Shown: one piece after another, positions 1 through 64,000 of the stretch
Layout of the letters: each line of letters starts with the position of its first letter
How positions within the stretch are numbered: position 1 is the stretch's first letter
Origin: Bacteroidota bacterium
GTDB taxonomy: Bacteria > Bacteroidota > Bacteroidia > B-17B0 > Aurantibacillaceae
Direction of reading: 5' to 3'
Length of the DNA: 64,000 nucleotides
Assembly: GCA_018267825.1 (NCBI GenBank)
Contig: JAFDXR010000001.1
Location: forward strand, 877 to 64,876
Notes under the pieces: model-generated
The model's input: the letters and a program-made list of their open reading frames with translations, nothing else
Told to the model about the DNA's origin: nothing
Databases searched by the model: none
Made by a program: the position numbers and the translations under genes

Positions 1-1014
1 ATCTGCCTCTGCTTTTGCTTTCGCGGCAGCTTCAGCATCTGCTTTGGCCTTCGCATCAGCCTCTGCTTTGGCTTTTGCCGCAGCTTCATCAGCTAATAAT
101 TTATCAATTGCTGCTAATTTATCCTTAGGTAATTGCTCTGTTGGTTTTACACCAAGCGCTTCATTATATCCTGCTTTGGCACTGGCCCAATCCTTTTTAG
201 CAAAAGCATCGTCCCCTTTTTTCAGGGCAGCCAGGTATTTATTACTGAGATCTTCTTCTGCTTTTTTCCTGGCAGCTTCTTCTGCTGCTTTTTTAGCATC
301 CTCCTGGTTTTTCTTGTTTAAAGCTTCCTGTTCGGCAATCAGTTTATCAATTTGTGTAATCTGGTCCTTGGGATAATATTCCGTTGGTTTAATGGTTAAT
401 GCCTGGTTATAAGAGGCTTTGGCACCAGCCCAGTCTTTTTTCTGAAATGCCTTATCACCGGCTTTCACGGCGGCCTGGTAATTTTTTTCAATTTCCTTTT
501 TCTTATTCAGAGCCTGATCTTCCAGTTCACGCAGGTGTTCCAGCGCACCCAGCATCTGCTCCAGATAAGCTTTATCATATTCAAAATCCGATTTATCGGG
601 GTTATAAACATATTTATTCAAAGGCTGGTTCAGCACGGAATAATCTACCCCCTCCACTTTTCTGAATAAACCGATATTGGCCTGTATACTACTGAATTTA
701 CTGGTTGCTCTTTCAGGGGGAATACCACGTGTGGACACCATGAATTTCTTCTGAACCATATCCCCACCCTTTGTAACAACGATGTTATAATCGCCATTTA
801 AAGGCAACTGAAAGCTGTATTTGCCATCAGCCCCGGTAGTATATGTGTTTATTAGTTTGGAACCCTGATATACCTGGATACTGGCCCCCGGGATTGGAGC
901 CTCCCCATCATCGGTAATTTTACCTTCAATGGGTAACTGGTACGTTTCGGGAGTCTGGGCAAGAAAACGGGTACAGGTAAAAATGATTAGTATCAGGGAA
1001 TAAAATATTCTCAT
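1..1014 (-). CDS. Secreted protein with carboxypeptidase-regulatory-like domain and TPR-like repeats (3' end missing)
   Basis: The minus-strand reading frame opens at the ATG at 1012-1014 and is still open at base 1, so the C-terminus lies outside the window. The first ~20 residues form a signal peptide (MRIFYSLILIIFTCTRFLAQ). A CarboxypepD_reg-like beta-sandwich follows (motifs GKITDDGEAPIPGASIQVYQ and TTGADGKYSFQLP). The rest is helical, with at least two TPR-like units of the form GD-x-AF-x-KKDWA-x-AKA-x-Y-x-x-AL-x-x-KPTE-x-x-PKD, joined by Ala/Lys/Glu-rich linkers of low complexity. The window starts inside such a linker. Envelope location is inferred from the signal peptide. The biochemical role is unknown; proteins of this architecture are common in Bacteroidota and some carry a terminal OmpA domain, which cannot be checked here. 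Confidence 0.8.
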   Translation of the reverse strand, partial: MRIFYSLILIIFTCTRFLAQTPETYQLPIEGKITDDGEAPIPGASIQVYQGSKLINTYTTGADGKYSFQLPLNGDYNIVVTKGGDMVQKKFMVSTRGIPPERATSKFSSIQANIGLFRKVEGVDYSVLNQPLNKYVYNPDKSDFEYDKAYLEQMLGALEHLRELEDQALNKKKEIEKNYQAAVKAGDKAFQKKDWAGAKASYNQALTIKPTEYYPKDQITQIDKLIAEQEALNKKNQEDAKKAAEEAARKKAEEDLSNKYLAALKKGDDAFAKKDWASAKAGYNEALGVKPTEQLPKDKLAAIDKLLADEAAAKAKAEADAKAKADAEAAAKAKAEAD

Positions 1015-1068
1015 ACAGTGCTGTCAGATGTTTTAAAGAGATAAATTTACATAAAATTCCATAACGGC

Positions 1069-2223
1069 ATGTCAAAAATTATGAAGAGTCAGCATTTTAG
1101 CTACTGGGAAATAAATCAATATTTCACTGATATAGAAGTTGTTATAATCGGAAGTGGCATTGTTGGTTTAAGTGCAGCTATCTCCTACAAAAAACAATTC
1201 CCGAAAGCCAAAGTCCTGGTATTGGAACGGGGTATTTTACCCTATGGCGCCAGTACTAAAAATGCAGGATTTGCCTGTTTCGGAAGTGTAAGCGAACTAT
1301 TGTCGGATCTCAAAAAAAACGACGAAGCAACCGTTTGGGAAACCGTTGAGATGCGCTACCGGGGACTGGAACTTTTAAAAAAACGGCTGGGCGAAAAACA
1401 CATGGCCTACGAAGAAAACGGTGGATACGAACTTTTCAGCCGGCAACGTGATTTTGACCACTGTGCCCAACATATTGATACTCTTAATCAAAAGATAAAG
1501 CCCATTACCGGGCTGAACCACACCTACTCCATTGATAAAAAAGGAATTGACCACTTCGGATTTGCAGGCATCAAAGGCCTTATACTGAACAGAAAAGAAG
1601 GGCAGATCGACACAGGCTTGATGATGCAGAACCTGCTGAAACTGGCAGCGGAGAAGGGCATACAAATTCTCAATGCCGTTTCTGTAAAAGACATCAAAGA
1701 CCTCGGAAGCACCTGCCATATCGAAACCTCCGTGGGAATGATCCGTGCTGCCCGGGTTATTGTTGCCACCAACGGTTTTGCCGCCGAACTGCTGAAACTG
1801 AAAGATGTTAAGCCGGCCCGAGCGCAGGTATTGATTACCAAACCTATTAAACACCTGAAGATAAAAGGCACATTTCATTACCAGGAAGGGTTTTATTATT
1901 TCAGAAACATTCACAACCGCCTCTTATTTGGCGGTGGCCGTAACCTGGACATGGAAACAGAAACCAGTTCGCAATTCGAATTAAATCCCAAAATTCAGCA
2001 ACACCTCGATCAGCTCCTTAAGCAACATATTCTTCCTGACACCACCTACGAGATCGATCATCGCTGGTGTGGGATTATGGGTGTTGGCACAGAGAAGAAA
2101 CCCATTATCAAACATATCTCGGCCAATGTAGTTTGTGCTGTGAGAATGGGTGGCATGGGCGTTGCTATTGGTTCACTGGTAGGAAAACTGGCCGTAGATA
2201 CGCTGGAAGGCCGCAGCCTGTAA
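1069..2223 (+). CDS. FAD-dependent oxidoreductase, DAO (D-amino-acid oxidase/glycine oxidase-like) family
   Basis: This 384-residue protein has an N-terminal Rossmann dinucleotide-binding motif (VVIIGSGIVGLSAA; Gly28, Gly30, Gly33), followed by the ERG acidic end of the second strand (LVLERGILPYGAS). The C-terminus carries the typical DAO closing segment around HRWCGIMG and RMGGMGVAIGSLVGK. This supports a flavoprotein that oxidises a small amine or related C-N substrate; the substrate cannot be read from the sequence. The gene is alone on the plus strand, 55 bp from the divergent gene upstream, and is followed by a long repeat array. A second ATG at 1081 is an alternative start. Length and domain layout are normal for the family. 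Confidence 0.85.
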   Translation: MSKIMKSQHFSYWEINQYFTDIEVVIIGSGIVGLSAAISYKKQFPKAKVLVLERGILPYGASTKNAGFACFGSVSELLSDLKKNDEATVWETVEMRYRGLELLKKRLGEKHMAYEENGGYELFSRQRDFDHCAQHIDTLNQKIKPITGLNHTYSIDKKGIDHFGFAGIKGLILNRKEGQIDTGLMMQNLLKLAAEKGIQILNAVSVKDIKDLGSTCHIETSVGMIRAARVIVATNGFAAELLKLKDVKPARAQVLITKPIKHLKIKGTFHYQEGFYYFRNIHNRLLFGGGRNLDMETETSSQFELNPKIQQHLDQLLKQHILPDTTYEIDHRWCGIMGVGTEKKPIIKHISANVVCAVRMGGMGVAIGSLVGKLAVDTLEGRSL

Positions 2224-2249
2224 TCTGTACAAATACAATACGGTTTCAA

Positions 2250-2478
2250 AACATTTATAGAGAGGCGTGTTTTGCGCCCATGGAGTAATAATGCAAACAG
2301 GGCTGGTCGTTCTCAATAACATTTGGCCCCGCTGGAGCCATGGATCATGTATCCTGCATAAGCTTTCTACTCGAAAATTCACACATAGTTTAATCCAAAC
2401 ACAGCAGCCCCGGAGGGGCTCAATATTATTAACAACAGGTACAAGGCTATAATCGGCTTCGGAGGAGCCGAACATTTA
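2250..2478. repeat. Palindromic repeat unit, copy 1 of 3
   Basis: The unit carries in order a TTTTGC-CCC-GGAG segment, AATAACATTTGGCCCCGCTG with an imperfect GGCCCC/GGGGCC-type palindrome, a spacer containing CTACTCGAAAATTCACACA, the palindrome CAGCCCCGGAGGGGCT, and a terminal GGCTTCGGAGGAGCC palindrome followed by GAACATTT. Copies 2 and 3 show the same blocks in the same order, so these are direct repeats of a composite element. Confidence 0.7.
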
Positions 2479-2558
2479 TTCGCAAGTTCACATAGGCCCC
2501 TTCGTTCTGTGTTGATAGAGAACGGAACAAGGAAATCAGGACTGGATGCATGTTTTAC

Positions 2559-2580
2559 TTGTTGGTGATAACACCAACAA
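2559..2580. repeat. Perfect 9-bp inverted repeat (TTGTTGGTG / CACCAACAA)
   Basis: Arms TTGTTGGTG and CACCAACAA surround an ATAA loop. It lies between repeat copies 1 and 2. There is no T-tract, so it is more likely part of the repeat field than a terminator. Confidence 0.6.
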
Positions 2581-2604
2581 GGGCATAACACTTATGTTTA
2601 CACC

Positions 2605-2630
2605 TTCTTTCTGTCTTGATACAGAAAGAA
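2605..2630. repeat. 10-bp inverted repeat around CTTGAT
   Basis: Arms TTCTTTCTGT and ACAGAAAGAA enclose CTTGAT and are followed by AGCAAAGAGATCAAGA. From memory, similar TGTCTTGAYACA hairpins followed by AAAGATCAAG recur between genes in Bacteroidota genomes. Their function is unknown to me. Confidence 0.5.
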
Positions 2631-2648
2631 GCAAAGAGATCAAGACTA

Positions 2649-2880
2649 TATACATTTATGTTTTGCCCCTACGGAGCAATGAGGGAGACATGACTGCTGG
2701 CACTTAATAACGTTTGGCCCCGCTGGGGCCAGAGATTATATGCATTTTAGCTGAACGTTCATATTCAAAAAATGGAATGACCATTCTAACCCTACACACG
2801 GCAGCCCCGGAGGGGCTGAACATTATTAATATAAAAGTGTCTGTAGTTATACCGGTGGCTCCGGAGGTGTCGAATATTTC
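2649..2880. repeat. Palindromic repeat unit, copy 2 of 3
   Basis: The blocks are ACATTTATGTTTTGCCCCTA, CGGAGCAATGAGGGAGACATG, TAATAACGTTTGGCCCCGCT followed by GGGGCC, then after a diverged spacer CAGCCCCGGAGGGGCTGAAC, ATTATTAATA and a final GGTGGCTCCGGAGG. The left and right ends match copy 3 closely while the middle spacer (2735-2795) differs. Confidence 0.7.
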
Positions 2881-2917
2881 CCGGATTAGTTTTTTTCTTT
2901 ACGGTAAATCCGGATGT

Positions 2918-3146
2918 GTTAATGTTTTACTCCTACGGAGCAATGAGAGAGACATGATTGATGGCACTTAATAACGTTTGGCCCCGCTGGGGCCATAGAT
3001 CATGTATCCTGCATCCTGTGTAGGTTTTCTACTCGAAAATTCACACAATAGTTTAATCCAAACACAGCAGCCCCGGAGGGGCTGAACATTATTAATAAAA
3101 GTATCTGTAGTTATACCGGTGGCTCCGGAGGAGCCAAACATTAAAC
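2918..3146. repeat. Palindromic repeat unit, copy 3 of 3
   Basis: The same ordered blocks as copy 2 are seen at both ends, but the middle spacer (GATCATGTATCCTGCAT, CTACTCGAAAATTCACACA) matches copy 1. This mosaic pattern suggests recombination or conversion between copies. Confidence 0.7.
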
Positions 3147-3255
3147 CTGTGTTTTGTTGAAATATAGAGGTTCAGTAAAACCATCCCGGCAGAATTTTTC
3201 TTTTCATTTATGGATTTTATATACGGGTTGTATCTCAATGATAAAACCAACGCAT

Positions 3256-3870
3256 ATGAAAATCAGCATCGACTCTCCCTGCCATGAAAACTGGGACAAT
3301 ATGACCCCCAATGAACAAGGGGCTTTCTGCCTGTCGTGTCAGAAAAATGTTGTAGACTTCAGCCGGAAAACCCTTCATGAGATCAAATCTTTTTTCAAAG
3401 AATTACCACTTACCGAAAAAGTATGTGGCCGATTTGATGAAAATCAACTGGAAGAACTCAGCTTTGATGACTTTTTTAAACGTTTCAGAAAATGGCGACT
3501 GTTCCACAAAATGGCCGTCATATGTTTTTTTGTATTTGGTCTGAGCCTTTTCAGTTGTTCACAAACACCTAAGCCGGAAGATCATGTGCTTATGGGCGAT
3601 GTTGCTGTTGTGGACACCCTTCAGCCACCACCTGTCACACCGGTTACAACACCCACTGTAACTCCAAAACCGACTCATATTATGGGCGGCCCAAGAGTAA
3701 TGCCGTCTGATACCACCAGGCAAAAACCTGCAACAAAACCAAAACCGGTGAAACCCGAAATGATAAAAGGTGAAGTTTATATAGCACCCGATAAAGTGGA
3801 TAAACCTAAAACCTGTACTCCGGATACGACCACCGAAAAGAAAATAATGGGTAAAATGAAACGGGAGTAA
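3256..3870 (+). CDS. Membrane-anchored protein with N-terminal Cys-rich (CHENW...FCxxC) domain
   Basis: From the ATG at 3256 the protein has 204 residues and begins MKISIDSPCHENWDNM. This start places the conserved block C-H-E-N-W, G-A-F-C-x-x-C-x-K-x-V-x-DFS at the N-terminus; such blocks are common at the cytoplasmic end of Bacteroidota envelope proteins and suggest a metal-binding or redox mini-domain. A single hydrophobic segment follows (MAVICFFVFGLSLFSC, about residues 93-108), then a long Pro/Thr/Lys-rich tail with repeated PVTP/TPT and TKPKPVKP motifs, presumably outside the membrane. An upstream in-frame ATG at 3238 is the alternative start. The function is unknown. No enzymatic domain is visible. 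Confidence 0.7.
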   Translation: MKISIDSPCHENWDNMTPNEQGAFCLSCQKNVVDFSRKTLHEIKSFFKELPLTEKVCGRFDENQLEELSFDDFFKRFRKWRLFHKMAVICFFVFGLSLFSCSQTPKPEDHVLMGDVAVVDTLQPPPVTPVTTPTVTPKPTHIMGGPRVMPSDTTRQKPATKPKPVKPEMIKGEVYIAPDKVDKPKTCTPDTTTEKKIMGKMKRE

Positions 3871-3873
3871 ACG

Positions 3874-4512
3874 CTATTTTTTAAGAAGTGCCTTTGTGAA
3901 GCGGGCAATAATCATAATGAGTATGCTCCCGAAAAAGGCCAGGCACATGTCTTTCTGGGCATCCCAGATATCGCCTTGTGTACCGAGGTAAGCATCGCCT
4001 TCGGCCGGGAAAAAGATGTCGGCCACCGACCATTCTACCAGCTCATACATAGCGCTGAATGAAAGTGTAATTTCGCAGGGTAGCACCCAGCAAACCCACG
4101 AAGGCCATTCCATGTGATTTTTGAAATAGTCGCGCATCGGGTATGCCAGCATAAATCCGAAGCTGAAATGCACGATCCGGTCATAATGGTTGCGGGCCAG
4201 ATGAAATGTATCCTGCAGCCAGAACCCGAACGGATTAAGGGCATAGGTATATTTGGCGCCATAAACATGGAGACACAGGTAAACCGTAATAAGCAGGTAA
4301 CTGAGGTCCGAAAATTTAAATTTCCGGTAGGATAATACGAGGCTGAAAAGGAAAATAATAACGAGCGTATTTTCCATACACCAGTTAGCCAGGTTAGACG
4401 TTCCGATAAGGGTTGAAATCCAGATGCCGAAAAAAACAAAAGCGAAAAACCAGAGTAGCCGGTTTTGTTTAAAAGCCCTGCGTGTAGGGCTTGATGCGGT
4501 TGTAAAAGGCAT
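3874..4512 (-). CDS. DUF2238 (YjdF-like) inner-membrane protein
   Basis: The protein has 212 residues and about five or six hydrophobic segments. It carries the DUF2238 signatures NHYDRIVHFSFGF (about residue 108) and YELVEW followed by LGTQGDIWDAQKDM near the C-terminus. The family occurs widely as an integral membrane protein of unknown function, typified by E. coli YjdF. The ATG lies 3 bp beyond the stop of the upstream gene on the same strand, so the two are probably cotranscribed. The charged, conserved HYDR and GDxWDAQxD motifs hint at an active or metal site within the membrane, but this is inference. Confidence 0.8.
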   Translation of the reverse strand: MPFTTASSPTRRAFKQNRLLWFFAFVFFGIWISTLIGTSNLANWCMENTLVIIFLFSLVLSYRKFKFSDLSYLLITVYLCLHVYGAKYTYALNPFGFWLQDTFHLARNHYDRIVHFSFGFMLAYPMRDYFKNHMEWPSWVCWVLPCEITLSFSAMYELVEWSVADIFFPAEGDAYLGTQGDIWDAQKDMCLAFFGSILIMIIARFTKALLKK

Positions 4513-4515
4513 ATA

Positions 4516-6135
4516 TTACTTTTCCTTGTGCAATAAGAATTGTTTCTCGAGCGAGTAGGTTTCTTTATTGCCAAGTTTCAACTCCACTTTCTCTTCCGTT
4601 GTTTTAAATCCTTTTTTAGATACTTTCACTGTATAGGTTACATTACCTTTCAGGGTAAAGAAATATTCTCCGTTTTCGTTCGATACGGCTGAACCAACAA
4701 CAGCACCGCTTTCATCAATAACGGTTACATCGGCACCTGCCATCCCGGTTCCTTCAAAACCATCGCGTACAACACCTTTGAGGATCGATAAACCGTTGTT
4801 CTCTTTTTTCTTTCCATCTTTTTCAAGAATACCAATATTGGAAAGGTCTACCATATAAATATCGGACTCACCAAGCCCACCCGAACGGTCGCTGGCGAAA
4901 TAACCGGTTTGAGCATCGGCACTGAGTACAAATGGTCCGTCTTTTTTTTCTGTATTGATAGGGTATCCGAGGTTAACCGGTTTACTCCATTTACCATTTT
5001 CGAGCACTGTTTTAAAAATATCGTAAGAACCCATAGAACCTTTTCCGTTGGAGCAGAAGAAGAGGGTTTTACCATCCGGAGCGAGGAACACACCACCTTC
5101 ATCATATTCGGAGTTAATTTCCGGGCCCAGATTTACCGGTTTATCCCATTCGTTTTTACTGAGGCGTTTCACCATCCAGATATCGCTATGGCCATAACCA
5201 CCTTTACGTTCGCTGGTAAAGAACAGTGTTTTACCATCCGAAGAAATGCTGGCGCCGCCTTCCCAATAGCTGGTATTAATTGGTTTTCCAAGTGGCTCAG
5301 GAGTTTTCCATTTATTGCTGACTACTTTCGATACAAAAATATCGCCACCGCGTGACTCGTTATCCTGTACATCATTTTTATAAATAAAAATCTGTTTTCC
5401 ATCGGGTGAAATACTGGTAGCGGCATCATGCGCATCAGTATTAACATTGCCCGGTACACTCTCAGCCTGTTGCCATTTTTTATTAACAGTATCCCAGACA
5501 GAGATATAGATATCTTCAAAAAATTTGCCATCTCCCTCCACATCCATAGGTGAATCTGTGGTTTCGGGGCGACGCGTTGTAAATACCAGTTTGCGGCCAT
5601 CGGCGCTGATACAAGGTGCTTTGTCGTCGTATTTGGAATTGATAACCAGACCCAGGTTCGATATTTTAACATCCAGTGGCGAAGCCATCAGACGCTTGGC
5701 ATTGGCGCATTGCTCGATATAAAGATCTACATCTTCGAATTCGGTTTCTTTGGAACGGCCTTTTGCCTTGTAGGTATTGAATTCGCCGGAAGCTTCATCA
5801 ATTTTCCCCTGCGATAAATGGATGATTCCCAGAAGCAGATAGGATTCGGATATAATATTCTTATTGGTGGCAATGGCCTTCTGAAGGCTGGACTCAGCAT
5901 CATCGAGTTTATTCAGTTTATAGTTACATAAACCAATGTAATACAGCACGGCTGCATCGTCGGGGTTTTTGGCCAGGATTTCTTTATATACATTCAGAGC
6001 GCCAATATATTGCCCTGCATAGAGTTTTTGCTTAGCCAATACCATTTTTACCTGGTCTCCGGCATCGAGACTCGTATGGGCAAGGGTCACATTAAAAAAA
6101 GCGATTAACGCAAGAAAAATAAAATTCTTCCTCAT
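4516..6135 (-). CDS. TPR / PD40 beta-propeller / carboxypeptidase-regulatory protein (PorE-like without OmpA domain)
   Basis: The protein has 539 residues. It opens with a signal peptide (MRKNFIFLALIAFFNVTLAH), then TPR units (about residues 30-130, for example KNPDDAAVLYYIGLCNYKL). A WD40-like PD40 propeller follows with repeated SPDG or SSDG-K-x-L/I-FF motifs (about 175-420). It ends with a CarboxypepD_reg-like domain (GVVRDGFEGTGMAGADVTV, about 450-535). The T9SS component PorE has the same order but ends in a peptidoglycan-binding OmpA domain, which is absent here. I therefore call it a PorE-like periplasmic or outer-membrane scaffold protein and not PorE itself. It is followed by the DUF2238 gene in the same direction. 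Confidence 0.8.
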   Translation of the reverse strand: MRKNFIFLALIAFFNVTLAHTSLDAGDQVKMVLAKQKLYAGQYIGALNVYKEILAKNPDDAAVLYYIGLCNYKLNKLDDAESSLQKAIATNKNIISESYLLLGIIHLSQGKIDEASGEFNTYKAKGRSKETEFEDVDLYIEQCANAKRLMASPLDVKISNLGLVINSKYDDKAPCISADGRKLVFTTRRPETTDSPMDVEGDGKFFEDIYISVWDTVNKKWQQAESVPGNVNTDAHDAATSISPDGKQIFIYKNDVQDNESRGGDIFVSKVVSNKWKTPEPLGKPINTSYWEGGASISSDGKTLFFTSERKGGYGHSDIWMVKRLSKNEWDKPVNLGPEINSEYDEGGVFLAPDGKTLFFCSNGKGSMGSYDIFKTVLENGKWSKPVNLGYPINTEKKDGPFVLSADAQTGYFASDRSGGLGESDIYMVDLSNIGILEKDGKKKENNGLSILKGVVRDGFEGTGMAGADVTVIDESGAVVGSAVSNENGEYFFTLKGNVTYTVKVSKKGFKTTEEKVELKLGNKETYSLEKQFLLHKEK

Positions 6136-6198
6136 AATGGGTGCTGTTACAATTAATTAAGCAACTAAATATATTAAAAAGATACAGAATTAAAAAAC

Positions 6199-6948
6199 TT
6201 ACTTCAAATCTTTTAATAAGTCGAGGAAGTGGTCGAGAGCCTTTCGTTTGGCCGAATCCAGGTTATATGATATTTTATTTTGCAGGTAATCGAATGCATC
6301 GAAACCGGGTGTATGGTTTGGTTTTTCGGCCACGGCTTCACGGATATGATTAACCCCGTATGCCAGGGCATCGTTAAAGCCTTCTATAAACCCGGGGTCC
6401 AGAGGCCTATTGCTTACCCAGCAGGCAAACACAAAGGGCATCCCGGTATATTTCTGCCATTCATAGGCGAGATCATACTGGTAAGGATATCTGGTGAGTC
6501 CGAATGTACGGTCGCCGATAATAACCGCACCGGTAGTGCCTTCTACCCTGTTTTCAAAACCAGGGGTAGCCGGGATAAATTCTATATTTTTTTTCCAGAA
6601 GTAGTGATTCAGTACCTGAACCAGTGTAACCGAAGTTCTGGATTGATAATCGAGCATTACATGCGTCAGGTTTTCGAGAGGCTGCTCGGCAAATAACTTG
6701 ACACTGTCTACTTTACCGACAGCACCTATGCAGTAATCTGTAATAATATGATACTGATCAAGCTGGGGAAGTATGGCTACTGGTACCACTCCCAGGTCGA
6801 CTTCCTTATTTTTCAGTTTGGTGGCGCACACGCTCGGAATATCCAGTTCCATCTGCAGCCTGTGTTTGACAGGACTGTTTTCGATACCAAATAAAAAAGG
6901 GGTTGTATTGTAGTAATTAACGATTGAAATTTTGTAGGCTGGCTCCAT
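6199..6948 (-). CDS. mqnA: Chorismate dehydratase MqnA (futalosine menaquinone pathway)
   Basis: The 249-residue protein matches the MqnA/periplasmic-binding-like fold. Diagnostic segments are KISIVNYYNTTPF at the N-terminus, EVDLGVVPVAILPQ (about residues 49-62), the SRTSVTLVQVL strand (about 103-113) and YDLAYEWQKYTGMPFVFACW (about 158-177), a hallmark of the family. MqnA removes water from chorismate to give 3-[(1-carboxyvinyl)oxy]benzoate, the first step of the futalosine route to menaquinone. The reading frame starts at the ATG at 6948. An mqnP-like prenyltransferase at 25.9-26.8 kb is consistent with the same pathway being used, although the genes are not clustered. Confidence 0.93.
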   Translation of the reverse strand: MEPAYKISIVNYYNTTPFLFGIENSPVKHRLQMELDIPSVCATKLKNKEVDLGVVPVAILPQLDQYHIITDYCIGAVGKVDSVKLFAEQPLENLTHVMLDYQSRTSVTLVQVLNHYFWKKNIEFIPATPGFENRVEGTTGAVIIGDRTFGLTRYPYQYDLAYEWQKYTGMPFVFACWVSNRPLDPGFIEGFNDALAYGVNHIREAVAEKPNHTPGFDAFDYLQNKISYNLDSAKRKALDHFLDLLKDLK

Positions 6949-7175
6949 GATTTGTTCTTATAAAACGCAGTATTTCCGCATATCCTGGCAAATAGTACCG
7001 GTTCGTACACAACACCAGGGTTCCCTGCAATTTTTGCGAAAGGTATGTTTTTTTCCAGTCTTTTAATACCCAAAAAAATGAAATCCGACCGAAAATACTG
7101 TACTGTCTTTCTGATTCTGTTTTGCAGCGATCAATCTCTTTCAAATCATAAATACAAAGGTGAAACCCGCTATTT

Positions 7176-7997
7176 TCAGGCGGTAGCCTCATCTGTATCC
7201 TGTGCCTTCAATTCCAGGAAGCTGGTGGTTGCTCCAACCACGGCCAACAAGGGCCCAAGCATGATACCGATGATGTCGCCCACAAACGTTGGCAGACTGA
7301 TGAAAAAGGCGTAAACTATACCTATACCGCAGGCCAGTCCCATATTTCTCCGGGCAAAACGGGTGCTTTTTGAAATATTCATTCCATGCCTTTCGAAATT
7401 ATAATCGAGCATGGTAAATCCGAAATAATACCATGATACAAATAGCAGGAACGGAGTTGTAATAAAGGCTGCGGGGGCAAATAAAATACTGATGGTAAAA
7501 CAGGCGATAATGATCAGATACTCCAGTAGCATATTCCGGAGGCTTATGCCGATGCCTCTCCATATATCTTTCAGAAATCCTGAAAACACAAAGGGGTAGC
7601 TTTTGCCGGTTATTTTTTCTTCTGTAAGTTCTGATACCCTGGCAAAGAGCGGCGACATAATAATGAGGAGCAGGTATTTTGTAAATGTTCCTGACACAAA
7701 AAAGAAGAGAACTTTCAAAATCCAGGTTACAATAACACTGAAATAACCTGTGAGGAAGGGTTTCAGAAATGAATACCATTCGCCTGAATCCGGGATATCC
7801 TGAAAGCGAAACTGTTCGCTGAGCTTATCGGCCAGGAGGTGCGCCAATCCTGCAAACGTAAGGATTCCAAAAACCCAGAACAGCATCCAGAGCAACAGAG
7901 GATAAAGCATATATGGCCAAAGCCCTTTATCAAAGATCAGTGTAAAACCTCTGAAACAATTAGCGATTCCCCTGAAAAATCCCCGGAAAAAATTCAT
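7176..7997 (-). CDS. EI24/CysZ-family membrane protein
   Basis: The protein has 273 residues with four or more hydrophobic segments and begins MNFFRGFFRGIANCFRGFTL, the amphipathic lead typical of EI24/CysZ proteins. Conserved features include PYMLYPLLLWMLFWVF (about residues 28-43), the RVSELTEEKITGK turn near residue 120 and a C-terminal GPLLAVVGATTSFLEL. CysZ in enterobacteria is a sulfate permease; the transport role of the Bacteroidota homologues is not established. The gene precedes mqnA on the same strand with a gap of ~230 bp and directly follows the DUF3467 gene (6 bp), suggesting cotranscription with the latter. Confidence 0.8.
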   Translation of the reverse strand: MNFFRGFFRGIANCFRGFTLIFDKGLWPYMLYPLLLWMLFWVFGILTFAGLAHLLADKLSEQFRFQDIPDSGEWYSFLKPFLTGYFSVIVTWILKVLFFFVSGTFTKYLLLIIMSPLFARVSELTEEKITGKSYPFVFSGFLKDIWRGIGISLRNMLLEYLIIIACFTISILFAPAAFITTPFLLFVSWYYFGFTMLDYNFERHGMNISKSTRFARRNMGLACGIGIVYAFFISLPTFVGDIIGIMLGPLLAVVGATTSFLELKAQDTDEATA

Positions 7998-8003
7998 CTG
8001 TTT

Positions 8004-8315
8004 TTAAGCTTGTGCTGTGGGCCCGCCGAAGTGCAGCGGAAGTGCATTGGTTTCCACATCCTTTATTTTACCATGCATCTGTTCGTAACGCTGAATATTA
8101 TCGGCCAGCGCCTTCATCAGCCGTTTGGCATGCTGGGGTGTAAGCACAATACGTGATTTCACCTTTGCCTTTGGCACGCCAGGCATGAGTTTTATAAAAT
8201 CAACAACAAACTCGCTTTGCGAGTGCGTAATAATCGCCAGGTTGGAATAAATTCCTTCAGCAATCTCTTCAGATAATTCTATGTTCAGTTGATTTTCGTT
8301 GTTTTGCTCTTCCAT
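8004..8315 (-). CDS. DUF3467 small protein
   Basis: The protein has 103 residues and shows the DUF3467 pattern: a Glu/Asn-rich start, GIYSNLAIITHSQSEFVVDF (about residues 21-40) and VKSRIVLTPQHAKRLMKAL (about 53-71). The family is small, widespread in Bacteroidota and of unknown function. It sits between pyrF and the EI24 gene, 22 bp downstream of pyrF, so it is probably part of a pyrF operon. Confidence 0.85.
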   Translation of the reverse strand: MEEQNNENQLNIELSEEIAEGIYSNLAIITHSQSEFVVDFIKLMPGVPKAKVKSRIVLTPQHAKRLMKALADNIQRYEQMHGKIKDVETNALPLHFGGPTAQA

Positions 8316-8337
8316 CTTACCTTGTTTTATTTTTTTA

Positions 8338-9153
8338 TTATTTCACGTACGCTTTCATTTCATCATGCAATTTTGCTGCTTCTTTGGCTGCATCCACAGC
8401 GAAATCAGTTCCGCCGGAAGCATACAATATGGAGCGCGATGCATTTACCAGCAAACCAATATCCTCATTAAGTCCATAACGGCAAACATCGGCCAGGTTA
8501 CCTCCCTGGGCACCAACACCCGGAACCAATATGAAATGATCCGGAATAATATTCCGTACATCCTTAAACATATCGGCTTTGGTGGCACCGATAACATACA
8601 TCATATTATCCGGTGTACCCCATGAAGATGTGGTGCGCAGCACGTGCTCATATACTTTAGCGCCACCGGCCAGTTCATGCAACTGCAGATCAGAAGCACC
8701 GGCATTGGACGTGAGTCCGAGTACAATAGCCCATTTACCATCAAACTGAAGGAATGGCTCTACCGAATCGCGGCCCATGTATGGCGCTACGGTAATGGCA
8801 TCGGCATGCAGGCGTTTAAAAAATGCGCGGGCATACATGCTCGCCGTATTTCCGATATCGCCGCGTTTAGCATCGGCTATAATAAAATGTTCGGGATAGT
8901 TTTGCTTGATGTATTTCAGTGTTTTATCGAGGCTGTGCAGTCCGCTGATGCCGTAGGCCTCATAAAAAGCCGAATTGGGCTTGTAAGCCACGCAATGATC
9001 AGCCGTGGCATCGATGATCTGTTTATTAAATTCAAAAATGGCGTCATCTTCCGAAAGCAGGTGTTTCGGGAGTTTATCGGCATCGGGGTCCAATCCTACA
9101 CACAGGAAGGATTTCTTGGAACGAATCTGGTCAATGAGTTCTTTTCTGGTCAT
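8338..9153 (-). CDS. pyrF: Orotidine 5'-phosphate decarboxylase
   Basis: The 271-residue protein belongs to the long (type 2) OMP decarboxylase subfamily. The catalytic signature DAKRGDIG with Asp94, Lys96 and Asp99 is intact. Substrate-binding segments FLCVGLDPD (about residues 16-24) and VPGVGAQGG (about 215-223) are present. The enzyme converts OMP to UMP, the last step of de novo pyrimidine synthesis. It starts at the ATG at 9153 and heads a probable operon with the DUF3467 and EI24 genes. Confidence 0.95.
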   Translation of the reverse strand: MTRKELIDQIRSKKSFLCVGLDPDADKLPKHLLSEDDAIFEFNKQIIDATADHCVAYKPNSAFYEAYGISGLHSLDKTLKYIKQNYPEHFIIADAKRGDIGNTASMYARAFFKRLHADAITVAPYMGRDSVEPFLQFDGKWAIVLGLTSNAGASDLQLHELAGGAKVYEHVLRTTSSWGTPDNMMYVIGATKADMFKDVRNIIPDHFILVPGVGAQGGNLADVCRYGLNEDIGLLVNASRSILYASGGTDFAVDAAKEAAKLHDEMKAYVK

Positions 9154-9395
9154 TTTTTCTGATTAAGGGCAATACTAAATAGCGACGTATGTTAAGTCCA
9201 ACTAAAATTACAAATAGTAAGGGAAATAATACGATAAAGCGTATAAAATTAAATTCGATATAGTTTATACTCAGTAGCGTGAACATCTGTCGGTGTTATA
9301 TACGAAAAACAATGCTACTGAAAAGGCATTCAGGATTATTGCTGCAACGGGCACAATAACAGATACACTGCCGGCCTTTTTAATCAAGCATCAGG

Positions 9396-10466
9396 TTACA
9401 GTCCCTCACCCTTCAGGCGTTCTGCATTTTCGGCAAACTGCAGGGCATCGATCATTCCCTGGATATCGCCGTTTACAAAATCGGTCAGGTTATAAAGTGT
9501 CAGGTTTATACGATGATCGGTAATACGGTTCTGAGGGTAGTTATATGTACGGATTTTAGCCGAACGATCGCCTGTACTTACCATGGTTTTACGTTTTTTG
9601 GTAACTTCTTCGAGGCGTTTCTGATACTCAATGTCATAAATTTTAGAACGCAGCATTTGCATGGCTTTTTCGCGGTTCCCGAGCTGATTTCGTTCGGTCT
9701 GGCAGGTAACCACAATGCCTGTAGGTTTATGCGTGAGGATCACTTTGGATTCCACTTTATTTACGTTCTGTCCTCCTGCTCCACCGCTTCGTGCTGTGGC
9801 AATTTCGATATCGGCATCTTTGATTTCCACATCCAGTTCTTCGGCTTCAGGTAATACAGCCACCGTAGCGGCTGATGTATGCACACGGCCCTGTGTTTCG
9901 GTAGCCGGTACACGTTGTACGCGGTGCACCCCACTTTCAAACTTCAGGGTTCCGTAGGCGTTTGCACCTTTCACGTTGAAAATAATCTCTTTGTACCCGC
10001 CCATGGTTCCGGGACTTTCGTCAACCACCTCGATCTGGAAGCGTTTCTGTTCGCAATAGCGGCGATACATTTCAAACAGGTCGCCGGCAAATATAGAGGC
10101 TTCATCACCACCTGTACCGGCACGCAGCTCCATCGTACAGTTCTTGGCATCTTCCGGATCTTTTGGAATGAGTAATAACCGGATTTCTTCAGCCAGTTTT
10201 TCTTCTTTGGCCCTGTTCTCTTCCAGTTCCAGTTTAGCCATTTCCAGAAAATCCTTATCCTTTTCATTGGCCAGTACTTCCCTGGCCTGCTCTATATTCC
10301 CAACAACCTTCTTATATTCATGATACGCCTCTACAACGGGCTCAAGGTCGCGGTACTCGATGTTGAGTTTCTTAAACTGTTTCATATCCGAAATCACTTT
10401 CGGGTCGGCCAGTTTTTGTTCCACTTCCTCGTAACGTCGCTTTATTTCTTCCAATTTATCTAACAT
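9396..10466 (-). CDS. prfA: Peptide chain release factor 1
   Basis: The protein has 356 residues, normal for RF1. The catalytic GGQ loop lies at residues 231-233 ([16 protein letters not shown]), and the RF1-specific PxT codon-recognition tripeptide is Pro-Ala-Thr at 187-189. The [14 protein letters not shown] segment (about 117-130) is typical. RF1 recognises UAA and UAG stop codons and triggers peptide release. The gene lies ~240 bp upstream of pyrF on the same strand; that gap (9154-9395) shows no other feature. Confidence 0.97.
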
Positions 10467-10622
10467 ACAATATTCCTAAAGGCCACAAATTTACTAAAAC
10501 TTCACAACTCTTTAATCATAAAGCCTTTCGGGAGTTTTCAAGACTTATTCAGCTTCCGGATTGCTCCAAAATTGGTTTGATTATTTTAATTACATTTGGT
10601 AAAATAAGTATTTTTTTAGCCT

Positions 10623-13025
10623 ATGAAACGAATCTTACTTTGTTTATCATTACTCCCGTTTTTTTCTTCGAAAGCCCAGGATTTTACCGGGTTTAACCAG
10701 AGTAATTATGCCGGTGTTACCGGTATTTACCAGCAACCGGCCAGCATTGTAGATGGCCGCATGAAGTTTGACATGAACCTGATCGGCATCAACATCGGGG
10801 CCTACAATAACTATGTAGGACTGAAACGTGAAGCCCTCAAAAAAGAAGGCTCTTGGAGCAATCCGAACTTCCCGGCATTTAATGATCCCAACTTTGCCGA
10901 CAATTATATGGTTGAGAAAACCAATAATAAAAATAAGAGTGTATATATGGGAAACCGCATTGCCGGTCCTTCCTTTATGGTAAGCCTCAACCGGAAAAAT
11001 GCCATTGCCTTTTCAACCAATATACGCAACTACATTAATATTGACGGTGTTTCGCATCAGCTGGCCAAGCTTGCCTATGAGGAATTCAAATACCCTACCT
11101 ATTGGGTTACCAACCTCGAGAATAAAAACCTGAGCATCCAGGAAATGAGCTGGGCCGAATACGGTCTGACATACGCGCACGTGTTTAAGGATGATAATGA
11201 ACATTACTTTAAAGCAGGAGCCACCGTTAAATTATTGCAGGGGATCCAATCGGCCTATATGTTCGTATCCGATCTGAAATACAATTTCAAAACCGACACC
11301 ACGCTTTCCATCTTTGAATCCGGTGTAAAATATGGCCACTCCGACAACCTTAATATCAGTAATGTTTCCATTGGTTCCAACAATACCGGAACTGCTGCAT
11401 TTGACTACAGCCAGTCGTATCCGGGTGTTGCTTTTGATTTTGGAGCTGTGTATGAATGGCGCCCCGATTACGAAAAATACAAATATGACATGGATGGCGA
11501 AAAAGGCCTTTGGCGTAAAGATCAGAACAAATACAAACTGAAGATCGGCTTTTCACTGACTGATCTGGGTTCAATCAAATTCAAAAAAGGAAAAACCTCG
11601 AACGACTTTTATGCCAACGTTGGTTACTGGAACCTGAAACCGATCAGCCCGAAAACGATCGGCGAGTTTGACGACACCCTCAAAAAGCGTTTTCCGCAAA
11701 CCTCTTCATCTTCGACCTATAGGATGAACCTGCCAACAGCACTGAGTGTTCAGATTGATTACCATGTATGGAAAGATGTATATGTAAACCTGACACCTTT
11801 TGTAGCCTTTCAGTTTAAGAAAAACGATACCAAAGTGCATGACATCAGTAGTATTACCCTGACCCCGCGCTGGGATCACAAATGGTTTGGGGTGTTTATT
11901 CCGGTGCAGTATAATTTCCTGACAGGGCTGCGCACTGGTGCTGCCGTGCGACTGGGACCATTGGTACTTGGTACAACCAACCTGGGACCTGTGATCGGCA
12001 AGAAACCTGTATATGGTGCCGACATGTATGCCCTGCTCAAAATTCCTATTCCTTACGGGAAACCAAAAGACAGGGATAAAGACGGTGTATCCAATAAACG
12101 TGATAAGTGTAAGGATGTGCCGGGTGTATGGGAATTTATGGGTTGTCCGGATAAAGACGGTGACCACATTCAGGATAGCGAAGATAAATGCCCTGACGTT
12201 GCAGGTACTAAAGAACTGCATGGCTGCCCGGATCGTGATGGCGACGGCATTACCGATGCTGACGATAAATGCCCGGACGATAAAGGACTCGCTGAGTTTA
12301 ACGGTTGTCCGGATCGTGATGGTGATAAAATTATAGACAAGGATGATGAGTGTCCGGATGAAGCCGGTGTCGCCGAGTTCTTCGGTTGCCCTGACCGCGA
12401 TGGCGATAAAACACCTGACAAATACGATGCCTGCCCGGATGTTCCTGGACCTAAAGAGTACAAAGGCTGCCCGGATAAAGACGGGGATACAGTGCTCGAC
12501 AAAGACGATGCCTGCCCTGAAGTGGCCGGTGCAGTTGAAAATAAAGGATGCCCTTGGCCTGATACAGATGGCGATGGTGTGATTGATCGTGAAGACGACT
12601 GCCCGTCGACTCCAGGATTAAAAGAGCTGAAAGGTTGTCCGCCTGCACCGGTACTGAAAGCCGAAGAGCAAAAAATTCTGGAGAAAGCATTCTCGAGTCT
12701 TGAATTTGCTACCGGAAAAGATATTATCAAAAAAGTATCTTTCCCTTCACTGAACGAACTCGCCGGTTTAATGAAACAACATGCCTCCGACTGGACGCTT
12801 AAACTTTCAGGGCATACCGATAATCAGGGTGATGCTGCCAAAAACATGCTCTTATCGGAGAAACGTGCTAAAGCTGTGAAAAAATACCTGGTAAGCAAAG
12901 GTGTGAAAGCCGACCTTATTATCACCGAATGGTTTGGACAGACCATGCCAATCGACAGTAATGATACAGAGGCCGGACGCCAGCGCAACCGCCGTGTAGA
13001 AATGAAAGTGATGTTTAAGAAATAA
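10623..13025 (+). CDS. Outer-membrane DUF5723-like / thrombospondin-type-3 / OmpA-domain protein
   Basis: The protein has 800 residues. A signal peptide (MKRILLCLSLLPFFSSKAQ) leads into a large beta-rich N-terminal region (QDFTGFNQSNYAGVTGIYQQ onward) similar to the DUF5723 outer-membrane family. Residues ~480-675 hold about eight thrombospondin-3-type calcium-binding repeats of the form DxDxDGxxDxxDxCPDxxG. The C-terminus (~690-800) is an OmpA-type peptidoglycan-binding domain (LSGHTDNQGDAAKNMLLSEK, then RRVEMKVMF). It should link the outer membrane to the cell wall. The gene stands alone between divergent prfA and a clear terminator. Confidence 0.87.
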   Translation: MKRILLCLSLLPFFSSKAQDFTGFNQSNYAGVTGIYQQPASIVDGRMKFDMNLIGINIGAYNNYVGLKREALKKEGSWSNPNFPAFNDPNFADNYMVEKTNNKNKSVYMGNRIAGPSFMVSLNRKNAIAFSTNIRNYINIDGVSHQLAKLAYEEFKYPTYWVTNLENKNLSIQEMSWAEYGLTYAHVFKDDNEHYFKAGATVKLLQGIQSAYMFVSDLKYNFKTDTTLSIFESGVKYGHSDNLNISNVSIGSNNTGTAAFDYSQSYPGVAFDFGAVYEWRPDYEKYKYDMDGEKGLWRKDQNKYKLKIGFSLTDLGSIKFKKGKTSNDFYANVGYWNLKPISPKTIGEFDDTLKKRFPQTSSSSTYRMNLPTALSVQIDYHVWKDVYVNLTPFVAFQFKKNDTKVHDISSITLTPRWDHKWFGVFIPVQYNFLTGLRTGAAVRLGPLVLGTTNLGPVIGKKPVYGADMYALLKIPIPYGKPKDRDKDGVSNKRDKCKDVPGVWEFMGCPDKDGDHIQDSEDKCPDVAGTKELHGCPDRDGDGITDADDKCPDDKGLAEFNGCPDRDGDKIIDKDDECPDEAGVAEFFGCPDRDGDKTPDKYDACPDVPGPKEYKGCPDKDGDTVLDKDDACPEVAGAVENKGCPWPDTDGDGVIDREDDCPSTPGLKELKGCPPAPVLKAEEQKILEKAFSSLEFATGKDIIKKVSFPSLNELAGLMKQHASDWTLKLSGHTDNQGDAAKNMLLSEKRAKAVKKYLVSKGVKADLIITEWFGQTMPIDSNDTEAGRQRNRRVEMKVMFKK

Positions 13026-13040
13026 TTATTCACTCCTCAT

Positions 13041-13076
13041 AAAAAAATCCCAACCCTGAGCGGTTGGGATTTTTTT
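13041..13076 (+). terminator. Rho-independent terminator after the OmpA-domain gene
   Basis: The stem AAAAATCCCAACC / GGTTGGGATTTTT has a 5-nt CTGAG-type loop and ends in a T-tract; an A-tract on the 5' side makes it potentially bidirectional. It begins 15 bp after the stop codon at 13025. Confidence 0.9.
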
Positions 13077-13131
13077 ATATTTGTATCTGCAATTTTCGAG
13101 TTCTCTCTATTTAAAATCAACATTTCACTTT

Positions 13132-13602
13132 ATGAAAAACCTTCTCTTCAGTCTGCTTTTTATCGGTTCATGCACATTTGTAAAGTCACAGGAATTAAGC
13201 AACGAAATAAAATCCTTTGAAAACACAGTTAAGGATGAAGTGAAAGCTGAAGAGAACAAAGGGGTACAAGCCTTGCTGACACAAGCCATCAGTAGCATTA
13301 AATCAAGCTCTTTTGTAAAAGGAAAATCTTCTGCCGACGTCATCACCAAACTGAATTCCGCCAAAACACCTGCCGATTATGGCAACGTATTAAGCAGCCT
13401 GGCCGAATCTATTAACCCTGCGTTATTTGCCAGCGGTTGGTCGAAACTGAAAACGGGATTTAATGATAAAGCCGGCAAAATAAAATCACTTTCGGATGTG
13501 GCCGGCTTAGCCAGCCAGTTATTCACGAATCTGAAAACAACTGCCCTGACAAGCAATACGAATAAAACAGACCTGGTGAATACCCTGTCGCTGATAAAAT
13601 AA
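13132..13602 (+). CDS. Secreted hypothetical protein
   Basis: The ATG at 13132 gives 156 residues starting with a signal peptide (MKNLLFSLLFIGSCTFVKSQ). A longer frame from the TTG at 13081 is unlikely because it would bury the signal sequence and overlap the region next to the terminator. The mature part is helical and rich in Lys, Ser, Ala and Asp, with no cysteine and no recognised motif. I do not recognise the family. It has its own short transcription unit between a terminator and a convergent T9SS-cargo gene. Confidence 0.65.
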   Translation: MKNLLFSLLFIGSCTFVKSQELSNEIKSFENTVKDEVKAEENKGVQALLTQAISSIKSSSFVKGKSSADVITKLNSAKTPADYGNVLSSLAESINPALFASGWSKLKTGFNDKAGKIKSLSDVAGLASQLFTNLKTTALTSNTNKTDLVNTLSLIK

Positions 13603-13632
13603 AATATTACGGCTCAATAAGCCGGAGCCTTG

Positions 13633-14952
13633 TTAATTCCGGATTACCTGGAATGTTTTCGTAAACCCGTTTTTCTCAAAGGTTATTTTATAGAAATAAT
13701 AACCCTGCCCCAATTCGCCCAGTGAACTTTCGAGGGTTGTTTTTCCGGGATCCAGGGGTTTTGTTTCTGTCAGCAATACACGCCCCGTATAATCTGTTAT
13801 TTCAATTTGCGCCACGTCATGTAAGGGGACAAACACATCGCAGAAAACCTGGCCGGTGGCTGGATTCGGATATACCAGCCCTGCTTCAATCATCACCGGT
13901 GTTTCATCTACCGAAACAATCGGCGAATAATGATTCTGTCCGTCAAAATCAACCTGCCTGAGGCGGTAGTAATTAATTCCTTCGAATGGCCGTGTATCTG
14001 CAATAGTGTATGAACCGCCATGACTACCTATTCCCTTTACCCGTTGAAGAAATGTGAATGTACTTCCATCCTGCGATTTTTCCACATCAAAAAAATCATT
14101 GTCTTTTTCGCTGGCTGTTGTCCAGTTCAGCAAAACCCCTTCAGCAGCTTTAACAGCCCCAAAATTGACAAGTTCTACCGGCAGAAATATCTGACCATTG
14201 GATGAGATCGTTATATCGTCTATTATGAAACCCGAACCGCCGGAAGATGCATCATTGCGCCATTCAAAGCCGATTGCCAATCCCGTTGTATTATCGAAAG
14301 TGCTTGGCAGATAAAATGTTTGCCACTTGTACCCTGTATTAGCTGCGCCATTATTGGTGGAAGAACCGAAATTCCAGAAATAACCTGTATTGGACTCACC
14401 GCCTTTATTTGCAGTATTGTATGTGCCTGCATAACTGATCCAACCATCTGTTGACCACCACCAGCTGGCGCCATCATAGCACCAGAAACGACCATAATCG
14501 AGATACTGTCCTCCGGAAGCTGCTGTATATTCGCCGGTACACTTCCATTTAAATGTAACTGTAATATGCGTTTTGCCTGTGGTATTAAAATCATACTCTG
14601 CATAGATCGGAGCCCCTGCCAGCGTTCCCGAACAATTTGTACCATCATCGCTGGTACGTGCCGCTGTATACCCAAGCGCTGTGGCCACTGTACCTGCATT
14701 GGAAGGTCCGATGCCCAGCGAACGTGAACCGGCAATAGCGACATTGTTTCCACTGCCTCCGCCAATAGCCCAACGGTTGCGGGATACCAGACTGCAATTG
14801 GAATTATCGAGAATCCAACCACCCGGACTGGCCGTGGTAAGCGATTCAAAAGTTTGCTGATAAACAACGGTTTGTGCCCTTGCGGGTAGCACCAGCATGG
14901 CAGCCAGTGCTATTCCGAATGATACAAGTAAAGATGTGTAGGTTTGTTTCAT
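13633..14952 (-). CDS. T9SS-secreted protein with C-terminal sorting domain
   Basis: From the ATG at 14952 the protein has 439 residues with a signal peptide (MKQTYTSLLVSFGIALAAML). The mature N-terminal half is Gly/Trp/Tyr-rich and resembles a MAM/jelly-roll carbohydrate- or protein-binding domain (FIIDDITISSNGQIFLPVEL near its end). It is followed by the segment VELVNFGAVKAAEGVLLNWT typical of T9SS cargo. The last ~75 residues form the Por_Secre_tail (VYPNPATGQVFCDV, then GYYFYKITFEKNGFTKTFQV). This predicts export across the outer membrane by the type IX system and surface attachment or release. A longer frame to 15030 is open but lacks a proper signal peptide. Confidence 0.85.
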   Translation of the reverse strand: MKQTYTSLLVSFGIALAAMLVLPARAQTVVYQQTFESLTTASPGGWILDNSNCSLVSRNRWAIGGGSGNNVAIAGSRSLGIGPSNAGTVATALGYTAARTSDDGTNCSGTLAGAPIYAEYDFNTTGKTHITVTFKWKCTGEYTAASGGQYLDYGRFWCYDGASWWWSTDGWISYAGTYNTANKGGESNTGYFWNFGSSTNNGAANTGYKWQTFYLPSTFDNTTGLAIGFEWRNDASSGGSGFIIDDITISSNGQIFLPVELVNFGAVKAAEGVLLNWTTASEKDNDFFDVEKSQDGSTFTFLQRVKGIGSHGGSYTIADTRPFEGINYYRLRQVDFDGQNHYSPIVSVDETPVMIEAGLVYPNPATGQVFCDVFVPLHDVAQIEITDYTGRVLLTETKPLDPGKTTLESSLGELGQGYYFYKITFEKNGFTKTFQVIRN

Positions 14953-15087
14953 GATGCTGCATGCGTTTATACATAGTGGAGTAACGAAAGGACATGAGAA
15001 CATCACAAAGGTTGAATATCCATTACGCAATGTCAGTAGGGCCAGCCCCTTACTTTCAAAGTTTATTTAACACAAACGTGAGTGCAT

Positions 15088-15118
15088 AAAAAAAGCCGCA
15101 GTAAATACTGCGGCTTTC
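15088..15118 (-). terminator. Rho-independent terminator downstream of the E2 acyltransferase gene
   Basis: The perfect stem AAAGCCGCAGTA / TACTGCGGCTTT with a short loop is followed on the minus strand by a run of seven T. It lies 19 bp past the stop of the E2 gene at 15137. Confidence 0.9.
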
Positions 15119-15136
15119 ACTTATCTTCTGTAATGC

Positions 15137-16486
15137 TTATGAAACGCGGGTTACATCCCAGGCCTCGAGGTAGTCGGCTACCTTGCGCAGGAAGCTTCCA
15201 CCGAGAGATCCGTCTACCACGCGGTGATCGTATGACAGCGACAGGAACATGAAATGGCGGATACCGATCACATCGCCCTGCGGTGTTTCAATAACAGCCG
15301 GTTTCTTTTTAATGGCGCCAACAGCCAGGATCGCAACCTGCGGCTGGTTAATGATCGGCGTACCCATCACGTTACCAAAGTTACCTACGTTACTGATGGT
15401 AAATGTACCACCCTGAATTTCGTCTGGAGCCAGTTTATTGGCGCGTGCGCGGCCAGCCAGGTCGTTTACAGCTTTGGTGATCCCAACCAGGTTTTTCTCA
15501 TCGGCATTTTTAATCACCGGTACAATGAGATTCCCTGACGGTAAAGCAGCTGCCATACCGATGTTGATATTTTTACGTTTAATGATTTTGGTTCCGGTCT
15601 GATCAACAGAAACATTGATCATCGGGAAATCTTTGATCGCTTTTGCTACGGCTTCAATAAAGAGCGGTGTAAAGGTCAGTTTCTCGCCTTCGCGTTTTTC
15701 AAAATCCTTTTTCACTTTATCTCTCCACTGTACAAGACCTGTAACATCTGCTTCTACAAACGATGTTACATGCGGGGAAACATGCTTGCTCATTACCATG
15801 TGATCGGAAATGATCTTACGCATGCGATCCATTTCAATAATTTCATCGCCTGCACCTACTGATACAGCAGGGCGTTGAACCAGCACCGTATTATCACCCA
15901 CAGCCATTTGTTTGGTTTCAGCAGCAGGTTTACTTTGTACCTGTTGTTCAGCAACCGGAGTTGCAGTACCGTTTTGTTTGGTGCGGTTTGGAATATAGGC
16001 AAGGATATCGGCTTTTGTAACGCGGCCACCCTGCCCTGTTCCTTTGATATTTTCGAGTTCTTCGAGGCTTACACCTTCTTCTTTGGCAATATTTTTAACC
16101 AGTGGTGAATAGAATTTAGATGCGCCTGAAAAATCAACAGCAGCAGTTTCAACAACTTTTTCAGCAACTTTTGATGTACTCTGAACGGTGTTATTCTGTG
16201 CTGCAGGAGTTTGTGTTTTCGGGGTTTCCGATACAGCAGCTCCGGCATCCGATGAGATCAGGGCAATAACAGCTCCAACCTGCACAACGTCACCTTCGTT
16301 GAACATGCGTTTGATTAATTTTCCTTCAAAAGGCGAAGGAATTTCAGAGTCTACTTTATCCGTCGCTATTTCAAGAACAGTTTCATCAATTTTAATCGTA
16401 TCGCCTTCATTTTTAGTCCATTTGATAATGGTCGCTTCGGCAACACTTTCGCCCATTTTAGGCATGGTAAGTTCAAACTGAGCCAT
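15137..16486 (-). CDS. Dihydrolipoamide acyltransferase (E2) of a 2-oxo acid dehydrogenase complex
   Basis: The protein has 449 residues. It has one N-terminal lipoyl domain with the lipoylated lysine at Lys44 (EIATDKVDSEIP), a peripheral-subunit-binding domain at ~127-168 (FYSPLVKNIAKEEGVSLEEL, GTGQGGRVTKADIL) and a C-terminal catalytic domain with the DHRVVDG active-site motif (YDHRVVDGSLGG, ~420). It transfers acyl groups to CoA. The single lipoyl domain and overall sequence fit the branched-chain 2-oxoacid (BkdB-like) or 2-oxoglutarate class; the substrate cannot be decided without its E1 partner, which is not adjacent. Confidence 0.92.
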   Translation of the reverse strand: MAQFELTMPKMGESVAEATIIKWTKNEGDTIKIDETVLEIATDKVDSEIPSPFEGKLIKRMFNEGDVVQVGAVIALISSDAGAAVSETPKTQTPAAQNNTVQSTSKVAEKVVETAAVDFSGASKFYSPLVKNIAKEEGVSLEELENIKGTGQGGRVTKADILAYIPNRTKQNGTATPVAEQQVQSKPAAETKQMAVGDNTVLVQRPAVSVGAGDEIIEMDRMRKIISDHMVMSKHVSPHVTSFVEADVTGLVQWRDKVKKDFEKREGEKLTFTPLFIEAVAKAIKDFPMINVSVDQTGTKIIKRKNINIGMAAALPSGNLIVPVIKNADEKNLVGITKAVNDLAGRARANKLAPDEIQGGTFTISNVGNFGNVMGTPIINQPQVAILAVGAIKKKPAVIETPQGDVIGIRHFMFLSLSYDHRVVDGSLGGSFLRKVADYLEAWDVTRVS

Positions 16487-16544
16487 TGTAAAAATCGTGT
16501 TAGTTGGTTCGCAAAAATAAGGTATTCTGCATATTACACAAATT

Positions 16545-18656
16545 TTAATTTTGAGTAATAATGAGCGGTTTTGTCAGATCACGGCCATGTTCTGAAATCT
16601 TCAGAAAGTAAGCTCCGGCAGGCAACTGATTTATATCGACGCCAACCTGATGTTCGCCTGTCATATAAAGCATTTGACCGCCTTTATACACCTCCTGCCC
16701 CATTGTATTAACAACCGACAACTCCAGCTTTTTGGGTTCCGTTAACGTAAAACCAACCTGTATATGCCCTGAAGACGGATTGGGGTATACATTTACCTGG
16801 CTGATGCTTTCATACAGATCATTGACACCGGCACCCGCGTCGAGGTTGATGTCGTCTATATAAATATTATTTCCACCGGCCGATATAAACACAAATTTAA
16901 ACCGGAATGTTGATGTTAACCAGGAGCCCGGCACACTGAATGTGGCCTGTTTCCACTCACCTGCCCCGCCCGGCACGAATGACCCGGTAGTAGGTGCTGC
17001 CGTTTCGAGCACCGTGCCCGATAGCGTAGCGCGCAGGAGCCAGCTACCGGTGCAGCTTGATGACATATATACCCTCAACTGGTCTTTATTGGTTGTATCT
17101 TTCCGGGCAAAAGCATAGCGGAAACTCAGGTTCATGGCACTCACGCCGGAAAGATTAATCATTTTCCCAATCAGTTCGTCGTTCGTATTCATGGTATTTG
17201 CCATGTTATTGAGCATAATACTTTTTTGGCCGCTATAAGCAGCTGCCCCGGTAATCTGCCATTGATTCAGTGTATCCAAACTATTGATATACCAATCGGG
17301 GCCATGGAGAGCCGGGCTGGCTTCAAAGCCCTCTGCAAAAGGATATGCTGTGCTGCTGGTCGAAAGCACCGTGATAAAATTTGTTTTGGTAACCATCGCC
17401 GAATCCGTATTATTCTTCACCTTCAGCTGCACATTGTATGTACCGCTGGTGCTATAGGTTACAGTAACCGAGCTGGCTGTCGAGGAGGACGGTGTGCCTC
17501 CCGGAAAACTCCAGGACACAGAGGTAAGCGTTCCGTTGTAAGAGGTATTGGTAAATGTTACCTGGTTGCCGCTGTTCTGGCAAACCACTGTTTTATTGGC
17601 TGTAAAGTCGGCATGGCACAAAGGTCCCGGGATATTCAGCACACCTGTGGCCGCAAGGTTAGCCGGTTGCCAGAGGTTGTTCCGGCCTGCAATAGCCGAA
17701 TTCAGACAGGCATGCATGCGCGTTTTTTGGCCGTAGGTAAACATGCGGTTGCAATAGGAATAGTCCATTGCATTCTGCACATTATCGACCGTATTGCCAC
17801 ACGATGCCCCGTTCAGGTTGCAGGTCAGCCAGCCAATGGTTGGAGGCGTATCACTCACGAGGTCATCTATATTGCAGTCTTTATTCGGATCAGCGCAGGG
17901 GTAATAATAAAAATCGGGCACGTTATTTCCACCCCAGATATGCTGCAGATTCAGGTAATGCCCGCATTCGTGGGCCAGCGCCACCGACTGTGTGTAATTG
18001 GATGCGCCGATACTTCCTACATAGTTATAACCGATCACGATACCATCCCAAGCGGGAATCGTATCGGCATCAGAAGGCCATACGCAATGCCCGGCAAGGC
18101 CGGCTGCATTTGCAACAACATAAATATTAAGATACTGATTCGGTGGCCAGTGTATAAGTGCTTTCACCGAATGATCGCCGATGGTGGTCAGCGACGATGC
18201 TATACGGTTAATGCCGCTGTGGCAATTTCCATTCGGGTCTTTTTGTGCCAGCCTGAATTCAATATCACAATCGGCATGCAGCGATTTGAACTGCTGTACA
18301 ATGGATGCCGTATCAGCCAGCTGCTTACGGAATGTTTTATTCAGAATATCGATACCATCTTTCACCTGGGCATCACTGATATTTTCGGCACCATAATTAT
18401 GAATAATATGAAACACCACCGGAATAATATAGGTAGCTGTTGTTGTATTGGTTGATTTGGCAGCAGGATTCAGGCCGGCAGCGTAGGCTTTGGTAAATGC
18501 CTCCAGTTGCTCATCGCGCTTAATAACGGCTTTAGCAATCGCCGGGTTTTGTCTGAGTGTTCCTATACGCATTTCGTCGGCGCCACAATGCAGCGGGTTT
18601 TGCGAACGGCACAGCAGTGCGGTGAATGCCAGTATGAAAGTAATCCGGTGTTTCAT
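16545..18656 (-). CDS. M43-family (pappalysin-like) zinc metalloprotease with PKD domain, T9SS cargo
   Basis: The protein has 703 residues. A signal peptide (MKHRITFILAFTALLCRSQ) is followed by a propeptide-like stretch, then the M43B metzincin domain with the complete zinc motif HECGHYLNLQH (His229, Glu230, His233, His239) and a downstream Met-turn region (NAMDYSYC). A PKD domain follows (CHADFTANKTVVCQNSG to GTYNVQLKVKNN, ~355-430), then a MAM-like beta region. The T9SS sorting tail closes the protein (VNVYPNPSSGHIQVGF to GAYFLKISEHGRDLTKPLII). It is predicted to be an extracellular protease. It is a single-gene unit. Confidence 0.92.
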   Translation of the reverse strand: MKHRITFILAFTALLCRSQNPLHCGADEMRIGTLRQNPAIAKAVIKRDEQLEAFTKAYAAGLNPAAKSTNTTTATYIIPVVFHIIHNYGAENISDAQVKDGIDILNKTFRKQLADTASIVQQFKSLHADCDIEFRLAQKDPNGNCHSGINRIASSLTTIGDHSVKALIHWPPNQYLNIYVVANAAGLAGHCVWPSDADTIPAWDGIVIGYNYVGSIGASNYTQSVALAHECGHYLNLQHIWGGNNVPDFYYYPCADPNKDCNIDDLVSDTPPTIGWLTCNLNGASCGNTVDNVQNAMDYSYCNRMFTYGQKTRMHACLNSAIAGRNNLWQPANLAATGVLNIPGPLCHADFTANKTVVCQNSGNQVTFTNTSYNGTLTSVSWSFPGGTPSSSTASSVTVTYSTSGTYNVQLKVKNNTDSAMVTKTNFITVLSTSSTAYPFAEGFEASPALHGPDWYINSLDTLNQWQITGAAAYSGQKSIMLNNMANTMNTNDELIGKMINLSGVSAMNLSFRYAFARKDTTNKDQLRVYMSSSCTGSWLLRATLSGTVLETAAPTTGSFVPGGAGEWKQATFSVPGSWLTSTFRFKFVFISAGGNNIYIDDINLDAGAGVNDLYESISQVNVYPNPSSGHIQVGFTLTEPKKLELSVVNTMGQEVYKGGQMLYMTGEHQVGVDINQLPAGAYFLKISEHGRDLTKPLIITQN

Positions 18657-18718
18657 AGATATATCGTTGATAGGCTAAAATAAGAAGAAAAACCGTGCTT
18701 TGTATTTTGTAACAAAAC

Positions 18719-18753
18719 AAAACGCCCCGTGATTATTATCACAGGGCGTTTTT
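18719..18753 (-). terminator. Rho-independent terminator downstream of pckA
   Basis: The stem AACGCCCCGTGAT / ATCACAGGGCGTT (one mismatch) encloses TATT. On the minus strand it ends in a T-rich stretch, 22 bp after the pckA stop; a T-run on the other side makes it partly bidirectional. Confidence 0.85.
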
Positions 18754-18774
18754 ATAAAACTATATCGAATCAGA

Positions 18775-20388
18775 TTATGCTTCGATCGCCACTTTCGGGG
18801 CTGCAGCCATAATTTCATCATTGGCAGCAGATGCATATTGTTCAAAGTTTTTGAGGAACGATGCCGCCAGATTCTGTGCTGTCTGATCGTAAGCTGCTTT
18901 ATCTGACCATGAGTTTTTAGGATCTAAAATCTCAGATGGCACATTGGTGCAGGCTTTCGGATAATTCAGTTTGAAATAAGGAGTTGTTCCGTATTCTACT
19001 TTATCGAGTTCGCCCGATAAAGCAGCAGTAATGAGTGAACGTGTGTAAGATAATTTGATACGGCTTCCCACACCGTATTTTCCGCCAACCCAACCGGTGT
19101 TGAGCAGCCATACGTTTACTTTATGTTTTTTCAGTTTCTCACCCATTAACTCCGCATATTTTGTAGGATGTAAAGGCAGGAACACTTTACCGAAACATGC
19201 TGAGAAAGTTAATGTAGGTTCTGTAATACCCATTTCAGTACCGGCTACTTTGGCTGTGTAACCACTGATGAAGTGATACATGGCCTGTGCAGGTGTTAAT
19301 TTTGAGATCGGAGGTAATACCCCGAATGCATCACAGGTCAGGAAGAAAATATTTTTAGGGATATCGCCTACTGCAGGAGTCACTGCATTGTCGATATAAT
19401 GAGCAGGGTAACTTACGCGTGTATTCTCTGTTTTAGAGATATTTGCATAATCTACCGTGGTTGTTCCTTCGTAGAAATCGATATTCTCGAGCAGTGAACC
19501 GAATTTAATCGCGTTGAAGATCTGTGGTTCTTTTTCAGCAGAGAGGTCTACGCATTTGGCATAGCAGCCACCTTCGAAGTTGAATACCGATTTATCGCTC
19601 CATCCGTGTTCATCGTCACCAATGAGTTTACGGTTAGGATCAGCCGAAAGAGTGGTTTTACCGGTACCTGATAAACCGAAGAAAACAGCTGTATCACCGT
19701 CTTTACCGATATTGGCAGAGCAGTGCATGGATAATACTTTCTTCTCGTGTGGAAGAATATAATTGAGAACTGCGAAAATTCCTTTTTTGATCTCACCGGT
19801 ATATGCTGTACCACCGATGAGGATAATTTTTTTGCTGAAGTTCAGTACAGCAAAGTTATGCTGACGGGTTCCGTCTACCTTCGGATCCGCTTTGAATCCA
19901 GGGGCATTAATGATCAACCAGTCGTGTTTAAAATCGAGGATTTCTTCTTTGGTCGGACGCAGGAACAGGTTGTTGGCAAACAGGTTACTCCACGGATACT
20001 CCGTTACCACGCGGATATTGATGCGGTACTGCGGATCAGCGCAGGCATAAGCATCGCGAATCCACACTTCTTTACCTGATAAATAGGCTAACATACGGTT
20101 ATGCAATACATCAAATTTATCGGCATCAAAACGGTTGTTCACATCTCCCCACCAAACCGAATCTTTTGTTGTATCATCATAAACCACGAATTTATCTTTA
20201 GGTGAACGGCCTGTAAACTCGCCGGTATCAATAGCCAGGGCACCTACATCAGTTAACACGCCTTGCCCGCGTGCCACGGTTTCTTCTACCAATTCAGATG
20301 GGTGAAGGTTCCAATACGCCATTTCCACGTTACCTAAACCAAGTTGGCTCACCGAAAAATCTTTCGCTTTTAGTCCTATTTCGTTCAT
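18775..20388 (-). CDS. pckA: Phosphoenolpyruvate carboxykinase (ATP)
   Basis: The protein has 537 residues, normal for the ATP-dependent enzyme. The kinase-1a P-loop FFGLSGTGKTTLSAD and the kinase-2/metal motif LIGDDEHGW are intact, as are FTGRSPKDKFVV near the N-terminus (Arg that binds oxaloacetate) and the adenine-binding LNTGWVGGKYGVG near the C-terminus. It converts oxaloacetate and ATP to PEP, CO2 and ADP at the entry to gluconeogenesis. It is monocistronic, with its own terminator. The 214 bp upstream gap (20389-20602) is AT-rich and shows nothing else. Confidence 0.97.
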   Translation of the reverse strand: MNEIGLKAKDFSVSQLGLGNVEMAYWNLHPSELVEETVARGQGVLTDVGALAIDTGEFTGRSPKDKFVVYDDTTKDSVWWGDVNNRFDADKFDVLHNRMLAYLSGKEVWIRDAYACADPQYRINIRVVTEYPWSNLFANNLFLRPTKEEILDFKHDWLIINAPGFKADPKVDGTRQHNFAVLNFSKKIILIGGTAYTGEIKKGIFAVLNYILPHEKKVLSMHCSANIGKDGDTAVFFGLSGTGKTTLSADPNRKLIGDDEHGWSDKSVFNFEGGCYAKCVDLSAEKEPQIFNAIKFGSLLENIDFYEGTTTVDYANISKTENTRVSYPAHYIDNAVTPAVGDIPKNIFFLTCDAFGVLPPISKLTPAQAMYHFISGYTAKVAGTEMGITEPTLTFSACFGKVFLPLHPTKYAELMGEKLKKHKVNVWLLNTGWVGGKYGVGSRIKLSYTRSLITAALSGELDKVEYGTTPYFKLNYPKACTNVPSEILDPKNSWSDKAAYDQTAQNLAASFLKNFEQYASAANDEIMAAAPKVAIEA

Positions 20389-20602
20389 TATTAAAGTGTT
20401 TAGTTAATTAGACTGCAAAAATACGAAAAAAAAGGCCTCTTTTTCCTGACGGTTTTCCACAATTTCACAAAACGTTGTTTAAAAAATAAGGGAGATTTTG
20501 CCAGATATAAAAGGCAATGAAGTGGTTATCAGGAAGTTTTAAATGCATGATAATCAATAGTTAAGCTTACTAAAGCATTAACTGATATATATCAGGCCCG
20601 TT

Positions 20603-21661
20603 TTATTTATAGGTGGGACGATTCAGGCTTTTACCCAAAGCACGCCCATAACCCGGACTGGTATTATAACGCAGGCTGATCTCAAGACCACCTTTGGCTT
20701 TGGACGCCGAAGATAGCTGGGAGAGGTTAAAGTCATAACTCAAGCCCATCCCGAATTTATCCCATTGTACCAGCATGGTTGGAATAACTGCATCTTTCAC
20801 ACGATAATAGGCACCGAAAGAAATAGCTGCTGCTTTCTTTTCTTTGGTATAAACCGACTGATCCTGTAATATATACTTAAACATGAATCCCATATTTAAT
20901 TCCTGAGCCGGGCCCTGGCGCATGTATATAAGGCTTGGAACCAGTGCAATACCGGCACCTTTAATACCGATATCGAAATTGGCATGGCCAACAAACTTCA
21001 TATACTGCCTGTCCTGGCTCGATACATAAGAATACGTCGGGGAATTGTAGTGAAACACTGACGCGCCAATATCTGCTTTGGTTCCGTCCTGTGCACTGAT
21101 GAATCGTTCGCTTTTCGCAAAATGCCAGTCGATCCCACCTGAAAAATCAGGTTGAATAAACATATTGGCCGGTACAGCCTCGCCGGAAGGTGTGTTGGCA
21201 TTGTATGAATAACCATCGTACTGGCTTTCCCAGCGAAGTTTACTCGGATTGAGGGTCCGGTAATTGATTCCTCCGCCAAGGCCCAATGACAGCTTGCTAT
21301 ACTGGCTTACTTTCAACACCACGTTAAATCCCAACTGGGCGGTCAGCGTTCCCATACCGGCATCGCCGGCTTTGTCGTTATACACGGTCAGCGAAGTTCC
21401 GAAATATGTTTTCTTTAATTTGAGATGATGTAAAGCCTTCTCAACAGAGAGACCATAAGTCTGATACGGCGATGCTACACTGGCCCATTGATTCCTGTAA
21501 TTGGCTATAACACGGGTATCATAAGCCGTGGAGCTTAATGCCGGATTAATAACCACAGGCGTTTCATTGTATTGCGAAAAATGAACATCCTGTGCGTATA
21601 CCGCAGCCGGCAATACAGCCAATGCAGCCTGAATGAGTTTTTTATTAAATGATTTCATCAT
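20603..21661 (-). CDS. PorP/SprF family T9SS outer-membrane protein
   Basis: The protein has 352 residues with a signal peptide (MKSFNKKLIQAALAVLPAAV). It has the PorP/SprF signature QDVHFSQYNETPVVINPALS, followed by YRNQWASVASPYQTYGLSVE. The remainder is a predicted beta-barrel. PorP/SprF proteins help deliver or anchor T9SS substrates that carry type-B (CHU_C) tails. The gene lies 18 bp downstream of exactly such a cargo gene, so the two probably form a secretion pair. Confidence 0.92.
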   Translation of the reverse strand: MMKSFNKKLIQAALAVLPAAVYAQDVHFSQYNETPVVINPALSSTAYDTRVIANYRNQWASVASPYQTYGLSVEKALHHLKLKKTYFGTSLTVYNDKAGDAGMGTLTAQLGFNVVLKVSQYSKLSLGLGGGINYRTLNPSKLRWESQYDGYSYNANTPSGEAVPANMFIQPDFSGGIDWHFAKSERFISAQDGTKADIGASVFHYNSPTYSYVSSQDRQYMKFVGHANFDIGIKGAGIALVPSLIYMRQGPAQELNMGFMFKYILQDQSVYTKEKKAAAISFGAYYRVKDAVIPTMLVQWDKFGMGLSYDFNLSQLSSASKAKGGLEISLRYNTSPGYGRALGKSLNRPTYK

Positions 21662-21679
21662 ACTTTCCGGATTGTTTAA

Positions 21680-24600
21680 TTATCGGATCAATGTAATATT
21701 ACCTTTTAAACTGAATGGTTTGCCATCAATGGTGATTCCATCCACGCGGTATACAAAAACACCGGTATCCATCGGTTTTCCCCTGAAGGAGCCATCCCAG
21801 CCAACAGTCTTATCGGTTGTTTCAAATACTTTTTCACCCCAGCGATCAAAGATCTGCAGATTAAATGTCCCGACACAGAATCCATGAATATTGACGTAAT
21901 CGTTAAGTCCATCGTTGTTTGGAGAGAAGGCATTTGGTATAAAGAAATCGCCGCAGATAAAATCCACTTTTACAATCACTGTATCGCTCGAAAAACAATG
22001 CGGTGAATTATACCCGGTTACAATGTACATAGTGGTTACTGTCGGAGTAGCCGCTGTTACACTGCATGTAGGGCAGGTGAGCCAGGTGGATGGTGTCCAG
22101 TTATAGGTTAGTCCACCGGTTGCTGTGATGGTTGCTGTTTGCCCTACTCTTACAGTCGTATCGCCGAATGCCGTTACAGTAGGAGTTATCGCCACATCAA
22201 TAAAATTATCGATCACCAGTGTATCGGATCCGTAAGGGTTTGTAACAACCAGTCCAACTGTATAATCGCCCGGTGCACTGTAGCATACCTGTGGATTTGC
22301 AGCATTCGATGTCGGCGGTGTGCCACCCGGGAATGCCCACTGGTAGGTCGTTGGTGTACCCGTACTTACACTGGTATTGGAGAAAGTCACACAACCGTTC
22401 ACACAGATAGAATCTTCAGTAGATGTTGTAAATCCAGCTGTAGGCGGAATACAATCGTGTACCACCAGGCTGAAAGTTCCTTTGCCTGTACACTGCCCGT
22501 TGTTCACGGCAACAGTATACACAACCGTACTTGTTGTTGTGGGTTTTGCGGTAACCGAAGCTGTATTGGATGCGCCGAGTATGGCCGTTGCCGGAGTCCA
22601 GGTATACGAGAAACCGGCACCGGTTGGCGATGCTGTTAAAGCCACTGTACTGCCCAGACAAACAGAAGGGCTTGCAGCTGTAATGGTAGGCGTAACTGCC
22701 GGCAGCACACTCACCGTTATAACGGCCGGGAACACAACGCAACCTCCGGCTGTTAAACCGGCTACAGAGTACGTGGTGGTGGTCGACGGGTTTGCTATAA
22801 CCACCGAACCCGTGGTAGCACTTAAGCCTGTACCCGGAGCCCAGCTGTAAGTAGCCGCTCCTGTGGCCGTTAACGTAGCGGTGGTTGTACCCTGGCAAAT
22901 ATTGGTTCCCGACGACACAACAGTTACGGTTGTTGGTGGCATCACGGTGACCATGACTGTTTTGGTTGATATACAACTTCCTGTTGTACCTGTAACTGTA
23001 TATGTGGTTGTTACTGTAGGCGATGCACTTGTATTTGCAGTGGATGTGGAACTAAGCCCGGTTGCCGGTGACCAGCTATAACTGGTAGCACCACTGGCAG
23101 TAAGTGATACAGGCGTGCCTCCGGCACAATATGTTCCGCTGGTCGGGGTTACAGTAAGGCTTACATTGACGACGCTCACCGTGGCTACCGAAGTGACTGT
23201 ACATGAGCTGTTACTGCCGATGACTGTATAATTTGTTGTGGAAGATGGATTGGCTGTAACATTGGGACCAGATGTTCCGCTTAGCCCCGTGCCCGGTGTC
23301 CAGCTGTAATTTGTAGCACCTGAAGCTGTTATAGAGGTCCCTGATCCTCCCGAACAAATGGTTGTATTGCTTGGTGTAACAGTGAGGTTAATGGCCGGCG
23401 CCACACTAACCGATGCTACGGCTGTAGCTGTACAGTTACCGCTACCGGTCATAACGGTATAGGTCGTTGGTGTGGTTGGCGATACGGTAACGCTGGCTAC
23501 TCCCGGAGGATTTGTACCGCTGGAAGCCGTCCATGTGTAGGTTGATCCGCTGGTGGCGTTTAACACAGCCGACTGGCCACTGCAAATCGTTGTACTGGTT
23601 GGAGTTACCGAAACACTGGCTGATGGCCCCACGGTAACGGTAGTAACAGCGCTGTTGGTACAGGTACCATTGCTTCCGATAACCGTATAGGTTGTATTCA
23701 CTGTAGGTGTAGCTGTGACATTGGAACCCGATGATGAACTTAATGAGGAAGAGGGTGTCCAGGTATAACTGGCTCCACCGCCGGCAACGAGCGAGGCATT
23801 TTGCCCACTACAGATTCCCTGGTTTGGTGTTACGGTGATGGTTGGTTGTGGGGCAACCGGAATATTGAAAATAGTACCGGATGTACATCCGGGTATACTT
23901 GTGAGCACTGTATACGTTGTCGTTACTGTGGGTGAGACGACGACCGTGGCCGTATTGGGCGGATTGGGTCCGGTGGAGGCTGTCCATGTATAGGTAGTGC
24001 CACCGGAGGCAACGACTGTGCTCGATCCGGCGCCGCAAACAACGGTAGGCGACGCGGTCACGTTAACAGTCGGTGTCGGTAATACCTGGATGGTAGCTGA
24101 GCCGGTTGCCGAAACCGTACCCTGTGTAGCGGTGAGATTAATGGTATACGTGCCCGGACCTGTAAATGAAATCGTGGTAGTGCCGCTGTTTGGCGGTGTA
24201 AACACTACATTGGCAGAGCTTGCTGTCCATGAGAATGTTGTTGGAACAGTAGATGTGAATGCAGCATTGATTGTTGCCAGTTCACATACCGGTGATGGCA
24301 GGGTGAAAGAAATAGCGCTGGTAGGTGTTGCAGAGGCTGAAAGTTTAACATTATCAACGGCAAAGGAAGGATCGGTTCCCACCCCATCATCGTTATTGGT
24401 CCAGTTAAACCCAACTTTCACACTGGCATTGTTATTCGCGGTAGCAGGAAGTGGTATAGAGAGTGTTGTCCAAAGTCCCTGTCCGGCACAGGCCCCGTTA
24501 TTGGTTGCTGCCGGGGTACTGATGGTTGACCATGTTGTACCGTCGAAATACATAATGGTAGCGAAATCGTTACCCGGGTCACCTTCCATGATATAATCAA

Positions 24601-25042
24601 ATGTGAGTGTGATATTGTTTTGTCCGCTACAATTAATGGTAGGACTCTCCGCACGGCGGTTTGTTGTAACCTGACTGGTGCCAAGACCTGCATCGTAAGC
24701 CGCACCGCAATCACCGGTTGGACAGCTGAATGCTGCCAAGGGAGATGATGCAACGTTTCCGACATGTAGCGTTCTGTTTAAGCTGTTGGTTCCGGTTGAG
24801 CAGCCATCTTCGCCGCAGTTTCCGGCAACAACACCACCTTCTGTGGCGCTGACATACCATTGATTCGCTGCACTCTGGTTTGTTCCGGTATTGGTTACAG
24901 TCCAGATACCATTCCCGGAATTTGACCCGTTGGCCAGGTGATTCTGGTTACATCCTGTCCCGAAATTTTCGGTCCAGAAAACCTGTGAAAAACCCAGGTT
25001 ATATAATGCCATTAACACAAAAGCAAATACTATTTTCTTCAT
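21680..25042 (-). CDS. Giant surface protein with repeated Ig/PKD-like domains and CHU_C (gliding-type) sorting tail
   Basis: The ATG at 25042 gives 1120 residues with a signal peptide (MKKIVFAFVLMALYNLGFSQ); upstream in-frame codons to 25135 lack one. An N-terminal jelly-roll/MAM-like domain (to ~270) is followed by about nine ~75-residue repeats of the form ICSGQxxxLxAxGxxxYTWTPxxGL and NTTYTVIGSNGxC, then a PKD domain (FTTSTEDSICVNGCVTFSNT). The C-terminus is the CHU_C type-B T9SS signal (FFIPNAFSPNNDGLNDY, IFDRWGEKVFET, WDG). It is probably a Thr/Ser-rich surface adhesin exported with the adjacent PorP/SprF protein. Confidence 0.9.
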   Translation of the reverse strand: MKKIVFAFVLMALYNLGFSQVFWTENFGTGCNQNHLANGSNSGNGIWTVTNTGTNQSAANQWYVSATEGGVVAGNCGEDGCSTGTNSLNRTLHVGNVASSPLAAFSCPTGDCGAAYDAGLGTSQVTTNRRAESPTINCSGQNNITLTFDYIMEGDPGNDFATIMYFDGTTWSTISTPAATNNGACAGQGLWTTLSIPLPATANNNASVKVGFNWTNNDDGVGTDPSFAVDNVKLSASATPTSAISFTLPSPVCELATINAAFTSTVPTTFSWTASSANVVFTPPNSGTTTISFTGPGTYTINLTATQGTVSATGSATIQVLPTPTVNVTASPTVVCGAGSSTVVASGGTTYTWTASTGPNPPNTATVVVSPTVTTTYTVLTSIPGCTSGTIFNIPVAPQPTITVTPNQGICSGQNASLVAGGGASYTWTPSSSLSSSSGSNVTATPTVNTTYTVIGSNGTCTNSAVTTVTVGPSASVSVTPTSTTICSGQSAVLNATSGSTYTWTASSGTNPPGVASVTVSPTTPTTYTVMTGSGNCTATAVASVSVAPAINLTVTPSNTTICSGGSGTSITASGATNYSWTPGTGLSGTSGPNVTANPSSTTNYTVIGSNSSCTVTSVATVSVVNVSLTVTPTSGTYCAGGTPVSLTASGATSYSWSPATGLSSTSTANTSASPTVTTTYTVTGTTGSCISTKTVMVTVMPPTTVTVVSSGTNICQGTTTATLTATGAATYSWAPGTGLSATTGSVVIANPSTTTTYSVAGLTAGGCVVFPAVITVSVLPAVTPTITAASPSVCLGSTVALTASPTGAGFSYTWTPATAILGASNTASVTAKPTTTSTVVYTVAVNNGQCTGKGTFSLVVHDCIPPTAGFTTSTEDSICVNGCVTFSNTSVSTGTPTTYQWAFPGGTPPTSNAANPQVCYSAPGDYTVGLVVTNPYGSDTLVIDNFIDVAITPTVTAFGDTTVRVGQTATITATGGLTYNWTPSTWLTCPTCSVTAATPTVTTMYIVTGYNSPHCFSSDTVIVKVDFICGDFFIPNAFSPNNDGLNDYVNIHGFCVGTFNLQIFDRWGEKVFETTDKTVGWDGSFRGKPMDTGVFVYRVDGITIDGKPFSLKGNITLIR

Positions 25043-25179
25043 ATAGATTGGGGTAATCTTGATGACTTTAAATGTAGCGAATAAAGCCGTCCGAAGCAAG
25101 TGGATAACACTCTGAGTTATTGAGCAGAAGCTCAAAGTGAGGGGGGAAAAGATTTAGTACTGTTTTAACGATTCCTGCT

Positions 25180-25848
25180 TTATTTTCCAATCCGGATGGG
25201 ATCGCCCAGAAAATGAGGTTTGGCCGGGAAAATAAAAAGATCGAGAACGCATTTTACACGTGCAAAATACTCCCGGATGCTGGTCTTCAACGAATAGTTG
25301 TTATGAACTTCGCGGGCATTGAAAGCAATGGCATGAATACCCTCATGTTTCGCAATAAATAATGCCCGTTGATTATGAAACTGCTGCGACACCACAATGA
25401 TACTGTCCTCACCGAATACTTTCTTACAACGAACCATACTATCGAATGTCCGAAAGCCTGCATAATCCAGATAAATACAGGAATCGGGAACGCCCAGGGC
25501 GATTAAAGCCTGCTGCATATCGGTAGGTTCATCGTAATCGGCTTTACGGTTATCGCCACTCACCAAAAGATATTTTACCTTATTGTGTTTGTACAAATCG
25601 GCCGCGGCTTCCATGCGGTAACTGAAATAAAGATTAGGGCCGTGAACCGTGTTTTTACTTGCCCCCAGCACAAGGCCCACCTTGCGTGACGGAATAGCCG
25701 AAATATCCGAATAAATGCCGGATGCCGTACTTTTTACAATCCAGTAATTACAGGCCATAATAACCAGGGATATGGCTATCATACCATATAATAACCACCT
25801 GGTGTAGCGGCTTTTTACGATACCTGAAAAGGTGTCTTTTAATTTCAT
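25180..25848 (-). CDS. SanA/YdcF-like DUF218 membrane protein
   Basis: The protein has 222 residues with one N-terminal transmembrane segment (LLYGMIAISLVIMACNYWIV). The DUF218 domain follows: VGLVLGASKNTVHGPNLYFSY, then YLLVSGDN (~95), DYAGFRTFDSMVRCKKVF (~128-145) and VVSQQFHNQRALFIAKHEG (~152-170). This pattern matches SanA, an E. coli protein tied to envelope barrier function and vancomycin exclusion. The molecular activity of SanA is not settled. The gene is a single unit. Confidence 0.85.
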   Translation of the reverse strand: MKLKDTFSGIVKSRYTRWLLYGMIAISLVIMACNYWIVKSTASGIYSDISAIPSRKVGLVLGASKNTVHGPNLYFSYRMEAAADLYKHNKVKYLLVSGDNRKADYDEPTDMQQALIALGVPDSCIYLDYAGFRTFDSMVRCKKVFGEDSIIVVSQQFHNQRALFIAKHEGIHAIAFNAREVHNNYSLKTSIREYFARVKCVLDLFIFPAKPHFLGDPIRIGK

Positions 25849-25938
25849 AGAGGTAGGAAATCGAATCTAAAGGTAATTCAGGGATTCCCGAAGCACCAAG
25901 TTAAATTTTGTAAATGGCGGGGATTTACAACTGTTTCT

Positions 25939-26796
25939 TTAAAGAAAAATATCTGTGATGACAAAGACCGCAAAAATAACGCTGGCAATGCCATTGGTAG
26001 TTCCGAAAGCCAGGTTGACGCGACTCAGATCATTTGGTTTCACGATGGAATGCTGATACACGATCAGTCCGCTGTAAATAGCTGCTCCCACCCAGTAAAT
26101 CCAGGAGAAATGCCCGTAATAGCCGGCGAAAATAATCAACCCGACAGAGAAAGCATGAAGCACTTCTGAAGCTCTCAATGCATTCTTTTTCCCGAGTAAT
26201 ACAGGGATAGAATTAAGTTTATGAGCCCGGTCGAATTCTTCATCCTGCAGCGCATAAATGATATCGAAACCACTGGTCCAGAAGAATACGGTGAAAGAGA
26301 ACAACAGTGGCAACAGATCAAAAACACCTGTCACTGCCAGGTAAGCTCCTATAGGTGCGAGGGCGAGACCTGCTCCAAGCACCAGATGACACAGGGGCGT
26401 GAACCGTTTGGTATAGCTGTAACCCAGCACGACCAGCAAGGCCACTGGCGACAGGTAAAAACAAACAGGATTAATAAAATAAGTAACTGTCATAAACAGC
26501 AGGCTATTAACGATGGTAAAAACCAGGGCATTGCCCGGCTTTATAATTCCGGCGGGAATTTCGCGGATGGCCGTACGGGGATTGAGGGCATCAAAACGGC
26601 GGTCGATATACCGGTTAAAGGCCATGGCAGCCGTACGTGCAAAAACCATACAACCTATAACTTTGGCAAACAACCACCAGTCGTGAAAGGGTTGTACCTT
26701 TTGAATAGCCAGTGTAAACCCTATGAGAGCAAATGGCATGGCAAAAACCGTGTGACTGAATTTAATGAGTGATAGGTAGTGTTTAATGGTTGACAT
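25939..26796 (-). CDS. mqnP: UbiA-family prenyltransferase, likely MqnP of menaquinone synthesis
   Basis: The protein has 285 residues and about eight transmembrane helices. Both Asp-rich prenyl-diphosphate/Mg motifs are present: NRYIDRRFD (Asn61, Asp65, Asp69) and LQDEEFDRAHK (Asp185, Asp189). It belongs to the 4-hydroxybenzoate polyprenyltransferase-like group; because the genome has mqnA, the likely role is prenylation of the futalosine-pathway naphthoate intermediate (MqnP). The acceptor is inferred, not seen. It is preceded by a small membrane-protein gene 4 bp upstream and by yicC, suggesting one operon. Confidence 0.82.
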   Translation of the reverse strand: MSTIKHYLSLIKFSHTVFAMPFALIGFTLAIQKVQPFHDWWLFAKVIGCMVFARTAAMAFNRYIDRRFDALNPRTAIREIPAGIIKPGNALVFTIVNSLLFMTVTYFINPVCFYLSPVALLVVLGYSYTKRFTPLCHLVLGAGLALAPIGAYLAVTGVFDLLPLLFSFTVFFWTSGFDIIYALQDEEFDRAHKLNSIPVLLGKKNALRASEVLHAFSVGLIIFAGYYGHFSWIYWVGAAIYSGLIVYQHSIVKPNDLSRVNLAFGTTNGIASVIFAVFVITDIFL

Positions 26797-26800
26797 GGAA

Positions 26801-27046
26801 TTAATGTCTGAAAATTAATACGAGAAGAAAAATAACGGGAACGGAGCATAATAACATGCTGATATACCCCATGCCATACCGGGCATACTCATATTTTGCA
26901 TTCTGAAATACATTCACCGTCGCAAATCCAAAGCCGATAATAGCCGATAGCAATGAGAAAAATAAAAGGAATGGATTGATGAGAAGTACACAGGCTAAGA
27001 TTCCCAGGGCCAGACTAACGTATCCTGAAAGTTTATAGAGTGACAT
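26801..27046 (-). CDS. Small hydrophobic membrane protein
   Basis: The protein has 81 residues with two or three hydrophobic helices (LSGYVSLALGILACVLLI, FLLFFSLLSAIIGFGF, ISMLLCSVPVIFLLVLIF). It belongs to no family I recognise. It is wedged between yicC (25 bp) and the mqnP-like gene (4 bp) on the same strand, which supports it as a real operon member. Confidence 0.65.
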   Translation of the reverse strand: MSLYKLSGYVSLALGILACVLLINPFLLFFSLLSAIIGFGFATVNVFQNAKYEYARYGMGYISMLLCSVPVIFLLVLIFRH

Positions 27047-27071
27047 GTTGGAGTGTTTAAATAACCACGCG

Positions 27072-27941
27072 TTACAACACGTTATTGGTTTGTTCTTTTA
27101 TTTTTTCGAGTTCATCTTTCATCTCCACCACCATTTTCTGCATGGCGGCATCATTGGCTTTTGAACCGATAGTATTTATTTCGCGACCGATTTCCTGGGC
27201 AATAAAATTGAGTTTACGACCGCCAGCAGGCTCTTTCATGGTCTTAATAAAATAATCGAGATGGGTTTTGAGACGCACTTTTTCCTCATTAATATCGAGT
27301 CTTTCGATATAGAATATCAATTCCTGCTCAAACCGGTTTTTATCAATTTTATCCTGGCCAATCACTTCACTGAGATTGCGCGTAATACGTTCACGAACAG
27401 ACTGTACGCGGCCAGCATCCATATCTGTTATTTTATTCAAACAGGTTTGAATATTTCCGATGCGCGTTTCAAAGTCCTTTTCAATGGAACGACCTTCGTC
27501 TGTTCTGAATTTATTTAACTCTTCAATGGCCAATAAAATAACAGAGCTGATCTCTTTCCATTCATTTTCATCGGGCTCTTTACGCTCCGATTTTAATACA
27601 TCCGGCATTTTCAGAACATAAGACAAGATGTGATCGGTTGGCTCATTCAATTCCCTGGCCAGGTTTTTCACCTGTTCGTAGTATTGCTTTGCCAGTGCCG
27701 AATTGATCTGTACCGGTGCTTCTTCTATTTTATTTTCGATGTATACCGAAAGGTCTATTTTACCGCGTTCGAGCAGGCGGGTAATTTCACTTTTAACTTC
27801 GTGTTCCTTATCACGGAATGTGGATGATAATCGTAAATTAAGATCTACACCTTTGCTATTCAGGGATCTGATCTCAACGGAAACGGTTTTGTTTGTAAAC
27901 TCTTTACTGGCTTTTCCGAAGCCGGTCATGGATTTAAGCAT
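27072..27941 (-). CDS. yicC: YicC family endoribonuclease
   Basis: The ATG at 27941 gives 289 residues beginning MLKSMTGFGKASKEF, the family hallmark (M-x-x-SMTGFG). The DUF1732 C-terminal motif is also present (YIERLDINEEKVRLKTHLDY, then GRKLNFIAQEIGREINTIGS with AQEmxREaNTxGSK-like spacing). YicC proteins are RNA nucleases linked to small-RNA turnover in E. coli. An ATG two codons upstream (27947) is also possible. It heads an apparent operon with the small membrane protein and mqnP. Confidence 0.92.
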   Translation of the reverse strand: MLKSMTGFGKASKEFTNKTVSVEIRSLNSKGVDLNLRLSSTFRDKEHEVKSEITRLLERGKIDLSVYIENKIEEAPVQINSALAKQYYEQVKNLARELNEPTDHILSYVLKMPDVLKSERKEPDENEWKEISSVILLAIEELNKFRTDEGRSIEKDFETRIGNIQTCLNKITDMDAGRVQSVRERITRNLSEVIGQDKIDKNRFEQELIFYIERLDINEEKVRLKTHLDYFIKTMKEPAGGRKLNFIAQEIGREINTIGSKANDAAMQKMVVEMKDELEKIKEQTNNVL

Positions 27942-28109
27942 GCACAAAAATACGCAATATTTCTACGCTTGCCACACCTTATCAGATGGAGATTACGGCA
28001 CGTGGAGACGTCTCAGATTTGACAAGAGATTCCTCCGCTGCGATCCTTTTATGGCCAGAGGCTTGCCGAAGGTGAACGGAATGACAATACGTTTGCCCTG
28101 ATGACTGTA

Positions 28110-28982
28110 TTATGGCGTAACGGTCTTCTCTTTCCAGTTAACAGCACTCATACTGAACCAGCCAACGATCTTAACCTTGGAGGAATTTGTAGAAATATTG
28201 GTTTTGACATTCTCAGGCGTCGTAGCAAATAAGCCCGAATTGGTTGTCTGCGCCTGCACCTGTGTCAGAAAATCGAATGTTTCTTTTGTAATGGAATGAA
28301 TTTCCACGCGGCAAACATCGCCGATCTGGAAATATTCGCCAAACGGTGTAATGCCTTCTGCAACCGGCGGAATAAAGAACAATCCGTCCGTGCCCGTTCC
28401 GCCACCACCATTTTCGGTGATATTGATTTCGCCACCCTTACCAAAAAACACATTGTTACGATACGATTTCACCCAATAATAATCAGGGACTGCTCCCGGA
28501 GGGTCTATTCCGAAAAACGAGCAGCGATAGCCTTTTTTATTACTGAAAGCTGCTGAATCCTTTTTCACATCAATGCTATCGATATAGGCTGTACGATTGA
28601 GTTTCGTGGTTGATGTGTAGGTAATGCCCTGGTGCAGTACATCCAAACGGTAGGTATGCCCTACCCGGCCAATGGTGTCGCCCGGGTTGATCGGCAACAC
28701 ATAATCGCCATTCCCATTATCAGTAAAATTAAATGTAACACCATCGGTCACATCTGTGACTTTAACGGTAGCACCACTCACCGGTTGGTTTGGCTTCTGG
28801 CTGAAATAACCATCTGTATAGGTTAATCTTACTTTCTGGCTTTGGCGCATATCGTTTACGAATGCATCAATAGTCAGGATAGGACTTCCCTGGTCCAGTT
28901 TAACCTGGATAACATCTTCGCATGATGCCAATGTAAAAAGGGCGATAAATCCGGCGATATATTTGAAAAAATGACCTTTCAT
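28110..28982 (-). CDS. DUF4249 lipoprotein (partner of TonB receptor)
   Basis: The protein has 290 residues and begins with a lipoprotein signal (MKGHFFKYIAGFIALFTLASC, lipobox Cys at ~21). It then follows the DUF4249 pattern (LTIDAFVNDMRQSQKVRLTY, VSGATVKVTD). DUF4249 proteins are paired in Bacteroidota with TonB receptors that carry a carboxypeptidase-regulatory domain. The receptor gene lies immediately upstream, with a 4-bp gap. It is predicted to be an outer-membrane lipoprotein on the uptake complex. The substrate is unknown. Confidence 0.87.
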   Translation of the reverse strand: MKGHFFKYIAGFIALFTLASCEDVIQVKLDQGSPILTIDAFVNDMRQSQKVRLTYTDGYFSQKPNQPVSGATVKVTDVTDGVTFNFTDNGNGDYVLPINPGDTIGRVGHTYRLDVLHQGITYTSTTKLNRTAYIDSIDVKKDSAAFSNKKGYRCSFFGIDPPGAVPDYYWVKSYRNNVFFGKGGEINITENGGGGTGTDGLFFIPPVAEGITPFGEYFQIGDVCRVEIHSITKETFDFLTQVQAQTTNSGLFATTPENVKTNISTNSSKVKIVGWFSMSAVNWKEKTVTP

Positions 28983-28986
28983 AAAA

Positions 28987-31344
28987 TCAGAATTTAAAGT
29001 TATAGGTTAATGCAGGAACAATGGTACCGATTACGGAATACCTGACAGCTTCTGTATTTACAGGGTTATCCGGGTTATTACGGAAATAGATGGAGAATGC
29101 ATTACGGCGGTTATATACATTATATACACTCAACACCAGGGTGCTTTTCCAGCGGCGTGTCTCATTTTTCTTAAAGTTGTAGGTTACACCAACATCCAGC
29201 CGGTTATAAGATGTGTTGCGGTAGTTGTTCCGTTTATTATCTGTGTTATACGGAATCACATAACCCTGTATTTCGAGTTTTGCATTCGGGAATGTAGCCG
29301 GTGTACCGGTCATGTATACAAAGTTGGCAGAGAAACTGAAACGTTTATTAAGGTCGTAGATCAACACAGTATTGACATTGTGCGTACGGTCATATTTCGA
29401 CAGGAACCAATCACCATTGCTGATGCCACGAACCTTACGTTCGGTTTTGGATAAGGTATAAGACACCCAGCCATTGAGTTTCCCGGTTCTCTTCTTCACA
29501 TAGAGCTCAAGACCATAGGCGCGTCCGATACCCTGAATCAGATCAGCCTCCAGGTGCTTATTCAAAAGCAGATCGGCATTATCCACATAATCCAATTGAT
29601 TCTGCATGTATTTATAATACACTTCGGCAGAAGTCTCAAACATATTATCGCGGAAGTTTCTGAAATACCCCATAGCCACCTGGTCTGCAATCAATGGCTT
29701 GATATTGTTGGTGGCAGGTGTATATACATCTAAGGGTGTTGATGCGGCTGTATTGGACACAATATGCAGATACTGGGCGTTGCGGTTATAGCTCAGTTTT
29801 ACGGAACTTTTGTCGTTAATGACGTAATTGAGCGACAGGCGCGGTTCCGGGTTATTGTACTGCTTGATCGTCTGTCCGTTTTTGTAAGTCGTTTCATGAT
29901 CAAAAGGTTTGCTCTCGTTCGGAATGGTATCGCGGTATGAGTAAGCTGTACCTGCCCCGAGGTAATTGAAGAACGACCAGCGGATTCCATACTGTACGGT
30001 AAACTTCTCAGTCACCTTCTGTTCGTTGTCGATATAAATTGCTGACTCCAGTCCGTATTTATTATTGAGGCTGATATCGATGTTATTTCCTTCTTTGGTA
30101 GTAACAACAGCGCGTCCCGGGCTAAAGTTGAACATAATGGCCTGGGCTCCGAAACGAATGGTATTGCGGGAATTGAGGTAATAAATAAAATCAGGTTTTA
30201 AACTGTAATTAATGATATTTGATCTCCACTCAAATTTTTGCCCCGTACCATCATCGCTAAAGCCCAGTTCGTAATCGTAATTACTGTAAAACGTGGTGAG
30301 GTTCATAAACATCTTGGTATTGAAGATGTGGTTCCAGCGCAAGCTGGCAGTGGTATTCCCCCAGTTGAATTTAAAGCCGGCGCCAAACACATCGCGCCCC
30401 ATGTAACCGCTTACAAAAATGGTGTTTTTGTCGTTGATGATATAATTAAGTTTTGCTGTAAGATCATAGAAATAGAATTTGGCATCCTTGAGGCTCGGCA
30501 TACGCTGTTTCAGGATAGGCTTGGCCAGTACGTCAATATAACTGCGGCGGCCCGCAATAATAAAAGACGCTTTGTTTTTGATGATCGGTGCTTCGATTGA
30601 TAAGCGGCTGAAAATAGTTCCGATCCCACCATTGACCTCCAGTTTTTTATTATTCCCTTCTTTCATACGGATGTCGAGAATAGACGATGCACGGCCTCCG
30701 TACTGAGCCGGAATACCGGCTTTGATCAGCTTTACATCTTTCACGGCATCGGGATTAAATACAGAGAAAAAACCGAATAAGTGTGATGAGTTATAAACCG
30801 GCGCCTCATCGAGCAACACCAGGTTCTGATCTATATTACCCCCGCGAACGTTGAATCCGCTGGCACCTTCGCCGACAGTGGTTACACCCGGCAGGAGCTG
30901 AATGCTTTTTACAACGTCCACTTCCCCGAAGAGGGCGGGCATTTTCTGAATCTGTTTAATGTCGAGCTTGGCTACACTGATTTCCATGCTCTTCACGTTT
31001 TTATCCTCCCGCTCAGAAGACACAACGACTTCTTCAAGTTCCTTACCTTCTTCTTTCATTTCGATGGTAAGTGTCAGGTTACCCTGAAGATCAATAGCCT
31101 GTGTTACGGAAGGGTATCCCACATAGGAAAACACCAATGTGTCTGCGCCTTTTGGAAGGGTCAATGAATAAAATCCATATTCATTGGCAGAGGTACCGAT
31201 AGTTGTACCTTTTTTGGAAACGGTAGCTCCGATCAGAGCCTCCCCGTTCTTTCCATCTTTAACGTATCCGCTTACTGTAAATTTCTCCTGCGAAAAACCA
31301 GCAAACGAAAGTGCGAACAGCACCATAAAAAACCATTTTTTCAT
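28987..31344 (-). CDS. TonB-dependent receptor with CarboxypepD_reg domain
   Basis: The ATG at 31344 gives 785 residues with a signal peptide (MKKWFFMVLFALSFAGFSQ); the open frame to 31482 has no signal sequence. A carboxypeptidase-regulatory-like domain (FTVSGYVKDGKNGEALIGAT, ~20-100) precedes the plug domain (LPGVTTVGEGASGFNVRGGN, VYNSSHLFGFFSVFNPDAV) and a ~550-residue beta-barrel ending in the aromatic terminal strand (GTIVPALTYNFKF). It should import a ligand across the outer membrane with TonB energy. No sugar-degrading genes are nearby, so the ligand cannot be guessed. Confidence 0.92.
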   Translation of the reverse strand: MKKWFFMVLFALSFAGFSQEKFTVSGYVKDGKNGEALIGATVSKKGTTIGTSANEYGFYSLTLPKGADTLVFSYVGYPSVTQAIDLQGNLTLTIEMKEEGKELEEVVVSSEREDKNVKSMEISVAKLDIKQIQKMPALFGEVDVVKSIQLLPGVTTVGEGASGFNVRGGNIDQNLVLLDEAPVYNSSHLFGFFSVFNPDAVKDVKLIKAGIPAQYGGRASSILDIRMKEGNNKKLEVNGGIGTIFSRLSIEAPIIKNKASFIIAGRRSYIDVLAKPILKQRMPSLKDAKFYFYDLTAKLNYIINDKNTIFVSGYMGRDVFGAGFKFNWGNTTASLRWNHIFNTKMFMNLTTFYSNYDYELGFSDDGTGQKFEWRSNIINYSLKPDFIYYLNSRNTIRFGAQAIMFNFSPGRAVVTTKEGNNIDISLNNKYGLESAIYIDNEQKVTEKFTVQYGIRWSFFNYLGAGTAYSYRDTIPNESKPFDHETTYKNGQTIKQYNNPEPRLSLNYVINDKSSVKLSYNRNAQYLHIVSNTAASTPLDVYTPATNNIKPLIADQVAMGYFRNFRDNMFETSAEVYYKYMQNQLDYVDNADLLLNKHLEADLIQGIGRAYGLELYVKKRTGKLNGWVSYTLSKTERKVRGISNGDWFLSKYDRTHNVNTVLIYDLNKRFSFSANFVYMTGTPATFPNAKLEIQGYVIPYNTDNKRNNYRNTSYNRLDVGVTYNFKKNETRRWKSTLVLSVYNVYNRRNAFSIYFRNNPDNPVNTEAVRYSVIGTIVPALTYNFKF

Positions 31345-31525
31345 AAGTATCGTATTAACGATGGTAACGTGTAAAAAATTATGCGACAAATGTAGGAAAC
31401 TTTTGTTACTAAAATAGTTTCCGTTATTAAATCTTTCGGCATAATCGGTGAATGGTAACTGCCGGCAGGCGAAAATTAACATATCGTTTTTTGTGTAAAA
31501 CCGTACTTACCCCTATTTGTTAAAT

Positions 31526-31559
31526 AAAAAAAACCTCCGGAAAGCATTCCGGAGGTTTA
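31526..31559 (-). terminator. Rho-independent terminator downstream of tex
   Basis: The perfect stem AAACCTCCGGAA / TTCCGGAGGTTT encloses AGCA and ends on the minus strand in a run of eight T. It lies ~53 bp past the tex stop codon. Confidence 0.9.
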
Positions 31560-31612
31560 TGAATCCCATTCTACTAAATGGTGAAGCTTAAAACGTAGAA
31601 ATACCTGCCTGG

Positions 31613-33856
31613 TTATTTCCCGAATTTGCCCTTTAAAGCGGCTAATGCCGATTTCATATCGTTTGGATCGTAGGCTGCTTCCTGTTTTTGGGCAGGTTGC
31701 TTCCTGGAAGCTACAACACCTTCACCTTTCATGGATAATGCAATCCGCTTACGTTTCACATCCACTTCCGTGACATTTACCCATACCTTCTGCCCTACTT
31801 TTACCACGGTATTAGGATCGTCGACAAAGGTATCGCTGAGCTGGGAAATATGTACGAGTCCATCCTGATGTACACCCACGTCCACAAAAGCACCGAAGTT
31901 GGTAACATTGGTGACAATACCAGGTAGACGCATGCCTTCGCGAAGATCACTGATCTCATGCACATGCTCGTCGAAACTAAAAATTTCAAAGGATTTACGC
32001 GGGTCACGACCCGGCTTTTCGAGCTCCGACATAATATCTTTCAGGGTTGGTAAACCAACTGTGTCTGTTACATATGCATTCAGATTTATTTTTTTGCGGG
32101 TTTCCTTATCCCGGATCAGATCGTCGATGCTGCAGCCCAGGTCAGAAGCCATTTTCTCCACAATATGGTAACTTTCCGGGTGAACCGCACTTTTATCGAG
32201 CGGATGCACACCATCGCGGATGCGAAGGAACCCGGAACACTGTTCAAATACTTTTTCGCCCATGCGCGGCACTTCCAAAAGGGCACGGCGCGATTTAAAG
32301 GGTCCGTTCTCATTGCGGTACTCAACAATATTTTTAGCCAGTGTTTCACCGATCCCCGACACATATGATAATAGCTGTTTAGAGGCTGTGTTTAATTCAA
32401 CACCAACACCATTCACACAGCTCATCACCACATCGTCCAGTTTTTGTTTGAGGGCAACCTGGTCTACATCGTGCTGATACTGCCCGACGCCGATAGACTT
32501 CGGATCAATTTTTACAAGTTCGGCCAACGGATCGGCCAGGCGACGGCCAATGGATACGGCTCCACGCACAGTCAGGTCATACTCTCCGAATTCTTCACGG
32601 GCAGCTTCACTGGCTGAATATACGGAGGCTCCGGCCTCGCTGACAACAATCACCGGGATTTCTTTTGGCAATACATCAATGCCGCGGATAAACTGTTCCG
32701 TTTCGCGTGATGCGGTTCCGTTACCGATGGCGATGGCTTCGATATTGTGTTTGGCGGCATATGCCAGGATTATATTTTCGGCCTCAGTAACCCGTCTTTG
32801 AGGTTCGTGCGGATAAATTACCGTTTCTTCGAGAAGCTTGCCCTGGGCATCGAGCGCTACAAGCTTACAGCCTGACTTGAATCCCGGATCAAGTGCCAGG
32901 ATCCGTTTTTGGCCGAGTGGCGAAGCCAGTAAGAGTTCGCGCAGGTTTTCGGCAAATACCTGGATGGCTTTTTCATCGGCCTGTTGTTTGGTCAGCAGGC
33001 GCATTTCCGCTTCAATGCTGGGTTGTAGCAGGCGCTTATAGCCGTCGTAAATAGCTTCGGTAATCTGCTCGGCACATTCGCCGCGGCTTTTAATAAAATG
33101 TTTGGTCAGAATATCGTGTGCTTCTTCATCCTCCACTGTAATATCGATGATGAGAATATCTTCTTTTTCGCCACGGCGCATAGCCAGCATACGGTGCGAC
33201 GGGCAGTTCATCAGTTTTTCCTGCCATTCGAAATAATCTTCAAATTTCTCTCCTTCTTCTTCCTTACCACGGATAACACGGCTCTTAATGGTAGCGCTGC
33301 GCTTGAAGAGTTGACGCAGGCTCTCGCGCACATTGGCTTCCTCACTTACAATTTCTGCGATAATATCGCGTGCGCCCTGCAATGCCTCTTCCGGGTTCTC
33401 AACGCCTTTGTCTTTATCCACAAATTTGAGTGCTTCCGGAAACAACTCTTTGGTTTGCTGTTCAAGAATCAATAAAGCCAGGGGCTCCAATCCTTTTTCG
33501 CGGGCCACTGTAGCTTTGGTACGGCGTTTTGGTTTATAGGGCAGGTAAAGATCCTCGAGTTTGGAAAGTGTATCGGCTTCCTGGATCTTTTCTTTCAGTT
33601 CTTCGGTTAATTTACCCTGCGATTCAATGGATTTAAGGATGCTTTCGCGGCGCTGCTCCAATTGGCGCAGGCGTTCAATTTCCGTTTTGATGGTCAGGAT
33701 CTGTACTTCGTCCAGACTGCCGGTTACCTCTTTCCGGTAACGGGAAATAAATGGTACAGTGGCGCCTTCGTCTAATAAATTAACCGTGGCAGTAACTTGT
33801 TTGGTGTCGATGTTCAGGTCATCGGCAATTTTAAAAAATAATCTTACGTCGCTCAT
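31613..33856 (-). CDS. tex: Tex-family RNA-binding transcription accessory protein
   Basis: The protein has 747 residues with the Tex layout: an N-terminal helical region (ATVPFISRYRKEVTGSLDE), the YqgF/RNase-H-like core (RILALDPGFKSGCKLVALD, ~323-341), the helix-hairpin-helix block (LLSYVSGIGETLAKNIVEYR) and a C-terminal S1 domain (GIVTNVTNFGAFVDVGVHQD). Tex binds nucleic acid and is related to eukaryotic Spt6. Length and order are typical. It is monocistronic with its own terminator. The 152 bp upstream gap shows nothing else. Confidence 0.95.
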   Translation of the reverse strand: MSDVRLFFKIADDLNIDTKQVTATVNLLDEGATVPFISRYRKEVTGSLDEVQILTIKTEIERLRQLEQRRESILKSIESQGKLTEELKEKIQEADTLSKLEDLYLPYKPKRRTKATVAREKGLEPLALLILEQQTKELFPEALKFVDKDKGVENPEEALQGARDIIAEIVSEEANVRESLRQLFKRSATIKSRVIRGKEEEGEKFEDYFEWQEKLMNCPSHRMLAMRRGEKEDILIIDITVEDEEAHDILTKHFIKSRGECAEQITEAIYDGYKRLLQPSIEAEMRLLTKQQADEKAIQVFAENLRELLLASPLGQKRILALDPGFKSGCKLVALDAQGKLLEETVIYPHEPQRRVTEAENIILAYAAKHNIEAIAIGNGTASRETEQFIRGIDVLPKEIPVIVVSEAGASVYSASEAAREEFGEYDLTVRGAVSIGRRLADPLAELVKIDPKSIGVGQYQHDVDQVALKQKLDDVVMSCVNGVGVELNTASKQLLSYVSGIGETLAKNIVEYRNENGPFKSRRALLEVPRMGEKVFEQCSGFLRIRDGVHPLDKSAVHPESYHIVEKMASDLGCSIDDLIRDKETRKKINLNAYVTDTVGLPTLKDIMSELEKPGRDPRKSFEIFSFDEHVHEISDLREGMRLPGIVTNVTNFGAFVDVGVHQDGLVHISQLSDTFVDDPNTVVKVGQKVWVNVTEVDVKRKRIALSMKGEGVVASRKQPAQKQEAAYDPNDMKSALAALKGKFGK

Positions 33857-34008
33857 TTCTACAGGTGTTTACGAGCAAAGATAAAATTATAAAAGGCCTT
33901 TCAGGGGGCTTTTTATCAACAAAGCAGGATGTTAAAAAGAAACCTGATTTCAGGTCAAGGTATTTGCAATGTTGTATTGTGAACTTATTACTTTACTAAA
34001 GATAAGTA

Positions 34009-35376
34009 CTAAAGCAACTCAGCCAGTACAAAACCTTCTTCATCTATAGAAGTGGTTTTAACGGATACTTTTTGGTTGACAAGCGTAGTCGTAAAAGGAT
34101 ATTTTACTTTGACATAATTTTCAGAGAATCCGAACATGAAGCCATTTTTATTTTCATGTTCAAATAAAATGGTATGCTCCTGTGCCAGGTTATTTTCATA
34201 AAACGCACGGAGTTTTTTTGCAGAAAGTATCCGTAACATTTTATTGCGGCGCTTGCGTTCAGCCATTGGTACCGGGTCTGGCATCAGGATGGCTTCGGTA
34301 TTTTCGCGCTCGCTATAGGTAAATACGTGCAGGTAGGAAATATCGAGCGACTGCAGGAAGCTGTATGTTTCCTGAAACTCAGCCTCTGTTTCACCGGGAA
34401 ATCCGACAATCACATCAACACCTATACAGCAATGCGGCATCAGGCTTTTTATTTTTGACACGCGATCAGCATACAGATCACGCAGGTAACGACGTTTCAT
34501 GCGCTTAAGAACGGCATCGCTCCCCGATTGCAGGGGAATGTGAAAATGGGGTACAAAGCGTTTGGATTGTGCTACAAATTCAATGATCTCATCTTTCAGC
34601 AGGTTGGGTTCAATGGATGAAATGCGAATTCGTTCAATACCTTCAACATCGTCCAGCGCTTTCACCAGATCGAGAAAGGTGTACTCTTTTCGTTTGCGGA
34701 TATCACCGCCTATTTCAACGCCATAGCCAAAGTCGCCGAGGTTAACGCCTGTCAATACAATTTCCTTTACTCCGGAAGCTGCAATTTTGCGGGCATTAGC
34801 AATAACATTTTCAATACTATCGCTACGGCTTTTGCCACGTGCCAGCGGAATGGTACAAAATGTACAGCTGTAATCGCAGCCATCCTGTACTTTCAGAAAT
34901 GAACGGGTACGATCGCCTACCGAATAAGCATCAATAAAAGAACTGACTTCGGAGATCTCGCAATTATGTACTTCGGTATTCTGATTTTTACCGGAGAGGT
35001 TGATGTAATTCAGCAGTTTGAATTTTTCCGAAGCCCCCAGCACTACATCCACGCCTTCGATCTGAGCAATCTGCTCGGGCTTGAGCTGGGCATAACAACC
35101 AACAATGGCAATAAAGGCATCGGGATTATGCGACAAGGCCGACCGCACGATCTGCTTGCATTCCTTATCGGCATTTTCTGTTACAGAACAGGTATTGATC
35201 ACATATACATCTGCTCCCTCATCGAATGTTTTTTTCTGAAATCCTTTTTCGTAGAATAAACGCGCGATTGTGGATGTTTCAGAAAAATTAAGTTTACAGC
35301 CCAATGTATGAAACGCTACTGTTTTACCAGCGAAGGCCGTTTCAGTATTTACATCTATAAGGGGCTGCATTTGCAT
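34009..35376 (-). CDS. mtaB: tRNA (N6-threonylcarbamoyladenosine(37)-C2)-methylthiotransferase MtaB
   Basis: The protein has 455 residues. The N-terminal UPF0004 domain has its three cluster cysteines (LGCKLN, INTCSVTE, VGCYAQ). The radical-SAM domain has the CxxxCxxC motif (DGCDYSCTFCTIPLARGKSR), and a short C-terminal TRAM-like region follows. The pattern with GCKLN and SVTENADKEC points to MtaB, which converts t6A37 to ms2t6A37 in tRNA, and away from MiaB or RimO. It is a separate minus-strand unit 62 bp downstream of the mgtA stop. Confidence 0.92.
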   Translation of the reverse strand: MQMQPLIDVNTETAFAGKTVAFHTLGCKLNFSETSTIARLFYEKGFQKKTFDEGADVYVINTCSVTENADKECKQIVRSALSHNPDAFIAIVGCYAQLKPEQIAQIEGVDVVLGASEKFKLLNYINLSGKNQNTEVHNCEISEVSSFIDAYSVGDRTRSFLKVQDGCDYSCTFCTIPLARGKSRSDSIENVIANARKIAASGVKEIVLTGVNLGDFGYGVEIGGDIRKRKEYTFLDLVKALDDVEGIERIRISSIEPNLLKDEIIEFVAQSKRFVPHFHIPLQSGSDAVLKRMKRRYLRDLYADRVSKIKSLMPHCCIGVDVIVGFPGETEAEFQETYSFLQSLDISYLHVFTYSERENTEAILMPDPVPMAERKRRNKMLRILSAKKLRAFYENNLAQEHTILFEHENKNGFMFGFSENYVKVKYPFTTTLVNQKVSVKTTSIDEEGFVLAELL

Positions 35377-35438
35377 AAGACCGCAAAAATACCGAAAAAT
35401 CAGGAATTATAAAACATGAAAAAAGACTGCTGGCAACC

Positions 35439-37955
35439 TTATTCCAGCGGGTGTTTGCGGGCCTGCCATCTGAAAAAGAGTACTTTGAGCAGGTCGGCAC
35501 TGGCCACATATAACAAAAGGATAAGCGCAATAGCCAACACCTGTTGTACATGGGCAATACTGATATTGAGCAGGCCGGCAAATGGCGAAACAGGCAACAG
35601 CACAGTTATGAGTCCTGCAATAGCACTCGTAATGAGCAGAGAGCGGCCGGGCACACTTTTCAGGAAAGATTTACGGGTCCGGATCACAAAAAGAATGAGC
35701 AATTCGGTAAGTACCGACTCGAGAAACCAACCTGTCTGGAATTGTGAATCCTTTAAGCGAAAATAATAGTACATGACATAAAACGTGGCGAAATCGAAGA
35801 GCGAACTATGAATCCCGAATACAATCATAAACCGGCGAATGGTCTTCATATTCCATTGGCCGGGCTTTTCCAGCACTTCGTCGTCTACATTATCTGAAGC
35901 AACCGAAAGGTATGGAAAATCGGTAAGGAAATTGGTCAGAAGGATTTGTTTGGGCAACATGGGCAGGAACGGCAGCATGAGCGAAGCTCCGGCAACACTG
36001 AACATATTACCGAATGTAGCGCCGGTATTGATCAGGATATATTTCATGGAATTGGCAAAAGATTTGCGGCCTTCCACAATACCGTCAGCCAGTACCAACA
36101 GGCTTTTCTCCAGCAACACAAAATCAGCTACATCTTTAGCTACATCCACAGCATCGTTTACCGAGATACCTGTATCGGCTGCATGAATAGCGGCTACATC
36201 ATTAATACCATCGCCCATGTAGGCCACTGTTTTTCCGGCTTTCTGAAGTGCCCGTATGATACGTTCTTTCTGGTGTGGTTCAATTTCAGCGAACAGGTTG
36301 GTATCAAGCACCTGCACGGCCAGTGCTTCAGGCGACATATTGTTCAGCTCGGTACCTGTTATAATTTTGGGTGACTCTATGCCAAGTTGCTTTGCTGTGT
36401 ACTGTGCAATATACCTGTTATCACCTGTAATAATTTTGGTAGCTACACTGAGTGATTTCAGTTTTTCAATGGCCTCGACAGAGCTTTCTTTCAACGGATC
36501 GATCAGGAGAATAAAACCCATAAAAACCATGGCGGTTTCGTCTTCTTTCTGAATTTTAGGTGTTGCGTGTGCCTTCCGGCAAACGCCAATAACCCTGTAC
36601 CCCTCTGCACCAAAGGCCTGGAAGCGTTGCTCGAGATCCTGTCTGACAGTCGCATCGATTTCTTTTACTTCACCATTTGCTTCATACTGTGAACAGATAC
36701 CCAGTATATTCGGCACGGCCCCTTTGGTAATAATGGTATTTTGTCCATGCCCCGCAACAAGCACCGACAAACGTTTCCGGATGAAGTCATAGGGTATTTC
36801 ATTCAGTTTTTCGTAACCTGTTGTGTCCAGTTTCAGGCTTAGGATAGCCTCATCGATCGGGTTATTGAAGCCGTTCTGAAAAGCAGCATTGAGATAGGCG
36901 AGTTGCTGTAATGGTTTGTTTTCATGCCCAAGCGGATCAAGCATTTGCTTTACCTGAATGACACCTTCGGTGATAGTTCCTGTTTTATCGGTACAAAGTA
37001 TGTTGACTTCCCCGAAATTAAAAATTGAGGAAAGTTTTTTGACAATAACTTTTTTCACCATCATACGGCGGGCTCCGGCCGACATGGCAAAGGTCATGAT
37101 AGCCGGCAGCAATTCAGGCGCCATTCCTACGGCAATGGCCAGTGAGAAAAGGATCGAATCGAAGAGCGGTTTCTTGAAGTACAGGTTTACACCGAGAATG
37201 AGGATAGATAATACAATAGTGATCTGCAAAATAAAAAAGCCAAAGCCTTTAATGCCTTTTTCAAATGCTGTTTCTGTCTGGCCTTGCAGACTTTTCTGAA
37301 TCTTCCCGAAAACAGAATCGTTACCCGTAAACACCACCAAAGCCTCGGCACTGCCGCTCACTACACTTGTGCCCTTCCAGAGGCAATTGTATTTTCCGGA
37401 GATCGTCAGGTTCTCATCCACAGTCCCGGCCATTTTTTCAACCGGGTAGGATTCGCCGGTAAGTGCACTTTCATTGACATGCAGCTCATTGGCCGAAATA
37501 ATGCGGCAGTCTTCCGGTATGATATCGCCGGCTTTAAACAGAATGATATCGCCCGCCACCACATCCTCGGCATTTACCTCTGTTTCTTTATTATTACGTC
37601 GGACCTGACATTTCAGTTTTATGATCTGCTGTAGTTTTTCGACCGCTCTGCTGGCTTTGAGTTCCTGGAAAAAACTCATGAAACCGGTACTCAACAGTAT
37701 GAATAAAATGATAATAGTATCGGAGCTTTCACCCAGGCTCGCCGAAAGAATAACTGCTATAATTAACAACAACACCAATGGATTGGTGAATTGACGCAGT
37801 AATAATTTTAATTCGCGGAAAAACCGGCTTTCTTTTTTTTGAGAATTCCGAAGTGCGATGATGCGTTGCCTGGCTGTTTCGTCCGAAAGTCCGCTTGCAG
37901 AACTGTTGAGCCCGGCATATAATGTTTCTATACTATCGGAGGAGATGTGCGGCAT
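35439..37955 (-). CDS. mgtA: Magnesium-translocating P-type ATPase
   Basis: The protein has 838 residues, slightly shorter than the ~900 of enterobacterial MgtA. It has the actuator TGES motif (167-170), the phosphorylation site Asp323 in CTDKTGT, the MGDGINDVAAIHAADTG hinge and the P3B-type membrane motif AVGMAPELLPAIM (~275-287). It imports Mg2+ using ATP. The gene lies 11 bp downstream of a potassium-channel-like gene, so the two are probably cotranscribed. No M-box-like leader was recognised upstream. Confidence 0.92.
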   Translation of the reverse strand: MPHISSDSIETLYAGLNSSASGLSDETARQRIIALRNSQKKESRFFRELKLLLRQFTNPLVLLLIIAVILSASLGESSDTIIILFILLSTGFMSFFQELKASRAVEKLQQIIKLKCQVRRNNKETEVNAEDVVAGDIILFKAGDIIPEDCRIISANELHVNESALTGESYPVEKMAGTVDENLTISGKYNCLWKGTSVVSGSAEALVVFTGNDSVFGKIQKSLQGQTETAFEKGIKGFGFFILQITIVLSILILGVNLYFKKPLFDSILFSLAIAVGMAPELLPAIMTFAMSAGARRMMVKKVIVKKLSSIFNFGEVNILCTDKTGTITEGVIQVKQMLDPLGHENKPLQQLAYLNAAFQNGFNNPIDEAILSLKLDTTGYEKLNEIPYDFIRKRLSVLVAGHGQNTIITKGAVPNILGICSQYEANGEVKEIDATVRQDLEQRFQAFGAEGYRVIGVCRKAHATPKIQKEDETAMVFMGFILLIDPLKESSVEAIEKLKSLSVATKIITGDNRYIAQYTAKQLGIESPKIITGTELNNMSPEALAVQVLDTNLFAEIEPHQKERIIRALQKAGKTVAYMGDGINDVAAIHAADTGISVNDAVDVAKDVADFVLLEKSLLVLADGIVEGRKSFANSMKYILINTGATFGNMFSVAGASLMLPFLPMLPKQILLTNFLTDFPYLSVASDNVDDEVLEKPGQWNMKTIRRFMIVFGIHSSLFDFATFYVMYYYFRLKDSQFQTGWFLESVLTELLILFVIRTRKSFLKSVPGRSLLITSAIAGLITVLLPVSPFAGLLNISIAHVQQVLAIALILLLYVASADLLKVLFFRWQARKHPLE

Positions 37956-37966
37956 GAGGGCTGGGT

Positions 37967-38551
37967 TTAACGGCTCTTTTTAGAGTCTTTTGCTTTAGGT
38001 TCCTTTTTATACTTCCGCAGCGAGAATGAATAATTGTTATTGGAGAATGATTCTTTCAGGCTGACAAAATCAGATAAAATAAAGATAATAGTAATAAATG
38101 AGATAATGATCTCGAATGTTACAATAGTCTTGGCAAACATGCTTACAGGTGTAACGTCACCAAAACCGAAGTTCGAGAAATTAAGCAGGCTGAAATACAC
38201 CATTTCGAAAAAACGCCGGCCAAATGACAAACCTTCAGGCACTCCGTTAAAAGAATGCGGTTCCACCTGGTAAAGACACATAAAATCGACGCCGAACGAG
38301 AGTACGATCAATGCTATATTAATAGCCATAAAAGCCAGAAAATTATGGTAGGCCACATCATTGCGCGTCGCTTCGAGTATTTTCCGGAGGCTTTCCACAA
38401 AAAAGAAAATGGACTTAAAAACGACGATTCCAAGAATCAGGAATTTAGTTACGATATCATCAAAAAATTCGAGGCTATCGACATAAAATATCAATACGCC
38501 CATCAGGATAACGAAAAGGTATTTGCCTACTATGCCTCTGAAAAGTCCCAT
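37967..38551 (-). CDS. Ion-channel protein (two-helix K+-channel pore family)
   Basis: The protein has 194 residues with four hydrophobic segments. The last two flank a pore loop with the filter-like sequence NFSNFGFGDVTPVS (~130-143), a variant of TxGYGDxTP. This fits the Ion_trans_2 family. There is no cytoplasmic RCK/TrkA-N domain. Co-expression with mgtA suggests a role in cation homeostasis; selectivity for K+ is probable but not proven because the second filter position is Phe. Confidence 0.82.
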   Translation of the reverse strand: MGLFRGIVGKYLFVILMGVLIFYVDSLEFFDDIVTKFLILGIVVFKSIFFFVESLRKILEATRNDVAYHNFLAFMAINIALIVLSFGVDFMCLYQVEPHSFNGVPEGLSFGRRFFEMVYFSLLNFSNFGFGDVTPVSMFAKTIVTFEIIISFITIIFILSDFVSLKESFSNNNYSFSLRKYKKEPKAKDSKKSR

Positions 38552-38707
38552 ATGCTCAGGTGTTTATACGTATGTAAATTTAATCCGATGTTATTTCTGA
38601 TTTCATGAGTTTTATCATAATTTTTAACCATGAAAATCAGTTAATTTTCTCACGGGTACGGAATCACCGGGCTTTTCGCTATTTTTGATCTGATTATTTT
38701 CCAAATT

Positions 38708-40066
38708 ATGAAATTTATTATCTCATTCGCTTTTATTCTGGGGACTTTTATTACCCAGGCACAAACCAGTGCTCCTTTCGCCGATGTGGATGCGCTGCTG
38801 GGTACAGGCTCTATGATTGATGCCATGACAGCTCTGCGCCAATTGAAAGAAAACCACCTGCAGGATACCGGCAATGCCGAATACTGGCTGCGTTATTCAA
38901 AAGCCTCATACATATTCTATAAATACGATGATGCCAAATGGGCTATTCAGAAAGCCATTAGCCTGAGCCCGAAGCAGGGCAAATACTATTACGAAAAAGG
39001 GCTCCTGTACAACCGCATCAATGAACTGGATACGGCGCTCAGTGCCCTCGAAAAGGCAACCGGCCTTGAAAAGAACGGAGAATACTATTACTGGAAGGGC
39101 ATTGTGAATCAGCAGCTCCGGCGCGATTCAGCAGCCAGGGCCGATTATGAAAAAACACTGGCATTGAAATTTGAAACTGCCGAGTTATATAATAACCTGT
39201 CGATCCTGCTTTCGGACGAAGGCCGTTATAAAGAAGCCCTCGACCGGATCAACAGCGCGATACGTTTGAATACTGCCTATGGTCCGGCCTATTCGGCCAG
39301 GGCGCGCATTTGCTTCTTTTTAATCCAGGTGGATTCTACCTGCGCAGACCGCAACAGAGCACTGGCAATGGGTTACAAAAAAACCTTCAATCTGCCGGAC
39401 AGCATCTGCAGCGGGCCACAAAAACAAAAAATACAATATGCAACGGAAATCCTGGCAACAAATAAGTTTTATGAACCGGCCATTACAGGTTTTAATAAAC
39501 TGATCGAAATGCCCGATCCAAAATCAGATTATTACCTGAACCGCGGTTATTGCTATTACCAGCTTAAAGACTATAAGCATGCCGAAGAAGATTATATGCA
39601 GGCCCTCACCTACCCCGATGCTGCCAAAGACCTGTTGTATGATAATCTGAGCCTGTTGTATTTTGATCAGAATAATTTTGTGAAATCGCTCGAATACACC
39701 AATAAACGGATTGACCTGGATCCAAAAAACCATGTGGCCTACCTGGACCGTGGCCTCTGTTACCGGAAGATGAAACAATACAAAGAGGCCGAAGCTGATT
39801 ATAATAAATCATTGGAACTGAAACCCGATTTTTTCAGGGCATTCGGGTATCGCTCTTTCCTTTACCTGGAGCTTGGCCAATATCAGAAATCGTTTGATGA
39901 TGCGAGCAAATCGGTGGAAATAAATCCCAAATACGACTATGGCTACCTGGTGCTGGCACAGGCCAAACAAAAGCTGGGTATGACCGATTATTGCATCGAT
40001 CTGTTTAAGGCCAAACAGAATGGAAGTCATGAAGCCGATGCGGCTATTATGGAGATGTGTAAATAA
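38708..40066 (+). CDS. Secreted tetratricopeptide-repeat protein
   Basis: The protein has 452 residues with a signal peptide (MKFIISFAFILGTFITQAQ). At least nine TPR units follow (for example AEYWLRYSKASYIFYKYDDA, AELYNNLSILLSDEGRYKEA, HVAYLDRGLCYRKMKQYKEA, YGYLVLAQAKQKLGM). No other domain is present. It is likely a periplasmic protein-interaction scaffold. It is a single-gene plus-strand unit that ends 5 bp before the stop of the convergent gene. Confidence 0.87.
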   Translation: MKFIISFAFILGTFITQAQTSAPFADVDALLGTGSMIDAMTALRQLKENHLQDTGNAEYWLRYSKASYIFYKYDDAKWAIQKAISLSPKQGKYYYEKGLLYNRINELDTALSALEKATGLEKNGEYYYWKGIVNQQLRRDSAARADYEKTLALKFETAELYNNLSILLSDEGRYKEALDRINSAIRLNTAYGPAYSARARICFFLIQVDSTCADRNRALAMGYKKTFNLPDSICSGPQKQKIQYATEILATNKFYEPAITGFNKLIEMPDPKSDYYLNRGYCYYQLKDYKHAEEDYMQALTYPDAAKDLLYDNLSLLYFDQNNFVKSLEYTNKRIDLDPKNHVAYLDRGLCYRKMKQYKEAEADYNKSLELKPDFFRAFGYRSFLYLELGQYQKSFDDASKSVEINPKYDYGYLVLAQAKQKLGMTDYCIDLFKAKQNGSHEADAAIMEMCK

Positions 40067-40071
40067 TCTGC

Positions 40072-41262
40072 CTATTTCTTCATGGGTGTCGATACCTGCA
40101 TGTTGCTGATGAAATAAAAGCCATCGCAAACCAGTTTCCAGTCGGCATACTTTGAGCCATACAGCTGGTTCGTCTCTGTGCCGTTAACCACACAAGGCTG
40201 CAGGTATTTGGTTACAACAAAGGCTTTACTGTATTTTTCTGCGAGTGATTTTTCGAGGGTGTTTCCGGCCCTGTCAGCATGATAACTGTCGCCCGCCCAA
40301 AGTGTGGAGCCATGATCGTAGATAAACGATATGGTAAATAATTTTTCATGAAGAGACTCCCTGAGAAAATCGCCTGTTTTATAAAAGTCCTTTGAGCCTT
40401 CCTTCTGCTTTTGTTTATACAGCATGACCTGATTGGTGCATATATGTTCTGTAGCCGCCCATACAATCACTTTTTCACCGGCATAGCTATGGTTTAGCAA
40501 CCACAGAAGGTTATCTGCCATGTATTGATCTCGTATATAGTTTGCTTTCATGATATCCTTTTCCCACGATGCTCTGGCATACCCATACATCGACACCAAT
40601 ACCTGGTTCCAGAATGAATCGTGTTCTTGCAGCGTGTCTGTTTGTTCCAGTATAAGCGCATTTAAAATCATCAGACATTCCTTTTGGTCTTTTTTAGGGA
40701 TAAGCGTTGCACTTGTACCATAATGCTCACAGAGTACACGGAGCGTCTCCCTGAAGTCGGATGCAGGCTTTAACGCTTCTATTTTAGATGCATAGATAGA
40801 GCAAACAGAATCCTCAATATGATAGCGATTCCGGTAATACTGGCAATCAAACCCGGAAAGAATCATTTTCCCGGCCTTCATAAAGCGAAAAAGCGCCTGT
40901 GTTTCATTTACATTTTTCCAGATACTGAACAAATTGCCCGTTAATGAATCTGTGATGAAATGATTCCGGTTCATCAGCTCCATTTGCACAAAAGACGATT
41001 CAAATAAAATCACCCTGAAACCAAGTTTATCGTGCAGGTATTTGATGAGAGACGTTTTTTCCTGAAACGTACTGCCATCGCCATGAGAAATTTCGCCAAG
41101 CGCCACCACACGTTTGCCTTCCAGTAACGTATCAAGGAAATTATAAGGCTCAGATGCAGTGGTGTCAATAGCATACATTGCCGGAGCCTGCGCAGGCAAC
41201 GGACATGAGAGACCGCTTAAAAAGAATATTAGAATTATAAAAATCCGGGAATGATTCTTCAT
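40072..41262 (-). CDS. Secreted erythromycin-esterase-family (EreA/EreB-like) hydrolase
   Basis: From the ATG at 41262 the protein has 396 residues, with a signal peptide (NHSRIFIILIFFLSGLSC; Cys20 could be a lipobox). It has the family catalytic pattern LGEISHG (Glu57, His60), FESS (Glu88, 31 residues later as in EreB), the RDQYMADNLLWLL helix (~244-256) and WAATEHI (His273). The fold is used for macrolide lactone hydrolysis in EreA/EreB, but many family members have other, unknown substrates, so resistance should not be assumed. It lies 20 bp downstream of the arylsulfotransferase-like gene. A longer frame to 41346 overlaps that gene and hides the signal peptide. Confidence 0.8.
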   Translation of the reverse strand: MKNHSRIFIILIFFLSGLSCPLPAQAPAMYAIDTTASEPYNFLDTLLEGKRVVALGEISHGDGSTFQEKTSLIKYLHDKLGFRVILFESSFVQMELMNRNHFITDSLTGNLFSIWKNVNETQALFRFMKAGKMILSGFDCQYYRNRYHIEDSVCSIYASKIEALKPASDFRETLRVLCEHYGTSATLIPKKDQKECLMILNALILEQTDTLQEHDSFWNQVLVSMYGYARASWEKDIMKANYIRDQYMADNLLWLLNHSYAGEKVIVWAATEHICTNQVMLYKQKQKEGSKDFYKTGDFLRESLHEKLFTISFIYDHGSTLWAGDSYHADRAGNTLEKSLAEKYSKAFVVTKYLQPCVVNGTETNQLYGSKYADWKLVCDGFYFISNMQVSTPMKK

Positions 41263-41282
41263 ACGTATTGATCCTATAAACG

Positions 41283-42872
41283 TTATTGTTTCACCAGCTT
41301 TCTCACCTGCCCGTTTATATGAACCATATATAAACCGGGAGTCCACAACGATGCATCCACTATGGTTTCCTGTCCTGAAGCATTTGTTTCACTATAAATG
41401 CATTTACCGAAAATATCAAAAATCCGGAACTCTGTTTCCTTCGCAGGATTTGCTGCCCATGTTATATGAACCTGATCTGTTACGGGATTTGGAACTATTA
41501 AAAAAGCCTGTTCATTGTCAAATGCTTCAACACCGAGGAACTGGCAGGGATTGGAAACATTGCTCACCGTATATGACGGCGAATAAATAAACCCACCCTG
41601 CCCTTTTGGAACTCTTACCGAATAATTGCCTGTGGCGCTTACTGCAATCGTTTGTGTAGTAGCACCTGTATTCCACAGGTAAGATGTATGACCGGAACCG
41701 GCATCCAGATAAGCCTGTCCGCCACCCGTATAACAACTGATCTGCGGACGTTTGAGATCCCAAGGCAATGTGAGATAATTAAAACTCCTATAGGATCGCA
41801 GGGTATCGCTGAAAACAACCTCAAATACTTTTGATCCGACTGCATCCACCACATTGAAAATCCGGTTGAGATTATACATAATTCCATAATCTACCAGTGT
41901 ATTTCCATTTGACAGGCGTTGCACACTGCCCATGGCGCTGCTGTATGTAGTAGCATTCTCCGTATAACTCCAGGTAAGTGTAGCCGTGAGAGATGTCTCA
42001 TTCAGCTGGTATTCCTTGCCACGGGCTGCATGCACGGGCGGGCCCGCACTGCCATCGTCAAAAAGCGTAATATGGCCATTGGCAATACGCCGAATATCAT
42101 GTTGTCCCTGGAACATGGAAGGATCATTGGTAAAGGTAAACTGATTGGCGTTTCCGCCGAGACGCCATATAATGCTGCTGTCGCTGCGTTTTATTTTTGT
42201 GATCTCATTGAAGTGCCTTACAGAAAGCAGATAGTTACCGTCTGCATCAAGCTCCAGGGCATTGGCATGATTCCAGTCGACATTACTTGTACTGCCGAGC
42301 CACATAGGGTCTACATCGGTAAAACTATAGTGGTCTTTACAATGCCATTCAAACACCACATTTTTGGCCGGATCGAGCTCCTGAATCACATTGCACCTTA
42401 CCGTTGCCGTGCTGCTACCAGGATTTGAACCATTAAATATGTGATATGAACTTAAATCCATCGTCACATTTTCATAACCAAGCAGCAGGTAGTTTCCGTT
42501 GGGGAGTATCTGTAACTCATGCCCATCGAATAAAACGCCATTCTCTGTGGTTACCGAATCTTTCACTGTAAATGTGCTATCCATAACATAATACTTACCC
42601 TGGCGGTTATAGGTAATCATACCATTGGGCTGAATTTTAAATTCTGTTGTTCCGGAAAGTTTTCTGTAGTAAACAACATTTCCGTCCTTATCGAGAATAA
42701 GATGGGTGGGAACAATGGTACTGGTTCCGGCGGTAATTTTCATAGGCGTAAGGAAATAGTAACCGGCCGATTGCGGTGTGTTGATTGTTACTGAATAAGC
42801 GGGAACTGCCTGGGCTTGTGCATCAATACTAAAACAAACACTCAGAAAAAGGAAAAATAATTGTTTCAACAT
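41283..42872 (-). CDS. Arylsulfotransferase (ASST)-like secreted protein with T9SS tail
   Basis: From the ATG at 42872 the protein has 529 residues and a signal peptide (MLKQLFFLFLSVCFSIDAQA); an ATG at 42881 is an alternative. It matches the ASST-type beta-propeller: LILDKDGNVVYYRKL (~60-75), FDGHELQILPNGNYLLLGYE, DWNHANALELDADGNYLLSV, QHDIRRIANGHITLFDDG and RLSNGNTLVDYG. The repeated H-x-x-x-x-x-x-x-NGN motifs and conserved histidines fit this family. The C-terminal ~75 residues form a T9SS sorting domain (VPNPVTDQVHITW, GLYMVHINGQVRKLVKQ). Sulfotransfer activity is inferred from the family only. Confidence 0.85.
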   Translation of the reverse strand: MLKQLFFLFLSVCFSIDAQAQAVPAYSVTINTPQSAGYYFLTPMKITAGTSTIVPTHLILDKDGNVVYYRKLSGTTEFKIQPNGMITYNRQGKYYVMDSTFTVKDSVTTENGVLFDGHELQILPNGNYLLLGYENVTMDLSSYHIFNGSNPGSSTATVRCNVIQELDPAKNVVFEWHCKDHYSFTDVDPMWLGSTSNVDWNHANALELDADGNYLLSVRHFNEITKIKRSDSSIIWRLGGNANQFTFTNDPSMFQGQHDIRRIANGHITLFDDGSAGPPVHAARGKEYQLNETSLTATLTWSYTENATTYSSAMGSVQRLSNGNTLVDYGIMYNLNRIFNVVDAVGSKVFEVVFSDTLRSYRSFNYLTLPWDLKRPQISCYTGGGQAYLDAGSGHTSYLWNTGATTQTIAVSATGNYSVRVPKGQGGFIYSPSYTVSNVSNPCQFLGVEAFDNEQAFLIVPNPVTDQVHITWAANPAKETEFRIFDIFGKCIYSETNASGQETIVDASLWTPGLYMVHINGQVRKLVKQ

Positions 42873-43041
42873 ACACTTCATTTAATTACTAAAGATAACC
42901 AATGATGGGGTCATTGTGGTATTTTCAACAGAAAAGGTTTCTCCGAAGTATATTAGGAGTATGACTTTGCAGAACGCTCATCATGAGCGGGACTTATGGA
43001 TAAAGTGCTCACAACAGCATTTGTTTCAGGTGATATAAAAT

Positions 43042-43073
43042 AAAAAATCCTACGCAGTGCGTAGGATTTTTTT
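43042..43073. terminator. Bidirectional Rho-independent terminator at island left edge
   Basis: The perfect stem ATCCTACGCA / TGCGTAGGAT is flanked by an A6 run on one side and a T7 run on the other, so it can stop transcription from either strand. It would shield the core genes from leftward transcription out of the island. Confidence 0.85.
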
Positions 43074-43252
43074 GTAGCGGCAGTTTGCGAGAGTTCGAAG
43101 CGATTTTTAGCCGATTTTCTGGGTATTAAAAGGCACTTATTCGGGTATTAGCCCACGCAGCCTTCATAGCCCGACAAAAGCCAAGAAAGAGGCATTTGTG
43201 GGGCTTTTTTAATCCCGATCAGACCCGTCATTTTGATGTTTTGACAGCTCCT

Positions 43253-43270
43253 GAACCGTCAAGACGGTTC
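43253..43270. repeat. Perfect 8-bp palindrome GAACCGTC-AA-GACGGTTC
   Basis: The inverted repeat is ~90 bp upstream of the small coiled-coil ORF and could be an operator. It has no T-tract. No second copy was noticed in the window. Confidence 0.5.
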
Positions 43271-43358
43271 TGTGTGCATAAAAACGTCCAAATTTCCAAG
43301 TTATTTATTTCGGGTAATCGACTTGCGTGTTCCAAAAGCTGTACGGTACTTAGACCCA

Positions 43359-43595
43359 ATGGCTAAATTCCGGCAAACAAAAGAAGATCTTGAAAGGCGA
43401 TGTTATGCCCAACTAGCCTATCTTGAGGTTTTAGGCCGGAGGGTTCAACTGCTGGAAAAGCAAAATGAACTCTTACTGAAATACAACCACAAACTTATTG
43501 AGGAACTCGGCGACCGGACTCCTCCAATTCCCTATAAGATCAGCCGTAAGAAAACCAGTAAGGATACTTGGGACGGATTGGCGGCTGAGGATTGA
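43359..43595 (+). CDS. Small coiled-coil protein
   Basis: The ATG at 43359 gives 78 residues (MAKFRQTKEDLERRCYAQLA...). The centre is a predicted helix or coiled coil (LEVLGRRVQLLEKQNELLLK) and the C-terminus is polar (KISRKKTSKDTWDGLAAED). A longer frame from 43272 would add a basic segment with no visible support. The family is not recognised. It is the only plus-strand gene at the left end of the island, converging on the STAND gene with an 81 bp gap, and may be an island regulatory or DNA-binding protein. Confidence 0.5.
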   Translation: MAKFRQTKEDLERRCYAQLAYLEVLGRRVQLLEKQNELLLKYNHKLIEELGDRTPPIPYKISRKKTSKDTWDGLAAED

Positions 43596-43676
43596 AGTAT
43601 CATTTAATGGCGTTTTGACATTTAGGTTTCCTAATGATCATGACTAGTCTGAGAACTCGTATCTATCGGTTCAACT

Positions 43677-46600
43677 TTAAATCACTTCGAAATGGATAAG
43701 CCAGCGCTTTCGGTCGTCCTGAATCTTAACGTCGTCTTCGAAAGCAGCTACAACTATTTGAAGACAGAGCTGGTAGTTATTGTCTGCCGAGGCAGGAATT
43801 TCTTTGAGCTGTTTAAGTTTCTCATTGATTTCGTCCTTACTGCCGACAAAGTTGTTTTTTAAGATACTTTCGCAGACCGCTTTTAGAAATGGCAAGCAAA
43901 TGTATTTTTTGATAGCACCAAATCTATCAAACGTATTTGCGAAGTGTGGATAGATGTTTAGAAGATCATTCATGGCGCTTACTTCCTTATGTTTATAAAA
44001 GATCAGTCCCAATAAGCTAACAGCGTGAAGTGTTCGTCGTGTTTTAGAATGACTGTTACCGAAGTCAATAATTTCCTGTCTACTCAACTTTCTCTTCAAT
44101 ACCCCATCGCATATAAAGTACAAGAGATGCCAGAGCTCTTTATCTGACGCGTCTTCGATATAGTTGTAGAGCAGCTTCAGAAATTTTTCCTGGAGCTGGT
44201 TGGCATTTTCGGTATTACTGATCTTATGGAGAAGTACATCCATAAACATTGGAATAATCGCTGTATCGACCGTAGTGTCCTCAGCCCGGTTCCAGTCTTC
44301 GCTTGGCTTTTCTTTCAATACTTCGGCAATGGAACTATTTTTAAAGCCCTCGTATTTCTGAGGTGAATCACCCTTCAGATGGGTACTGAGTGCAGCGAAT
44401 AACAAATGAGATTCGAACGCTTCATCGTATTTGCCATTAACCAACGAGTATTCCAAGCACATTGTCGATACCATCAAAAGGATATCATCCTTTCCGTTTT
44501 TACGAGCCAGGTCAAAAGCTCTGACTGCCCAAGAATAGGCTTGAGTAATTTCGTCAACGCCCTCAGCAAAAAGCGCCATTTCAGAAAGTAGGATGGGATC
44601 ATTGGTGATTTTGTAGAGATCAGACAAATCACTTTTCTGAAACAAAAACATCCCTTGAAACGGCTTGGTGAAATCTTCGCCCCCGGTTTTTGGAACTACA
44701 CCATGTGCAAGTACGTTACTATAGTATCCGACAACATGTGCGGACAGCACATAGTATTTTATCCATTCCGTCTTTGGGTAAAAAACGTCATCTTTAGCGA
44801 ACACCTTTTCTTTCACTGAAAACAATCGATTTACAGCGTTCTTAAAGTAGGAATACGCATCGGCGTAATTTTGATTCTTATAACACGCAATTGAACATTC
44901 GCAGAGAGCAAGAATACAGTCCAGCTCGTGATAGTCCTGTTTAGCCTCAGCAAGCTCAACTGCTTGCTTACAATAAACCTGGGCTGAACTAGAGTCTACA
45001 TCACTGGTTGATACAGCTGCATACAACAACGTTTCGACAAAATTCACTTGATCTACTGCCTGAAACGCAACAGCCTCCGTTAAGTACTTCCGTCCCTTTT
45101 CAGGCTCTTTGTTATTCCAGTACAGTTTACCTAACACATCCGTTATAATGAACTTTGATATAGGATTAGTAAAAGATGCAAGTACTTCGTCCGCAAGTTT
45201 TTGCGCATTGTCAGGCGCACTCTGCTCAGTGAACAAATTCTCAACTAACGCTCGGGTGGCCAATGCTTCTAAAACCTCCCTTTTTGACTTCCTGAATCGT
45301 TCTATTAATTTACAATAGAGTTCGACGATCTCTTCATTTTTTACTCCGGTGTGTTTAAATCGAGATATGGTATGACAAATACCTGTAACAGCAATTTCCG
45401 AAATGTCATTTTCAAAAATGTCTTTAGCGAATAATGCTTCAAATTGATCCCCAATAGCCAACCATTTTCGGATTTCCTCTGGTCTTGAAAGCAACACTGT
45501 AGGAAGCCAAAGAATATTTGTCAAATTGTCTATTCCTACTGCATCTTTGTGTCCTTGTGGTAGCCCCGTCCACATCTTTGCCACTTCATCGATATGATAC
45601 CAAAACCGATCGAGATTAGACTTATCAAAATTCGCTAGTATTGTGAAGTGTATAAGTACTTTCTCCGTCTCTGAAAGACCGTCCTCCAATAGGTATTGCT
45701 CCAATTGTGAAAGCAAAAATGGAACTTTTTCCTTCTTTTCCCGAGAAAGGCGCAGCTGCTCCCCACGAAGATAACTTCTAAGAACTACTGGCATCCGCAT
45801 AGGAATATCAGCTTCCGACCAGTAATCCAAAAATCCCCATTCCGAAATGTTTTTTACATCCTCTTGTGTTTTTACCGACTGATAAATGCTTAGCAATATA
45901 CCTCCGGCACTCAGATAGTCTTGACCTTGTAAGAAAGACACAATAGAACGGGAAGCTGTAATTGGGTCAATTTTTTTACCCTTTATTAGATTACTCGCAA
46001 CGGCAAGGTGAGTATTTTTGAAAACTTCTGCGCTTAGATTTTTTTTGCCGAGATCGTAAATAAGAGGAGACACCTGGTACAATTTGGTTCTATGTTCTTG
46101 AACCCAGGTGTTTAATATGTCTGTAAGCCGCTCGTTTGGGTAAGAGATCACAGCCTCAACGGAACATATGTTTTGTACTTCTTCAAAAGTGAAAGGCCAA
46201 TGAAACAAACTCATCCTATATAATAGTTCTCTTGACTGTTCATTGGTTATAAACCTATTGATCGATTTTTGTGCATCATCTAACACATCATTCTTAAAGT
46301 TCTTATTGAAGAACACTTCAAACAACTCCCCTGAATCCCTACCCCAATTAATTCTCTGTAGGTCTCTAATTACCGCGCCCACGAGTCTTGGATTTTTATC
46401 AGTTACAGCCGAGATCAATGGCACATAAGCGGCGAGAGACTTGTCACCGCCAGCATTTATTATATACTCAATGATTTCATCATCGGAAAACCTCAGATCG
46501 TTGTACTCCACAAATGTTTTTTCATCAATTTGATCTTTAACAAAATGTGGAACAGTGAAATTTGAAGTTGAAAGTAATTTACAGCCATTTGTAAGAGCAT

Positions 46601-47954
46601 TTTTGATATTGACTATCGTCTGAGCTAGAGTCGAGTCTTTGACCAGTTCAGGCAAGTCATTCAATATGATTATGGAATCTTTTGGCAATTTGAGCACCAC
46701 GGTTTTGATCCAAGAAATTTTGTCCCGGTGAATAGGTTCACTGGAGATATATTCAAGGAACTTCAATAAAATTATGGCGGCCTTGTCTGGCTCGGTCAAA
46801 TAAGGCCTCAATTCCAACCAATAGTGTTTTGCATATTGTTGTGAAACCAATGCTGCTAATTGAGACTTCCCGGTACCATTAATTCCCTGAAAACTTATCC
46901 AGTCGTATTTAGAACATAGCAATAACACTTCTTTCACCTTTATTTCACGTGTCGACCCGTTCCTGATGCCCGGTGGCGGTTCAGTAGACAGGTTGTTAAG
47001 TGCAAGTTCAAAGACCGAATCCGACTTTGCCAATACTGCGAAATCTTGCGCCAGTTCTTTTATGCTTGTGGATGCTCCCTCCATTTTTGCTTCTAGAGAA
47101 GCTACCCGTTCGTTTATTTCGTTTGCAAGCGCAACAACACTTTCGAATAGCTTTTGATCCGTCGCGGACAGCGCGGGCAGTTTAATTTCAGATTGTAGAT
47201 CGGCTAAAGTAAGTTGTTTCAGCCCTTTGTTTGTGAGAAGTTTGAAAACATAAAGAAATAACCTTGGGTAAACCGATGCGGCATGGCTCGCATCGGTTAC
47301 ATACCGCTTAACAGTAAGAGCTTTCTCTATTGCCGCAGATAGTCCTTTTGCGTCCTCATTCTTCAGACTCCATTCGAATGTGTGCAGAAAATCTGCGAAG
47401 CCTGCTGGGGCATCTAAAAATGCTTTGAAACTAGTTAATTGATCAATGTCTTCTTGCTTTCCTTTTTTTTGGATCAGATCATCGATCTGTTCTTGATACT
47501 TTTTCGCAAGGTGCTTTTTAATTATTAGAACATCAGGGGTTTTATCATCAGCGTCTGCATTTTGGAAGAGGCTTGTCCAGACTTTTATAGCTGCTTCGCC
47601 AGTTTGCTGGAAGATAGCCGGACGTTCAATGCCGTAGTCTGAGTTGGTAACAAATCTAAAAAGAAGATTTTGACCTGAATTGTTCTGTCTTTGAATGTGA
47701 AAGTTCAACAATGTCTCTAAGACAGTTTCGTTGTTTAAGGTAACGTTAGTTTCTCTATACTTAATTTGTTCTAATTCGCGCGAGACCTCTAGTTTCGTTA
47801 GGTCACGATTAACAATGTCGATATCTTCCCCCCGTTCTAGCTGGAGTACAGTATTCTCATCCAATTGAAGCCATCTAAGGATAGTTAAATCGACCTGATA
47901 TACGTAACCTCGTATTGTGCTCCAAGCATCTCTATTTGCAATTTCTTTAAACAT
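43677..47954 (-). CDS. STAND-type NTPase with N-terminal Cap4/DUF4297-like nuclease (Avs-like antiphage protein)
   Basis: The protein has 1425 residues. The N-terminus matches the DUF4297/Cap4 PD-(D/E)xK-type nuclease: GYVYQ (16-20), acidic cluster LERGEDIDIV (Glu40, Glu43, Asp44, Asp46) and EQIKYRE (Gln63, Lys65). The P-loop is FQGINGTGKS (357-364 core) and Walker B is IIILND (428-433). A winged-helix-like region and a long alpha-helical TPR-like C-terminus (~650-1425) follow. This order (nuclease, STAND ATPase, repeat sensor) is that of Avs/NLR-like proteins that recognise a phage protein and then cut DNA. The target is unknown. Cap4 itself is activated by cyclic oligonucleotides, but no CD-NTase gene is present here. 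The ATG at 47954 follows the upstream small ORF by 6 bp. Confidence 0.8.
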   Translation of the reverse strand: MFKEIANRDAWSTIRGYVYQVDLTILRWLQLDENTVLQLERGEDIDIVNRDLTKLEVSRELEQIKYRETNVTLNNETVLETLLNFHIQRQNNSGQNLLFRFVTNSDYGIERPAIFQQTGEAAIKVWTSLFQNADADDKTPDVLIIKKHLAKKYQEQIDDLIQKKGKQEDIDQLTSFKAFLDAPAGFADFLHTFEWSLKNEDAKGLSAAIEKALTVKRYVTDASHAASVYPRLFLYVFKLLTNKGLKQLTLADLQSEIKLPALSATDQKLFESVVALANEINERVASLEAKMEGASTSIKELAQDFAVLAKSDSVFELALNNLSTEPPPGIRNGSTREIKVKEVLLLCSKYDWISFQGINGTGKSQLAALVSQQYAKHYWLELRPYLTEPDKAAIILLKFLEYISSEPIHRDKISWIKTVVLKLPKDSIIILNDLPELVKDSTLAQTIVNIKNALTNGCKLLSTSNFTVPHFVKDQIDEKTFVEYNDLRFSDDEIIEYIINAGGDKSLAAYVPLISAVTDKNPRLVGAVIRDLQRINWGRDSGELFEVFFNKNFKNDVLDDAQKSINRFITNEQSRELLYRMSLFHWPFTFEEVQNICSVEAVISYPNERLTDILNTWVQEHRTKLYQVSPLIYDLGKKNLSAEVFKNTHLAVASNLIKGKKIDPITASRSIVSFLQGQDYLSAGGILLSIYQSVKTQEDVKNISEWGFLDYWSEADIPMRMPVVLRSYLRGEQLRLSREKKEKVPFLLSQLEQYLLEDGLSETEKVLIHFTILANFDKSNLDRFWYHIDEVAKMWTGLPQGHKDAVGIDNLTNILWLPTVLLSRPEEIRKWLAIGDQFEALFAKDIFENDISEIAVTGICHTISRFKHTGVKNEEIVELYCKLIERFRKSKREVLEALATRALVENLFTEQSAPDNAQKLADEVLASFTNPISKFIITDVLGKLYWNNKEPEKGRKYLTEAVAFQAVDQVNFVETLLYAAVSTSDVDSSSAQVYCKQAVELAEAKQDYHELDCILALCECSIACYKNQNYADAYSYFKNAVNRLFSVKEKVFAKDDVFYPKTEWIKYYVLSAHVVGYYSNVLAHGVVPKTGGEDFTKPFQGMFLFQKSDLSDLYKITNDPILLSEMALFAEGVDEITQAYSWAVRAFDLARKNGKDDILLMVSTMCLEYSLVNGKYDEAFESHLLFAALSTHLKGDSPQKYEGFKNSSIAEVLKEKPSEDWNRAEDTTVDTAIIPMFMDVLLHKISNTENANQLQEKFLKLLYNYIEDASDKELWHLLYFICDGVLKRKLSRQEIIDFGNSHSKTRRTLHAVSLLGLIFYKHKEVSAMNDLLNIYPHFANTFDRFGAIKKYICLPFLKAVCESILKNNFVGSKDEINEKLKQLKEIPASADNNYQLCLQIVVAAFEDDVKIQDDRKRWLIHFEVI

Positions 47955-47960
47955 TACAGC

Positions 47961-48062
47961 TTAATATTTTTTGATGAAGCGTCTCTCTTTGCTTAGGCAT
48001 AAATATTGCTCGGTAATTTGACCGTTTTCACCTAAGCCTCCGTTTTCTTTACCCTTGTTCAT
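47961..48062 (-). CDS. Possible 33-residue protein between the SMC-like and STAND genes
   Basis: An ATG at 48060-48062 opens a 33-codon frame ending with TAA at 47961-47963. The peptide starts MNKGKENGGLGENGQITEQY and ends in a basic stretch (SKERRFIKKY). It fits the gap exactly: 8 bp after the SMC-like stop and 6 bp before the STAND start, with AAGGTAGGA-like purines upstream of its ATG. That spacing supports translation but it could be chance. No family is recognised. Confidence 0.4.
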   Translation of the reverse strand: MNKGKENGGLGENGQITEQYLCLSKERRFIKKY

Positions 48063-48070
48063 AACTATTC

Positions 48071-51000
48071 CTACCTTCTAAATTCAAAAGTTTTAAACTG
48101 ATCATTGCCAAGAAATTGAAATTTTTGTGTGAATAGAAAAGCAATATTCTCATTAGCTGTTGCAAAGAATATCTGTCTGCCTCCATTTATCACGACCTCT
48201 CTTAAATAATCAAAATATGATAGAATATTCAAGTCATCTATGTTAGTAACAGGATCATCAAATAATAAAATATTTGGTCCATTTTTAAGTTTACGATTTA
48301 AGGCAGAAAAAATTGATAATGCTAAGGCTGATCTTTGACCAGTACTTATTTCGGTTAAAGTTGCCGGTTTTACTTGTCCACTTCTCATTAATTCAATGTT
48401 TCCATTCGTATCGAAGACTAACTGATCAAATTCTTTTGGACTATGTATCACTTTAAAAATCTCCGAAATTTCTTTTTTGTTTTGCTCTATAAATTTCTCA
48501 AGGAAAGCTTCTTTACTATGATTTTTGAAAATGTCACCAATCACTTTCATTGCGTCAGCAGCTCGTTTACGTTTTGGCTTTATTAGTGCCAGTTCCTTTT
48601 GAGCATGTTTAATCCTTGATTCTGCATTGGCAATGCGTGAATCATGCTCTTCCTTCTCAAGCAATATTTTTTTATAGGTTGTGATCAGTTTTTTTAATTT
48701 TTCAATTCCCGACTGGATTACGGAAAGTTTTTCATTTGCTTTAATATTAACATATTTGTCCATTTCCAGAAAATACTTTCGAGCGTCAGTAAGATTACTA
48801 ATTCTCCTTTCTAAAACAACCTTTTGATCTCTGCCTTCTATTCCTAAAACTGAAAATGTTTCTTTTAGTTTTCTTTCTAATGCTTTGATTGATTTATCTA
48901 AAATACCGACCCTTTTCTTTAGTTTAACGACATTCCCTTTTACTTCAGCGTACAATCTATCATAGCCCTTTTTATCCTTTATTTCTACCCCCCATGAATC
49001 TAATTCCCGCATGTACGTTTCGAATTTTTTCTCCGTAAGTCCTTTATCTTTAAAGAAAGTTTGAAGTTCAATCAATTTGGTTAGCTGATTTGTTTCAATT
49101 CTCAAAGCCTCTGCTGTACTCTTAATTTCTTTTTCAAGAGTGTTGGGGCTCTTTGTTCCTACTTTATCCGAGTGTATTAATTCTCCTACTTGTTTTATTT
49201 CTTCTAAAGCAGATAGGATAACTGTTTCTTGTTTTATTTGTTTTTTAAGAGTTGATATTTCAATTAATACATCATCGAGGACCCCCGAAGATTTTATAGT
49301 TTTTCGTCCATTCTCTATTGATTTTATTAATTCATTTTTAGGAAATATGGTGTAACAAAGTGGACACTCGTTATGATCAGGATTTAATTTTAGAAATTCC
49401 TTCCCGCGAGATTTAATTTCGGCTACTAATTTCTCTAATTGTGAAAAACCAATTTCCATTTTATTTCGTTTTTCACTCAGTTTTTTCAAGTCAGCCTCTT
49501 TTTCATTAATAGTTTCTTTTATCTTTGATTCTATCGTGTTTATTTTGAGGCTCCGATAGTTTTCAGGTATTTGAATAAAATCCAATTTAGATGCTAATCT
49601 TGTAACTTTCGTAAGTTGATCTATCAATTCCTTTTGTTCACTTATTCTAAAGGAGAGGTGTTTTAATTGATTAATCTTAGGTTCATCAAAATACTCTTTC
49701 AAATTATCTAAATCACCTTCCAATTCACTCTGTGCTTCTAACTCCGAGCTCAGCTTTTGAAATTCTTTATTTTCAGTCTTAATAGAATCCTCAATTTTCT
49801 TGATTTCATTTAAGCATTGTTCATGTTCATTAAGGCCTTTTTCAACTGAGTTATATCCTATGATATTATACCAAGATAATATTTTTTCTATTGTGCCAAT
49901 TAAGGTTAACGAATTTGAGATCCTTTTTTCTTGCTCGACAATGGTTTTATTATTCCATATTTTCTCACCAATGTCCCATTTTATTGCCTTTGCTTCTTTG
50001 GCAATCTCTTTTAAAAACATTTCGGGACTATTATCTTGTTCTAATAATTCTGCTGTCAATTTTTTCTGAGAGTGGATTGTGTCTTCATGCTCGACTACTA
50101 ATTTGTCATAACCCTTAAGAGCACTTTCAAATCGATCATAATAGCCGTGAAGCTTACTCTCCATAGTGTTAACTTCAGATCCCAGAGCAATGTCCTGAAA
50201 TGCCGATCTTACCGCGTTTTGATTGGTGTCAGAAGCTAAAGAAGATGCAGCGTCAGTATTAAAGAAATTGAAGCGATTAAAACTTATGTGCATCCGGTTT
50301 CCTTTCTGATCAATATTATTGTACCATGCTTTATCTCTCTCTTTATAAATGGAATGATTGTAAGGAGCCAAGGGAACTAAAGACGGATTACCTGAAAATG
50401 CCGCTTTCAATTTCACTCCCACATTCTCGGATTTGGCATTACGATTAGTTCGTCCGCAAAGCATTAATTCGATTGCTTCTAGAGTTGACGTCTTTCCGCT
50501 TCCGTTAATACCTTTAAAAAGATTAACTTTCCCAAAATTGAACTCACTTTGGATTGGGTGATTACGATACCGTTCAATTTCTAATCGATCAATTGAAAAT
50601 ACTTTCTCTTTCGAATAACTACCTATGTTGATGTCATCTTTTTCAGATGAAATTTCCGGTTTGCCGTTCAGAAATTTATCAATACCATCTTTATATGTAA
50701 TATCTAAAAAGACTGCATCCAGCTTTGCAGATTTTAATTTATTAATCCAAACAGAACTAAGATCCCGCTCAACAACGGAATTAGATGATTTGCTAAGGTC
50801 ATTTATACGACTTAACCATTGATCGAGTTCCTGATTTGAAAGGATTTGCTTTCTACTATATAATTCATCCCTCTCAATCTCCTTTTTCTTTTCAGAGTGT
50901 CTATTTATTTCAGTTGAACTCGAAACAAAAGTATAATAGAAGTTCCATTGGAGAGGGCCAGATTCTTTATAATAATCATTTAATAGAACGTGTTCCTGAT

Positions 51001-51190
51001 AGGCTTCTAGGTCTTTTACTGAAAAGCTATCCTTTAACCAAGCGTCACTGCAATCCACATATAGAATTTGATAAGGTTGTTGATTGAAGTCTTTATGACA
51101 CCTGAAAATATTAGGATTGTCTTTAACTTGAGTAATAGCATTACTTGCTATATACTTCTGAAGTATTTTTAAGGTTTCTGCTTGTTTCAT
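48071..51190 (-). CDS. Rad50/SMC-like ATPase with zinc hook and novel N-terminal domain (LmuB-like)
   Basis: The protein has 1039 residues. About 200 N-terminal residues (YQILYVDCSDAWLKD, PLQWNFYYTF) precede the ATPase and match no domain I know. The RecF/Rad50-type ATPase follows: FNFGKVNLFKGINGSGKT (Walker A core 227-234), then long coiled coils with a CPLC zinc hook at 609-612, then the ABC signature ISTGQRSALAL and Walker B NILLFDDPVTNIDD near the C-terminus. It is predicted to bind DNA ends or structures and to dimerise through the hook. The ATG overlaps the stop of the nitrilase-like gene by 4 bp, indicating coupled translation. The pair resembles the effector plus LmuB layout of Lamassu. 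Confidence 0.82.
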   Translation of the reverse strand: MKQAETLKILQKYIASNAITQVKDNPNIFRCHKDFNQQPYQILYVDCSDAWLKDSFSVKDLEAYQEHVLLNDYYKESGPLQWNFYYTFVSSSTEINRHSEKKKEIERDELYSRKQILSNQELDQWLSRINDLSKSSNSVVERDLSSVWINKLKSAKLDAVFLDITYKDGIDKFLNGKPEISSEKDDINIGSYSKEKVFSIDRLEIERYRNHPIQSEFNFGKVNLFKGINGSGKTSTLEAIELMLCGRTNRNAKSENVGVKLKAAFSGNPSLVPLAPYNHSIYKERDKAWYNNIDQKGNRMHISFNRFNFFNTDAASSLASDTNQNAVRSAFQDIALGSEVNTMESKLHGYYDRFESALKGYDKLVVEHEDTIHSQKKLTAELLEQDNSPEMFLKEIAKEAKAIKWDIGEKIWNNKTIVEQEKRISNSLTLIGTIEKILSWYNIIGYNSVEKGLNEHEQCLNEIKKIEDSIKTENKEFQKLSSELEAQSELEGDLDNLKEYFDEPKINQLKHLSFRISEQKELIDQLTKVTRLASKLDFIQIPENYRSLKINTIESKIKETINEKEADLKKLSEKRNKMEIGFSQLEKLVAEIKSRGKEFLKLNPDHNECPLCYTIFPKNELIKSIENGRKTIKSSGVLDDVLIEISTLKKQIKQETVILSALEEIKQVGELIHSDKVGTKSPNTLEKEIKSTAEALRIETNQLTKLIELQTFFKDKGLTEKKFETYMRELDSWGVEIKDKKGYDRLYAEVKGNVVKLKKRVGILDKSIKALERKLKETFSVLGIEGRDQKVVLERRISNLTDARKYFLEMDKYVNIKANEKLSVIQSGIEKLKKLITTYKKILLEKEEHDSRIANAESRIKHAQKELALIKPKRKRAADAMKVIGDIFKNHSKEAFLEKFIEQNKKEISEIFKVIHSPKEFDQLVFDTNGNIELMRSGQVKPATLTEISTGQRSALALSIFSALNRKLKNGPNILLFDDPVTNIDDLNILSYFDYLREVVINGGRQIFFATANENIAFLFTQKFQFLGNDQFKTFEFRR

Positions 51191-52956
51191 CTGCGTTTTC
51201 CTGATTTGATTGAAATTCGAGAGCGATTGGTGTTTTCGGTGAATTTTGGTTTCTCTGATACAAATTCCTTCTGTGTTTGTAAATTATCGTCAACGTACCA
51301 GACGACAGTACGTTTGCCATATTGATCTTTAGTGAAAAGCGAGATCATTTTGTTAAGGACCGCTTTTGCATCATCAGTTGTTGCCTGACCAATAAAAGCA
51401 CCACAAGCTGGGATTCCGTTGTTATTTGCGGGATAAAGATTCAAATTGAATTCATCCTCGTAGCCAGGTATCCTATAGTTGATACTACAGTTGTTGGCAA
51501 GATCGTTAATTGACGGTGGAAATAAATTAGGATCTATAATTATAGTGTACTCGAGTGTACCATATTTTAATAAAATTGCTCGTCTCTCAGTTAAGGTAAC
51601 GGGACAGGGGTTTTGCGTAAAAGTCATCCGTTTATTTATTTCATCATCCTTAATAAGAAAAAAAGTGTTTTTTGCTGGATCAAACCAGTTCTCATAAGTG
51701 GCTTTGCCGTTGCTCAAGTAAAGAAGGCGTTCAGTATCAATGGGAGAGGTTCTTGAATGAGCCAAAATGAAATTATAATTCCGGCCATTATTTAAAGCGA
51801 CACATGTTTGCTGTAACCCCCCATCTAAATTAGCTCCATGTTCCCACTGATTATTGATTGCGTTCCATACCAGGGTCTCTTCCATTTCAGGGCCACTTCT
51901 TTTGCGATTTGCCGGATCAGCGAAGGATTGGGAAGGTTTAGTGGTTCTTAAAAAGAAAACGTGCTCGTCATAGTTAAGAAGGAAAATATGCGCGTATTTA
52001 TCTTTCCAATGGGTATAATACATACCAAGCAGTTGATTCTTATTCAATCTTTCGTCGTTGGTGTTTATATCTCCTTTTTTCTCAGGCTTTATGTAAAATG
52101 CTGAACCGCCGTAGGCATTCCAAGAAGCATTGTTAACGATTACGTTTCTAGCCCAGTTTAGACAAAGAAATTCCTTGTTTTCCCGACCCATTCCATAAAT
52201 ATTTCTACGATATTGACAGTAGTTTCCATGATTGGGAGCCTTATTGAGCTGTATGTGTATTATCAGATATGCACTGTCAGCAAAGTGGGGATGATCGAGA
52301 TTATTTAAATCAGGACTTAGGGCATCGGAACAAATTAAAGTCAAAAGTCTTGAAGAATGGTTACCACTATTTTCCAAAATATAAATTCTTGAACCGGGAA
52401 TAAAATTGTCGCGCTCCCATTCAAGGTCTGCACCTCCTAGAAAATGTGTTTTAAATTGAACGATTATAACTGTTCTTACGGTATTTGCATTATCTCTAGT
52501 TTTGAAAATATAACAAACAGGATCAAAGAAGCGTTGATTATTCAGATTACCATTAATTACTGCGTTCTCAACAATCCAAGTAATGTTGTTACGTTGATTA
52601 ATAAAATCGTTCAGTTGACCAGCTTTGATTGACTCGCAACCGACTACCCAAATTTTGTTTTCTTCGGGAAGGATAGAAGAATCAACTAGATTGGCTATGA
52701 CGGACCAAGGGCATGAGTACTCTGGAGTAATTGCGAGGTCTACATTCTTTTCGCTAGCCAAATCAAAGAAGGAATTGAATTTCGCCTCTGCTGTTGGTAT
52801 ATCAGCTATTCTAATAAAGTCATTGCCAAATGCAAGAGTTCCTTGCGGTTGCAATAGAAGAGAAGTATAGTAATCAGCATCTGGCCGAAGTAAAGTCAAA
52901 TTTGGCTTTCTTAGGTTGAGTGCGTTAAAATATTCATCAATAAGTTTATATTCCAT
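51187..52956 (-). CDS. Nitrilase-fold (carbon-nitrogen hydrolase) putative defence effector
   Basis: The ATG at 52956 gives 589 residues; a GTG four codons earlier (52968) is the alternative. The N-terminal half is a CN-hydrolase domain with a complete triad: Glu79 (AITPEYSCPW), Lys169 (VQFKTHFLGG) and Cys209 (LLTLICSDAL), with family-like spacing (40 residues between Lys and Cys). The C-terminal ~270 residues are unrecognised. Nitrilases hydrolyse nitriles or amides, including NAD-pathway amides, and occur as effectors of some reverse-transcriptase defence systems. Gene position, 22 bp after jetD and overlapping the SMC-like gene by 4 bp, indicates operon membership. It is probably an effector or signal-making enzyme, by inference. 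Confidence 0.8.
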   Translation of the reverse strand: MEYKLIDEYFNALNLRKPNLTLLRPDADYYTSLLLQPQGTLAFGNDFIRIADIPTAEAKFNSFFDLASEKNVDLAITPEYSCPWSVIANLVDSSILPEENKIWVVGCESIKAGQLNDFINQRNNITWIVENAVINGNLNNQRFFDPVCYIFKTRDNANTVRTVIIVQFKTHFLGGADLEWERDNFIPGSRIYILENSGNHSSRLLTLICSDALSPDLNNLDHPHFADSAYLIIHIQLNKAPNHGNYCQYRRNIYGMGRENKEFLCLNWARNVIVNNASWNAYGGSAFYIKPEKKGDINTNDERLNKNQLLGMYYTHWKDKYAHIFLLNYDEHVFFLRTTKPSQSFADPANRKRSGPEMEETLVWNAINNQWEHGANLDGGLQQTCVALNNGRNYNFILAHSRTSPIDTERLLYLSNGKATYENWFDPAKNTFFLIKDDEINKRMTFTQNPCPVTLTERRAILLKYGTLEYTIIIDPNLFPPSINDLANNCSINYRIPGYEDEFNLNLYPANNNGIPACGAFIGQATTDDAKAVLNKMISLFTKDQYGKRTVVWYVDDNLQTQKEFVSEKPKFTENTNRSRISIKSGKRR

Positions 52957-52978
52957 AATCGTATACACTATCTAATTT

Positions 52979-53905
52979 TTAATTACTGTCTAGCATTTGA
53001 ACCAAATTATTAGCTTCTTCAACAATCCATTTGTCCTGTTTAATCAAATCAACTATTATAGCTTGTTCCTTTTCTCCAAATATTTCCTTCTTCAAGCCGG
53101 AAAGTTTTTCAGGTGAATTTCTGTACAGCCATTGACTTTCGTGATCTGTTTCCTTAATTCCTTTTGGTAAAGCAGTAGGAATGAGAATCTTTATTGATGG
53201 AATTCTCTCTAAAACGAGCGAAAAGATGTCCAAACCATCGTAATCCCAATCACATGAGTAATAAATAGGTAGGCCTCTCGTGTCAGCAAACTCCAATTTA
53301 TTTACATTCCTGCCTCCGGCATACCAGAGTTCAATGCCATTTTTGCGAGGAAGCGCGGGGCGCTTCAGAAAATCTGAATTTTCGCATAAAACAATGCATT
53401 TTGGATTTGAACAGTCAAGCACGTATCTATATTGCTGATCCTTGTCATTAGCAAATTCCCTGATGTCTAAAATTTTCTTTACAGCATCTACTAAAGCGGA
53501 TTTTCCTTCGAGGTATTTGTCATTTTTAAAAAACATCAAGGAAACGCCTCTTACGCTTTCTTCGGATTCAATTATCTGAGTTCTCAACGCGCTTAAGTCC
53601 CCGCTTTTCATATCAGCGAGCATGCCCATCAGAATAATAATATCTGCTTCTTCGAAGCGCGTTTGTGGCTTTAGAAGACTATTTTCAATGAGGAACTTGT
53701 TATAGGTTTCAAATTTCGGCAACCACTTTTCTTCATAATGCAACTTAAAACCATTACTGGCAGTAAGGTATTTTGAATCCTCTTTTAATTCTCTTGTATT
53801 CCTGATCAAATATTTAATGTATGGGTCTTTAAGCAAAGTAGTTTTTTTGAGGGTTTTACCTTCGATATAAACTTCATGCAGGGACCTGAGGCATATCCAA
53901 TTCAT
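52979..53905 (-). CDS. jetD: JetD/MksG-like Toprim nuclease of a Wadjet system
   Basis: The protein has 308 residues. The C-terminal half is a topoisomerase-VI-like Toprim domain: CIVLCENSDFL (Glu175), GGRN (197-200) and YSCDWDYDGLDIF with the metal Asp residues 219, 221 and 223. These correspond to the VEN-x-x-x-F and D-x-D-x-x-G motifs of DUF2220/JetD. JetD nicks or cuts closed plasmid DNA once the JetABC motor has extruded it. It is shorter than commonly described JetD proteins, so the N-terminal arm region is reduced. It overlaps jetC by 4 bp and is the last gene of the Wadjet set. Confidence 0.83.
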   Translation of the reverse strand: MNWICLRSLHEVYIEGKTLKKTTLLKDPYIKYLIRNTRELKEDSKYLTASNGFKLHYEEKWLPKFETYNKFLIENSLLKPQTRFEEADIIILMGMLADMKSGDLSALRTQIIESEESVRGVSLMFFKNDKYLEGKSALVDAVKKILDIREFANDKDQQYRYVLDCSNPKCIVLCENSDFLKRPALPRKNGIELWYAGGRNVNKLEFADTRGLPIYYSCDWDYDGLDIFSLVLERIPSIKILIPTALPKGIKETDHESQWLYRNSPEKLSGLKKEIFGEKEQAIIVDLIKQDKWIVEEANNLVQMLDSN

Positions 53906-56900
53906 CTTTTCAAGTTCTCTAAATATGTTTGTAAATCCTCAGAATCATCATTCGTTTTAAAATAGCTAGCCGGAACGTGATAATTAACATTATTGTCGGG
54001 CTTACCTTTAATGAGATGATACAGATACCAGCCCTTATCTGTATTTGAGCCATACGGCTTCGGTGTCATTGTTATGATCTGATAACCATATTCGGCGGCC
54101 AGATCCGGAAATGTATTAAAGTTTGTTTTATCTAAATTGGAAGTTTCCTCGAGAATGATAAATTTAATTCCTTTATTCTCACTCTGAACTTTAGAGAGGC
54201 GCGCAATACCGAGAAGCACCAAGGCGGCATAGGTTTCACCGGTACTTCCCGGAATCTCATTATTGTTTTCGTCAGTTAATACCGCGTCCAGCAAAAAATA
54301 GGTCTTTGGATTAAGAAGATCAGTAAAGGATATTTTCTTACGGTATTTAGTGGCTTTTCTGAAAAAATCTTCCACAAATTCCTCAATGCTTTGTCCGATT
54401 GGTAATTCACCATCTTTATAAATATTTTTGATCTGGCTTTGAAGACCATCAATCCAATCAACAGAGAAATCTTTATTGGCCTTGAACTTGATCTGGAAAT
54501 AGTACTCCGTACTGATCTTCTTTCCTTTGAAGAAAGTGTTAAGATCCATTACTAGTCCTTCGTAATCTTCATATTTTTTCTTGGTTGATGAAAATATCTT
54601 CAGCATTGTTTCATGGATCGCATCCGCAACATTTAGCCTGTTACGGTTGGCTTCTCTAAGTTCGTCACCTATTTTATCGACGTGCTTAATTTTAGATCCC
54701 AGTAAAATATTTTCAAGTACAACGAACAAATACTTTTTATCATTGACCTGTTCGCTAACCTCTGAGCTATTTTGGTCTTTGGTCTCATCATATCTTGTGA
54801 TAATCGATTTGTAATCCGTAATATAATCTTCACGTAAATCGGCATGTTCTTTTTTACTATCTGTAGTGAGCTTTTCTGTTATCTTATTGTGCTTTGAGAA
54901 GTCGATAAAAAAATCGCCTAAAGATTGCTTTACCTCTTTTTCCTTTGCAACAAATTCAGATTGGGAGTTATTCGCTAAAGCCTCAAGTTCGTCAAGTTTT
55001 TTAAGATCTTCAGAGTGACTCTTCAAAAGATTCTTTTCTTCCGCCTTCCAATCCGCCAACTTATCGTATAAGCAATTCCTCTTTTTTTCTCTGGCCTCTA
55101 AAAGATCTGTAATTTTTTTAATGTACTTTTCTATCTCGCCCCAAGGAACAGCAGATGATATAGGACTATAGATCTCTTTTACTGCATTCTCTTTTATAGA
55201 TTTTTCCTTTTCCAGTGAAGAAATCTTCTTATCAATATTCTTGAGCAAACCAGCGGTGAGGTTATACTCATTATAAGATGTATAATCTTTTAATTGCTGA
55301 TCGAATTCGTAATCGATGTCCAATTTACTAAAGTCAAAGTGATTTCCCCTCTCGAAATTCTCTATCTGATGAAGGAGGTCCTCTTTAATTTTTTTTTGAT
55401 CTACCAATTGCTTGACGCGAGACTGAAGTGCCTGCTTTAATTTGGTAGGATCATTGAAAATTTGCTTCTGATCTGAAAAGGGTATAAAGGTGTGCAAGTC
55501 GCCGGATTTGAACCAGTAACCTCTCTTCTTTGTGTCCTCAGAAATGTTAGATTGTGAAAGAATATCAAGGCTGGTTGCATACTGATCACCTGCCTTTGCG
55601 GATGTAGGTTTTTCCCAACGCACTTTGGACAAATACATAAGTATTGTTTCCTGAGAAACAGATAAGCGAGAAGCATTTTCAATAACTTTAGATAAAAGTG
55701 TGTTCTCATTGTTTAATGATACGATCTTGCTTAGTTCTTCTGTTTCGGCGATCTCCTGACGAATAAGACTTTTTGTTTTTGTAAGCATTTCGGACTGCTC
55801 TCCAACCTTTGATCGCATAGCTGAAACCGATCCGTATTTTTCAATTATGGGACGAAAAGCTTCAACCCTGACCGCGATATCATCTGTTCGAAAATCGTTA
55901 ATGTTGATGGAAACTTTATCCCCATCTAAAATCCCTGAAACTTCGACCTTAGATATCTTATCTATCTCCTTTTTAATATTCGATATTTCGTCCACTAGAC
56001 CTTGTATCCGCCCAAAACTTATCACGGATTGCCGAAGCGCTTTTGTTTCCAGATCCGACCTAGTATGAAGTTTTTCTAATTTTGGTATTTCCTTTTTACG
56101 TTTTTCAATTAGCGCTATATCTGACTCAACCTTTTCTTTTGCGACACGAAAATTATTTGCGGCAACTTGAAACTTATTATGAGAAAGAATCACATCCAAT
56201 TCGGCGTATTTTCTATGAGCGGCTCGCTCAAGTTCTTCTTTGGATTTTAAAGCAGTTAGGTCGCCCTGCTTTTTTTCTAAAACCGTAATGTTATGATCAA
56301 GCTCTTTATACTCCAAAAGTAACTTTTCGAGTCTGACTTTGTGTGCATGAAAACTCTTGTGTAGCTCTTCTTTTGAATCTTCGAATAGAAAATCTTGTAG
56401 ACTTTTTGAGTTGTCGATGTCAAGTGACCGGGCTTTAGAAAAGGACTGAATTATTTTGGCAAAAGCGTTAAGATTGTTCTCAATGGTTAGGTTTATACAC
56501 AATATCCGCTTATTAAACAGAAAATTATAGTATTCATCCTTCTCGTTTTTAAATGTAAAGTCTTTAAGAAACAAATCATAGGTGTCTCTAAAGTGTTTAC
56601 TGAGATCTTCTAAGGGAAGGAAAGATCCGTCCTTAATAAAATGCCTATGCATTGGCATCTTATCGGCGGTAAAACTTAAATCACTAAGCTCTTTAGACAT
56701 ATCCGCATCGCTTAAAACCACGAAAGGCCTTATCTGACGACTTTTTTTATTTGGAATAGCGACACCAATGGTAATATAACGACCTTTGCTCACTTCAATG
56801 TTCATAAAAGCATAAGCGTCGTTTGTTTTATACGGAAGCGTGTAAGGCTGACGTTCTGCTTTTTTCAAACCATCGGTTCCGAATTCTATCAGGTCATAAT

Positions 56901-57057
56901 CATAAATGAACATCAATTGCAGGAGATCTGCTATGATCGACTTACCTACACCATTACCGCCGGTAAAATCAGTTCTTTCGGGATGTAAGAGATAATCCTG
57001 ATTATAATGCTTTCTCAGACCAACTGTTGATATTGAATATATAGGAAAGAAACTCAT
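53902..57057 (-). CDS. jetC: JetC/MksB-like SMC ATPase of a Wadjet system
   Basis: The protein has 1051 residues. The N-terminal ATPase half has Walker A GGNGVGKS (33-40), preceded by YLLHPERTDFTGG. Long coiled coils span about residues 215-880 with a hinge-like break in the middle (about 480-530). The C-terminal half holds the signature GSTGETYAALVLL and Walker B IKFIILEETSNLD. This is the MukB/MksB/JetC organisation. It forms the loop-extruding motor with JetA (kleisin) and JetB. It overlaps jetB and jetD by 4 bp on each side, so the four genes are translationally coupled. Confidence 0.87.
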   Translation of the reverse strand: MSFFPIYSISTVGLRKHYNQDYLLHPERTDFTGGNGVGKSIIADLLQLMFIYDYDLIEFGTDGLKKAERQPYTLPYKTNDAYAFMNIEVSKGRYITIGVAIPNKKSRQIRPFVVLSDADMSKELSDLSFTADKMPMHRHFIKDGSFLPLEDLSKHFRDTYDLFLKDFTFKNEKDEYYNFLFNKRILCINLTIENNLNAFAKIIQSFSKARSLDIDNSKSLQDFLFEDSKEELHKSFHAHKVRLEKLLLEYKELDHNITVLEKKQGDLTALKSKEELERAAHRKYAELDVILSHNKFQVAANNFRVAKEKVESDIALIEKRKKEIPKLEKLHTRSDLETKALRQSVISFGRIQGLVDEISNIKKEIDKISKVEVSGILDGDKVSININDFRTDDIAVRVEAFRPIIEKYGSVSAMRSKVGEQSEMLTKTKSLIRQEIAETEELSKIVSLNNENTLLSKVIENASRLSVSQETILMYLSKVRWEKPTSAKAGDQYATSLDILSQSNISEDTKKRGYWFKSGDLHTFIPFSDQKQIFNDPTKLKQALQSRVKQLVDQKKIKEDLLHQIENFERGNHFDFSKLDIDYEFDQQLKDYTSYNEYNLTAGLLKNIDKKISSLEKEKSIKENAVKEIYSPISSAVPWGEIEKYIKKITDLLEAREKKRNCLYDKLADWKAEEKNLLKSHSEDLKKLDELEALANNSQSEFVAKEKEVKQSLGDFFIDFSKHNKITEKLTTDSKKEHADLREDYITDYKSIITRYDETKDQNSSEVSEQVNDKKYLFVVLENILLGSKIKHVDKIGDELREANRNRLNVADAIHETMLKIFSSTKKKYEDYEGLVMDLNTFFKGKKISTEYYFQIKFKANKDFSVDWIDGLQSQIKNIYKDGELPIGQSIEEFVEDFFRKATKYRKKISFTDLLNPKTYFLLDAVLTDENNNEIPGSTGETYAALVLLGIARLSKVQSENKGIKFIILEETSNLDKTNFNTFPDLAAEYGYQIITMTPKPYGSNTDKGWYLYHLIKGKPDNNVNYHVPASYFKTNDDSEDLQTYLENLKR

Positions 57058-57740
57058 TTAGGATCGTTATGTTGTTTGTATATCTCGACAAATTTTTCAA
57101 AATTCTCCAAGGCTTCCTTATAGAGCGTAGCAAATCTGTGAATACTCTCTTTTATTTTGAAATGAATCTCGTTATCACCAACTTCCTTGTTTCTTTTTAT
57201 CCATCCTAAAACCTCAAAATGACCTAAAGCTCTCACAATTTTTGTTTTGACTACCTTCCACTCAGGATCGGAATAATCTTCGCGCACGGAATTGAAAAAA
57301 ATCTGTTTATAATACGAGCTATTTTCATTTTCTTTGATTTCCTTACGAATGTCTTCCCAGGTAATATCTTTAGATTGTTCGAAATACCTGTCGTAATACA
57401 TTTTTAATAAAGAAATTCCAATAATAACCTCAAATTCGGTGAGTTCGCGATGCCTGCTCTGATGAGATATTTTTCCTTTTGATTCTTCAAAAAAATCTAG
57501 ATAAAAGAATGTTTCACTATTAAATCTTTCTTTAGCCAACCTTAAAGAATAGAATACTTCATAGTATTTGGCTATAGGACCTTCATACTGAGTTAAGAGA
57601 TGATGGAGGTAATGATCGTCACTTTGCACGTGTGCACCTCTAAGTAGACTTATATTTAAGTCAGCAAAATGGGCTTTGGACAGTTCGTCCATCAAAAAAC
57701 TAAGATCTAGTTCTTCTTTTGAGACAGATTCATTTTCCAT
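57054..57740 (-). CDS. jetB: JetB/MksE-like condensin accessory subunit
   Basis: The protein has 228 residues. The N-terminal segment ISLLRGAHVQSDDHYLHHLL resembles MksE/MukE (LLRG-x-H-x-Q-x-DD). The C-terminal winged-helix-like part contains ALGHFEVLGWIKR and FKIKESIHRFATLY. MksE/JetB binds the kleisin and the SMC heads. It overlaps jetA by 34 bp and jetC by 4 bp. Confidence 0.8.
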   Translation of the reverse strand: MENESVSKEELDLSFLMDELSKAHFADLNISLLRGAHVQSDDHYLHHLLTQYEGPIAKYYEVFYSLRLAKERFNSETFFYLDFFEESKGKISHQSRHRELTEFEVIIGISLLKMYYDRYFEQSKDITWEDIRKEIKENENSSYYKQIFFNSVREDYSDPEWKVVKTKIVRALGHFEVLGWIKRNKEVGDNEIHFKIKESIHRFATLYKEALENFEKFVEIYKQHNDPK

Positions 57741-59086
57741 AAGAGAATACTTTTTTCTTCACTATTATCAGGTAATTCACGTTCAATTTTTACTTCCATG
57801 TCTTTTGAACTGTGCACATATTGCAGCAAATCATAACCTACATTAACAGGTATTTCTATATCATTTTCTTTATTAAGGATCTCATAGAACTTGTCTGTGA
57901 AATCAAGTTCCTTTCTATTTTTTAGTTCTTTGATAAGGGATGCAGACCATTTTTCTATACGATGAGATCTACTTAGTTCTTCATTAATCAACTTTCTTTG
58001 CTCGTTCTCATAGTCCTTATCGATTTGCGCTGGTATAACATTACGGATAATGGTAGGATTTAACAGATCATAAAATGATGCTATTTGAAACCTTGTTTTT
58101 TCAAAAGGAATAATCTTTTTCGGAAAATTGGGTAGCGCCGGTCCTTCTTTTGTATATACAGCACTTGACAACATTAACGTTGTTAGTTTTTTGATATTCA
58201 CGCGGAATTTTGTCTGATACCTGAAGTTTTCGTAAAGTTCATTCAGTTTGGTGCTGGCGAATTCAATCTTCTCTCTTAACTGTCCTAATTTTTCGTCAAT
58301 AACCTCGAAAAAGTCCCTAACCTCATTTTGAATTACCACAGCCCTATTATAATTCGATTCCAAGGTGTTGTATGCAGATCGTTCCTCCTCAGTTTGAGGA
58401 TGTGGGAAATCCTGAATCCAAGTATAAAACATTTGAATCACTTTTCGGATCTCTTGCTCTAGACTGTTTCCGAGGCGCAAAGTATCCCTTATCTCATCTG
58501 CTTTAAAACCGAGGTTCTTAAAAATTCCAGTAAACCTTGTCACTATTTCAGAAACGTTTCCATTATCGATCTGCAAAATTGAATTGAGCTCTTTAATATT
58601 TTGAGTTACGTCGTCTTTCAAAGCTTCAAGGTGCTGAATAATATTTTGCTTGGTTGTATAGTTAAAACCTTGTTGATACCAACTTTCAAAAAGTTCAATT
58701 GTTTGAATATCTTCGGCACTAAATTCTGTATACTTTTTAAAACTCTCGCGAAGTGGAAATTTTCGAAAGGGGTTGTTTATCTTGTGGTTGATGAGCTCAA
58801 CAAATTTGAGAGCGTATTCTGTGAGTTTATATCTATTGTTTTTATTTGCAGGGCGCTCAATGAAATTATGAAGTAAGTTTCTTAACAGACGTTCGGTGTG
58901 CGGCTCCCTACCTATGTCCAAGATCGCAGTTTCCTTAATGGCCTGCTGAATATCCTGATAAGTAAAATTCCTATCGATGTTCTTATTCTCAATTTTCCTT
59001 TGTAGCAGAAATATGATCATTCCTTCTTCTCTGGTGGGCAGAAGAAGGTCATAATCCCTGTGTATATCCCTTAGCTCTTGAAACAC
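57707..59086 (-). CDS. jetA: JetA/MksF-like kleisin subunit of a Wadjet system
   Basis: The GTG at 59086 gives 459 residues (VFQELRDIHRDYDLLLPTRE). A TTG frame starting at 59119 is open, but a TAnnTTTG promoter element lies at 59108-59115 inside that extension, so GTG is preferred. The protein is largely helical: an N-terminal winged-helix-like region (YQDIQQAIKETAILDI), a central coiled coil (~180-300, including VRDFFEVIDEKLGQLREKI) and a C-terminal region. No strong motif is visible by eye; the call rests on size, helical pattern and its place before jetB, jetC and jetD. It opens the minus-strand defence operon. Confidence 0.7.
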   Translation of the reverse strand: MFQELRDIHRDYDLLLPTREEGMIIFLLQRKIENKNIDRNFTYQDIQQAIKETAILDIGREPHTERLLRNLLHNFIERPANKNNRYKLTEYALKFVELINHKINNPFRKFPLRESFKKYTEFSAEDIQTIELFESWYQQGFNYTTKQNIIQHLEALKDDVTQNIKELNSILQIDNGNVSEIVTRFTGIFKNLGFKADEIRDTLRLGNSLEQEIRKVIQMFYTWIQDFPHPQTEEERSAYNTLESNYNRAVVIQNEVRDFFEVIDEKLGQLREKIEFASTKLNELYENFRYQTKFRVNIKKLTTLMLSSAVYTKEGPALPNFPKKIIPFEKTRFQIASFYDLLNPTIIRNVIPAQIDKDYENEQRKLINEELSRSHRIEKWSASLIKELKNRKELDFTDKFYEILNKENDIEIPVNVGYDLLQYVHSSKDMEVKIERELPDNSEEKSILLWKMNLSQKKN

Positions 59087-59107
59087 GTTTAGTCGTAAAT
59101 GGTATAT

Positions 59108-59115
59108 CAAATATA
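59108..59115 (-). promoter_or_regulatory. Candidate -7 element (TATATTTG) of the defence operon promoter
   Basis: TATATTTG matches the Bacteroidota sigma-A -7 consensus TAnnTTTG exactly. A clear TTTG-type -33 box at the usual distance is not evident (only a TTC/TGTTC segment). Transcription would start close to 59100, upstream of the GTG start of jetA at 59086. Confidence 0.45.
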
Positions 59116-59219
59116 TCAAAAAACATGAAATTTAGAACAGACTTGACAGGGTGTATCTTGCATAGGATCATGAAGTTTGCTACCTTAGAATTACTGAGAA
59201 ACTCGGCGGAACTCCACCT

Positions 59220-59269
59220 AATAACCAACAATACCCGTCAATAACTACCAATATCTCTCAATAAGTCCG
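59220..59269. repeat. 20-bp tandem iteron-like repeats (2.5 copies)
   Basis: AATAACCAACAATACCCGTC is followed directly by AATAACTACCAATATCTCTC (15 of 20 identical) and a partial third copy starting AATAAG. The array is ~110 bp upstream of the jetA promoter element and could be a regulator or recombinase-accessory binding site. Confidence 0.5.
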
Positions 59270-59450
59270 GATCGATACACTTGCCGGTAAGCTCGTCAAC
59301 CAGCCGTTACTACTTTGTTCCGTGAAAGGGTCAAAGCATCAAAAATCAACGTTTCAATGTCCGCCAAACTCGGCAAAACTCCGCCGAATCGAGCCTAAGT
59401 GTGCTAAACTCTGCCCTTGTCGGCATTATACCGCCAAACCAGGGGGTGAT

Positions 59451-59598
59451 GTCAAACCACTGTTTAATCTTTGCGTCATGATCGAGAAATCAAAACGTAA
59501 AGAAATGACCAATGTGCACCAATGCGCTCCTATGTGCGCCAATGTGACAAAAACACGGCATAAGTGTCAAACCCCTGTTTCATCTTTGCGCCGCGATC
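59451..59598 (+). repeat. Pair of 33-bp direct repeats with promoter-like TTTGCG core
   Basis: Copies lie at 59451-59483 and 59566-59598 and share GTCAAACC-x-CTGTTT-x-ATCTTTGCG, ending in GATC; 28 of 33 positions agree. The AATCTTTG/CATCTTTG core is close to the Bacteroidota -7 consensus, so these may be two promoters with a common operator. The second copy is 30 bp before the cassette's first ATG (59629). Confidence 0.55.
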
Positions 59599-59628
59599 TT
59601 ATAAAACAAACCATCAAAACATAATTCT

Positions 59629-59940
59629 ATGGCAGAAGAAACTAAAAAAACAGAAGAGAAAGATCAATCCATCCCGTCATGGTTGTTACCTGTACTGACA
59701 GGACTCGCAAGTCTTGGCGGCAATTACATTTTATGGGTGAAGCCGCTTCAGGATGCGTTCAAAGCACTGAGTGAAGAAATAGAAGAGTTACGAGCAGAAG
59801 TAAAAGAATTGAAACTTGAACGCAAGGAGCGCGAAGAGAAAGAAGAACTTGATGGTTCGGATGATGGCTTATTGCAATACAATCGAAACAAGTCATTTAA
59901 ACGATCAACGAGTAAAAGAAACATCACAACTCTAAGATAA
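59629..59940 (+). CDS. Small single-span membrane protein with coiled coil
   Basis: The protein has 103 residues: a short charged N-terminus, one transmembrane segment (WLLPVLTGLASLGGNYILWV, ~17-36), a coiled coil (LSEEIEELRAEVKELKLE, ~47-72) and a polar tail. No family is recognised. It opens the plus-strand cassette and is separated from the next gene by 5 bp. Confidence 0.7.
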   Translation: MAEETKKTEEKDQSIPSWLLPVLTGLASLGGNYILWVKPLQDAFKALSEEIEELRAEVKELKLERKEREEKEELDGSDDGLLQYNRNKSFKRSTSKRNITTLR

Positions 59941-59945
59941 ACGTC

Positions 59946-60209
59946 ATGGAAAAGAATAGAAGCATCAAGAGAAAAGAGATCACAGTTCCACTTGACATCA
60001 TGATGGATATTGCAAAGATCATTGTTGAAACGGAAATGGAAAGCACCATAACCGGATTGAATGAAAATAAAAACACCGTTCAGATCATACTCGGATTTCC
60101 TGAAGAGTTGAATTACTACAAGAAAGCGCTGGATAACATCGACAGTATTTTGAACGACTATAAACATTACCGCTTCGAAGAAGAAGCTGAAGACTGGAGG
60201 GATCAATAA
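59946..60209 (+). CDS. Small acidic protein, paralogue of the protein at 61010-61234
   Basis: The protein has 87 residues. It shares with the later protein the pattern K-x-x-x-VP-x-D, an alpha segment, I-x-GLNE or I-x-GVNE, a beta strand and an acidic C-terminus (YRFEEEAEDWRDQ). Both look like the same small alpha/beta fold. The function is unknown. The Zn-ribbon gene starts 3 bp after its stop. Confidence 0.7.
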   Translation: MEKNRSIKRKEITVPLDIMMDIAKIIVETEMESTITGLNENKNTVQIILGFPEELNYYKKALDNIDSILNDYKHYRFEEEAEDWRDQ

Positions 60210-60212
60210 GTC

Positions 60213-60992
60213 ATGAAACGTACTTGCTCATATTGTGAAACGGAGTTTGATGCCCAACGTAAGGACAAAAACTATTGCAGCCCTTCATGCCGGCAACAGG
60301 CGTACATGATGCGTAAAGTGAAAACTGAGTATAGTGAAACGTCAACTCAAAACGTCAATGCGTCAAGTGAAGAACCGTCAAGTCTTATTGGTATTTCAAA
60401 AGAAGCGTCAACTGATATCTTTCTTGAAAGGGAATATCAACCGATTAGCAGCGCATTTATTACTCGCGTTGTCCAAATGATGGAGCAACGGAATTATGAT
60501 TACGAATTACGTACTACTATCCGGGAACTACCTGCACTTGTAAATACTTTGGATTGGATAAATGTCCGTTTTCGCTGCCTCGTAGAAGCTCTTTTGACAC
60601 TTTCCGAAAGAGAGAGTGTAGCCATCGAAGATCTTTATGACATATCCAATGCATTTACTCTTATGCTTGAGTCGTCACATTACGATCTGTTACCGGAAAA
60701 TTATCCTTACAGAAAAACAATACAAAGGTTGCGTGAAAAGCTGCACGCTGCCTGCCTTCAGAGTGGCGATAACGAAAGCACCAAATTCCGAATCAGGAAA
60801 GAAACACGACTTGAATTGATCGTGATCCGATGTGAGTTACGCACTGTCGCCAGAAAAAGGCCATTCAGCCAACTTGAATTTATAGAAACGAAAAAACAGG
60901 AAACATGCAAAACAAATCACCACCCAGGAAAGAAAGAGCCATTGAAGCAATGGCAGATCAATTATCAAAAAATGAAATCAAAAAGTCAATAA
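60213..60992 (+). CDS. Zinc-ribbon protein of the recombinase cassette
   Basis: The protein has 259 residues. The N-terminus is a zinc-binding module: CSYCETEFDAQRKDKNYCSP followed by SCRQQAYMMRK (Cys5, Cys8, Cys23 and Cys27 in a CxxC...CxxxC pattern). This module is common at the start of small DNA-associated proteins in Bacteroidota. The rest is helical, with a basic C-terminus. It could bind DNA or the recombinase complex. It is flanked on both sides by the two paralogous acidic proteins (gaps of 3 and 17 bp). Confidence 0.75.
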   Translation: MKRTCSYCETEFDAQRKDKNYCSPSCRQQAYMMRKVKTEYSETSTQNVNASSEEPSSLIGISKEASTDIFLEREYQPISSAFITRVVQMMEQRNYDYELRTTIRELPALVNTLDWINVRFRCLVEALLTLSERESVAIEDLYDISNAFTLMLESSHYDLLPENYPYRKTIQRLREKLHAACLQSGDNESTKFRIRKETRLELIVIRCELRTVARKRPFSQLEFIETKKQETCKTNHHPGKKEPLKQWQINYQKMKSKSQ

Positions 60993-61009
60993 TTAATAAA
61001 AAAGAAAAC

Positions 61010-61234
61010 ATGAAAACAAAAGAGTTTGAAGTACCGAGTGACCTGATCACAGAATTTGCAGGCGCTCTTGCAGATCACAATTTGACTAACGAAATAAACG
61101 GAGTGAATGAAGATGGCGAAATTCTTATTGAAGTAAGCTATAATAAAAACGAGCGGGCAGCCGTATTTGAACTGACCGAATTACTGGACGACTATTACGA
61201 AGAGAGCGAGGAATCGGAAGAAGAGGACGACTGA
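61010..61234 (+). CDS. Small acidic protein, paralogue of the protein at 59946-60209
   Basis: The ATG at 61010 gives 74 residues (MKTKEFEVPSDLITEFAGAL...) ending in a strongly acidic tail (DDYYEESEESEEEDD). The longer frame from 60905 overlaps the zinc-ribbon gene and was not chosen. VP-x-D and INGVNEDGEILIEV match the first paralogue. The function is unknown. Confidence 0.7.
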   Translation: MKTKEFEVPSDLITEFAGALADHNLTNEINGVNEDGEILIEVSYNKNERAAVFELTELLDDYYEESEESEEEDD

Positions 61235-61386
61235 TCGTTTCTGGGTATTCCGCATTTTGAAGTACAGCCGAGGCCCCGAAAGCCGCGCACGTTGGGGCAC
61301 ACGGCGGGACTTTTTTATGTGGAACATATAGCTTATGTTCAAAGAAATATACGCCAATATCCGTAAGGGTTTGGAGGCATTTGAAC

Positions 61387-61611
61387 ATGGGAACTACAAA
61401 GCTTGGAAGGGAAGAACATATTAAAGAAGTGACGCTTGAAAGAGCGAGAGAATTATTAAAAAATAAAAATATCGGGGATGAAGAATTGACTAAGCTGATG
61501 AGCAACCTGAGAGCGTTTTGCAGAATATTAATTGACATTCATCAAACGCATGAAAAAAAGAAAAGGGTTGAAGAGCACGTCGAGACTACCGAATTAAAAG
61601 AAGCAGCATAA
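61387..61611 (+). CDS. Small helical protein upstream of the recombinase
   Basis: The ATG at 61387 gives 74 residues and has a GGAGG Shine-Dalgarno-like sequence nine bases upstream, unusual for this genome. The alternative TTG at 61381 would be too close to it. The protein is helical (EVTLERARELLKNKNIGDEE, LTKLMSNLRAFCRILIDIHQ) and resembles no family I recognise. It ends 27 bp before the recombinase start and is probably cotranscribed with it. Confidence 0.65.
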   Translation: MGTTKLGREEHIKEVTLERARELLKNKNIGDEELTKLMSNLRAFCRILIDIHQTHEKKKRVEEHVETTELKEAA

Positions 61612-61638
61612 ACGGACTATAAACTAAAATACATAAGC

Positions 61639-63285
61639 ATGAAAGAAAACAAGATCAAAAACCCCGAATCTCATTTAAACTCGGATGAGTTAAATGAGAT
61701 CATCATCTTTGAGCAATTTGCCAAAGGGGCTAAAAAAATAAATGGCACAGGTAACACCTGTGTCATTTATACTCGTGTATCCGGAAAAGAGCAGGAAGAA
61801 GGATACAGCCTCGATACCCAAAAAAGAGAGTGCGAGGAGTACGCAACTAAGAATAACTATACTATTCTTGGATATTTTGGCGGAACATATGAAAGTGCTA
61901 AGAACGATGAACGAAAAGAGTTCAATCGGATGCTCCAATTCATTAAGAAGAGTAAGCAGAAAGTTTCTCACATCATTGTGTATATGCTGGATCGGTTTTC
62001 CCGTTCTGGTGCAAATGCTATTTACATCAAGGAGCAACTTAAAGAGCAGGGCATCTATATCCAATCGGTAAAGCAACCCATTGACGGGTCAACATCCAGT
62101 GGAGATTTCCAGCAAAATATTCACATGATCTTCTCACATTACGACAACCAATTGAGAAGAGAACGATGCATGGCTGGAACGAGAGAGGCTTTGATGAGAG
62201 GGATTTGGTGCGCCCATGTACCGTTAGGTTATGACAAGGTCGTTATAAATGGTGAGACAAAGCTAGTAGTAAACGAGAATGGTAAGCTTCTTCGGAAAGC
62301 GTTCTATTGGAAGATAAATGAAAATCTGAGTAGCGAACAGTGCAGGGAGAGGCTTGCCAATATGGGACTGAAAGTTTCGCATCAGCGCATGTCAACTATT
62401 TTCAGGAACCCTTTTTACTGCGGGATGATCTCACATAATCTTTTGGAAGGTAAGTTAGTAGAGGGAAAGCATGAGAAATTAGTTTCCAAAGAAGTGTTTT
62501 TACAGGTCAATGAAATTCAGAACAGGAATTCATTTGGCTACAAGCAGACACCGGAGCAGAAAAATGTTCCGTTAAAGATCTTTGTGAACTGCTCGAAATG
62601 TGGAACAGGTTTAACGGGTTACGTAGTGAAGAGTAAAAACCTTTGGTATTACAAATGCCGCCGGAAAGGTTGTTGCGTAAACAAAGCGTCAAAACAACTT
62701 AATGACGCCTTTCAAACCGTTTTGACGGAGTATACTCTTAAAGAAGAGAACGCAGAATTAATGAAGGAGCTGTTAATCGCCGAATTCAATGACTGTGCAA
62801 AGGAGAGTCGGGAAAACTCCATTGCATTAAAAGCTAATTATCAGGAAATCAATCGGAAAATTGATCGATTGGAAGAGCGATTTATGAATGAGGAGATTAC
62901 CAAAGATTTATACCTGAAATACCTTGAAAAACATAAGCAAGAGCAGGTAGAAATTCAACGGGAATTGCAGAAAATTGAACTTATCGGTTCGAACCCGGAA
63001 GACTGCGCACAATTGATTATTGATTACGCCCAAAACCTCAGTGAAACTTGGGCTTCCACGGATTATGTGCAAAAGCAAAAGTTGCAGAATTACATATTTC
63101 CCACGGGTTTAAAGTATTGCAAAGAAAAAGGGCTAGTTCGAACCGAAGAATTTAACTCGGTATTTCTGTGGATCGCCCACAAACAGCAGGATTTGGGGCA
63201 AAAAAAGAGCGGCATCCCAAGTTTAAATCTTGATGATGCCGCTTTGGTAGCCCGTACGGGAATCGAACCCGTGTTTCATCCGTGA
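61639..63285 (+). CDS. Large serine recombinase (integrase of the island)
   Basis: The protein has 548 residues. The catalytic domain has VIYTRVSGKEQEEGYSLDTQ (Arg46, catalytic Ser48) and the downstream HIIVYMLDRFSRSG (~113-126). A recombinase domain follows with FRNPFYCGMISHN (~255-267). A zinc ribbon (CSKCGTG... YYKCRRKGC, ~318-345) and a long C-terminal coiled coil close the protein. It should catalyse integration and excision at the tRNA-Glu site through a Ser48-DNA intermediate. The last ~13 codons (LVARTGIEPVFHP) are read from the antisense strand of the tRNA gene, so the coding end is set by the integration site. Confidence 0.92.
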   Translation: MKENKIKNPESHLNSDELNEIIIFEQFAKGAKKINGTGNTCVIYTRVSGKEQEEGYSLDTQKRECEEYATKNNYTILGYFGGTYESAKNDERKEFNRMLQFIKKSKQKVSHIIVYMLDRFSRSGANAIYIKEQLKEQGIYIQSVKQPIDGSTSSGDFQQNIHMIFSHYDNQLRRERCMAGTREALMRGIWCAHVPLGYDKVVINGETKLVVNENGKLLRKAFYWKINENLSSEQCRERLANMGLKVSHQRMSTIFRNPFYCGMISHNLLEGKLVEGKHEKLVSKEVFLQVNEIQNRNSFGYKQTPEQKNVPLKIFVNCSKCGTGLTGYVVKSKNLWYYKCRRKGCCVNKASKQLNDAFQTVLTEYTLKEENAELMKELLIAEFNDCAKESRENSIALKANYQEINRKIDRLEERFMNEEITKDLYLKYLEKHKQEQVEIQRELQKIELIGSNPEDCAQLIIDYAQNLSETWASTDYVQKQKLQNYIFPTGLKYCKEKGLVRTEEFNSVFLWIAHKQQDLGQKKSGIPSLNLDDAALVARTGIEPVFHP

Positions 63286-63319
63286 AAGGGATGCGTCCTA
63301 ACCCCTAGACGAACGGGCC
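63245..63319 (-). tRNA. tRNA-Glu (UUC), island attachment target
   Basis: On the minus strand the acceptor stem GGCCCGT pairs with ACGGGCT (G1-U72 wobble). The anticodon arm is CATCC-CTTTCAC-GGATG with anticodon TTC, and the T-arm is ACGGG-TTCGATT-CCCGT. The discriminator is A and CCA is encoded (63245-63247). It is 75 nt with CCA. Its 3' half (63245-63285) overlaps the end of the recombinase gene on the opposite strand. The tRNA looks complete. Confidence 0.93.
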
Positions 63320-63417
63320 ATTTTTGGCTTTCCCTGCTTATTTCGCCAGGTACTTTGCTAAATGGAGTGCAAATTTACCATTTTTTTCTGATCTGCAAGA
63401 ATTTTCTTAAAAAAAAT

Positions 63418-64000
63418 TTAACCCAATATTCTTTTTTCCCGCTTTCGGTTCAATGGCTCTACCACAAGCCTGTTCAGAACAAGTGCAACCAGCAGCGAAA
63501 CCGCTACAGCCGCATAACCATAGTAAGCCATATAATCCGGATGAGCATAAAAAAACTGCCGCAAAACCATCACAATGAGGTGATGACTTATGTATAACGA
63601 AAATGACAATTCCCCGATCCATCTGTCGAAACGGTTCTCCTTGAATACCTTGAAAATAAAGGGCAATGACACCAACTCGAGACCATAAAACACCCATTTT
63701 TTGGAATCATATCCCGGATAAGGCTCATCGAAAAAAATCACACACAAAGCGCATACCGCCAGAAGTCCATAACCCACATAGTTTGAAACTACTTTTTTTT
63801 CGAGTGTTTTGTAATAGCGGTATGCCAGGCTCCCGGCCATAAAAAAAGCCAGTTCCAGCGGAAAAAACCGATATGTCCAGGGATCCATGGTGAGGTAAAA
63901 CGCATGCATCATCCAGAACCGAAGACCCAGGCTGGCCATTACCAGCAAAATCTGCCAGGTCCAGTGGCGGCGTACAAGGAAAGGTGCTATGGCATAGAAC
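63418..64000 (-). CDS. Acyltransferase-3 family membrane protein (5' end missing)
   Basis: The minus-strand frame is open at the right edge, so the N-terminal part lies outside the window; about 194 C-terminal residues are seen. The frame reads FYAIAPFLVRRHWTWQILLV at the edge, the FYAIAPFLVRR pattern of OafA/YrhL-type acyltransferases, followed by at least five transmembrane segments and a basic end (LVVEPLNRKREKRILG). It is predicted to acetylate a cell-surface polysaccharide. It lies in core genome beyond the tRNA-Glu. Confidence 0.82.
   Translation of the reverse strand, partial: FYAIAPFLVRRHWTWQILLVMASLGLRFWMMHAFYLTMDPWTYRFFPLELAFFMAGSLAYRYYKTLEKKVVSNYVGYGLLAVCALCVIFFDEPYPGYDSKKWVFYGLELVSLPFIFKVFKENRFDRWIGELSFSLYISHHLIVMVLRQFFYAHPDYMAYYGYAAVAVSLLVALVLNRLVVEPLNRKREKRILG

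What the first reader, a model, noticed from the sequence alone, without database searches (positions are those of the whole stretch)
43677..47954. STAND NTPase with an N-terminal Cap4/DUF4297-type nuclease
The protein combines GYVYQ, the LERGEDIDIV acidic cluster and EQIK (nuclease) with an intact P-loop and a ~750-residue helical C-terminus. The sensor domain of such proteins decides the phage trigger, and here it is not recognisable by eye.
Basis: partly seen in the sequence, partly recalled or inferred. Interest (0 to 1): 0.55.

Follow-up and report, generated by a model that had tools for sequence, protein, structure and literature searches.

The report
Nuclease-armed bacterial virus-alarm protein
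This gene most likely encodes one large bacterial immune receptor that joins a DNA-cutting domain, a molecular switch resembling animal cell-death proteins and a long ligand-sensing coil; it belongs to an apparently unstudied family of a known type of antiviral alarm.

Summary
In detail: one intact 1425-aa ORF (43677-47954, -) with every quoted motif in place. AlphaFold2 and fold comparison give an N-terminal Cap4/DUF4297/LmuA nuclease (Z 19.0 to the HerA-associated DUF4297 nuclease), a CED-4/APAF-1-type switch (Z 21.2) and a C-terminal TPR-like solenoid. The "unrecognisable" sensor is therefore TPR. Of 39 related loci in species genomes, 26 hold a full-length gene (1390-1480 aa). D46, Q63 and K65 are invariant in 29 of 29 rows; K363 is kept in 28. 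No constant partner gene was seen, so it is most likely a stand-alone, Avs3-like STAND nuclease; trigger and activity are inferred. No Avs model or Avs PDB sequence matched. The best defence-model hit is LmuA, and an LmuB-like gene lies 116 bp upstream, so an automated Lamassu-Cap4 call is likely but probably wrong: that LmuB type pairs with a nitrilase-like gene in all 4 loci examined. New member of a known kind, in a low-GC, three-system defence island near a serine recombinase and tRNA-Glu.

The parts
43677..47954 (-). Cap4-STAND-TPR protein, 1425 aa, whole gene
   Evidence: full-length homologs
47172..47954 (-). Cap4/DUF4297/LmuA-type nuclease domain, residues 1-261
47817..47819 (-). D46, proposed PD-(D/E)xK metal ligand, invariant in 29 of 29 rows
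   Evidence: paired with D40 of DUF4297-HerA by motif order (PMC11291478 passages)
47760..47768 (-). Q63-I64-K65, proposed catalytic QxK; Q63 and K65 invariant in 29 of 29 rows
47028..47165 (-). long linker helix 264-309 (region 251-325 has 20% mean pairwise identity)
46296..46991 (-). STAND NTPase core, residues 322-553, CED-4/APAF-1-like
46863..46886 (-). Walker A GINGTGKS, residues 357-364
46656..46661 (-). N432-D433, Walker B position by eye; D433 invariant in 29 of 29 rows, residue 432 is N in 8 rows and D in 21
45975..46295 (-). winged-helix region, residues 554-660, with SPL motif 629-631 where NB-ARC proteins have MHD (recalled; equivalence by eye)
43680..45974 (-). C-terminal helical TPR-like solenoid, residues 661-1425, presumed sensor
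44613..44765 (-). better-conserved stretch 1064-1114 in the sensor half, W..H..GY..P..DG..P..G.F..Y, partly non-helical
48071..51190 (-). neighbour, not part of the proposed system: LmuB-like SMC/Rad50-type ATPase with an MComp1-like N-terminus and CPLC zinc-hook-like motif (by eye)
51187..52968 (-). neighbour: nitrilase-like protein (by eye), presumed effector partner of the LmuB-like gene

Best explanation
A stand-alone antiviral STAND receptor that works like Avs3. At rest the protein is held off with ADP in its CED-4/APAF-1-like switch. An infection cue, most likely a conserved phage protein, binds the C-terminal TPR solenoid; nucleotide exchange opens the switch and several copies assemble. 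Assembly brings the N-terminal Cap4 nuclease domains together so that they cut double-stranded DNA, destroying phage and host DNA and ending the infection by growth arrest or cell death. Shown here: one intact gene, the three domain folds as predictions, conserved catalytic and nucleotide-binding residues, full-length conservation, no constant partner gene in the loci held, other defence genes near the two relatives that were checked. Inferred: nucleotide-driven assembly, DNA cleavage, abortive outcome, and the nature of the trigger.
For: Nuclease: LmuA and DUF4297 models (LmuA matched by 26 and DUF4297 by 24 of 27 family members), DUF4297 PDB chains E 2e-7 and 5e-5, fold Z 19.0, 3.0 A over 199 residues. 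D46/Q63/K65 invariant in 29 of 29 rows, the same D...QxK order as D40/Q53/K55 mutated in DUF4297-HerA (passages). Switch: Sr35 and APAF-1 chains by profile (E 1e-4, 1e-3), CED-4 Z 21.2, 5.0 A over 313 residues. Architecture: Avs3 bound to terminase is the top Foldseek hit. Sensor: designed TPR E 7e-9, TPR fold matches. Mean pairwise identity falls from the nuclease (38%) to the C-terminal segments (18-26%). Module exchange: the nuclease with an NB-ARC/TPR chain or an nSTAND3 switch (L045, L046); switch and C-terminus with another N-terminus (L012). Context: Septu PtuAB beside L015's gene and an E1-E2 gene near L003's.
Against: No activity, assembly or phage trigger was tested. The window clade has Asn at the first Walker B position (8 of 29 rows), which might weaken hydrolysis. 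No Avs model or Avs sequence matched. The sensor half also holds a better-conserved stretch, which is not what a pure arms-race surface would show. pTM of the N-half model is 0.56, so the placement of nuclease against switch is not reliable. One relative (L019) has an SbcC/Rad50-like gene 39 bp upstream, and only two relatives' neighbourhoods were checked with defence models (one further neighbour in L015 gave no PADLOC hit).
Confidence: 0.72

Rival explanations
1. It is the LmuA effector of a Lamassu system whose LmuB is the gene just upstream.
For: Best PADLOC hit is LmuA; an LmuB-like gene on the same strand ends 116 bp upstream; the nuclease has the LmuA fold, Z 17.5-17.6; relative L019 has an SbcC/Rad50-like gene 39 bp upstream.
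Against: The two solved LmuA chains listed are 377 and 391 aa, against 1425 aa here with its own NTPase. The window LmuB matches nothing at E<=1e-3 in 46 loci of relatives (some are short, and divergent LmuB types could be missed); 18 of 27 full-length loci hold no other ORF over 500 aa with a G..G.GK[ST] P-loop. In the 4 loci where near-full-length relatives of this LmuB were examined (window, L095, L096, L100) the nitrilase-like gene is its neighbour, with no Cap4-STAND match in the three others.
Confidence: 0.07
2. It is a STAND nuclease, but its cue is not a phage protein: plasmid entry, DNA damage or a host state.
For: The sensor half keeps a better-conserved stretch 1064-1114 across phyla; neighbours in the island are SMC-type systems of kinds described as acting on plasmids (PMC10586767 passages).
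Against: Same architecture as Avs3, which binds phage terminase (title of 8dgc); two relatives lie among other defence genes.
Confidence: 0.15
3. All seven collinear genes (JetABCD-like, nitrilase-like, LmuB-like, Cap4-STAND) form one composite defence operon.
For: Same strand; spacing from a 34-bp overlap to a 116-bp gap.
Against: Each block is found without the others in the DNA held: JetABCD-like in L098, nitrilase-LmuB in L095, L096 and L100, Cap4-STAND relatives in 46 loci.
Confidence: 0.05
4. A decayed or purely regulatory STAND protein without nuclease activity.
For: Asn at the first Walker B position in the window clade.
Against: Full-length frame, invariant nuclease residues and P-loop.
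Confidence: 0.04

Closest known systems
Avs3 (antiviral STAND, PDB 8dgc)
   Same: N-terminal Cap4-type nuclease (Avs3 cap4 domain named in PMC11291478), central STAND NTPase, long C-terminal sensor; top Foldseek hit of residues 1-735
   Different: No sequence match at E<=1; 1425 aa against a 2028-residue chain; the switch aligns better with CED-4 and APAF-1
CED-4 / APAF-1 / plant NLRs (NB-ARC); bacterial AP-ATPases with TPRs (PMC7159879 passages)
   Same: Switch fold, Z up to 21.2 over 313 residues; DD-type Walker B by eye in 21 of 29 rows; TPRs behind an AP-ATPase are described in bacteria
   Different: The window protein is not listed for the Pfam NB-ARC model at E<=1; SPL stands in place of MHD (by eye, MHD recalled); Cap4 effector
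Lamassu LmuA / Cap4 (CBASS) / DUF4297-HerA nucleases
   Same: Nuclease domain fold; D...QxK motif of DUF4297-HerA
   Different: Those work with a separate partner or a ligand-binding SAVED domain (LmuB and HerA; SAVED in the titles); here switch and sensor are in the same chain as the nuclease
Avs5 (Sir2-STAND)
   Same: Tripartite STAND plan (PMC12931631 introduction); EfAvs5 among the fold hits (E 1.5e-5)
   Different: Nuclease in place of Sir2

Membership tests
Antiviral STAND (Avs/AVAST) | effector - STAND NTPase - repeat sensor in one chain | tested here: met
Antiviral STAND (Avs/AVAST) | sequence membership of a named Avs type | tested here: inconclusive
   No Avs model among PADLOC hits at E<=1 or among 27 members at E<=1e-3; no Avs chain at E<=1 in the PDB profile search. 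No Avs positive control was run; that PADLOC holds Avs models is recalled.
Antiviral STAND (Avs/AVAST) | activation by terminase, portal or another phage protein, then DNA cleavage | not testable with these tools
   needs bench work
PD-(D/E)xK Cap4/DUF4297 nuclease | fold and D...QxK residues | tested here: met
NB-ARC (AP-ATPase) STAND clade | Pfam NB-ARC match over its cut-off | tested here: not met
   not listed at E<=1; relative L011 reaches 18.5 bits against a cut-off of 23.5
NB-ARC (AP-ATPase) STAND clade | CED-4/APAF-1-like NBD-WHD fold | tested here: met
Lamassu (LmuA) | encoded with LmuB as a constant partner | tested here: not met
   An LmuB-like gene is adjacent in the window, but the window LmuB matches nothing in 46 loci of relatives at E<=1e-3 (divergent LmuB types could be missed, and L019 has an SbcC/Rad50-like neighbour), and this LmuB type has a nitrilase-like partner in the 4 loci examined

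The most novel reading that the evidence does not exclude
The family is a separate, multi-phylum lineage of single-gene bacterial death switches, a CED-4/APAF-1-type nucleotide switch wired directly to a Cap4 DNA nuclease. Its sensor recognises one conserved ligand through the stretch 1064-1114 rather than through a fast-changing surface, so that one kind of cue (phage or host) would be shared from Bacteroidota to cyanobacteria and Planctomycetota.
Probability: 0.22. Interest if true: 0.6.

Novelty: new member of a known kind. Interest (0 to 1): 0.4.

Why it matters
It brings together a family of full-length Cap4-STAND receptors that the defence models used here name almost only by the nuclease (LmuA), so genomes that carry it beside an LmuB gene risk being filed as Lamassu-Cap4. 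It appears to couple an apoptosome-like switch to a DNA nuclease in one bacterial chain, with a conserved stretch in the sensor half that gives a concrete handle for finding its trigger.

Tried and rejected
Pfam on the window protein gave no nuclease or STAND domain, only three matches below cut-off. PF14130 over the own genome rang nowhere, the 14 control genomes included, so it is uninformative. phmmer of the single sequence against the PDB found nothing at E<=1; the family profile did. The first genome-contig scan with the single protein found no relative; the profile scan found 39 loci. No match in the phage collection at E<=1e-3; one relative on an IMG/VR contig (L099). Besides LmuA and DUF4297, weak PADLOC matches among 27 members were mad8 (5 members, best 4e-7), a CARF-HEPN model and IetA (1 each); mad8 is a MADS component model and in L011 and L013 it covers a short NTPase segment; I did not pursue it. 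Lamassu-Cap4 and a composite operon were considered and rated less likely (see rivals). No second tRNA-Glu attachment copy was found, so the left island end rests on G+C and gene content only. Flank-gene searches in the family did not settle an empty site. Promoter-like sites are at chance level (47 against 48.2 in shuffles); terminator-like 15 against 11.7, sd 3.7. No Rfam family at gathering score in 40-64 kb apart from the tRNA. The nitrilase-like protein has no Pfam or PADLOC match at E<=1, its best NCBIfam match is E 0.14 to an unrelated family, and no PDB sequence matches it alone (E<=1) or as a three-row profile (E<=10); its assignment rests on the invariant E83, K173 and C213 and is by eye. 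Haloarchaeal and other weak partial LmuB matches were not examined for neighbours. The tree is the quick one; the careful search did not finish. Literature: searches on STAND, Cap4, Avs, DUF4297, NB-ARC and NLR-like proteins listed no paper that I could identify from its listing as describing this family; I saw listings, plus passages of PMC11291478, PMC10586767, PMC7159879 and PMC10907252 and passages and the introduction of PMC12931631. Subscription journals are mostly missing, so absence from print is not claimed.

Rows dropped: the conservation count uses 29 rows with ORFs over 1350 aa. No usable full ORF was extracted for L033, L051, L052, L055 and L057.

Full report
Observation. The ORF at 43677-47954 (-) is intact, 1425 aa, ATG start.

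Nuclease. PADLOC models LmuA (E 6e-12, residues 6-272) and DUF4297 (E 7e-9) match; of 27 family members 26 match LmuA and 24 match DUF4297 at E<=1e-3. A profile of 27 N-terminal halves matches the DUF4297 chains 8xav (2e-7) and 9c1m (5e-5). AlphaFold2 of residues 1-735 (mean pLDDT 87.5, pTM 0.56) gives the fold: 9c1m Z 19.0, 3.0 A, 199 residues; LmuA 9hr5 Z 17.6 and 9nxx Z 17.5; Cap4 6wam Z 13.9. E40, G42, E43, D44, D46, Q63 and K65 are invariant in 29 of 29 rows. D46, Q63 and K65 stand in the same order as D40, Q53 and K55 of DUF4297-HerA; mutation of its nuclease active site abolished defence (passages of PMC11291478). The pairing of these residues is by motif order.

Switch. The same profile matches Sr35 (1e-4, 2e-4) and APAF-1 (1e-3). 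Residues 323-676 align to CED-4 with Z 21.2 (5.0 A, 313 residues), and APAF-1 and plant NLR chains score about Z 13-19. Over both domains Avs3 bound to terminase is the first Foldseek hit (E 8.5e-12), with Avs4 at 3.9e-6; the Avs3 superposition is loose (rmsd 31.9), so the relative placement of domains is not supported. K363 is kept in 28 of 29 rows and D433 in 29. Residue 432 is Asn in 8 rows, the window and its close relatives, and Asp in 21. Where NB-ARC proteins carry MHD (recalled), the family carries S629-P630-L631 (28, 27 and 28 of 29 rows).

Sensor. AlphaFold2 of residues 640-1425 is confident (pLDDT 90.9, pTM 0.78) and nearly all helical. A profile of 27 C-terminal halves matches designed TPR proteins (best 7e-9, roughly residues 915-1010), and fold comparison gives mainly TPR domains (best Z 15.6). 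The tool warns that Z under about 13 may mean little for helical repeats, so the sequence match carries much of the claim. Mean pairwise identity is 38% for the nuclease, 29% for the NTPase, 33% for residues 546-660 and 18-26% for C-terminal segments. Within the C-terminal half, blocks 1076-1100 and 1126-1150 are the best conserved, and the stretch 1064-1114 holds W1064 (26 of 29), H1073 (27), P1088 (25) and P1098 (26); it is partly non-helical in the model. Against making too much of it: single positions elsewhere (W831, G942, A998, W1275) are kept in 28 of 29, and the stretch is incomplete in rows such as L024, L039 and L013.

Distribution and partners. A full-length relative was found in 1 of 59 other close genomes and in 2 of 394 others of the class. 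In the phylum set 5 of 394 others matched, 1 of them over the full length, a genome already seen. In the species collection 39 loci were found, 26 with ORFs of 1390-1480 aa, from Bacteroidota, Cyanobacteriota, Planctomycetota, Bacillota, Gemmatimonadota and others. A quick tree puts the window with the Bacteroidota rows. None of the window's six neighbouring proteins has a match at E<=1e-3 in 46 loci of relatives, and the nearest ORFs around 27 full-length genes show no constant neighbour by eye. With defence models I checked neighbours of two relatives: L015 lies beside Septu PtuA (E 3e-117) and PtuB (6e-44), and L003 has an E1-E2 gene about 3.7 kb away. L019 has an SbcC/Rad50-like gene 39 bp upstream.

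Modularity. The same nuclease subfamily is fused to an NB-ARC/TPR chain in Paenibacillus (L045) and to an nSTAND3 switch in L046. A Priestia plasmid protein (L012) keeps switch and C-terminus but has another N-terminus. In an Aulosira plasmid (L011) the gene lacks the nuclease part; compared with the Chlorogloeopsis locus L032, otherwise 96-99% identical in the main aligned pieces, 2276 bp are absent, including codons 1-308.

Why not Lamassu. The LmuB-like gene upstream invites that call. A review lists C-N hydrolase among putative LmuA effector domains (PMC10586767 passages), which fits a Lamassu-type pair of its own.

Setting. G+C is 0.31-0.41 over 44-62 kb against 0.42-0.47 in most of the window. 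The run JetA-JetB(MksE)-JetC(MukB)-JetD, nitrilase-like, LmuB-like, Cap4-STAND is collinear, spaced from a 34-bp overlap to a 116-bp gap; JetA is named by position and by its relatives in L097 and L098, not by a model. A large serine recombinase (61639-63285) ends inside a tRNA-Glu gene (63245-63319). This looks like a mobile defence island; its left end was not found.

Verdict. The best reading is a stand-alone Avs3-like STAND nuclease with a CED-4-like switch and TPR sensor. Its architecture is of a known kind; beyond the nuclease the defence models matched it only weakly (mad8 in 5 of 27 members, not in the window protein). Trigger, assembly and DNA cutting remain inferences.

Noticed in passing
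48071-52968 (-): Nitrilase-like protein (593 aa; E83, K173, C213 invariant in 3 aligned rows) overlapping an LmuB-like ATPase (1039 aa, MComp1-like N-terminus). The pair recurs on a Polaromonas plasmid (L095), between apparent hsdR and hsdM genes (by eye) of a type I system (L096), and behind phage terminase, portal and head-tail adaptor genes on a viral contig (L100). Candidate Lamassu-type system with a C-N hydrolase-like effector.
   Followed up: partly
52979-59119 (-): Divergent Wadjet/MksBEF-like JetA-D set: MksE E 5e-20, MukB 28.6 bits, weak JetD; of the PADLOC Jet models only JetD3 matched, weakly. JetA-D relatives in L098; JetA-C without a detected JetD in L097.
   Followed up: partly
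61639-63319: Large serine recombinase whose reading frame ends inside tRNA-Glu: probable integration site and right end of the island.
   Followed up: partly
L011 5887-9252 against L032 9992-14215: Natural nuclease-less version of the family on a cyanobacterial plasmid, differing from a near-identical locus by the absence of 2276 bp.
   Followed up: yes
L099 7932-12374: A family member on an IMG/VR contig with a phage-type exonuclease gene nearby.
   Followed up: no
59314-59330 and 63274-63290: 17-nt, 88% direct repeat between the region upstream of JetA and the tRNA-Glu gene; may be chance or an attachment remnant.
   Followed up: no
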